The notes under the pieces were generated by a model. That model was given only the letters and a program-made list of their open reading frames with translations. It was not told where the DNA came from and did no database searches. The position numbers and the translations under genes are program-made. A stretch of 30,327 bases of DNA, from IMG/VR virus record IMGVR_UViG_3300044614_001342, positions 1-30,327 of that record. The stretch is one strand, 5' to 3'. Source of the stretch: a virus. How positions within the stretch are numbered: position 1 is the first letter of the stretch; every line of letters starts with the position of its first letter. Below, piece after piece: positions 1 through 30,327 of the stretch.

Positions 1-2
1 CT

Positions 3-107
3 AGAAAGAGAGCAAGAGAAACTCACGCTCAGAGAGAAATGGAGCGCGAAGCAGGAGCACAGCAGGCACAGAAGCGTGCAGAGATGAAAGCAATTATGAG
101 ACGTTGA
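3..107 (+). CDS. C-terminal end of an upstream gene (partial)
   Basis: An open frame enters from the left edge and ends at a TGA (105-107). The 34 visible residues are almost all Arg, Glu, Gln, Ala and Lys, ending EMKAIMRR, which suggests a charged helix or coiled-coil tail. I do not recognise the protein. Frame 1 is also open up to a TGA at about 85-87. I chose this frame because its stop codon abuts the palindrome of the next promoter, as happens at other gene ends here. The start lies outside the window. Confidence 0.5.
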   Translation, partial: RKRARETHAQREMEREAGAQQAQKRAEMKAIMRR

Positions 108-166
108 GTGGACACTTTAGAAACCGTCCACTGATTCGCCACCAGCACTCCAATCCCCTGTATATT
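108..166 (+). promoter_or_regulatory. Palindrome-type promoter for the 192-329 gene
   Basis: The inverted repeat GTGGAC-N12-GTCCAC (108-131) begins right after the upstream stop codon. The right half-site CGTCCAC ends 29 bases before a -10-like TATATT (161-166). There is no -35 box at the usual 17-base distance. The same arrangement recurs upstream of seven other genes in this window, with the half-site written either GTCCAC or TGGCAC. Confidence 0.6.
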
Positions 167-191
167 ACTTTTGTTCACTTGAGGAACACCC

Positions 192-329
192 ATGGATCAT
201 TTTGATGACATTCAAGTTGAAGAACTTTCTTCCTTCGATTTCGTGGAAGAAATGAATGAAGGTCTTTTTGATGAAGACCAAGACGACAAAACTTTCAACG
301 CATTTCTGAACTCTAACTGGGATTTTTGA
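192..329 (+). CDS. Small acidic protein, 45 aa, hypothetical
   Basis: The ATG at 192 follows TGAGGAACACCC, a reasonable ribosome-binding site, and the frame ends at TGA 327-329. The product is very acidic (MDHFDDIQVEEL... ending NSNWDF), with about a third Asp/Glu and few basic residues. No domain is recognised. It is the first gene of a two-gene unit: the next ATG begins two bases after the stop. An acidic phage protein of this size could mimic nucleic acid or bind a basic partner, but that is only a guess. The reading frame, start signal and context make the gene itself likely. Confidence 0.65.
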   Translation: MDHFDDIQVEELSSFDFVEEMNEGLFDEDQDDKTFNAFLNSNWDF

Positions 330-331
330 TC

Positions 332-523
332 ATGTCTGACACTGTAAACGTCCTTCCTCACATGCAAGAACTTCAGCAAGCATGGAGGCGTCAAGATTTT
401 AAGTTTACACAATCTCAAAGTGAAGAATACGAAATGCTACTCCAAGCACGTAGAGAACGTGTAAAGGAATTTTATGCAACTGGGCGAGTGAGCAAAGGTC
501 GCGCTAAAGTAGAAGGTATTTGA
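332..523 (+). CDS. Conserved-looking small phage protein, 63 aa
   Basis: The frame could extend to a TTG at 326, but the ATG at 332 (MSDTVNVLPHMQELQQ) lies two bases after the preceding stop and is the natural start. The protein is mostly helical by composition, with a basic Arg-rich middle (QARRERVKEFY, about residues 39-49) and a basic tail. It is probably translationally coupled to the acidic 45-aa gene before it. Its stop codon overlaps the start of the next promoter element, and a strong terminator follows. It resembles short helical cyanophage hypotheticals, but I cannot assign a function. Confidence 0.65.
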   Translation: MSDTVNVLPHMQELQQAWRRQDFKFTQSQSEEYEMLLQARRERVKEFYATGRVSKGRAKVEGI

Positions 524-525
524 AC

Positions 526-568
526 TGGCACAAGGGAACCGACAAGGTTCCCTTTTTTGTTTTATGAT
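526..568 (+). promoter_or_regulatory. TGGCACA box plus -10 (TATGAT), interrupted by a terminator
   Basis: TGGCACA (526-532) lies immediately after the stop codon of the 63-aa gene. A -10-like TATGAT (563-568) follows 30 bases later, matching the spacing of the other palindrome-type promoters. Here the left arm of the palindrome is missing, and a complete terminator hairpin fills the spacer. It would drive the gene starting at 590. Confidence 0.4.
534..558 (+). terminator. Rho-independent terminator
   Basis: GGGAACC (534-540), loop GACAA, GGTTCCC (546-552), then six T. The 7-bp stem is perfect. It ends the 192-523 unit. Confidence 0.9.
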
Positions 569-589
569 CACTTTGTGAGCAAAACACCA

Positions 590-1486
590 ATGCAAAACAA
601 GCACATTGAGCATCCTGAAGATACAATCCTTACAGGTGATCTGTCTGTATTGGATTGGATGTGTGAACCTGACAGTTTCATCAGTGTAAAAATTGATGGA
701 AGTCCCGCTATTGTTTGGGGTCGCAATCCTGCCAATGGAAAGTTTTTCGTTGGTACTAAATCTGTCTTCAACAAAGTAAAGATCAAGATCAATCATTCTC
801 ATGAAGAAATTGATGCGAACCATGAAGGCAAAGTTGCGACTATTCTTCACGCTTGCTTTGATAGTCTGCCTCGCACAAATCATGTCTATCAAGGTGATTT
901 TATTGGTTTTGGGGGTGATGATACTTATCGTCCCAACACGATTACTTACAAGTTCCGTGAGGTGATTGGGCAAAGTGTAATCATTGCTCCTCACACTGAG
1001 TATGAGTGTGATGATGATCTTCGCAATGCTATTGCATATCCTATCATCAGGCAGTTTGTTGATACTTTGGACGTGAAATGGGTGCAACCTGAAGCATCTA
1101 TTTGCCCTTATCGTGATGATATTGAAGACTTCTGCAAGTTTGCATTACAAATGAGCACCCTTTGCACTTTCGTGAATGAAAAACAAGCGAAAGAACTCAA
1201 AAAAGTCATCAATTCTTACATCCGCGAAGGTAAAGAGGTGGATGAGCATGAAATTGCAGAAAATTGTGATGTTGATGTAAACTTGATACGATTGTGGAAA
1301 CTCGTTGAATCTATCAAGATGGATTTGTTCTGCTTCATTGAATCTTATACTGATGTTGCCTGTGAGATTGATGGTGAGTTAAGTGATCATGAAGGATATG
1401 TGATGCATAATCAATTTGGATCATATAAGATTGTAAATCGTGATGAGTTTAGTAGATTGAACTTTACTATTGAAAAGAATTGGTAA
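590..1486 (+). CDS. Ligase-superfamily nucleotidyltransferase-like protein (DUF6267-like)
   Basis: The 298-aa product has the signature motifs of covalent nucleotidyltransferases (DNA/RNA ligases and capping enzymes). These are motif I KIDGS with candidate nucleotidyl-lysine K34, a motif III-like GDFIGFG (102-108), motif IV EGYVMH (268-273) and motif V YKIV with K280. The stretch from KIDGSPAIVWG through GKFFVGTKSVFNK resembles DUF6267-family proteins of T4-like phages. I see no DNA-binding or OB-fold extension, so this looks like a bare adenylation domain. The substrate (RNA end, DNA nick or protein) cannot be read from the sequence. The frame is open upstream to TTG 557 and GTG 575, but those fall in the terminator T-tract or at the predicted transcript start, so the ATG at 590 is preferred. 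It stands alone between two terminators. The nucleotidyltransferase fold is likely; the activity is inferred. Confidence 0.75.
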   Translation: MQNKHIEHPEDTILTGDLSVLDWMCEPDSFISVKIDGSPAIVWGRNPANGKFFVGTKSVFNKVKIKINHSHEEIDANHEGKVATILHACFDSLPRTNHVYQGDFIGFGGDDTYRPNTITYKFREVIGQSVIIAPHTEYECDDDLRNAIAYPIIRQFVDTLDVKWVQPEASICPYRDDIEDFCKFALQMSTLCTFVNEKQAKELKKVINSYIREGKEVDEHEIAENCDVDVNLIRLWKLVESIKMDLFCFIESYTDVACEIDGELSDHEGYVMHNQFGSYKIVNRDEFSRLNFTIEKNW

Positions 1487-1490
1487 CTCT

Positions 1491-1513
1491 AAACCACCTT
1501 CGGGTGGTTTTTT
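1491..1513 (+). terminator. Rho-independent terminator
   Basis: AAACCACC (1491-1498), tetraloop TTCG, GGTGGTTT (1503-1510), continuing in T residues. A compact UUCG-loop hairpin five bases after the stop codon. Confidence 0.9.
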
Positions 1514-1521
1514 AATAAATA
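1514..1521 (+). promoter_or_regulatory. Late promoter octamer (AATAAATA)
   Basis: AATAAATA resembles the T4-type late promoter TATAAATA. It lies directly behind a terminator and 19 bases before the ATG at 1541. The octamers before gp25 (10360-10368) and gp8 (24616-24625) lie 18-21 bases from their starts. Confidence 0.6.
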
Positions 1522-1540
1522 TTCAAAAAGTGTTTGTAAG

Positions 1541-2269
1541 ATGGCAAAGGATAAGACTGTAATTGGTATCACAGGTAAACCAATCCCAAAACCAAAAACT
1601 GCCAAGCAACAGTATGAATTGGAGAAGAAGAGAAGGATGGAAAAGCATCTAGGTAAGAATGTTGGTGGTTATCAATACAAATCTGATGTAACTCCATACT
1701 ACAATCCACGCGCTAGAACTTTTGAAGAGTTTATGAGTGTTTGTGAGGCAAGAGTTCTTACTCATAAATTCCCACTTTCTGCTGATGAACGTAAAACAGC
1801 AGAGAGAATCGGAAAAATGGCAGATTCTGATGCAAAACCAGCAAAACAGACCTCTACCATCAAATCTGGAAGAAAAATAAGAAAATTTGATTTGTCTTCC
1901 ATTGTGAAAGAGGCAAAAGAATCAAAACCACCACAAGAAGTTCTTGCTAAAATAGCAAAAGCATACGGTAGAAAACACCGTGGCGTGAATGTTGATACTT
2001 CTCATAGCGAAAAGAGTGGTAACATTCGGGTAAATCAACTGTGGGTTCCACCTGATAAGCAAGGTAAAGGAATCGGAACTAGAATTATGAAAGGTCTTGG
2101 TAAATATGCTGACAAAACTGGTAAGAAAATTACATTAAATCAAGACCCTGATCCTGGAAAGAAAGAGAAACTTAAAAAGTTCTATAAGTCTCACGGATTT
2201 GAGGCAAATAAAGGTAAGAAGAAAGATTTTTCAACATCTGACACATATATCAGAAATCCAAAGTCTTGA
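1541..2269 (+). CDS. GNAT-family acetyltransferase-like protein with a basic N-terminal half
   Basis: The 242-aa product is very Lys-rich. Its C-terminal third has a GNAT core: LWVPPDKQGKGIGTRIM (167-183), where QGKGIG fits the acetyl-CoA-binding R/Q-x-x-G-x-G/A motif, and then KLKKFYKSHGF (210-220), the usual alpha4/beta7 signature. Residues 1-60 are basic and Pro/Lys-rich. The segment TFEEFMSVCE (60-69) resembles the short acidic-hydrophobic motif near the N-terminus of many cyanophage virion-associated proteins. A late-type promoter just upstream suggests late expression, so the enzyme could act in or with the virion, which is inference. The acceptor substrate is unknown. The ATG at 1541 has only a weak ribosome-binding site. 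The domain call is fairly secure and the role is not. Confidence 0.7.
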   Translation: MAKDKTVIGITGKPIPKPKTAKQQYELEKKRRMEKHLGKNVGGYQYKSDVTPYYNPRARTFEEFMSVCEARVLTHKFPLSADERKTAERIGKMADSDAKPAKQTSTIKSGRKIRKFDLSSIVKEAKESKPPQEVLAKIAKAYGRKHRGVNVDTSHSEKSGNIRVNQLWVPPDKQGKGIGTRIMKGLGKYADKTGKKITLNQDPDPGKKEKLKKFYKSHGFEANKGKKKDFSTSDTYIRNPKS

Positions 2270-2270
2270 T

Positions 2271-2327
2271 GTGACAGTTTGAGAACTGGCACAATAGACT
2301 CGCACAGCACCCTAAATGGTGTATTGT
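2271..2327 (+). promoter_or_regulatory. Palindrome-type promoter for the 2352-2522 gene
   Basis: The inverted repeat GTGACAGTT-TGAG-AACTGGCAC (2271-2292) has one mismatch and starts one base after the stop of the GNAT gene. TGGCACA (2287-2293) is followed 28 bases later by TATTGT (2322-2327). The leader continues TTGAGACAAATCACC up to the ATG. Confidence 0.55.
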
Positions 2328-2351
2328 ATCTGTGTTGAGACAAATCACCTC

Positions 2352-2522
2352 ATGACTTTCAACCCTTACGTTGCACAACTGGTTGAGAAAGGTTACTCTG
2401 AGCAAGAGGTTCGTTCGACTCCTGCTCGCAAGCGCACTTTCCCCTGCACGATTGGTCTTCGCACCTTTAATACTGAAGAAGAGTATCGGGAAGCACTTGC
2501 AGATTTCCTGAACGGTTATTGA
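2352..2522 (+). CDS. Small hypothetical protein, 56 aa
   Basis: The ATG at 2352 (MTFNPYVAQLVEKGYSEQEV) is chosen over an upstream in-frame start at 2316, which would lie inside the promoter. The protein has an N-terminal helix, a basic PARKRTF stretch (about 24-30) and a C-terminal helix TEEEYREALADFLNGY. It has no cysteine pair or membrane segment. No known family is recognised. It is preceded by a palindrome-type promoter and followed within five bases by the next one, so it is probably a single-gene unit in the early or middle regulon. Confidence 0.65.
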   Translation: MTFNPYVAQLVEKGYSEQEVRSTPARKRTFPCTIGLRTFNTEEEYREALADFLNGY

Positions 2523-2526
2523 AATA

Positions 2527-2586
2527 GTGGACAGTCTCTAAACTGTCCACCAGACCTCTCAGAATCGCCCACAGTGCCTTTATACT
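2527..2586 (+). promoter_or_regulatory. Palindrome-type promoter with perfect inverted repeat
   Basis: GTGGACAGT-N6-ACTGTCCAC (2527-2550) is a perfect 9-bp inverted repeat, the best copy in the window. Thirty bases separate it from TATACT (2581-2586). The leader contains TTGAGGCAAACCACAC, matching the leaders at about 2335 and 7114. It drives the 2630-3139 genes. Confidence 0.65.
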
Positions 2587-2629
2587 GTGTTTGTTGAGGC
2601 AAACCACACATCAACCTCAATTTCTTATC

Positions 2630-2719
2630 ATGGCAACTGGCATTTTCTTTCTCATTGGTTACGCACTTGGTGGCGGACAAGTTTTACTGATTCAGTATCT
2701 GAACCGCAAAAAGTATTGA
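2630..2719 (+). CDS. Single-pass membrane micropeptide, 29 aa
   Basis: The ATG at 2630 opens MATGIFFLIGYALGGGQVLLIQYLNRKKY, ending at TGA 2717-2719. About 20 residues from Thr3 form one hydrophobic helix with a small GGG kink, followed by the positive tail NRKKY, so the C-terminus is probably cytoplasmic. It is the first gene of a three-gene run (2630-3139) with gaps of 3-6 bases. Function unknown. It is very short, but position behind a promoter and tight packing with the next gene support it. Confidence 0.5.
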   Translation: MATGIFFLIGYALGGGQVLLIQYLNRKKY

Positions 2720-2725
2720 TTCATC

Positions 2726-2869
2726 ATGAAGTACGAAGTTAAACTCTGGGTTTCTGGTCGCAACTTCACAGATTTCGTGTATGCAAACTCTCCTAGGGAT
2801 GCACGCGAAACTGCAGAAGCACGCAATCCTACCGCAAAAGTTGTTTCCGTGAATGGAACTTTTAAGTGA
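2726..2869 (+). CDS. Conserved small cyanophage-type protein, 47 aa
   Basis: The ATG at 2726 gives MKYEVKLWVSGRNFTDFVYA..., ending VVSVNGTFK. The pattern is a beta strand, a basic loop, a helix SPRDARETAEARNP (27-40) and a final strand. This RDARETAxARNPxAKVV arrangement is one I associate with short conserved proteins in T4-like cyanophages, recalled rather than searched. Six bases follow the membrane micropeptide and three bases precede the next ATG, so translation is likely coupled. Function unknown. Confidence 0.65.
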   Translation: MKYEVKLWVSGRNFTDFVYANSPRDARETAEARNPTAKVVSVNGTFK

Positions 2870-2872
2870 ATT

Positions 2873-3139
2873 ATGAAATACAACTTCAGCACTTCCAATC
2901 TTTCCAAAATCCGTCCCAAACTTCGGACACAAGGTAACATCACTGGAAATTTTGGTAAATCTAAAGTTTCCGCAGGTTCACCACTCAATGAGATTAGTGG
3001 TAGTGGTAACATAGGAGCAACACAAGATGAGTATTTGAATCGTCTTTATCATGCTTTTGATAACACTACCGATCCTAAACTTCGGCATTTTCTGTATCAG
3101 GAAGTCCGCAAAATCCACATCCAACGCGGAACTTGGTGA
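2873..3139 (+). CDS. Hypothetical protein, 88 aa
   Basis: The ATG at 2873 follows the previous stop by three bases. The first half is rich in Ser, Asn, Gly and Lys with little predicted order (residues 1-48). The second half is a likely helical region, DEYLNRLYHAFDNTT followed by KLRHFLYQEVRKIH (52-82), with a basic end HIQRGTW. No catalytic motif is visible. It is the last gene of the 2630-3139 run, and its stop codon overlaps the half-palindrome of the next promoter. I do not recognise the family. Confidence 0.6.
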   Translation: MKYNFSTSNLSKIRPKLRTQGNITGNFGKSKVSAGSPLNEISGSGNIGATQDEYLNRLYHAFDNTTDPKLRHFLYQEVRKIHIQRGTW

Positions 3140-3156
3140 CAGTTTTTCTGTATTCT
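3136..3156 (+). promoter_or_regulatory. -10 element TATTCT with a displaced half-site
   Basis: TATTCT (3151-3156), followed by the shared leader start TTAAAGAGTCAAAGAGG, is like the other small-gene promoters. Only a left half-site GTGACAGTT (3136-3144) is present, and it sits directly next to the -10 box. No TGGCAC or GTCCAC lies 29 bases upstream. It is a divergent or decayed member of the family. Confidence 0.4.
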
Positions 3157-3180
3157 TAAAGAGTCAAAGAGGTTTCCAAC

Positions 3181-3369
3181 ATGAACACCGTATTTGTCAC
3201 TCCAAAATCTAAGAAAGCAAAGAATAGATTCTGCAATATAATGGAGTCAAATCCTGAGTGCATTATTGAACAGAACAAAGGTGATCGTGTTTTTTTACGT
3301 TCACTGAATTCAAGGAACTTTTTCTGGGTTAATCTTCACAACGATTCTAACTGGCAGGTTGAACTGTGA
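3181..3369 (+). CDS. Hypothetical protein, 62 aa
   Basis: The ATG at 3181 lies 24 bases after the -10 box, with AAAGAGG upstream as ribosome-binding site. The sequence (MNTVFVTPKSKKAKNRF...) has a basic N-terminal stretch, two cysteines (C18, C27) and mixed beta-rich segments ending FFWVNLHNDSNWQVEL. Its stop TGA is embedded in the GTGA start of the next gene, a classic coupling overlap. No family is recognised. Confidence 0.6.
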   Translation: MNTVFVTPKSKKAKNRFCNIMESNPECIIEQNKGDRVFLRSLNSRNFFWVNLHNDSNWQVEL

Positions 3370-3557
3370 CTGAAACACAAGAACAATTGATTAGTAGCAT
3401 TGAACAACAACTTGAGAATTTGATGTCTCTTGATGTTAACTGTGAATACATGTATGAGTTTGAATTGTATTCGGATGATGAGCAACCAATTGTAGAACGA
3501 TTCACTCCTGAACTATTAAAAGAACTTGAGGATCTTGTTTACCAACTTGACAACTAA
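3366..3557 (+). CDS. Small acidic protein, 63 aa (GTG start)
   Basis: The start is GTG 3366, overlapping the preceding stop as GTGA. The product is acidic and helical (MTETQEQLISSIEQQLENLM...), ending ELLKELEDLVYQLDN, with heptad-like Leu spacing that suggests a coiled coil or helical hairpin. The only other in-frame start (Met20, MSLDVN) would remove the first helix. Function unknown. Confidence 0.6.
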   Translation: MTETQEQLISSIEQQLENLMSLDVNCEYMYEFELYSDDEQPIVERFTPELLKELEDLVYQLDN

Positions 3558-3596
3558 GGTGCAAGAGTACAACATCATGCGAGGTACTTGTTGATT

Positions 3597-3719
3597 ATGT
3601 TGATTCTCGGTGGATTTATTCTTACAATCTTCTCGATTCTATTTTATCTTGAAGATCGTGATGGTGGCGGTGTTTATGATCCCGATCCCTCTGCATCTTA
3701 TCGTCACAAAAAGAAATGA
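3597..3719 (+). CDS. Single-pass membrane micropeptide, 40 aa
   Basis: The ATG at 3597 gives MLILGGFILTIFSILFYLED: a strong hydrophobic helix (1-18), then an acidic and Gly-rich hinge EDRDGGG and a polar tail ending HKKK. A GCGAGG stretch lies about 12 bases upstream, a rather distant ribosome-binding site; a TTG two codons earlier could also start it. Its stop overlaps the ATG of the next membrane protein (ATGA), so the two are probably made together. Function unknown. Confidence 0.5.
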   Translation: MLILGGFILTIFSILFYLEDRDGGGVYDPDPSASYRHKKK

Positions 3720-3985
3720 CTAGCATTGATCCCGAAAAGTTTATTGCAGAACTCAATAAACTGAAAATGACACCTGAAGAGCGCAGAATTGCTGATGCCG
3801 AAGAATTGGGAGAGGTGATTGGTAAATCAGTTGCAGGTATCATTCTTCTTTTTATCTTTCCCACAATAATTTGGTCTATTCTTACTTTTATCTTTGCTCT
3901 TAACATTGCATGGGTAAAAGTATTTGGTGCATATTTCTTGTTCAATCTTTTTAAGAACATCATCGTCAAATCCTTCAAAAAGTAA
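3716..3985 (+). CDS. Membrane protein, 89 aa, one or two transmembrane segments
   Basis: The ATG at 3716 overlaps the previous stop. Residues 1-38 are soluble and charged (PEERRIADAEELGEVIGKS). Residues 39-82 are nearly all hydrophobic (VAGIILLFIFPTIIWSILTF, then FALNIAW and FGAYFLFNLF), long enough for two membrane passes, with a basic end KSFKK. The layout suggests both ends in the cytoplasm. It resembles small cyanophage membrane proteins of unknown role. The neighbouring micropeptide is also a membrane protein, which suggests a shared inner- or thylakoid-membrane task. Confidence 0.65.
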   Translation: MTSIDPEKFIAELNKLKMTPEERRIADAEELGEVIGKSVAGIILLFIFPTIIWSILTFIFALNIAWVKVFGAYFLFNLFKNIIVKSFKK

Positions 3986-4215
3986 TGATTTTTTTTCCTA
4001 ATCAAATGACGCAAACCACTGAAGTTCTGAATGCTTTTTCGCGTGCATTGGATGAATTGAATTTTTACAATTCATTTGTTTATGAGTATTGGTTAAGTGA
4101 GATTTGTATTGATGATGGAGATTTTATTTCTCTTGATGAATCAAAACTTACTGTTGAGAATTTAGTAAAGATTCAAAAAGAAGTAAAGAAACAAAAACAA
4201 CTAGTGGACAGTTGA
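3985..4215 (+). CDS. Hypothetical protein, 76 aa (or 69 aa from 4006)
   Basis: Two starts are possible. The ATG at 3985 overlaps the previous stop as TAATG; the ATG at 4006 gives MTQTTEVLNAFSRALDELNF. The first seven residues, MIFFPNQ, look unlike the rest, so the internal start may be correct, though overlaps are common here. The protein is acidic in the middle (ICIDDGDFISLDES) with a Lys-rich helical end (IQKEVKKQKQ). Its stop lies inside the palindrome of the next promoter. No family is recognised. Confidence 0.55.
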   Translation: MIFFPNQMTQTTEVLNAFSRALDELNFYNSFVYEYWLSEICIDDGDFISLDESKLTVENLVKIQKEVKKQKQLVDS

Positions 4216-4262
4216 TGAACTGGCACAAGGTCACTAGCAACCACACCAAGATCCTGTATTCT
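4204..4262 (+). promoter_or_regulatory. Palindrome-type promoter (hybrid arms)
   Basis: The left arm GTGGACAGTT (4204-4213) pairs imperfectly with AACTGGCAC (4218-4226), so one copy carries both spellings of the half-site. TGGCACA (4221-4227) is followed exactly 29 bases later by TATTCT (4257-4262). Positions 4251-4281 are identical over 31 bases to 4959-4989 in the promoter before 4999. Confidence 0.65.
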
Positions 4263-4285
4263 TAAGAAGTTCAAGGAACACACTC

Positions 4286-4438
4286 ATGACTGACATCGCA
4301 AGCATCAAAGAGTTTTTCACCGATGAAGAATGGGATGCTATCTATGAAGCAATGAGTGAATTTCAAGACCATGGTGATGAAGAATCAGATTTGACTGATT
4401 CTGTGCAATCCAAAATCTCCAAACTGTTTCTGAACTGA
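4286..4438 (+). CDS. Small acidic protein, 50 aa
   Basis: The ATG at 4286 has AAGGA eight bases upstream. The product (MTDIASIKEFFTDEEWDAIY... ending SKISKLFLN) is acidic with two amphipathic helices separated by the DHGDEESD linker. It starts a unit with the 57-aa gene three bases downstream. No family or function is recognised; the start signal and promoter make the gene itself credible. Confidence 0.6.
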   Translation: MTDIASIKEFFTDEEWDAIYEAMSEFQDHGDEESDLTDSVQSKISKLFLN

Positions 4439-4441
4439 ATC

Positions 4442-4615
4442 ATGCGTACTTTCTCTCCTGCTAGTGATCTTGAAACAAAGCAAATCGTTTGGAGTTGCTT
4501 TAAGTTTGGCAAACAACTAGTATACAAAGATAACGCACAAGTTCATGATTCTGTGTTTCTTTCTGGTTGTTTTGCAAGACGTTATGATGAAGATGTAAAG
4601 ATTCCTACATTCTGA
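4442..4615 (+). CDS. Hypothetical protein, 57 aa
   Basis: The ATG at 4442 lies three bases after the previous stop. The product (MRTFSPASDLETKQIVWSCF... ending DEDVKIPTF) has two cysteines (C19, C43) and alternating basic and hydrophobic residues, so it could be a small alpha/beta fold. No metal-site pattern or other motif is visible. It is the second gene of a two-gene unit and is followed by a repeated leader element shared with the 7530 gene. Confidence 0.55.
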   Translation: MRTFSPASDLETKQIVWSCFKFGKQLVYKDNAQVHDSVFLSGCFARRYDEDVKIPTF

Positions 4616-4621
4616 ATCTTT

Positions 4622-4646
4622 TGTCCTGAGCATGACATTAAACTGC
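4622..4646 (+). promoter_or_regulatory. Repeated leader element, copy 1
   Basis: TGTCCTGAGCATGACATTAA continuing to ACTGC matches 7481-7505 with one difference. Both copies lie 26 or 24 bases before an ATG. The core has short TGTC/GACA arms. The conserved TAAACT could serve as a -10 box. In this copy CTTAAATA (4646-4653), a late-type octamer, follows directly. Confidence 0.4.
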
Positions 4647-4672
4647 TTAAATAACACATTTACTTTTTAATC

Positions 4673-4801
4673 ATGACCAAAAGCGTAATGATCTCTCTTC
4701 TCCGTAAAGGTGAAACTGGTGATCAGATTCTTGAGATTCTTGATACCATGACTCAAAGTTCTGATACGAAAGAACCGACATCTGAACCGATTGAGTTTTG
4801 A
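4673..4801 (+). CDS. Conserved small cyanophage-type protein, 42 aa
   Basis: The ATG at 4673 gives MTKSVMISLLRKGETGDQIL... and a tail rich in Ser, Thr, Glu and Pro. The LLRKGxTGDxILxILD pattern is familiar to me from short proteins in T4-like cyanophages, recalled without a search; a helix-turn-helix-like pair of short helices fits. The last 16 residues are probably disordered. The gene stands alone between the repeated leader element and a strong terminator. Function unknown. Confidence 0.65.
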   Translation: MTKSVMISLLRKGETGDQILEILDTMTQSSDTKEPTSEPIEF

Positions 4802-4809
4802 ATTAAGTG

Positions 4810-4836
4810 AGAGGAGTTTTTATACTCCTCTTTTTT
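4810..4836 (+). terminator. Rho-independent terminator
   Basis: AGAGGAGT (4810-4817), six-base loop, ACTCCTCT (4824-4831), T tract to 4836. Perfect 8-bp stem, nine bases after the stop at 4801. Confidence 0.9.
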
Positions 4837-4913
4837 GTGTTTGTATTAAAAACTGTTTTTCATGTAATTTCATTTGTAAGGTATGAGTCTTTCTACGTTA
4901 CGGATTCTGTGAT

Positions 4914-4970
4914 GTGCCAGTTGCCAAACCGTCCACTGATTCTCCCACTGCCCCCAGTATCCTGTATTCT
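4914..4970 (+). promoter_or_regulatory. Palindrome-type promoter for the 4999-5635 genes
   Basis: Left arm GTGCCAGTT (4914-4922) and right arm AACCGTCCAC (4927-4936) are a mixed pair. CGTCCAC is followed 28 bases later by TATTCT (4965-4970), and the downstream leader is identical to that at 4257-4281. The ~77 bases between the preceding terminator and this element hold nothing I can support. Confidence 0.6.
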
Positions 4971-4998
4971 TAAGAAGTTCAAGGAACACCACTCCCCC

Positions 4999-5193
4999 AT
5001 GAACTACTACAAGATCACTGAGATTCAATTCGATTTCGATGATGAAGATCTCACTCAAGAGGAACAAAACGAAATCATTCAAGAGACAACAAATTGTCTG
5101 TGGACTTCACCAACTGAAGAAGACTTAGCAGACACAATCACCAACAATACAGGTTGGTGCATTAAGTCAATCAATTATGATATTATCCAATGA
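4999..5193 (+). CDS. Conserved small acidic cyanophage-type protein, 64 aa
   Basis: The frame is open upstream into the terminator at 4810, but the ATG at 4999 sits downstream of the promoter with AAGGAACACC before it, and gives MNYYKITEIQFDFDDEDLTQ. A strand, an acidic loop, a helix (EEQNEIIQETTN), a second acidic segment and the ending GWCIKSINYDIIQ make a compact alpha/beta fold likely. The YKITxIxFDFDDxDLTxEEQ...GWCIKSIxY pattern is one I recall from marine T4-like cyanophages. It starts a unit of four tightly packed genes (4999-5635). Confidence 0.7.
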   Translation: MNYYKITEIQFDFDDEDLTQEEQNEIIQETTNCLWTSPTEEDLADTITNNTGWCIKSINYDIIQ

Positions 5194-5438
5194 AATCAAT
5201 TTGTATTCGTGATGATCAAACTGATGAGTTGTTTTATGTTTTCCCAGACAAAAAGCAACTTAATCAACCATTACCAAAAACAGTAGATGATGCTTATGGT
5301 GATGGGTATTTGACTATTTTGTCTCATAGTAATGGAATGTATTATCTAAACATTGCTAATGAAGAATACAGTGGTTCATATCAAGAACTTACTAGTATTC
5401 TTTGTGATTGGGCACTGTCAGAGGGGTATGAGTTTTGA
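5190..5438 (+). CDS. Hypothetical protein, 82 aa
   Basis: The ATG at 5190 overlaps the previous stop as ATGA. The protein is beta-rich in its first 55 residues (MKSICIRDDQTDELFYVFPD, later GYLTILSHSNGMYYLNIANEEY), with a final helix SYQELTSILCDWALSEGYEF. No motif is recognised. Translational coupling to the 64-aa gene and overlap with the next micropeptide suggest co-expression. It could be a small beta-barrel adaptor, but nothing proves that. Confidence 0.6.
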   Translation: MKSICIRDDQTDELFYVFPDKKQLNQPLPKTVDDAYGDGYLTILSHSNGMYYLNIANEEYSGSYQELTSILCDWALSEGYEF

Positions 5439-5494
5439 TGATTAACTTAATGCTTTTCGCTTCAATCATTATTCGTTATCACTTCCATCATTGA
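5438..5494 (+). CDS. Possible 18-aa hydrophobic micropeptide
   Basis: The ATG at 5438 overlaps the previous stop (TGATG) and opens MINLMLFASIIIRYHFHH, ending at TGA 5492-5494. The first 12 residues are hydrophobic and the end is His-rich. It could be a membrane micropeptide or a coupling ORF that carries ribosomes to the next start at 5504. Its length gives no statistical support. Confidence 0.3.
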   Translation: MINLMLFASIIIRYHFHH

Positions 5495-5503
5495 TGAATA
5501 CAA

Positions 5504-5635
5504 ATGACTAAGTTTATTGCAGGAATCATCACTGGTATTATACTCTCTACTGTAGGATTCCAAGGTATTGCAAACTTAGGAAATCGTGCAGTGACTGGTA
5601 TTGAATCTTTTGCTATTCAGTCTTCTCGTGAATAG
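5504..5635 (+). CDS. Conserved small membrane protein, 43 aa
   Basis: The ATG at 5504 gives MTKFIAGIITGIILSTVGFQGIAN..., ending IQSSRE. Residues 4-24 form one transmembrane helix with regular small residues (Gly, Ala, Ser, Thr), which favours helix-helix packing. The tail is a soluble amphipathic helix. I recall similar MKFIAGxxTGxxLxTVGFxGIA proteins in marine cyanomyoviruses. It is the last gene of the 4999-5635 run and is followed by a terminator. Function unknown. Confidence 0.65.
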   Translation: MTKFIAGIITGIILSTVGFQGIANLGNRAVTGIESFAIQSSRE

Positions 5636-5658
5636 AAGTTCTATTATAGCATATACTT

Positions 5659-5684
5659 AAGGTCCCGTAAAAAGGACCTTTTTT
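5659..5684 (+). terminator. Rho-independent terminator
   Basis: AAGGTCC (5659-5665), eight-base loop CGTAAAAA, GGACCTT (5674-5680), then T residues to 5684. Confidence 0.85.
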
Positions 5685-5772
5685 AATGCTTTTTTAGTGT
5701 ATTTCAATTGTTTTAGGTTAAAAATCAATTAAAAATGTATTAAAAAACATATGTGAAGGAATGATTTGATTG

Positions 5773-5790
5773 TATAATGATAGCGTTGTA
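5773..5790 (+). repeat. Palindrome TATAATGATAGCGTTGTA, copy 1
   Basis: This is a variant of the ATAACG-ATAG-CGTTAT palindrome found exactly at 6250-6267 and 6297-6313. Two changes weaken the arms here, and the left arm reads TATAAT, a perfect -10 hexamer. A protein bound here could overlap a promoter, but I see no matching -35. Confidence 0.55.
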
Positions 5791-5824
5791 TGTGTCTCTA
5801 ATACCTTATAGAACCCTTTTAATG

Positions 5825-5884
5825 CCCTTTAAATCCTTCTCGACCTTGTGACTTATACCCTTTAAATCCTTCTGGACCTTGTGA
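5825..5884 (+). repeat. Two 27-bp direct repeats, period 33
   Basis: CCCTTTAAATCCTTCTSGACC followed by TTGTGA occurs at 5825-5851 and 5858-5884, with one C/G difference and a six-base spacer. On the minus strand one frame reads QGPEGFKG then QGREGFKG, reminiscent of collagen-like Gly-X-Y repeats, but that frame has no ATG and is only about 28 codons long. Confidence 0.8.
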
Positions 5885-5977
5885 TCTTTGCCTGCAGTCT
5901 ATCAGCACCGCGCGAAAATGTCAAGAACCCCGAGATTCTAAAACCCTGACATACCCCCATAAAATCTCAGTGACCCG

Positions 5978-5985
5978 AATAAATA
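5978..5985 (+). promoter_or_regulatory. Late-type octamer (AATAAATA)
   Basis: AATAAATA resembles the other late octamers but lies 68 bases from the start at 6054, farther than the usual 18-21. It immediately precedes a sigma-70 promoter, so the gene may have both early and late expression. Confidence 0.35.
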
Positions 5986-5996
5986 TGCACAAGGGA

Positions 5997-6025
5997 TTGA
6001 CAAATTCTCCCGGGGATTCTATAGT
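5997..6025 (+). promoter_or_regulatory. Sigma-70 promoter TTGACA-17-TATAGT
   Basis: TTGACA (5997-6002), a 17-base spacer and TATAGT (6020-6025) form a near-consensus host-type promoter. Transcription would start near 6032, about 20 bases before the ATG at 6054. Unlike most small-gene promoters here, it has a real -35 box and no TGGCAC palindrome. Confidence 0.75.
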
Positions 6026-6053
6026 GAACAAGTCAACGAATCAAGGAAGTCTC

Positions 6054-6221
6054 ATGTCTGCAACTTACCAAATGGCACAAAAGCGTCATGTAAGAATCAC
6101 ATTGGATCTTGATGTCCTAGGTGATTTCGACGCACGTCAAATTGATTGGGAGAAAGTATTCAAACTCGAACCAAGTGAGAAGGTGAGGGCATACGTGGAA
6201 GACTTCGACATTGACTGGTAA
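6054..6221 (+). CDS. Hypothetical protein, 55 aa
   Basis: The frame extends upstream to GTG 5970 and ATG 5985, but these lie before the predicted transcript start. The ATG at 6054 has AAGGAA six bases ahead and is preferred. The product, MSATYQMAQKRHVRITLDLD... ending VEDFDIDW, looks like one or two beta strands, a helix and an acidic tail. No motif is recognised. It is a single-gene unit with a strong promoter of host type, followed by a nested palindrome instead of a classical terminator. A strong separate promoter suggests an early, abundantly made product, which is inference. Confidence 0.65.
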   Translation: MSATYQMAQKRHVRITLDLDVLGDFDARQIDWEKVFKLEPSEKVRAYVEDFDIDW

Positions 6222-6234
6222 AGTATAAGAAACT

Positions 6235-6286
6235 GGAGTCCTATAGTAGTATAACGATAGCGTTATATGATATACTATAAGACTCC
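6235..6286 (+). repeat. 52-bp nested palindrome containing palindrome copy 2
   Basis: The outer arms GGAGTCcTATAGTA (6235-6248) and TACTATAaGACTCC (6273-6286) pair with one mismatch. The inner arms TATAACG and CGTTATA (6250-6267) pair perfectly around ATAG. The RNA would form a long two-stage hairpin with no T tract. It may protect the 3' end of the 55-aa gene's mRNA or act as a protein-binding array. Confidence 0.75.
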
Positions 6287-6296
6287 TATATGATGA

Positions 6297-6313
6297 TATA
6301 ACGATAGCGTTAT
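6297..6313 (+). repeat. Palindrome ATAACG-ATAG-CGTTAT, copy 3
   Basis: TATAACGATAGCGTTAT is exact in its 16-bp core compared with copy 2. Including flanks, 6239-6266 and 6284-6313 form a direct repeat of about 28-30 bases with period about 46. Confidence 0.7.
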
Positions 6314-6323
6314 GAGACTGTGA

Positions 6324-6381
6324 GTGACACTTAGGGAACTGGCACAAGGCAGTGGTATGGTGGTGGAATCTCCTGTATCTT
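6324..6381 (+). promoter_or_regulatory. Palindrome-type promoter for 6406-7011
   Basis: GTGACACTT (6324-6332) pairs imperfectly with AACTGGCAC (6337-6345). TGGCACA (6340-6346) is followed exactly 29 bases later by TATCTT (6376-6381), then TAAGGAGTCAAAGG before the ATG. Confidence 0.65.
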
Positions 6382-6405
6382 TAAGGAGTCAAAGGGAATC
6401 AACCC

Positions 6406-6711
6406 ATGATCACTATCAACGACATTCAGGAAGATGTGCTCACCGCTGAAGCATATTATTCCAAACTATCCTGGCACCAGTTCCTTACACTTGCTGGGCA
6501 AGCATACCTCAAGTTAGATAATGCTTTGAACGCCAGAATGAGTGCTCCTCGTTATAGTGGAAAATCGATTGATGCTGGTGTTGAGGTTACTCGTTGGGAC
6601 GAAATCACAGTCGCAATGGATCGTTATGCCCGCACAAGTATTCCCGCTTGGATGTATGATGAGTTCAACGAATACGTCGAAACAGTGTTAAACAACAACT
6701 CTGCTAAGTAA
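6406..6711 (+). CDS. Hypothetical protein, 101 aa
   Basis: The ATG at 6406 lies 24 bases after the -10 box. The product (MITINDIQEDVLTAEAYYSK...) looks mainly helical, with aromatic residues spread through it (LSWHQFL, RWDEITVAMDRYAR, PAWMYDEFNEYVETVL). It has no cysteines, membrane segment or familiar motif. It begins a unit followed by an 18-codon ORF and the 69-aa gene. I do not recognise the family; it could be a compact helical bundle that binds a host protein, which is speculation. Confidence 0.65.
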   Translation: MITINDIQEDVLTAEAYYSKLSWHQFLTLAGQAYLKLDNALNARMSAPRYSGKSIDAGVEVTRWDEITVAMDRYARTSIPAWMYDEFNEYVETVLNNNSAK

Positions 6712-6752
6712 CACAAACCGTAGGGTCCTTAGGTAATACTTAAGGGAATGAG

Positions 6753-6809
6753 ATGCGCCTTAAAGACACTCAAACTGATTCCTTAATTCTTCTTACTCAT
6801 CATGGTTAA
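6753..6809 (+). CDS. Possible 18-aa leader peptide
   Basis: The ATG at 6753 follows AAGGGAATGAG, a good ribosome-binding site, and opens MRLKDTQTDSLILLTHHG, stopping at 6809, eight bases inside the next gene (ATG 6802). The overlap suggests translational coupling. It may be a leader and not a functional peptide. Confidence 0.35.
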   Translation: MRLKDTQTDSLILLTHHG

Positions 6810-7011
6810 GTTCAACAGTTCCGTCATCACTAACATCAGCGACGTGATGAACAATCAGGTCACTATTGAGTTCAACGGTCGCCCTTATACTTACAGTGTC
6901 ACTGATACTGAAGCATGGGAGAATGACCTGAAGGATGTGATTGAAGAAGGCGAAAGTGTTGGAGGTTTTGTTAATCAAGCACTCCGCGCTAATCTTCTAC
7001 AACTGGTCTGA
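6802..7011 (+). CDS. Conserved-looking small phage protein, 69 aa
   Basis: The ATG at 6802 opens MVKFNSSVITNISDVMNNQV..., with the beta-rich segment TIEFNGRPYTYSV (21-33), an acidic helix and a final helix FVNQALRANLLQLV. The VTIEFNGRPYTYxV stretch looks like one conserved in cyanophage hypotheticals. The strand-turn-strand followed by helices is vaguely like KTSC-domain proteins, but I would not assign it. A terminator follows eight bases after its stop. Confidence 0.65.
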   Translation: MVKFNSSVITNISDVMNNQVTIEFNGRPYTYSVTDTEAWENDLKDVIEEGESVGGFVNQALRANLLQLV

Positions 7012-7018
7012 ACTTATG

Positions 7019-7045
7019 GGGAGTTGTTTATATCAACTCCCTTTT
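7019..7045 (+). terminator. Rho-independent terminator
   Basis: GGGAGTTG (7019-7026), seven-base loop, CAACTCCC (7034-7041), then TTTT. It ends the 6406-7011 unit and abuts the next palindrome. Confidence 0.85.
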
Positions 7046-7106
7046 CTTGTGCCAGTTGAGAAAGTGGCACAAGGATCACCCATTGCCCCCGAATCTCTGT
7101 TATCTT
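7046..7106 (+). promoter_or_regulatory. Palindrome-type promoter with extended arms
   Basis: CTTGTGCCA-N10-TGGCACAAG (7046-7073) is a perfect 9-bp inverted repeat in the TGGCAC spelling. TGGCACA (7065-7071) lies exactly 29 bases before TATCTT (7101-7106). The leader has GTGGT-N8-ACCAC (7113-7130) and the TTGAG...ACCACAC pattern seen also at about 2335 and 2594. Confidence 0.65.
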
Positions 7107-7153
7107 ATAGGGGTGGTTGAGAGATACCACACAACCCCATCGCACTTCCTACA

Positions 7154-7465
7154 ATGCGTGTCATCGAATCCCAAATGAATGACGCAATCCTCAATGAGAA
7201 GGATTGGAAGAAAGATAACACTCAAGTTATCAACATCGAGGGCGTATCGTTTGTCTATTTGTATAACAATCTGATCGCTATGGTTGCTGATACGTGGTTG
7301 GAACTGTTCGATGCTGGTTATCAAACAACAACCACGAAGTCTCGCCTCAACGCTATTCTTTCTAAGCATGGCAATGGTGAGCGTATCTATCAGAAGAACT
7401 ATCAGTGGTTTATGTCAACAACTGATGGTGATGTTGAGTTTAATGGTAGCATCAAACTTGACTGA
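7154..7465 (+). CDS. Hypothetical protein, 103 aa
   Basis: The ATG at 7154 gives MRVIESQMNDAILNEKDWKK.... The predicted order is helix, two strands (VINIEGVSFVYLYNNLIAMVADTW, in part), a basic helix TTTKSRLNAILSKHG and a strand-rich end WFMSTTDGDVEFNGSIKLD. The strand pattern around SFVYLYNNLIAMV resembles small cyanophage hypotheticals. No catalytic residues stand out. It is a single-gene unit behind a palindrome-type promoter; the repeated leader element of the next gene follows 15 bases after its stop. Confidence 0.65.
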   Translation: MRVIESQMNDAILNEKDWKKDNTQVINIEGVSFVYLYNNLIAMVADTWLELFDAGYQTTTTKSRLNAILSKHGNGERIYQKNYQWFMSTTDGDVEFNGSIKLD

Positions 7466-7480
7466 TAAAGTTTAACTTAT

Positions 7481-7505
7481 TGTCCTGAGCATGACACTAA
7501 ACTGC
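7481..7505 (+). promoter_or_regulatory. Repeated leader element, copy 2
   Basis: TGTCCTGAGCATGACACTAA continuing to ACTGC matches 4622-4646 with one base different and lies 24 bases before the ATG at 7530. Here no late octamer follows, so the conserved part is the element itself. Confidence 0.4.
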
Positions 7506-7529
7506 TCACACAACCACCACACTTTTATC

Positions 7530-7664
7530 ATGATCGAAACACTCTTGGCAACTGCACTTCTGGTCGGTAGCGTAGAGATTGGACCTGGAATCTACCAGGA
7601 GCAGTATCTCACTGTTGTCGATAATGTGCCTGTTTTAGTAGAGTTTGAGACTGACGTTGATTGA
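7530..7664 (+). CDS. Conserved small cyanophage-type protein, 44 aa
   Basis: The ATG at 7530 opens MIETLLATALLVGSVEIGPGI..., with a hydrophobic first 14 residues, then a strand-rich acidic segment ending VLVEFETDVD. The start could be a membrane anchor or a signal-like peptide, but it lacks basic residues before the hydrophobic stretch. I recall MIETLLATALLxGSVxIxPGxY proteins in T4-like cyanophages. A TTGACA overlaps its stop codon and may start a separate transcript. Confidence 0.6.
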   Translation: MIETLLATALLVGSVEIGPGIYQEQYLTVVDNVPVLVEFETDVD

Positions 7665-7690
7665 CACATAGGGGGGCACTGTGCTAGACT
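7661..7690 (+). promoter_or_regulatory. Possible sigma-70 promoter TTGACA-18-TAGACT
   Basis: TTGACA (7661-7666), 18 bases, then TAGACT (7685-7690) with an extended-10 TG at 7682-7683. It overlaps the stop of the 44-aa gene and points into the GC-rich hairpin region. Confidence 0.4.
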
Positions 7691-7696
7691 TCGTGT

Positions 7697-7758
7697 ATAG
7701 GCAGTGTCCCTTATTATGCGCGGGGTTCTTGTGGGGGGCGTAGCGGGCCCCCCCCGTT
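7697..7758 (+). ncRNA. Candidate short structured RNA with GC hairpin
   Basis: No protein gene is visible between 7665 and 7845. GGGGGGC (7733-7739) and GCCCCCC (7747-7753) form a very stable hairpin followed by CCGTTT. Just upstream CACTG (7676-7680 region) and CAGTG (7702-7706 region) within GGGGCACTG and CAGTGTCCC could pair with one bulge, overlapping the promoter. With a promoter at 7661-7690 this would give an RNA of about 60 bases. The T tract is only three bases, so it may instead be a structured terminator or attenuator. Confidence 0.3.
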
Positions 7759-7802
7759 TAAAAAAGGCAAACTACCCTAACCTACAGAGGTGACAATTCG
7801 AC

Positions 7803-7811
7803 CTCTAAATA
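7803..7811 (+). promoter_or_regulatory. Late promoter CTCTAAATA
   Basis: CTCTAAATA is identical to the nine bases before gp25 (10360-10368). It overlaps the right arm of AGAGGT-N9-ACCTCT (7786-7806). The GTG at 7846 is 34 bases downstream, with CCGGAG in between as ribosome-binding site. Confidence 0.55.
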
Positions 7812-7845
7812 TCAGACCCATAAAATTTTTCCGGAGTACCAAAAA

Positions 7846-7923
7846 GTGACCAAATGGATTCATAAGGGTGGATATTCCCGCCCAGACAAACGTACAGTAA
7901 AGAAAGGTGGCAAGAAGAAGTAG
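7846..7923 (+). CDS. Small basic protein, 25 aa (GTG start)
   Basis: The GTG at 7846 follows CCGGAG by nine bases and opens MTKWIHKGGYSRPDKRTVKK with the tail GGKKK, ending at TAG 7921-7923. Ten of its 25 residues are Lys, Arg or His. Such tiny basic proteins could bind RNA, DNA or ribosomes; the 43-aa protein at 9258 has a similar basic make-up. Its last 17 bases overlap the start of the next membrane protein in another frame. The late-type promoter and ribosome-binding site support it despite its size. Confidence 0.5.
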   Translation: MTKWIHKGGYSRPDKRTVKKGGKKK

Positions 7924-8053
7924 ACCTTATTGGAATTTCTGGAAGGTCGTCTTTGCGGGGTGGTTAATAAGATATCCACGGCAGTGTTTTACGATAATCG
8001 GAGTTCCCCTTGGATTTTTAATTGTGCTGATATATAGTGCGGTAACAAAATAA
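7907..8053 (+). CDS. Small membrane protein, 48 aa (GTG start)
   Basis: The +1-shifted frame relative to the 25-aa gene gives a GTG at 7907 and the protein MARRSRPYWNFWKVVFAGWL..., ending TAA 8051-8053. A basic N-terminus (RRSR) is followed by an aromatic amphipathic stretch (YWNFWKVVFAGWL), then RYPRQCF and one transmembrane helix TIIGVPLGFLIVLIYSAV. By the positive-inside rule the N-terminus is cytoplasmic. This is far from random composition. The 17-base overlap with the preceding gene and the shared late promoter suggest paired expression. I recall similar MARRxRxYWNxWKVVxAGW proteins in cyanophages but cannot name a function. Confidence 0.65.
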   Translation: MARRSRPYWNFWKVVFAGWLIRYPRQCFTIIGVPLGFLIVLIYSAVTK

Positions 8054-8086
8054 GAGTTACTGAAAAAATTTCCGGAAAAATTTTTT

Positions 8087-8281
8087 ATGACTGAAAAGGT
8101 TTATCACATATACGCAAACGGCAAATGCATCTATCACAGTTTATCAGAGGACAAATTCTCTGAGACCTGGGAGATGTTGCATCGCATGGTTGAGTTAATT
8201 GATGTGAAATTTTCGAAAGAAGATTTAACTTATGAGGAACTGGTAATAAACAAAGAGGTAGTTCTGAACTCGTCTCATTGA
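8087..8281 (+). CDS. Conserved cyanophage-type protein, 64 aa
   Basis: The ATG at 8087 opens MTEKVYHIYANGKCIYHSLS.... The design is strand, turn (ANGK), strand CIYHSL, helix DKFSETWEMLHRMVELI, then an acidic LTYEELVINKEVVLNSSH. I recall a KVYHIYAxxKCIxHSLSExxF protein in marine T4-like phages. The 54-aa protein at 9107 has the same outline, so the two may be distant paralogs flanking the glycosyltransferase-like gene. There is little ribosome-binding sequence before the ATG, only an A/T-rich leader. Confidence 0.7.
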   Translation: MTEKVYHIYANGKCIYHSLSEDKFSETWEMLHRMVELIDVKFSKEDLTYEELVINKEVVLNSSH

Positions 8282-8286
8282 AGGCA

Positions 8287-8315
8287 TTGACAGGACATAT
8301 ATAGACTGATAAAAT
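8287..8315 (+). promoter_or_regulatory. Sigma-70 promoter TTGACA-17-TAAAAT
   Basis: TTGACA (8287-8292), a 17-base spacer and TAAAAT (8310-8315). Transcription would start near 8322, leaving a leader of about 18 bases that contains GAAGGTT before the ATG at 8340. Confidence 0.65.
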
Positions 8316-8339
8316 TGATCTGAAGGTTATTTTTCACTT

Positions 8340-9107
8340 ATGGCAAAAGGATTCACAGTAAAAGCAGCTGCACCCAAACCTTCCAATGAAGATTGGGATT
8401 ATGATGCTATCAAAGAAAGAATGAAAGGTAAGAGTATTGTCTTCTGTCTACCTGGACGTGGATGTTCTTTTATCTTCCTCAAAGCATTTGTACAACTTTG
8501 CTTTGATATGGTACAAAATGGAATGAGTATTCAGATTTCTCAGGATTACTCATCAATGGTTAACTTTGCACGTTGTAAAGTACTTGGTGCAAATGTTCTA
8601 AGGGGACCGAAGCAAATTCCTTGGGATGGTAAACTACAATATGATTATCAACTTTGGATTGACTCGGATATTGTCTTCACCACAGAAAAGTTCTGGCAAC
8701 TCTGTGATCTTGCTCTGAATGAAGAAGGGGAAGAGAAGGAGATTGTTGCTGGATGGTATGCCACAGAAGATGGTCACACGACCTCAGTAGCACACTGGTT
8801 GGAAGAAGATGACTTCCGTAAGAATGGTGGAGTGATGAATCATGAGAACGTTGAGTCCATCTCAAAGCGTAGGAAACCATTTACAGTTGATTATACTGGT
8901 TTTGGATGGGTTCTGATTAAGAATGGTGTATTTGAGAATCTTGAATACCCTTGGTTTGCTCCTAAGATGCAAGTCTTTGAATCTGGTGCAGTTCAGGATA
9001 TGTGTGGCGAAGATGTTTCATTCTGTCTTGATGCCATTGAGAAAGGATTTAAGATCTGGTGCGATCCTCGAATTAGAGTTGGTCATGAAAAAACTCGTGT
9101 TATCTAA
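8340..9107 (+). CDS. GT-A-type glycosyltransferase-like protein
   Basis: The 255-aa product has the outline of a small GT-A glycosyltransferase. IVFCLPGRGCSFIFL (33-47) could be a first strand and turn. LWIDSDIVF (105-113) contains the metal/nucleotide-sugar DxD motif (D108-S-D110). GEDVSFCLDA (223-232) fits the catalytic E/D-containing segment after the second half, and RVGHEKT (246-252) supplies the C-terminal His often found in this fold. Sugar donor and acceptor are unknown; virion proteins, DNA bases or host surface sugars are possible. The first 20 residues are Lys/Ala/Pro-rich and probably flexible. I recall near-identical proteins in marine cyanomyoviruses. It has its own sigma-70 promoter and its stop overlaps the next ATG. 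Confidence 0.75.
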   Translation: MAKGFTVKAAAPKPSNEDWDYDAIKERMKGKSIVFCLPGRGCSFIFLKAFVQLCFDMVQNGMSIQISQDYSSMVNFARCKVLGANVLRGPKQIPWDGKLQYDYQLWIDSDIVFTTEKFWQLCDLALNEEGEEKEIVAGWYATEDGHTTSVAHWLEEDDFRKNGGVMNHENVESISKRRKPFTVDYTGFGWVLIKNGVFENLEYPWFAPKMQVFESGAVQDMCGEDVSFCLDAIEKGFKIWCDPRIRVGHEKTRVI

Positions 9108-9271
9108 TGAAACACTACGATATCTTATATAAAGGTCGTAGAATCTATCAGAACCTCACTCTAGACGCTTGTAGTGAGGTTCTACAAGACCTCTCAGAGA
9201 AGTTTTACTCTGGGGGTGATATTGATCCTAATTTAATTGAACTGGAGGAAATTCAAAATGGCACTGAATAA
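9107..9271 (+). CDS. Conserved cyanophage-type protein, 54 aa
   Basis: The ATG at 9107 overlaps the TAA of the glycosyltransferase-like gene (TAATG). The sequence MKHYDILYKGRRIYQNLTLD... ends LEEIQNGTE. Strand, basic turn, strand and helix (CSEVLQDLSEKFYSGG) follow the outline of the 64-aa protein at 8087: YxIxxxGxxIYxxL in both. It is coupled on both sides: the next gene starts 14 bases inside its 3' end. Function unknown. Confidence 0.7.
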   Translation: MKHYDILYKGRRIYQNLTLDACSEVLQDLSEKFYSGGDIDPNLIELEEIQNGTE

Positions 9272-9389
9272 ACTTATTTTTCAACCTGGCGCGCCGAAGA
9301 AAACTCGTCAAGGACGCTCTCCTCGCACTTTACTATCAGCAACGTCTCGCAATGGACGTAAAAAGAAGTATCGCGGTCAAGGAAAATAA
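9258..9389 (+). CDS. Small basic protein, 43 aa
   Basis: The ATG at 9258 gives MALNKLIFQPGAPKKTRQGR... ending RKKKYRGQGK, with GGAGG 12 bases upstream inside the previous gene. About a third of the residues are Lys or Arg, with Ser/Thr/Gly between, a composition like ribosomal or nucleic-acid-binding tails. I recall MALNKxIxxPGxPKKTRQGRS proteins in cyanomyoviruses, which supports a real gene. The 14-base out-of-frame overlap and the terminator 10 bases after its stop make it the end of the 8340-9389 unit. It probably binds nucleic acid, which is an inference. Confidence 0.7.
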   Translation: MALNKLIFQPGAPKKTRQGRSPRTLLSATSRNGRKKKYRGQGK

Positions 9390-9399
9390 TATAGATAGG

Positions 9400-9423
9400 G
9401 CAGGAAGAAATTCCTGCTTTTTT
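9400..9423 (+). terminator. Rho-independent terminator
   Basis: GCAGGAA (9400-9406), loop GAAA, TTCCTGC (9411-9417), six T. Perfect stem with a GNRA-type loop. Confidence 0.9.
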
Positions 9424-9434
9424 AGTATTTTTTT

Positions 9435-10130
9435 ATGGCATACTTAAATCATAATCTTCCGACAATTACTTGCTACATTCGTAATGAATTCCTTTTTAAT
9501 CATAAAAAAGGTCATGGTGAGGTAACTTTATGTGACGTTCACTCTGTAGCATCCCTAGAGAAGCACGTACCGCTCTTTGAGGCGTTTCTTGAGAATGGGG
9601 TGAACTGGACTCGTAGACCAATTCATGCATTTTGTTGGAAACCTGATGCGCCAACACCTAGATTAGAAGAATGTATGTGGTGGGATTGCTTTTCTCCTTA
9701 TGTTGATGTTCAAGTTCGTTCAAGACTTGCTAACTTACGCGCTGAATTGATCAATTATCGTGGAGAAAAGAATGAAGGAACTTACATGTTCACTCTTGAC
9801 TGGTCATGGGAGTCAAAATCTACACTGAATACTAACTTTAGTGAGACTCCGGAGCATAAATGTGCTCATTTTTTCAAAATGGATAATGGAAATTTCTATG
9901 CATACCCTAATAATAAGATACTGTGGTATGACGATGCATGGACTAAGAATAGAATTACCAAAAATCCAGGTTATGAAATAGATTTAACCGAATATTCTGT
10001 CGAAAATCGTCGCAAAATAGAGACATCTGATGATTTTATGTACGAAATTACAAATATTCGGGATAGCAACCCCGTAAAAAGTTCTGATTTTAACGAATCA
10101 GGAGCAAACAATGACCAAGAAAGTAGATAA
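9435..10130 (+). CDS. Conserved cyanophage protein of unknown function, 231 aa
   Basis: The ATG at 9435 follows a T-rich stretch without a ribosome-binding site. The first 175 residues (MAYLNHNLPTITCYIRNEFL..., KGHGE, HAFCWKPDAP, CMWWDCFSPYVDV, YMFTLDWSW, HKCAHFFKMDNGNFYAYPNN) look like one compact domain, rich in Trp, His and Cys. Scattered His and Cys (CWK, CMWWDC, HKCAH) could bind metal, but no standard spacing is seen. The last 45 residues are polar and probably disordered. I recall a MAYLNHNLPxxxCYxRNEFLxNHKKGHGE family in marine T4-like phages next to the baseplate genes. Its 3' end overlaps the next gene by 20 bases. Confidence 0.75.
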   Translation: MAYLNHNLPTITCYIRNEFLFNHKKGHGEVTLCDVHSVASLEKHVPLFEAFLENGVNWTRRPIHAFCWKPDAPTPRLEECMWWDCFSPYVDVQVRSRLANLRAELINYRGEKNEGTYMFTLDWSWESKSTLNTNFSETPEHKCAHFFKMDNGNFYAYPNNKILWYDDAWTKNRITKNPGYEIDLTEYSVENRRKIETSDDFMYEITNIRDSNPVKSSDFNESGANNDQESR

Positions 10131-10365
10131 AGACCAAAATTTCATGAAAAATGAGTGGGGAACTGAGTATTTGTCAAGTGAATATGGATGGGAGACTCAA
10201 ATTTACAAACAAAAAATGCTTCGTGAGATAGCAAATGATGAATTAACTCCAAAAAAACATGATTTTTATCACCAAAATGAAATTCATGAAAGAATTCGTA
10301 ATGATCAAGATTATGATGACTGGGAATATGGAACTGAACCTCTTTATGAGTCAAAACCACTCTAA
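10111..10365 (+). CDS. Small hypothetical protein, 84 aa
   Basis: The ATG at 10111 has AGGAG nine bases before it, inside the 3' end of the preceding gene, so the 20-base overlap is well supported. The product is polar: MTKKVDKDQNFMKNEWGTEY... with the repeated motif EWGTEYL/EYGTEPL (14-20 and 72-78), and a middle rich in His, Asn and Asp. No membrane segment or known domain. It may be a partner of the upstream protein. A late promoter overlaps its last bases. Confidence 0.6.
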   Translation: MTKKVDKDQNFMKNEWGTEYLSSEYGWETQIYKQKMLREIANDELTPKKHDFYHQNEIHERIRNDQDYDDWEYGTEPLYESKPL

Positions 10366-10368
10366 ATA
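10360..10368 (+). promoter_or_regulatory. Late promoter CTCTAAATA for the baseplate genes
   Basis: CTCTAAATA lies at the stop codon of the 84-aa gene and 21 bases before the gp25 ATG. It is identical to 7803-7811. It would drive gp25, gp6 and the giant gene, which have no other promoter I can see between them. Confidence 0.65.
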
Positions 10369-10389
10369 AGATATACTTGCATATGAAAT

Positions 10390-10791
10390 ATGCCTCTAGA
10401 GAGGATAAGTAAAGGGTTTAAAGATATTAGTATGACTTTCCAATCAAATCCTTTAAATCGGGATTTGATTGGAATTAAAAATGAGACTGCAATTGCAAGA
10501 TCTGTGAAAAATCTTGTCCTTTCTTCTCAAGGAGAAAAGTTTTTTAATTCTAGTTTTGGTACGGGAGTATCAAAACTTCTTTTTGAAAATATTGATGAAA
10601 TGACTGCATCAATCATAAAGGATGAAATCACATATGTTCTTAATACATATGAACCTAGAATTCAAATTATGGAGGTGACAGTAAGCCCAAATTATGATGA
10701 GAATGAATTTGCAACTACAATACAGTATAAAATTGTTGGAATAGATGTACTTCCTCAGCAATTATCATTTGCATTACAACCAGCAAGATAA
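10390..10791 (+). CDS. 25: Baseplate wedge protein gp25
   Basis: The 133-aa product is the GPW/gp25 family member of the T4-type wedge, close to T4 gp25 (132 aa). Visible family features are an early RDLIGIKNETAIARSVKNLV segment, FFNSSFGTGVSKLLFENIDE in the centre and EPRIQIMEVTVSPNYDE near the end, the strand that meets gp6. In T4-like phages gp25 joins gp6 near the wedge core and helps nucleate sheath assembly. The ATG at 10390 is chosen over an out-of-frame ATG at 10383. The stop is directly followed by the gp6 ATG with no gap. There is no Shine-Dalgarno sequence, which is common for the late genes here. Confidence 0.93.
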   Translation: MPLERISKGFKDISMTFQSNPLNRDLIGIKNETAIARSVKNLVLSSQGEKFFNSSFGTGVSKLLFENIDEMTASIIKDEITYVLNTYEPRIQIMEVTVSPNYDENEFATTIQYKIVGIDVLPQQLSFALQPAR

Positions 10792-12702
10792 ATGGCACTA
10801 GTAAACTTTACAAATTTAGATTTTGATCAGATAAAAGTATCTTTAAAGGAATACTTAAGATCAAATTCGAACTTTACGGATTATGATTTTGAAGGATCCA
10901 ATCTTTCAACTATCATAGATCTTTTGGCGTATAATACATATATTTCCTCATATAATGCTAACATGGTTAGTAATGAGGTTTTTATTGATAGTGCAACACT
11001 AAGAGAAAATGTTGTTTCTCTCGCTCGTAATATTGGATATGTTCCTAGATCTAGAACTTCTGCTAGAGCTAATATTTCTTTCTTTGTAGATACTAGTACC
11101 TTTAGTACAAATCCAATTACTTTAACTTTAAAGAGAGGAGTTGTTTGTACGTCAAACTTTGCTTTTGGTGATGTAAATTATACGTTTTCGATACAGAATG
11201 ATGTCACTGTTCCTGTAGTAAACAATATTGCACTTTTTGATAATGTGGAGATTTACGAAGGTTCTTTCGTTACTGCAAATTTCACTGTTGATTCTAATAA
11301 TCCAAATCAAAAATATACTTTAGAAAATGCTAATATTGATACTTCTTCATTATCTGTAGCAGTAAGAAATACAGAATCAAGTTCTGTTATTAGAAATTTT
11401 GTTTTTTCTGATAGTATTCTAAATGTAACTTCTAATTCTAATGTATTCTTCATTCAAGAAGTTGAAGATCAGAGATATGAATTAATTTTTGGTGATGGGG
11501 TATTTGGTAAAAAATTAGATAATTTAAATTACATTGAAGCATCTTACATAATTACAAATGGAGAATCTGGAAATGGTGTAAGTGACTTTAGATTTTCTGG
11601 TAGATTAGTTGATAATAATGGCAGAGTTGTTACTGATGGAATATCTTTAGTTACAACAAACGTAATATCGAGAAGTGGTAAAGAAATTGAATCTGTAGAA
11701 TCTATTAAAAAATATGCCCCTAGGATATATGCATCTCAAAATAGAGCAGTAACTGCAAATGATTATGAAAGTATAATTCCAAAAATATATCCAGAAACTG
11801 AATCAATATCGGTCTATGGTGGAGAAGATCTTAATCCACCGAGATATGGTAGAGTCTTTATTAGCATTAAACCTTTTAATGGTCCTTTTGTATCCAGTCA
11901 AGTAAAGGATAATATAGTAAAACTTTTAAGGAAGTATAGTGTTGCCGGGATTGTTCCGGAGATAGTAGATCTAAAATATCTTTATGTTGAATTTGACACT
12001 ACAATTTACTATAACACTAATCTTGCTTCGTCTGCAGATAACGTAAGAAGCATTGTAAGTCAGAATATAACCAGGTATGCAGACTCCAGTGAACTTAATA
12101 GATATGGTGCTAGATTTAAATATAGTAAATTTTTGAAAGTAATTGATGAAAGTAATAATGCTATTACATCAAATATTACAAAAATTAGAATGAGAAGAGA
12201 TTTGTTCCCTCTCATAAATCAATTTGCTGACTATGAGATATGTTTCGGGAATGAGTTTCATATAAAAGATCGTAATGGATTTAATATTAAATCATCTGGA
12301 TTTAAGGTAAATGGTCTAGCAGATACTTTGTATATGACTGATATACCTGATTCTAATTTAAGAACTGGTAGAATTATTATTTTTAGACCCACATCACAAA
12401 CTGAATTCGTGACTGTAGCATCAAATGCAGGAACAATAAATTATCAAAAAGGTGAAATTATTTTGTCTCCTATTGATTTCAGAGAAACTAGTAAAATTAC
12501 TGGAGAAAATCCAGTTATAGAAATATCTGCAATTCCTAAGTCTAATGATATCATCGGATTACAGGATCTTTATTTGCAGATAGATATTAATAACAGTACT
12601 TTAAATACTGTCTCTGATGAAATTTCTTCGGGTGCCGATATATCAGGCACATCATATACAGTAACATCAAGCTACGAAAACGGAAATCTTGTAAGATCAT
12701 AA
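10792..12702 (+). CDS. 6: Baseplate wedge protein gp6
   Basis: The 636-aa product matches T4 gp6 in size (660 aa), position and outline, with Baseplate_J-like character. Residues 1-60 begin MALVNFTNLDFDQIKVSLKE and continue with an SNLSTIIDLLAYNTYISSYN segment. Residues 69-90 contain the SATLRENVVSLARNIGYVPR motif, one of the best conserved in gp6/J-like proteins. A RYELIFGDGVFGKKLDNLNY turn lies near 227-246, and residues 300-350 (KKYAPRIYASQNRAVTANDY, YPETESISVYGGEDL) are the typical J core. gp6 dimers link neighbouring wedges into the ring around the hub. It directly follows gp25 and is followed after one base by the giant gene. No frameshift or truncation is seen. Confidence 0.93.
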   Translation: MALVNFTNLDFDQIKVSLKEYLRSNSNFTDYDFEGSNLSTIIDLLAYNTYISSYNANMVSNEVFIDSATLRENVVSLARNIGYVPRSRTSARANISFFVDTSTFSTNPITLTLKRGVVCTSNFAFGDVNYTFSIQNDVTVPVVNNIALFDNVEIYEGSFVTANFTVDSNNPNQKYTLENANIDTSSLSVAVRNTESSSVIRNFVFSDSILNVTSNSNVFFIQEVEDQRYELIFGDGVFGKKLDNLNYIEASYIITNGESGNGVSDFRFSGRLVDNNGRVVTDGISLVTTNVISRSGKEIESVESIKKYAPRIYASQNRAVTANDYESIIPKIYPETESISVYGGEDLNPPRYGRVFISIKPFNGPFVSSQVKDNIVKLLRKYSVAGIVPEIVDLKYLYVEFDTTIYYNTNLASSADNVRSIVSQNITRYADSSELNRYGARFKYSKFLKVIDESNNAITSNITKIRMRRDLFPLINQFADYEICFGNEFHIKDRNGFNIKSSGFKVNGLADTLYMTDIPDSNLRTGRIIIFRPTSQTEFVTVASNAGTINYQKGEIILSPIDFRETSKITGENPVIEISAIPKSNDIIGLQDLYLQIDINNSTLNTVSDEISSGADISGTSYTVTSSYENGNLVRS

Positions 12703-12703
12703 A

Positions 12704-15700
12704 ATGACCGAGAGCAGAATCAAAATTAGTTCCATTGTTGAAAATCAACTTCCTGATTATGTAAAGGAAGAATTTCCGCTAGTTTCGGAATTTCTTTCGC
12801 AGTACTATCAAGCAATAGAAAATCAAGGAAGCACACTTGATATTCTACAGAATATTGATCGTTATGTAAAAGTTGATAACTTAACTAATCTAACTGATTC
12901 TACTCAGACAACATCTGATGTTTCGTTGTTTGATACGACAATTAATGTTGAAAGCACCTATGGATTTCCTGATTCATATGGTTTAATTATGATTGACAAT
13001 GAAATTATTACATATAAAGGTAAAACCGCTACATCGTTTACTGAATGTGTAAGAGGATTTGTTGGAATTGAAGAATATTATAATAATGATCAATTAAAGT
13101 TTTCTGATACAAACGTAGAGACGCATTCAAACGGATCTGTAGTTGAAAATTTAAGTATTCTTTTCCTAAAAGAGTTTTTTAATAAAGTTAAAACTCAGGT
13201 CACACCTGGATTTGAAGATCGATCTTTAAATTCCGAAATTAATCAAGGACTTTTTATTAAACAGTCTAACGATTTTTATTCGTCAAAAGGAACAGCACAC
13301 TCCTTTGAAATTCTTTTTAGAACTTTATATGGTAAGGATGTTGAAGTTATTCTTCCTAGGGATTTTCTCATCCAACCTTCGGATGCTCAATATAGAATTA
13401 CAAAAGATCTTGTAGTTGAAGCGATTGAAGGCGATCCATCAGACCTAGTAAACCTGACATTATATCAAGATTCAATCTATAATATTCCCGAGTCTAGGGG
13501 TACAATATCAAATGTAGAGAAAATTATTCGTGGAGATAAGGAATATTACGTAATTAGTTTAGATTTTGGTTACGATAACTTAAATGAAACTGGTCTTACT
13601 CTTGGAGATTTTACTGTACATCCAAGAACCAGAAACATAGTAGATATTGCTTCTGGTTCTGATACTCTTACTGTAGATTCTACTTTAGGATTTCCATCTT
13701 CTGGTGTTTTAGTAGTAAATTTAGAAAATGGTACGCAGTTATCAGTTAACTATGAATCTAAATCATCGACACAGTTTCATGGTTGCATTGGAATAACACA
13801 AGATATTTCAAAAAATAGTGAATTAAACTTAGATATTTTTGCTTTTGGATATGCAGATATTGAACAAACACAAATTGTAAAAGTAAGAGTTACTGGTGTT
13901 CTTTCTAATGTATTGTTAGATTCTCCCACCAAATATTATGATAAAGGAGATCTAATCAAGATTAGAACACTTGGCAAAGAGACTGATGATTTTAGAGCAA
14001 ATAAGTGGTTATTTAATATTTCATCTACCCATAATATAAAATCAGTTGTTGAATTAGACTCATTAAATTTTAAATATCGTATTGATCTTTTTGATCAACA
14101 TCTTTTTTATATCGGCGATTCAGTCACGATTGTACCTCCACAAGCACAACCAGTTTCTGAAGTTAAAGGTGTTATCAGTTCAATAAAAAATTCCACTTCC
14201 ATTATTGTATCTACTGAACAAAGGTTAATTTCTTTTGTACCATTTCAAATAAGAAAAAATATAGTTAATGTATTATCATCAAATAATTTAAGTTTAAACA
14301 AATATACAGCAAATGTTCAGAATACTTATTTGGATGGTATAAATTCTGTATATGTAACATCTCCATCTTTACCATATTATTTAAACAATTCTCTCATTAT
14401 TAGAGATAAAATAGTTACTTTCTCCGGAACATTCTTCGGGGATACTCTTTCTATCCCTAATCATAAGTTCTATACTGGTGACAGAATTGTCTATAATCCA
14501 GATGATGCTAACAATAAATTAGACTTATCTTCCGGGAAATATTTTGTTAGAAGAGTTGATTTGAACACAATAAAACTAAGTAGAAGTCTTAGTGATCTTT
14601 TTAATGATAGTTATGTAAGTGTATCAGGTACTGTTACCAATAATGTTTTTTATTATGAACCCTTTACTTTTGAAAATTTAAGCGCAAAGACAGTACAGAC
14701 CCAAAAATTAATTCGCCAAATTGCAAATCCAGTAACTACAAATACTAGAACTATAACTCCAGCAGGATTTACTGGAATTTTTATTAATGGTGTTGAACTG
14801 TTAAACTATAAATCAAATGATTATATTTACTATGGACCAATAACATCTGTTGATGTATTATCTGGCGGATTCAATTATGATGCCATAAATCCTCCATTAA
14901 TGCAAGTTAGTGATTCAGTGGGTTCTGGTGCTACTGCTTATTGTATTATTAATGGATCATTATCCAGAATTGATGTTATTGATGGTGGAATAAACTATTT
15001 GGAAACTCCTAGAGTCATCATAACTGGCGGAAATGGTTTTGGTGCTAGTGCTGTTGCAAATTTAGAGTCTTATGATTACTCAGTATCATTTAATTCTAAT
15101 CAATCTGCTGGGTATGTAAATTTAGCAAATAATACAATCGGATTTTCATCTTTCCACAAACTTAACAGTGGAGATGAGTTAATATACCAAACAAATCAAC
15201 AGCAAGGTATTGGTGGAATTACAACAAACTCATCTTATTTTGCATCAATAGTAGATGCGAGCACTATAAAATTACACACCAAATTAAGTGATGCTGTTAC
15301 TGGAATCAATACGATAAACTTATCTTCCCCATACGGCGAAGGAGTTCATACTTTAAAATCAAAATTTAAAAAGAGAAAAATCAGATCTTTAACTGTAATT
15401 AATACAGGATCTAATTATAGAAACAGAAGATTGTCTGTTGATTCTGTGGGAATTAGCACTGCAAACAATTCTATCAATATTGCAAATCATAATTTTAATA
15501 ATAAAGATGTAGTTGCATATCAAACTACAGGTTCGGCAATAAATGGATTGAATACCTCTAAGTATTATTATGTAAGAAAAATTGATAATGATAATTTTAG
15601 ATTATTTGATCAGTATACCACTGATGATAAACAGTTAATAGATTTTTATTATGAAACGAATCAACCAGTAAATCTTACCAGTGTTGGTAGTGGACTTCAT

Positions 15701-18700
15701 ATTTTTAGAGATAAACCAATACAAGTTCAACTGATTGGATCTGTTGGAGTGACTACTTTCACAAACCAAACATTTGATGCTGAACTTCAACTCATTTTCC
15801 GTGGACCAGTTGAATCAGTATTTGTAGAAGATGGTGGATCTGGTTATGGATCTGAAGAGATATTGAATTATAATAGACAACCTGAATTTATTTTAAAATC
15901 CGGAACAGGGGCTGAAGTAAGACCAGTAATATTAAATGGTTCTATTGCTGAAGTTTTTGTCGTAAGTTCCGGAACTGGATATAATTCTCCTCCGGATTTG
16001 TTTGTCGAAAGTCCTGGTGGATATGGTGCTATTTTAACTCCAGTAGTTGATCAGGGACTTTTAATTGAAGTAAAAGTTATTTCTGGTGGAGTTGGATATG
16101 GGCAATCAACAACTACAATTGATGTTTTGTCTGCCGGCCAAGAGGCAAAATTCAATGCAAATATAAAATCCTGGAATGTCAATTTAGTAGAAAGAAATAT
16201 CGATTCCGAAGAGATAAGAGATGATGATGGTATTATTGCCGAATCCCTGAAAGAAGATTTTGGTCTTGAATATTCTCATGCATATGCTCCAAGGAATCTA
16301 AGAAGATCCGCATTTAGTGAAAAATTTGTAAGTGGCGAAGCAATTTATGTTCCAGACCTGAATATTCAAAATGGAAGAGAAACATTATCAGATGCTCACT
16401 CTCCTATTATTGGATGGGCATATGATGGAAATCCAATTTATGGACCTTATGGATACTCAACTCCTTCTGGAGGTTCTCCAAAATTACTAAAATCTGGTTA
16501 TTCAATTTCATTGCAAGACAATCGTCCAAGTTTGAATCTTTATCCGGAAGGATTTTTTGTCGAAGACTATGAATATATTGGCGATGGAGATTTAGATCAA
16601 TCAAACGGAAGATTCTGCATAACACCAGAATATCCAAATGGTACTTATGCTTATTTTGCAACTGTATCTGATATAATCGAAACTGCGGGAATATTTGCAA
16701 ATTATAGAAAACCAACATTCCCATATGCGATTGGAGATTACTATCATTCAACTGCCAATTCACTTAATTTTTCTCCTCTATCCAATCAAGATGATTTTGA
16801 TCTTAATACAACTGGTTTGCTTAGAAATACAACTCCTTATTATTTGACTAGTGATAATAGTTCTTATGAATTTATAAAAAATCCAAATAAAATTAAAGAG
16901 CAAAATTCTAAAGTTACTAATGTAAGTTCAGGTGCAGTAACTTCAATTGATATTATTAACTCCGGAGATGATTATAATGTAGGAGACTCAATTTTATTTA
17001 ATAGTAGTGGAACTGGAGGAAGAGGAGCCAAAGCATATGTTTCTAGTATTGAAGGTAAGGAAATTGTAGGTATTTCAATTACAACAACCGAAATAGATAA
17101 TGTTGAATTAATTGGAAATATCGGCATCTCTTCTTCTCAGTTGGATTTAAAGAGTGGAGATTTTCTAACTATACAAGGAAAATTCCCGAATGATTTTAGT
17201 ATATCTCAAAGAATTGATGTAATCGGTAATAAATTGATTCTTTCTTCTGGAATTGGATCTGCTTCTTATACCGGAATAGTCACTTACATGAGTGTCTATC
17301 CACCAATAAATGCCTCTGTAAATAATTTATTTTATCTTGGTAATGAAATAATTAAAATATTAGATACTGATTTCGCAAATTCAAGAGTTAGAATACTCAG
17401 AAATCAAAATGGAACAACAGGTGTATCTTCATATTCTCCTGGATATGCATTAACAGAGTCTTCTACTAAATTCATTTACAATTCTGCCGGTCTTGCAGTA
17501 ACTTTCTTTGATAATAGAGAGTTATATTTTAATCCTGTAGAATCTGTTGGATTAGGAACTACGAGTGGTGTTGGAATTGGATTAACACTTTATTTCACAA
17601 ATCCTGGCTCTGGTGGAACATCTATATTTGTTCCAACGAGAACCATTTATATTCCCGGACACGAAATTCCAACTGGTACTATATTACTTTATCGTTCAAA
17701 TAACGGTAGTCCATTATCAATTTCGACAGATGGTATTAGTTCATTCAATTTAACTAATAATTCAATAGTATACTCTGCAAGAATATCTGAAGATTTAATC
17801 GGAATTTCTACAGTTCTCGTTGGACTAGGGACTACTGGAACTTTTGTTGGAGTTGGATCCACTAATGTGGGAACTTTATTATACTTCACAGGAATTGGAA
17901 CAGGTGTTTATCATAGTTTGAAATTAAATCCAACAAAAACAGTTAAGGCAGATCTATCAAAAAATACAGTAAATGTCTCAACTGCAGAAACTCATGGAAT
18001 GCTCATTGGAGAAAGTATTTCAATAACAGCATCTCCTCAATTATCCACAAGCGTATCTGTTTATTATAATGATTATAATAGAAGACTTTACATCAATCCA
18101 CTTTCATTTGGTGCCGCAGATGTTGATATCGTAAGCAAAACCATTACTTTAGAAAATCATAAGTTGGCAACTGGACAAAGTGTTATATTCAGACAAACTA
18201 CTCCAGTTGGTGGATTAGTTGATAATAAAATTTATTATGTAATATATTACGGCAAAAATTCCATTAAACTTGCAGAATCAATTTATGATGCATCAATTGA
18301 TAAAGTTTTAAACATAACTTCTACCGGATCAGGCACAATTTCTCCAATAAATCCGCAGATTTTTGTAACTAGAAATAATACTATTAATTTTGATTTATCA
18401 GATTCTTCTTTATCATTTACAAATAATACTGTAGATTATTCTGCTTTTGATTTCAAGATTTATAAGAATCCTAATTTTACTGAAGAATTTAATAAAACAT
18501 TAAATTCTTCTACATTCAATGTAATTAAAACAGGAATAATTGGTATTGATACTAATGCATCAATATCTTTAACTCTCAATGACGAGTTTCCTGATAGACT
18601 TTATTATAGACTAGAACCAAAAAATGATGATCTTTTACCACAGTCAAAACAAGAAATTATATTTGATAACCAATTAGTTGGTGCAGGAGAAATTGTTTTT

Positions 18701-21700
18701 GTTAATAGTGAATTATCGGGTTCTATTGTAGTTTCTGGTGTAGGAAGTACAACGTTTGTCTATACAATTCCTTTTGCTCCAGATGAAAGTTCATATAACA
18801 CATCTAATGGACTTTTTGAATATGAAAGGTTTACTGGTAAAGGAAAAATAAAAACAACCACTATAGAATCTGGCGGATCTAAGTATAAATCATTGCCTTC
18901 AATATCTGAAGTATTATCAACTCAGGGTGAAGATGGTTTATTATACTCTAATGGTGATAGTATTGGTTCTGTGAGTAATGTTGAAATTCAAGATATTGGA
19001 TTCTCATATCCTTCAGATTTCACTCTTCGCCCATCAGCAAAACTTCCTGATATTCTAAAACTTTATACTCTTTCAATATTTGATAGAATTGGTATTTCTT
19101 CTCGCGGAGTTAATTATGTAATACCACCAGATTTGGTAGTTATTGATGGAAAAACAAATCAACAATTAACAGATATAGATTTATCTTATGAACTCGGAGA
19201 TAGTGAAGTTAAAATTAATAAAAATGTATCCGGAATTTATGATATAAATCCAATTGTTCTACCAGTAAATAATTCAAATGGTATTGGAATTAATTCGATT
19301 ACTTATAATTCAACCACCAAAAATGTTACTGTATACTTAAAACCAAGTTTCAGTGATGTAGAATCTTTCCCATTTGCCGTTGGTGAAAGAATTCTTATTG
19401 AAGGTGTTGGCGTAGCATCATCCATTTCCACAATTAAAGGATATAATTCAGAAAATTATAATTATTCTCTATTCACTATAACATCCACTGATCCTAATAT
19501 TGGAGGATCTAATGGTTCCATCACTTATAATTTATCAGAGTACCTTTCAACCGGAGAGTCTCCTGGTATTGTTAGTATCAATGGATTTGTAGTACCAGAG
19601 AGATACTTCCCTATTTTTAATATCTCTCTGAAAAAATTATCATTTAGAACTAGTGAGATTATTTCTTCAAATTCTGCAAGTGGTATAGTACAACTGTGGG
19701 ATTTTAGAAATAACAATCTAAAGGTTGCAACAAATAATGACTTCGTAGTTGGAGAAGTTATTATTGGCGAGTCTTCTGGGGCAAGTGCAGTAATTGATGC
19801 AGTTTATAGTTCTGATGCATCTTATAATGTTGGATCTTCTTCCATTGTAAGAAATGGTTGGTTTAAGGAGACTGGTTTCTTAAACACAGATACTCAAAGA
19901 ATTCAAGATAGCGATTATTATCAGTATTTCTCATACTCACTAAAATCTGAAATTTCCTTTGATCAGTGGGAAGATGGTGTTAGCACTTTGAATCACACTG
20001 CGGGATTTAAAAAGTTTAGTGATCTTGTAATTAATTCATCTTCAGGATTTATTGGATTATCAACGACTCAGGATAAATCAGAATTTACTGGAATTGCTGA
20101 TCTGTATAATGTTAAGAGCCTTCATTGCTTTGATGATTATGATTTGGTATCTGAAAATAATATTACGATAAGCAATAAGCAGTATTCAGATAGAATAAAA
20201 TTTAATTCCAAAATTATCCAAGACTATATTGAATCTATCGGCAATAGAGTTTTAAAAATTGATGATATAAGTTCCCAGTTTAATAGTAATCCAAGATCAA
20301 CTAGATTTAGTGAAGTTGATTCATTTGACATTGATGAATATAGATCTAAAAAATATGTTATTTACATATCAGATAGAAGATTCCCGACTGAAAAAGAAAC
20401 CCTTTTAGTCACTCTTCTTCATGATAATAATATTGGTTATTTAAATCAATATGCTAGAGTTGAAACTGGAGAAGATCTAGGATATTTTGATTTCAGTGTT
20501 AGTGGAACTGAAGGAAGTCTATTATTCTATCCAAATAAATTTAGTGTTAATAATTACAGTTTAGAATATACTTCTTTCGGAATTAAAGATTCCATAGCAG
20601 GAATAGGAACTCAAAACTTAGGCAATGTAGTAAAAATTCATTCACACACTTCCAATATTTCTGTTGGAAATACTACTACAACTGTTGTAGGAATTGCATC
20701 AACTTATAGATCTTCTAAAGTTTTAGTTCAAATTGGTGCAACAGACAAGTCTTACTTTGAATTTAATGAAATTACTTTATTGCATAATAATCAAGATGTT
20801 TTCTTTATTGATTATGGGCAATTGACGACTGGAAACTTTAGTCCTTATTCTTCATCTGGAATAGGAACATATCACGCTTATTTAAGTGGGTCTAACTTAA
20901 ATCTAGATTTTATATTGAACAGTGCTTCATCAGTAGAATATAACATCAATTCAATTGTTGTATCTATAGCAAATACTTCCTCTACGGGAATCGGATCTAC
21001 TGCAGTTGGCGGAAGTCTTCTAGATTCTAATTATGTTTCTATTGCTTCTTCAACATCACCAGTATCAACTAACATTGCTCAGCATAGTACAACTTATAAT
21101 TCATCTTATTATGTTGTATGTGTAGAAGATACTACAAATAGTAATTACCAAATATCCGAAATTGTAGTTACTAATCATAATACAGATTCTACAATTACAG
21201 AATATGGAATTGTAGAATCTAATGGAATTCTAGGCGATTTTGATTCTAGTATTTCTGGAACAAATGTTTATTTGAACTTTACTCCAATCCCAAATATTCA
21301 ATGTCAGATTAGAGTATTCAAGGTTCACTCTGGACTAGATGAGACTGAGGGTGTAATTAACTTCATTAATTCTGATATTGATTCTTCATATGGATTATAT
21401 CAAGGAACTGATATTGATATTAAGAGGGAATTTGATCTTACGCACAATCTTCTTCCTATCTTCCAGAAAGAATTCAATGCCTCTCAGACAAATATTGTTG
21501 ATGTTACTAATGATTTAATTTACGTTCCTGGACATTATTTTGTAACTGGAGAAGAGGTTGAATATTCTTATCAAGGTGGTCCAATTGGAATTGCTACAAC
21601 AACAATCACTGGAATTGGAACAACAGATAAACTACCAAGTTCTGTTTATATTGTAAAAGTTGATGATCTGAATGTAAAGGTAAGTGCTTCTGCATCTGAA

Positions 21701-24622
21701 GCTTTACGTGCTGTTCCAAATGTTTTGAATATTACAAGTGTTGGCATCGGCAGTACTCACTTATTTACTAGTAAAAATCAAAACGCAAAAGCATTAATTT
21801 TAATTGATAACGTAATTCAGTCACCAATTGTCGCTACTGCAATTACAACAACTCTTGCATCTAACGTTCAAGTGTTTGATGACTCAATATCATTCTCCGG
21901 AATTACTTCATTCTTCGGTGGAGATATGATTAAAATTGGTGACGAAATTATGAAAGTGACAGGTGTAGGCATTGGAAGTACCAATGTAGTATCTGTTGTC
22001 CGCCCTTGGATGGGAACTGGTATTGCAACTCATGCCATTGGAGCATTAATAACTAAAATTCAAGGCAATTATAATATTATTGATAATAGTATTAGTTTTT
22101 CGGCACCTCCATACGGCAATGTTCCTATTGAAAATCCAGACAAATTTGACGAAACTGACTATACCGGAATTTCCACAAGTTCTACATTTGGTGGTAGAGT
22201 ATTCTTAAGATCTGGAGTTGAAAATTCTATCAATGAAACCTACAGTAAAAATTATATTTTTGATGATATATCAGATAGATTTGATGGATTCACTTCTGAG
22301 TTTAGATTGACTTCGCAGAAGAATAATATTGCTGGGTTCTCTACAAGCAATTCGGTTCTGCTAATTAATAGTATCTTCCAACTACCTTCACGTCCAGGGG
22401 CTATTAGTGTAATTGGTGGATACGATCTTTCTGAAACCAGTGGTATCAGTAGTGTTACTTTTGTAGGAACCGCAACTTCAAATACATCAGATATTAATGC
22501 ATCCAATCTTCCTAGAGGAGGAATTATAGTTTCTGTTGGATCTACTAAGGGATTTGGATATCAACCATTAGTTTCTGCTGGTGGAACCGCAGTAGTTTCT
22601 ATTGCAGGTACAATTCAATCCATTAGTATTGGAAACAGTGGTTCTGGATATAGAAGTGGTTATCAAGTTGTAAATGTTGGTGTCGGCACTTCAAGTCTAT
22701 ATGATCCAAATATCCAATTTATTGGTACTGCAGCAGTAAGTGGTGGCCGCATTGTAAGTGTTGCTGTTACAAATCCAGGAACTGGATATACATCCACTAA
22801 CCCACCATATGTATTCTTCGATGCTCCACTTTCTTATAGTAATATTCCATTGATTTACAGTTCAGAGTCAAAATCTGGAGTGGGAACCGAAGCAGTTGTT
22901 GATATTGTCGTGGGACAAGGATCAAGTGTAATTAGTTTTGAAATTAAGAATTACGGTTATGCATATCAACCAGGAGAAATTCTTACTGTACCAATTACTG
23001 GTGTTGTAGGAATTCCTACTAATTCAACATTAACTTTTGATGAATTCCAGATCAGTATTGAAAGAACTTATAATGATGAGTTTTCTGGATGGACTATTGG
23101 AGATCTTCAGGTATTAGATCCTATTGACTCTTTATTTGATGGTGAAAGAATAGAGTTTCCTATCAAGATCAATGGAAATCAAACTACTATTAGATCAAAA
23201 ATTGGATCAAATATTGATGTGGAATCAACATTATTGATCTTTATCAATGATGTTCTGCAAGTTCCAGGAGAAAGTTATATTTTCAAAGGAGGAAGTATAA
23301 TTACATTCACAGAACCACCTAAGGAAACTGATACATCAAAACTATTATTTTATAGGGGAACTGGTGATGTTGATACTAGTTTTACTGATATTCTAGAAAC
23401 AGTTAAACCAGGAGATACTCTTCAGATTAATTCTGACGATTCATTATACAAACAAACAAAGAGATCTGTAAATGAAATTGTATCTTCAGACATCGTAAGA
23501 ACAAATGTATATTCTGGAACTGGTATTTCTAATGATGTTAATTTACTGAGACCGGTGACTTGGTGTAAGCAAATGACTGATCTTGTAATTGATGAGGTCA
23601 GTGTGACTAAAGATAGAGTTCAATATGAACCTTATATTTACCCAGTAACCAATATCATACAAAATGTCACATCATCTTCAACTGAAATATTTGTAGAAAG
23701 CGTCAAAACTTTCTTTGATAGTGCTGATGAATATATTCAAAATGGAACTGCAGAAAAACCTCAGAAAAAGGTCTTAATTGTATCTCAGGATGAACTTGTT
23801 GGTGCAGCTGCATCTGCCGTTGTTTCGGTTGGTGGATCAATAACATCAATTAGCATCATTGGTGGTGGTGTTGGATATACTACTGCACCATCAGTTTCTA
23901 TCTCATCTCCTGTTGGAATCGGGACAACTTTTGCAACTGCTACTGCATCAATTACTGCAGGTGTAGTTACTAGCATTACCGTATCTTATTCTGGTTATGG
24001 ATATACTTCAACTAATCCACCTCAAGTTCTAATTGAATCACCAATACCAAAATATGAAGAGATAAGAGATGTAAGTTATAGTGGAGATTTTGGAATTATA
24101 ACAGGTATTTCTACAGTTACAACAGGAATTGCTTCAACGGGCATTACATTTGACTTGTTTGTTCCTCGGAATTCTTATCTAAGAGATCTTTCTATTAACC
24201 AAGTTGGTGTTGCAACTACTGGTATTAGTGGAATTCAAACTGGTTATTATTTTATTATTGATAATTCCAATGTCGGAAACGGAGTAACTTCACTTAACAG
24301 TGGTGGATCTGTAGTTGGTCTTGGATCAACATACCTAGATAACATTTACCAAGCAGTTGCAGTTTCAATTGCCCAGACTAGTGTTCCTGGCGTAGGAGTT
24401 ACTTATGTGACTCGAGTCACTGTAAGTGTTAGAAATTACAATGGATTAACTGGAATTGGACGTAGTTCTTATTTTGGAAATTATTCCTGGGGTAGATTAT
24501 CAAATCTCACTAGAACTGAACCAAACTCCTTTGGAATTTATAACAATGGTATTGCTGGTATTTCAACATCACCTACTGTAAGAAGATTCAATAAACTAAA
24601 GTATTCAAATTACACCTCATAA
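12704..24622 (+). CDS. Giant baseplate/virion structural protein, gp7 position, with YHYH-like insert
   Basis: One uninterrupted frame encodes 3972 aa, between gp6 and gp8, where T4 has gp7 (about 1030 aa). I call it a structural protein in the gp7 position without claiming homology. Residues 1-40 (LPDYVKEEFPLVSEFLSQYY) and 193-219 (SKGTAHSFEILFRTLYGKDV) look like a conserved head. Repeated modules follow: a YGFP...MIDNEIITY turn (82-117, again near 315-363 and 3073-3121); five HxxxTGDxVxY...YYVxxxDxxxIKL units (near 585, 813, 927, 1816, 2941); and many Gly-rich SGGxGYxxPP units (713-787, 1034-1141, 1412-1463, 3304-3436, 3712-3780). Residues 1229-1321 contain GWAYDGNPIYGPYGY and NGRFCITPEYPNGTYAYF, typical of the YHYH domain family. 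GIGTT/GVGST linkers are frequent. It is probably an elongated, mostly beta peripheral baseplate protein. Confidence 0.85.
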   Translation: MTESRIKISSIVENQLPDYVKEEFPLVSEFLSQYYQAIENQGSTLDILQNIDRYVKVDNLTNLTDSTQTTSDVSLFDTTINVESTYGFPDSYGLIMIDNEIITYKGKTATSFTECVRGFVGIEEYYNNDQLKFSDTNVETHSNGSVVENLSILFLKEFFNKVKTQVTPGFEDRSLNSEINQGLFIKQSNDFYSSKGTAHSFEILFRTLYGKDVEVILPRDFLIQPSDAQYRITKDLVVEAIEGDPSDLVNLTLYQDSIYNIPESRGTISNVEKIIRGDKEYYVISLDFGYDNLNETGLTLGDFTVHPRTRNIVDIASGSDTLTVDSTLGFPSSGVLVVNLENGTQLSVNYESKSSTQFHGCIGITQDISKNSELNLDIFAFGYADIEQTQIVKVRVTGVLSNVLLDSPTKYYDKGDLIKIRTLGKETDDFRANKWLFNISSTHNIKSVVELDSLNFKYRIDLFDQHLFYIGDSVTIVPPQAQPVSEVKGVISSIKNSTSIIVSTEQRLISFVPFQIRKNIVNVLSSNNLSLNKYTANVQNTYLDGINSVYVTSPSLPYYLNNSLIIRDKIVTFSGTFFGDTLSIPNHKFYTGDRIVYNPDDANNKLDLSSGKYFVRRVDLNTIKLSRSLSDLFNDSYVSVSGTVTNNVFYYEPFTFENLSAKTVQTQKLIRQIANPVTTNTRTITPAGFTGIFINGVELLNYKSNDYIYYGPITSVDVLSGGFNYDAINPPLMQVSDSVGSGATAYCIINGSLSRIDVIDGGINYLETPRVIITGGNGFGASAVANLESYDYSVSFNSNQSAGYVNLANNTIGFSSFHKLNSGDELIYQTNQQQGIGGITTNSSYFASIVDASTIKLHTKLSDAVTGINTINLSSPYGEGVHTLKSKFKKRKIRSLTVINTGSNYRNRRLSVDSVGISTANNSINIANHNFNNKDVVAYQTTGSAINGLNTSKYYYVRKIDNDNFRLFDQYTTDDKQLIDFYYETNQPVNLTSVGSGLHIFRDKPIQVQLIGSVGVTTFTNQTFDAELQLIFRGPVESVFVEDGGSGYGSEEILNYNRQPEFILKSGTGAEVRPVILNGSIAEVFVVSSGTGYNSPPDLFVESPGGYGAILTPVVDQGLLIEVKVISGGVGYGQSTTTIDVLSAGQEAKFNANIKSWNVNLVERNIDSEEIRDDDGIIAESLKEDFGLEYSHAYAPRNLRRSAFSEKFVSGEAIYVPDLNIQNGRETLSDAHSPIIGWAYDGNPIYGPYGYSTPSGGSPKLLKSGYSISLQDNRPSLNLYPEGFFVEDYEYIGDGDLDQSNGRFCITPEYPNGTYAYFATVSDIIETAGIFANYRKPTFPYAIGDYYHSTANSLNFSPLSNQDDFDLNTTGLLRNTTPYYLTSDNSSYEFIKNPNKIKEQNSKVTNVSSGAVTSIDIINSGDDYNVGDSILFNSSGTGGRGAKAYVSSIEGKEIVGISITTTEIDNVELIGNIGISSSQLDLKSGDFLTIQGKFPNDFSISQRIDVIGNKLILSSGIGSASYTGIVTYMSVYPPINASVNNLFYLGNEIIKILDTDFANSRVRILRNQNGTTGVSSYSPGYALTESSTKFIYNSAGLAVTFFDNRELYFNPVESVGLGTTSGVGIGLTLYFTNPGSGGTSIFVPTRTIYIPGHEIPTGTILLYRSNNGSPLSISTDGISSFNLTNNSIVYSARISEDLIGISTVLVGLGTTGTFVGVGSTNVGTLLYFTGIGTGVYHSLKLNPTKTVKADLSKNTVNVSTAETHGMLIGESISITASPQLSTSVSVYYNDYNRRLYINPLSFGAADVDIVSKTITLENHKLATGQSVIFRQTTPVGGLVDNKIYYVIYYGKNSIKLAESIYDASIDKVLNITSTGSGTISPINPQIFVTRNNTINFDLSDSSLSFTNNTVDYSAFDFKIYKNPNFTEEFNKTLNSSTFNVIKTGIIGIDTNASISLTLNDEFPDRLYYRLEPKNDDLLPQSKQEIIFDNQLVGAGEIVFVNSELSGSIVVSGVGSTTFVYTIPFAPDESSYNTSNGLFEYERFTGKGKIKTTTIESGGSKYKSLPSISEVLSTQGEDGLLYSNGDSIGSVSNVEIQDIGFSYPSDFTLRPSAKLPDILKLYTLSIFDRIGISSRGVNYVIPPDLVVIDGKTNQQLTDIDLSYELGDSEVKINKNVSGIYDINPIVLPVNNSNGIGINSITYNSTTKNVTVYLKPSFSDVESFPFAVGERILIEGVGVASSISTIKGYNSENYNYSLFTITSTDPNIGGSNGSITYNLSEYLSTGESPGIVSINGFVVPERYFPIFNISLKKLSFRTSEIISSNSASGIVQLWDFRNNNLKVATNNDFVVGEVIIGESSGASAVIDAVYSSDASYNVGSSSIVRNGWFKETGFLNTDTQRIQDSDYYQYFSYSLKSEISFDQWEDGVSTLNHTAGFKKFSDLVINSSSGFIGLSTTQDKSEFTGIADLYNVKSLHCFDDYDLVSENNITISNKQYSDRIKFNSKIIQDYIESIGNRVLKIDDISSQFNSNPRSTRFSEVDSFDIDEYRSKKYVIYISDRRFPTEKETLLVTLLHDNNIGYLNQYARVETGEDLGYFDFSVSGTEGSLLFYPNKFSVNNYSLEYTSFGIKDSIAGIGTQNLGNVVKIHSHTSNISVGNTTTTVVGIASTYRSSKVLVQIGATDKSYFEFNEITLLHNNQDVFFIDYGQLTTGNFSPYSSSGIGTYHAYLSGSNLNLDFILNSASSVEYNINSIVVSIANTSSTGIGSTAVGGSLLDSNYVSIASSTSPVSTNIAQHSTTYNSSYYVVCVEDTTNSNYQISEIVVTNHNTDSTITEYGIVESNGILGDFDSSISGTNVYLNFTPIPNIQCQIRVFKVHSGLDETEGVINFINSDIDSSYGLYQGTDIDIKREFDLTHNLLPIFQKEFNASQTNIVDVTNDLIYVPGHYFVTGEEVEYSYQGGPIGIATTTITGIGTTDKLPSSVYIVKVDDLNVKVSASASEALRAVPNVLNITSVGIGSTHLFTSKNQNAKALILIDNVIQSPIVATAITTTLASNVQVFDDSISFSGITSFFGGDMIKIGDEIMKVTGVGIGSTNVVSVVRPWMGTGIATHAIGALITKIQGNYNIIDNSISFSAPPYGNVPIENPDKFDETDYTGISTSSTFGGRVFLRSGVENSINETYSKNYIFDDISDRFDGFTSEFRLTSQKNNIAGFSTSNSVLLINSIFQLPSRPGAISVIGGYDLSETSGISSVTFVGTATSNTSDINASNLPRGGIIVSVGSTKGFGYQPLVSAGGTAVVSIAGTIQSISIGNSGSGYRSGYQVVNVGVGTSSLYDPNIQFIGTAAVSGGRIVSVAVTNPGTGYTSTNPPYVFFDAPLSYSNIPLIYSSESKSGVGTEAVVDIVVGQGSSVISFEIKNYGYAYQPGEILTVPITGVVGIPTNSTLTFDEFQISIERTYNDEFSGWTIGDLQVLDPIDSLFDGERIEFPIKINGNQTTIRSKIGSNIDVESTLLIFINDVLQVPGESYIFKGGSIITFTEPPKETDTSKLLFYRGTGDVDTSFTDILETVKPGDTLQINSDDSLYKQTKRSVNEIVSSDIVRTNVYSGTGISNDVNLLRPVTWCKQMTDLVIDEVSVTKDRVQYEPYIYPVTNIIQNVTSSSTEIFVESVKTFFDSADEYIQNGTAEKPQKKVLIVSQDELVGAAASAVVSVGGSITSISIIGGGVGYTTAPSVSISSPVGIGTTFATATASITAGVVTSITVSYSGYGYTSTNPPQVLIESPIPKYEEIRDVSYSGDFGIITGISTVTTGIASTGITFDLFVPRNSYLRDLSINQVGVATTGISGIQTGYYFIIDNSNVGNGVTSLNSGGSVVGLGSTYLDNIYQAVAVSIAQTSVPGVGVTYVTRVTVSVRNYNGLTGIGRSSYFGNYSWGRLSNLTRTEPNSFGIYNNGIAGISTSPTVRRFNKLKYSNYTS

Positions 24623-24625
24623 ATA
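24616..24625 (+). promoter_or_regulatory. Late promoter CTCATAAATA for gp8
   Basis: CTCATAAATA overlaps the stop codon of the giant gene and ends 18 bases before the gp8 ATG, the same spacing as at gp25. It would let gp8 and downstream genes be made independently of the 12-kb transcript upstream. Confidence 0.65.
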
Positions 24626-24643
24626 GATAAAAAACTCTGTAAA

Positions 24644-26197
24644 ATGTCTGCAATTATAACTGACCAATTAAGAATACTGAATGCGAAGAGTTTTGTTTCG
24701 GGAATAACAACCACCGATAATGCTTATTACTCTTTTATAGGATTACCTAACGCAACTGATTATTCTTCAACCTGGGATGTTACTCCTCCTGCACCTATTG
24801 ATAATTTTGATCAGGAGAATGACTATTACGATACTATGATTGCTTTGAAGAGAATTAGATCTGATGACGTAAGACAGATGATTAGGAAGGTTACCTGGTC
24901 ATCTGGAACAACTTATGATATGTATCGCCACGATATTAGTCGCAATAATACTTCAAAACCATCTGGAGCTACAAGTCTTTATTACGCAAATTATTACGTA
25001 TTGAATAGTGATTATCGAGTTTATATTTGCCTAGATAATGGAATAAGTCCAGAAACTCCAAGTGGAAGACCTTCACTGGATGAACCAACTTTCACTGATC
25101 TAGAACCAAGATCGGCAGGAAATAGTGGCGATGGATATATTTGGAAATATCTTTATACAATTAGACCTAGTGAAATTGTAAAATTTGATTCTACTGATTA
25201 CATACCCGTTCCTATTGACTGGGAAACGAGTGATAGGGACTCCGCAGTTAGAAATAATGCAACAACAAGCGGACAGTTGAAGGTTATAACAATCACTAAT
25301 CGTGGTGTTGGTGTTGGAACTGCAAACAGAGTTTATAGTAGAGTGCCAATTAGAGGTGATGGAACTGGAGCAGAAGCAACTATTCTAGTCAACAGTGAGT
25401 CAAAAGTAGAATCTATTACTATTTCAAATGGGGGATCTGGATATACTTATGGTTCAGTTGATTTAGAAACTGGTGGTGTACCCACCGGAACAACAAGACC
25501 TACTTTTGATATAATCATTCCACCAAAAGGAGGTCACGGAGCAGATATTTACAGAGAACTTGGTGCTTTTAATGTTTTAGTTTATTCTAGAATTGAAAAT
25601 GATGACCAAAATCCAGATTTTATAACTGGAAACCAAATCGCGAGAATTGGTTTAGTTGAAAACCCAGAAGCGTTCAATTCAACTAATATACTTGATGTAA
25701 ATAGGGCAAGTGCAGTATATGCTATTAAATTATCTGGTATAGCATATAGTACAACCACATTTGATGCAGATTCAAGAATTTTCCAAACAGTTGGAACAGG
25801 AATAACTGCAGTAGGAAGAGTTATCTCTTACAATCAAAATACTGGAGTTCTTAAATATTGGCAAGACAGAACCTTCGTTGGATTCAATACTAATGGAACT
25901 CAAAATAATTCTCCACAATATGGATTTAACTTGACTAGATTTACTGCTTCTCCATCTACTGGAGGAAGTGTTACGATTACTGGAGGTTCTTCGAATCTGG
26001 GAATTGATACTACGTTTACTGGCGTCACCACCACTATAAATAATAGAAATTATTATCTGGGACAGTCCTTCGCAAATGGAGTGTCCAATCCAGAAGTTAA
26101 AAAATACTCTGGAAACATTATTTACGTGGACAATAGACCATCAATAACCAGGTCTCAAAACCAAAAAGAAGATATAAAAGTTATTTTGCAATTCTAA
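24644..26197 (+). CDS. 8: Baseplate wedge protein gp8, extended form
   Basis: The 517-aa product is in the gp8 position and its first 190 residues fit the gp8 family: MSAIITDQLRILNAKSFVSG, VTPPAPIDNFDQENDYYDTM, ALKRIRSDDVRQMIRKVTWS, YYVLNSDYRVYICLDNGISP and GDGYIWKYLYTIRPSEIVKF. T4 gp8 is 334 aa. The extra length includes a Gly-rich SGGxGYxxG module near 250-300 (VESITISNGGSGYTYGSVDL, RPTFDIIIPPKGGHGADIYR), also abundant in the giant protein. gp8 dimers join the wedge at gp7 and gp6. It has its own late promoter. The ATG at 24644 has no Shine-Dalgarno sequence. It is followed after six bases by the next structural gene. Confidence 0.9.
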   Translation: MSAIITDQLRILNAKSFVSGITTTDNAYYSFIGLPNATDYSSTWDVTPPAPIDNFDQENDYYDTMIALKRIRSDDVRQMIRKVTWSSGTTYDMYRHDISRNNTSKPSGATSLYYANYYVLNSDYRVYICLDNGISPETPSGRPSLDEPTFTDLEPRSAGNSGDGYIWKYLYTIRPSEIVKFDSTDYIPVPIDWETSDRDSAVRNNATTSGQLKVITITNRGVGVGTANRVYSRVPIRGDGTGAEATILVNSESKVESITISNGGSGYTYGSVDLETGGVPTGTTRPTFDIIIPPKGGHGADIYRELGAFNVLVYSRIENDDQNPDFITGNQIARIGLVENPEAFNSTNILDVNRASAVYAIKLSGIAYSTTTFDADSRIFQTVGTGITAVGRVISYNQNTGVLKYWQDRTFVGFNTNGTQNNSPQYGFNLTRFTASPSTGGSVTITGGSSNLGIDTTFTGVTTTINNRNYYLGQSFANGVSNPEVKKYSGNIIYVDNRPSITRSQNQKEDIKVILQF

Positions 26198-26203
26198 AAA
26201 ATT

Positions 26204-29200
26204 ATGCCTCAAGAAACTAATCTCAATGTATCTCCATATTTTGATGATTTTGATGCGAATAAGAACTTTTATAAGGTTCTTTTTAAACCTGGACAACCAG
26301 TACAAGCAAGAGAACTAACCACTCTACAATCAATACTCCAAAATCAAATTGAAACCTTCGGAAATCATATTTTCAAAGAGGGTTCATTGGTAATTCCCGG
26401 TGGATTGAATTATATTCCTAACCTCATAGGAGTGCAAATTCAACCTACTTTTAATGGAGTATCTGTAGATAGTTACATTGATAATTTATTAAATCGGGAC
26501 ATTATAGGAGAAGATTCTGGTGCTAGAGCTAGGGTTGTAAGAATACTCAAAGCAGGAGAAGAGGGTAATCCATTTACCCTTTTGTATTGTACATTTAAAT
26601 CTGATGCAAATTCTTTCTTAAGTCAGGAAAATTTACTAACCGAGTCTGTAGTATCTCCAGGATTCTCTACATTAACTCAGATAAATTCAGGACAATCTTT
26701 CTGTACGACAATTGTAGAAAATCCAAATGTACTTGGTTCTGCTCTTATTGTAAATGAGGGAGTATATTTTATCCGTGGATATTTCATAAATGTACCAACT
26801 CAAAATATTATTTTAGATTGGAACAATAATTTTCCGTCTTATAGTGTTGGATTTGAAATATTTGAGGAAATTATTACCGCAGATGATGATTCCTCTTTAT
26901 ATGATAATGCAAGAGGATTTTCTAACTTTGCAGCTCCTGGTTCAGATAGATTCAAGATTACTGCAGTATTAGATAAAAGACAGATTACTGTTAATGAAAC
27001 CAATTCAGTAACCGATAAAAATTATGTTGAAATTTTTAGAGTTCTTGAAGGAGATCTTAAAAAATTAAATCGCAATGCTCAATATGATGAAATTGCAAAG
27101 GAATTTGCCAGAAGAACTTATGATGAATCTGGAGATTATTATGTAAGACCATTTACAATAGAAGTAAAAGAATCTTTAAATGATTTCCTAGGAAACGATG
27201 GTGCTTATTTTCCCGAGGAAATTACTTCTCAGGGACTAACACCAAGTGAAGACTTAGGTGTTTATAAAATATCTGCAGGTAAGGCATATATTCAAGGATA
27301 TGAAGTAGAAAATTTAGGAACTCAACTTTTAGATTTTGTAAAACCAAGAACTACAAAAGAACTTAGAAATCAATATATCAATTTTGCCAATGGTTCATCA
27401 TTTACTTTAAATCGTGTTTATGGAGCTCCTTCTTTAGAAATAGATGGTTCTTATATCGTAAGCCTCAGAGATTCTAGAGTTGGCGTATCTCAGACTACTG
27501 CTCCGGGGAAAGAAATTGGATTGGCAAGAGTTTATGATTTTGCTTTAGAATCTGGTCTTTATAATGAAAGTGTGGAGAATCTCAATGAATGGGATATTTC
27601 ATTGTATGATATTCAAATGTATAATGAATTTACATTGAATGAACCAACTACACTAACAATTCCAACTCATATTAAAGGAAAAGCAAGTGGAGCAACTGCG
27701 TTTTTACGATATGCAACATCTAACTCTGGAATTATCACTGCATACAATATTGAAGGAAACTTCCAAGTTGGAGAAAAGTTAATATTTGATGATAAAGAAA
27801 CTAATGCAAGAGTTTCAATAGCAGTAACTGAGTATGGGGTATCTGATGTAAGTTCTTTATATGGAATTGTTGGTACAGCATATACTTTTACTGGAGATGT
27901 TAAACCCATTGTTGTTGCAGATTTTGGTCCAGTTTCAATTAGTACCGCTTCTGTTGGAATTAGCACTGTACGCACAAGTAATCCAGATTTATTCTTTAAT
28001 GTAGCACTAAAGAAAAACGATATAGTAACATATAATGTTCCTGGAATTTCTACTTTTACATACTCACGGGTAGTATCAGTATCAGAAAAATCATTTACTA
28101 TTGCAGGAATTACCACCGTTGCCGGAATATGTGAAGGTGCGTTACCTTCATCTGCGGTTAATTTAAATAATATCTTCTTACTAAAGTCTCCGCTTAAAGA
28201 ATCATCAAATAACACTTTATTTACACCTCTACCCAAAGAAAATGTATCAACGGTAGATTTAACAGATTCATATCTGTTTATTAGAAGAGAGTTTGACGTA
28301 CAAATTTCGGCAAATGCAGTTACAATTTCTCCGACGGCATTAGAATCAACCGAGTTTTTCGTTCCATTTGATGAGGAAGACTATGTGTTAGTTAGGAAAG
28401 ATGGAGAATTAGAACCACTTTCTTCAGATAAGTTCTCATTTACTGATAATAATAGAGGGCTTTCAATATTTGGTCTTGGAACTAATAGTGATGCAAGACT
28501 CATAGCAACTATTCAAAGAGTTAAAATTAAGGCAAAACAAAAGAATAAGATTAAAATTTCAACTCTTACTCTAGATAAATCTTCAAATCCAGGTTCTGGA
28601 ATTGGCGCTACTACATTAAATGATGGATTAGTTTATGGAAATTATCCTTATGGAACAAGAGTTCAAGACTCCGAAATTTGTTTAAATTATCCGGATGTAA
28701 GTAAGATTTATGGGGTTTTTGAATCAAGTAATACTTCTGATCCTATTTTACCATCACTTTCATTAATTGATATTAATGGTGCAAATGGAACAGTTGATGA
28801 TTTAATTATTGGTGAGGAAATTTATGGATCTAATAGTCTTGCTGTGGGAAGATATGTAGGTAAAGTGAATTCAACCACAATAAATTATGTTTTGATTTCT
28901 GATAATACATTTTTGGAGGATGAAATAATTACCTTCAGAGAATCTGGAACAAGTGGAACTATTAATACTATAGAGATAAGTTCTAATGATATTTCGGACA
29001 ACTATACTTTTTCTCAAGGAACAAAAAATTACATTTATGATTATTCATCCTTACTATTAAATAAAGATAAACTTCCACCATCCAAAAAAATAACACTTGT
29101 TTTTGAAAGAGGAGAATATTCAGACTCTGATACCGGAGATCTGACTACTATAGATTCTTATGCTCAGTATGATTGGTGCGAAGTTCCATTTACAGATGGA

Positions 29201-30238
29201 ATCAATAATGGCGACACAATTGATTTACGTCCTAGAGTCGCTAATTACATAGTTTTAGAGAATTCTAGGTCACCATTAGAATTCTTAGGTAGATCTTTTG
29301 GTGTTACTGGAAATTCTGCACGAAATATTATCGCATCAGATACTTCCATAGTATCTAATTATTCTTATTACGTAGGAAGAATTGATAAAATTTATCTATC
29401 CAGAGATAATACCCTTCAAGTGAGACAGGGAGAACCATCAGATAATCCACTACCACCAGAACCAATTGAAAATGCTCTGGAAATTGCTACTGTGATTATT
29501 CCACCTTATCAGTGTAACGCAGAAAGTGCTTTAGTAATTCTTACTGAGCATAAAAGATATCAGATGAAAGATATTGCAAGACTCGAAAATAGAATTAAGA
29601 ATCTAGAGTATTACACTACATTATCATTACTGGAAAAAGATACTTCAACTCTAACTATTAAAGATGTGAATGGTATTGATAGATTTAAGAGTGGTTTATT
29701 TGTAGATAACTTTAAGACTACGACATTCCAAATTAAAGAAACGGAAGTTAAGAATAGTATTGACATGAAGAGAGGTGAGTTAAGACCAACACCATATACG
29801 ACTGAAATTGATCTTTTATTAGGTGATAATACTCTTCTAAATAATGAAGATACATTTTTTACATCTTATGACGCCAAGTACGCTACTGATTTAATTGGTA
29901 TCGGAGTGACTCGTAGTGGTATTAATCCCACTAGCGCCGGCAAAGGTGTGATTACGCTAAATTATAGAGAAGTAGTTGAAATATCACAACCATTTGCAAC
30001 AAGAATTGAAAATGTGACCCCTTACTTCGTAACAGTTTATGATGGAATTATGGATTTAAATCCATCATCAGACATCTGGGTTGATAGAACTCAACTAAGT
30101 CCATTAACAGTAGAAGGATTTACTGCACAAATGACTACAACTACATTACAACTTACAAAAGAACAAATAGACACTCAAGGCGGATGGAGTCCAATCGTAT
30201 GGGATTCTTGGTCTGACCAGTGGGCTGGTAGTTTCTAA
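26204..30238 (+). CDS. DUF4815-type structural protein, 1344 aa, possibly shortened
   Basis: The N-terminal 70 residues (MPQETNLNVSPYFDDFDANK, NFYKVLFKPGQPVQARELTT, LQSILQNQIETFGNHIFKEG) match my memory of DUF4815 proteins of cyanophages, which follow gp8 and belong to the outer baseplate or fibre region. RPFTIEVKESLNDFLGNDGA, KISAGKAYIQGYEVENLGTQ and ARLENRIKNLEYYTTLSLLE are further family-like segments; the last is a likely coiled coil near 1124-1143. The protein ends TQGGWSPIVWDSWSDQWAGSF with TAA. In relatives I remember, a W..W..W motif like this is internal and more sequence follows, so the gene may be split here. It follows gp8 by six bases with no Shine-Dalgarno sequence. Confidence 0.85.
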   Translation: MPQETNLNVSPYFDDFDANKNFYKVLFKPGQPVQARELTTLQSILQNQIETFGNHIFKEGSLVIPGGLNYIPNLIGVQIQPTFNGVSVDSYIDNLLNRDIIGEDSGARARVVRILKAGEEGNPFTLLYCTFKSDANSFLSQENLLTESVVSPGFSTLTQINSGQSFCTTIVENPNVLGSALIVNEGVYFIRGYFINVPTQNIILDWNNNFPSYSVGFEIFEEIITADDDSSLYDNARGFSNFAAPGSDRFKITAVLDKRQITVNETNSVTDKNYVEIFRVLEGDLKKLNRNAQYDEIAKEFARRTYDESGDYYVRPFTIEVKESLNDFLGNDGAYFPEEITSQGLTPSEDLGVYKISAGKAYIQGYEVENLGTQLLDFVKPRTTKELRNQYINFANGSSFTLNRVYGAPSLEIDGSYIVSLRDSRVGVSQTTAPGKEIGLARVYDFALESGLYNESVENLNEWDISLYDIQMYNEFTLNEPTTLTIPTHIKGKASGATAFLRYATSNSGIITAYNIEGNFQVGEKLIFDDKETNARVSIAVTEYGVSDVSSLYGIVGTAYTFTGDVKPIVVADFGPVSISTASVGISTVRTSNPDLFFNVALKKNDIVTYNVPGISTFTYSRVVSVSEKSFTIAGITTVAGICEGALPSSAVNLNNIFLLKSPLKESSNNTLFTPLPKENVSTVDLTDSYLFIRREFDVQISANAVTISPTALESTEFFVPFDEEDYVLVRKDGELEPLSSDKFSFTDNNRGLSIFGLGTNSDARLIATIQRVKIKAKQKNKIKISTLTLDKSSNPGSGIGATTLNDGLVYGNYPYGTRVQDSEICLNYPDVSKIYGVFESSNTSDPILPSLSLIDINGANGTVDDLIIGEEIYGSNSLAVGRYVGKVNSTTINYVLISDNTFLEDEIITFRESGTSGTINTIEISSNDISDNYTFSQGTKNYIYDYSSLLLNKDKLPPSKKITLVFERGEYSDSDTGDLTTIDSYAQYDWCEVPFTDGINNGDTIDLRPRVANYIVLENSRSPLEFLGRSFGVTGNSARNIIASDTSIVSNYSYYVGRIDKIYLSRDNTLQVRQGEPSDNPLPPEPIENALEIATVIIPPYQCNAESALVILTEHKRYQMKDIARLENRIKNLEYYTTLSLLEKDTSTLTIKDVNGIDRFKSGLFVDNFKTTTFQIKETEVKNSIDMKRGELRPTPYTTEIDLLLGDNTLLNNEDTFFTSYDAKYATDLIGIGVTRSGINPTSAGKGVITLNYREVVEISQPFATRIENVTPYFVTVYDGIMDLNPSSDIWVDRTQLSPLTVEGFTAQMTTTTLQLTKEQIDTQGGWSPIVWDSWSDQWAGSF

Positions 30239-30240
30239 TA

Positions 30241-30246
30241 AGGAGG
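30241..30246 (+). promoter_or_regulatory. Consensus ribosome-binding site AGGAGG
   Basis: AGGAGG lies eight bases before the ATG at 30255. It is the strongest Shine-Dalgarno sequence in the window, in a late region whose other genes have none, so it decides the start of the Gly/Ser/Arg-rich protein. Confidence 0.85.
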
Positions 30247-30254
30247 AATAAAAA

Positions 30255-30327
30255 ATGGCATCACGTTCAAGCGGAAGTGGAAGAGGCGGTAGCGGAAGTG
30301 GAAGAGGCGGTAGCGGCAGCGGAGGAG
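30255..30327 (+). CDS. Gly/Ser/Arg-repeat protein, N-terminal part (partial)
   Basis: The ATG at 30255 follows a consensus ribosome-binding site. The visible 24 codons read MASRSSGSGRGGSGSGRGGS and then GSGG. Two identical 21-base repeats encode SGSGRGG. Arg-Gly-Gly repeats of this kind bind nucleic acid or form flexible linkers in other proteins, but here only the composition is known. GC content is far above that of the preceding 20 kb. The gene runs off the window, so the domains after the repeat are not visible. It might hold the rest of the preceding DUF4815 protein, or a fibre or adhesin. Confidence 0.7.
   Translation, partial: MASRSSGSGRGGSGSGRGGSGSGG
30270..30311 (+). repeat. Two exact 21-bp tandem repeats
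   Basis: AGCGGAAGTGGAAGAGGCGG plus T occurs at 30270-30290 and 30291-30311, with a degenerate third copy starting at 30312. Exact copies suggest recent slippage and length variation between relatives. Confidence 0.85.

Follow-up and report, generated by a model that had tools for sequence, protein, structure and literature searches.

Near the left end of a viral DNA of 30,327 nucleotides (IMG/VR record IMGVR_UViG_3300044614_001342; the whole stretch is called the window below) lies a gene whose short product was predicted, from the letters alone, to carry the motifs of a covalent nucleotidyltransferase without any visible DNA-binding or OB-like domain. The locus thus raises the question of whether so bare a protein indeed belongs to the superfamily of ligases and capping enzymes, and if so, on what and where it would act. 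Its family, known to Pfam as DUF6267, ranks with the most widespread of the genes that lack an explanation in T4-like cyanophages, viruses abundant in the ocean. It also bears on the way in which DNA is sealed in cyanophages that have no known DNA ligase, or on whether these repair RNA against host nucleases.

The gene and its surroundings

The gene, its neighbour and the elements between them are listed here with coordinates of the window.

532 to 554, plus strand: terminator-like hairpin with U-tract, upstream of the gene (-15.4 kcal/mol, z -4.3)
590 to 1486, plus strand: DUF6267 / phrog_455 / T4-GC71 covalent-nucleotidyltransferase-like protein, 298 aa (Pfam, PHROG, AlphaFold2, VIA-align)
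1491 to 1510, plus strand: terminator-like hairpin with UUCG loop and U-tract, downstream of the gene (-11.2 kcal/mol, z -3.9)
1541 to 2269, plus strand: neighbouring GNAT acetyltransferase (Pfam); homologues of the same clade near DUF6267 have an N-terminal capsid targeting sequence

The open reading frame runs from the ATG at 590 to a stop at 1486. A longer form starting from the TTG at 557 is unlikely, since the homologues begin at the same methionine as the ATG. About 35 nt separate this ATG from the upstream hairpin. The gene had been described as a one-gene unit between two terminators and next to a GNAT gene, and the framing elements bear this out: both are hairpins with U-tracts whose folding energies lie well below those of shuffled controls, although a simple terminator pattern scan picks up the upstream one, misses the downstream one, and with a total of 4 hardly exceeds the mean of 2.8 expected by chance. 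The neighbour is indeed a GNAT protein by its match to Acetyltransf_7 (E 4.8e-8, Pfam). As for the one-gene unit, both hairpins are real, but most relatives outside the window's clade adjoin, or are fused to, another gene, T4-GC190, so that this part of the claim stands for the window rather than for the family. Among positions 1 to 4000 no promoter-like site stands out for the gene, 9 being found against 9.4 expected.

Several minor features concern the GNAT gene. The protein has in common with an S-SRM01 protein an N-terminal module of about 95 aa and also contains the internal sequence RTFEEFMSVCEARVL, and the motif FEEFMSxCEA is kept in short relatives downstream of DUF6267 (for example at loci L016 and L024). 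The heptamer ATAAATA, which we take to resemble the T4-type late promoter consensus, occurs in 4 copies in the window against 15.7 expected (1515 to 1521, 5979 to 5985, 24619 to 24625 and 26036 to 26042), and two of these lie just upstream of gene starts, namely those of the GNAT gene at 1541 and of an open reading frame at 24644; such a late promoter-like site would make the GNAT gene a late one.

Family and distribution

The product matches Pfam PF19782 (DUF6267) with an E-value of 2.5e-82 and 277.7 bits against a curated cut-off of 27, and phrog_455 with an E-value of 4.1e-128. Both are families of unassigned function, annotated phages use the name T4-GC71, and our literature search found no paper naming DUF6267; the family is known as a DUF. 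By tblastn it is present in 467 phage records, mostly of T4-like cyanophages: by name these are Synechococcus (369), Cyanophage (61), Prochlorococcus (24), Methylophilales (4), Marine (3) and Pelagibacter (2), with one record each for Stenotrophomonas, Vibrio, Pseudoalteromonas and 'Phage'. By its genes the window belongs to a T4-like cyanophage, and among named phages SynMITS9220M01 is nearest, with 71% identity; in the second half of the window, positions 12704 to 24622 form a single open frame of 3972 aa. The DUF6267 proteins of other clades have about 400 aa, motifs I and IV being further apart in them. Bacterial and archaeal assemblies yielded 39 further loci, nearly all from metagenome bins, and these look like phage contigs. 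One of them comes from the isolate assembly of Nonlabens xiamenensis 1Q3, where a 188 kb contig with DUF6267 (L517) may be the genome of a T4-like phage that the culture harbours.

For the counts given below, a DUF6267 frame was present in 407 loci or records, and the 394 proteins kept come from five scans of viral contigs; the window and six named records were left out on purpose, the remainder because they had no usable start methionine. The conservation alignment has 392 rows, namely the window and those 391 of the 394 proteins that have at least 280 aa, while the alignment for the structure model (A1) has 81 rows. Counts of capsid targeting sequences on DUF6267 use the 394 proteins.

Motifs and conservation

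The features within the coding region are as follows, with residue numbers of the protein and counts from the 392-row alignment.

602 to 622, plus strand: N-terminal H-x-E-H-x-E-D signature, residues 5 to 11, just upstream of motif I (H5 392/392, H8 391/392, E10 388/392, D11 391/392)
689 to 703, plus strand: motif I KIDGS, residues 34 to 38, with K34 the predicted nucleotidyl acceptor (K34, D36, G37 and P39 392/392)
893 to 913, plus strand: motif III-like GDFIGFG, residues 102 to 108, with D103, on strand 99 to 107 by DSSP (Q101 and D103 392/392)
1115 to 1336, plus strand: helical insert between motifs III and IV, residues 176 to 249 (DSSP helices 176 to 189, 197 to 213, 219 to 226 and 230 to 249)
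1391 to 1408, plus strand: motif IV EGYVMH, residues 268 to 273, with E268 (E268 and G269 392/392, V271 390/392)
1424 to 1435, plus strand: motif V YKIV, residues 279 to 282, with K280, and V282 at the place of the second lysine (K280 392/392)

Motifs I, III, IV and V were thus found in the places and the order first proposed, and since their key residues (K34, D36, G37, D103, E268, G269 and K280) are identical in all 392 rows, the four short strings are more than chance matches. The full set of invariant residues comprises H5, K34, D36, G37, P39, K57, F60, Q101, D103, P115, N116, H135, T136, Y138, N208, E268, G269 and K280. The segment GDFIGFG would be the equivalent of motif III; its first residue, G102, varies as G in 312, A in 79 and C in one of the rows. 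At position 282 there is valine in 387 rows and isoleucine in 5, so no row has the second lysine of motif V.

Such a pattern bears on the reading that DUF6267 is a catalytically dead ligase fold, kept for a structural or scaffolding role among the proteins packed in the head. The missing motif V lysine would be in line with this, as would the association with packaged proteins described below; however, the catalytic lysine, the acidic residues and the other motif V lysine are kept in 392 of 392 rows, and absolutely conserved catalytic residues are not what a dead enzyme leads one to expect, so that we find this reading hardly credible.

Predicted fold

The AlphaFold2 model, built from the 81-row alignment, has a pLDDT of 92.8 and a pTM of 0.87. 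In VIA-align its best match is the RNA ligase of Naegleria gruberi (Z 8.9, 3.7 A over 178 residues), followed by T4 Rnl1 (Z 8.3, 3.4 A over 155 residues) and T4 Rnl2 (Z 7.3, 175 residues), with other RNA and tRNA ligases, and DNA ligases at about 6, in the lower ranks. The Z values, all under 9, are moderate; the composition of the list is uniform, as covalent nucleotidyltransferases make up all of the 50 rows listed, and RNA ligases rank above DNA ligases and capping enzymes. Foldseek agrees in kind: each of its first 15 rows is a ligase of DNA or RNA, a capping enzyme or the adenylation domain of a ligase, and none is significant (E-values above 0.03). Structures of NAD+-dependent ligases appear in the Foldseek list at poor scores only and are absent among the 50 VIA-align rows listed, an absence to which we give no weight. 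A fold unrelated to the ligase superfamily had been named beforehand as the outcome that would speak against the prediction, and the model points the other way.

The four motifs sit on strands before residue 176 and after residue 249, on both sides of the helical insert. The model has neither an OB nor a DNA-binding domain, the chain ending 18 residues after K280 in a single helix, which is just what the original prediction had said of the accessory domains.

Comparison at the level of sequence gave a different outcome. Searches of the PDB by phmmer and by profile returned nothing meaningful, no ligase family is among the 25 Pfam families listed for the 81 members, and hhalign finds no profile similarity either to Rnl2 (probability 0.4) or to Rnl1 (PF09511, probability 1.7). 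The profile of ATP-dependent DNA ligases (PF01068) has no match in the window's protein, where no OB domain follows. With the sequence routes failing, the kinship rests on the fold together with the motifs, and on these two we hold that DUF6267 very probably is a member of the covalent nucleotidyltransferase (ligase and capping) superfamily. As profiles do not join it to Rnl1 or Rnl2, we would treat it as a new family of this superfamily, one whose predicted fold is RNA-ligase-like. The assignment makes DUF6267 directly testable by a K34-dependent adduct.

Comparison with RNA ligases

T4 Rnl1 (PF09511) shares with DUF6267 the order of the motifs and, by eye in the T4 frame, an EGYV closely followed by a motif V of the K-I/L type, whereas DUF6267 has a longer spacing between motifs III and IV with the helical insert. 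Moreover, both motif V lysines are invariant in the alignments of Rnl1 (K240 and K242) and Rnl2 (K225 and K227), while DUF6267 keeps only one. Rnl1 also has flanking domains, none of which DUF6267 has. The Naegleria ligase and T4 Rnl2 (PF09414 type) are the best-fold comparison by the scores above, yet the former has an OB domain and the latter a C-terminal domain, and DUF6267 is without either. Its single-lysine motif V, its helical insert, the lack of an OB domain and the association with virion-delivered proteins would together set DUF6267 apart from other ligase-fold enzymes. The idea that it ligates RNA, put forward with the gene, fits the structural ranking of the model. A true Rnl1 is also encoded in three of the records that have DUF6267, however, so that the latter is not a simple substitute.

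DNA ligase and DUF6433

It is also to be considered whether DUF6267 seals DNA. PF01068 is found in none of the 5 Kyanoviridae records tested and in 2 of 18 viral contigs, and the NAD+-dependent DNA ligase (PF01653) in none of 25 records, 24 of which have DUF6267. According to an excerpt of PMC7824862, most cyanophage-type jumbo phages have no known DNA ligase and encode a stand-alone ligase DNA-binding domain, AAX44695.1. We find that AAX44695.1 is DUF6433 (T4-GC313), a family that covers nearly the same set of phages as DUF6267 (475 against 467 records by tblastn) and occurs in 21 of 25 DUF6267 records, the four without it being contigs of 38.6 to 126 kb, and is absent from T4. The two are different proteins, and their genes are not neighbours.

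One reading of these data would be a DNA ligase split in two, of which DUF6267 would be the catalytic half and DUF6433 the DNA-binding half, in cyanophages without a DNA ligase gene. To the lack of PF01068 and PF01653 and the shared occurrence of the two families in phages other than T4 may be added that the DUF6433 profile touches the N-terminus of the DNA ligase frame of Stenotrophomonas phage DLP6 (KU682439.2, the record of L083, 126004 to 126150) with an E-value of 6.5e-4, which would lend weak but independent support to the kinship of DUF6433 with the DNA-binding domain of ligases. Nevertheless DLP6 and two further records (G007 and G008) hold a DNA ligase match and yet keep both DUF6267 and DUF6433, and in Vibrio phage 2.275.O, which gives no match to DUF6433, DUF6267 stands beside a DNA ligase. 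This last absence is weak, since the profile search there found nothing on its controls either; tblastn with DUF6433 counted no Vibrio record. Accordingly, DUF6267 as a replacement DNA ligase in the simple form was set aside on account of these four phages. Moreover, co-occurrence is expected of any core gene of a lineage, as which both DUF6267 and DUF6433 look, DUF6267 has no OB domain, and RNA ligases surpass DNA ligases as matches of its fold. The split enzyme is thus possible but not favoured, joint action of the two proteins being hypothetical, and we consider it improbable.

Capsid targeting sequences

The internal proteins of T4, as described in an excerpt of PMC9026906, have targeting residues at positions 4 and 7 and processing residues at 8 and 10, with cleavage after L/I-x-E. 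T4 IPII and IPIII are packed by means of their first ten residues, the T4 record reading MKTYQEFIAEA with the next residue included. The long DUF6267 proteins related to that of DLP6 start with, for example, MKKFSTYLAEAKNT, and their first ten residues follow the pattern of IPIII (aromatic at 4 and 7, L or I at 8, E at 10). With a strict pattern built on the T4 tag, such an N-terminus was found in 74 of the 79 DUF6267 proteins of the DLP6 clade, with E at position 10 in 70, and in 5 of 76 in the Pelagibacter-phage group, but in 0 of 80 in the window's clade and 0 of 80 and 0 of 79 in two other groups. Among 66 CDSs of T4 the pattern picks out only ipII and ipIII, and on shuffled N-termini its rate is 0.0018. 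Other frames of at least 100 aa in the same loci, with any of the first three methionines allowed, have it in 63 of 730 cases in the DLP6 clade, 25 of 470 in the Pelagibacter-phage group, 12 of 667 in the window's group, and 2 of 522 and 0 of 569 in the other two. In the tree of DUF6267 the tag is confined to one clade, in which 37 of 41 rows are tagged (support 100/99). Moreover a gp21-type protease gene is present in 22 of the 25 records searched, T4 included.

The tagged proteins of T4 are small internal ones; those of the tagged DUF6267 clade look like enzymes and have about 400 aa, and the copy in the window is untagged. We distinguish two claims: that DUF6267 is packaged in the virions of the tagged clade appears likely, while packaging of the window's own protein seems rather doubtful. 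In the window's clade it is homologues of the neighbouring GNAT protein that bear the tag near DUF6267 (L014, L046, L047, L048 and L079, with L046 and L079 confirmed as GNAT by Pfam). At 10 of 80 loci of the DLP6 group DUF6267 has nearby a HAD phosphatase that falls into the polynucleotide-kinase PHROG (phrog_415), some of these being tagged. Frames of this phosphatase with a capsid-targeting-like N-terminus near a tagged DUF6267 are L256:5396-6001, L285:2406-3062 and L292:4755-5447. Among the matches listed, the literature search found no capsid-targeting term together with cyanophages or Kyanoviridae. Tagging of DUF6267 or of its partner suggests that enzymes enter the host along with the phage DNA; such enzymes have received little study except in T4.

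The partner T4-GC190

In most clades the gene directly downstream of DUF6267 is T4-GC190 ('cytidyltransferase', phrog_395 / phrog_3041). By profile it was detected at 78, 60, 49 and 73 of 80 loci each in four groups, and at 0 of 80 in the window's group; as the flanks are of uneven length, some misses may reflect locus ends. A motif expression without the FQPPT variant had found GC190 at 1 of 44 loci in the Syn1 group, where the profile census gives 78 of 80, and the tag counts use only frames with the motif (75 in c19, 60 in c20, 28 in c21 and 73 in c22). In S-PM2 the two proteins are fused, with residues 1 to 401 for DUF6267 and 407 to 588 for GC190 (also by Pfam), and likewise in metaG-MbCM1, with residues 1 to 305 and 381 to 697.

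The carrier of the tag changes from group to group. In the S-RIM2 group it is on GC190 in 73 of 73 frames and on DUF6267 in 0 of 79, while in the DLP6 group GC190 is tagged in 1 of 28 frames by the strict and 8 of 28 by the relaxed pattern, DUF6267 bearing the tag instead. No GC190 is tagged among 75 frames of the Syn1 group and 60 of the Pelagibacter-phage group. In the window's group GC190 is far from DUF6267, and is tagged in SynMITS9220M01, P-SSM2 and two contigs. For phage S-SM1, whose GC190 begins with MKKFSAFLNEAE, an excerpt of PMC3037559 has GC190 detected by mass spectrometry in purified virions; a tag of this kind thus marks a protein experimentally found in a cyanophage virion. The same excerpt does not have T4-GC71 among the nine S-SM1 virion proteins called newly found relative to S-PM2, and since S-PM2 encodes GC71, DUF6267 was either undetected in S-SM1 or already known from S-PM2.

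GC190 itself is of another kind than DUF6267, with a fold of the HIGH superfamily nearest to NMN/NaMN adenylyltransferases and not that of a covalent nucleotidyltransferase. Its HIGH domain matches TIGR00482 (NMN/NaMN adenylyltransferase) in 18 of 30 members and CoaD in 2 of 30, all these NCBIfam equivalog matches being under the curated cut-offs, and PDB sequence searches returned nothing. The model is of low confidence (pLDDT 60.7) and is matched about equally by universal stress proteins, PPAT, NaMN adenylyltransferase and cytidylyltransferase structures, and because these matches are undiscriminating, the NCBIfam profiles were relied on.

Possible mechanism and substrate

We propose, with about even confidence, that DUF6267 is an RNA-ligase-type adenylyltransferase forming part of a virion-delivered set for repair or take-over, the catalysis, the nucleotide, the RNA substrate and the packaging being what we infer for it. 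K34 would attack the alpha-phosphate of a nucleotide, most likely ATP, to give a lysyl-AMP enzyme, with D103 and E268 assisting through a metal and K280 contacting the phosphates. A 5'-phosphate end, in all likelihood that of an RNA, would then receive the AMP and be sealed as by T4 Rnl1 or Rnl2, the helical insert standing in for the missing OB or RNA-binding domain. The enzyme may act within a set of proteins packed into the head and injected by T4-like marine phages, where the tag would be carried, depending on the clade, by DUF6267 itself or by its operon partner GC190, to which it is fused in some cyanophages. As the gene of the window's clade is untagged and separated from GC190, its product probably either works inside the host after infection or is carried along by binding to a partner.

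The same lysyl-nucleotide chemistry could also serve another acceptor, namely a protein, a small molecule or an RNA 5' end, in which case DUF6267 would be an injected take-over effector acting beside the GNAT and HIGH-type transferases, without strand sealing. The tagged GNAT neighbours in the window's clade are in line with such a role, and so are the resemblance of GC190 to adenylyltransferases of nucleotide metabolism, the lack of a nucleic-acid-binding domain in DUF6267 and its missing second lysine of motif V. However, capping enzymes come after RNA ligases in the fold ranking, DUF6267 otherwise retains the motifs by which ligases bind the nucleotide, and phosphatases of the polynucleotide-kinase family are neighbours at 10 of 80 loci of the tagged clade; on balance we regard the effector role as unlikely, though less so than the split DNA ligase.

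Returning to end sealing, a more specific version would make DUF6267 and GC190 a self-refuelling, virion-delivered machine running on NAD+. This cofactor would donate its AMP to DUF6267 and leave NMN, the HxEHxED signature of DUF6267 holding the nicotinamide end, and the NMN-adenylyltransferase-like GC190, adjacent or fused, would remake NAD+ from NMN; the partner with the capsid targeting sequence would bring the pair into the head and then into the host, for repair of nucleic acid in the first minutes of infection. In LigA the nicotinamide end is held by the Ia domain, and a single-lysine motif V would fit NAD+-dependent enzymes. We deem this version very improbable. As to the annotation of the fused genes, the frame L506:2501-4687 of metaG-MbCM1, which codes for the DUF6267-GC190 fusion, is misannotated as 'NrdB ribonucleotide reductase A subunit'.
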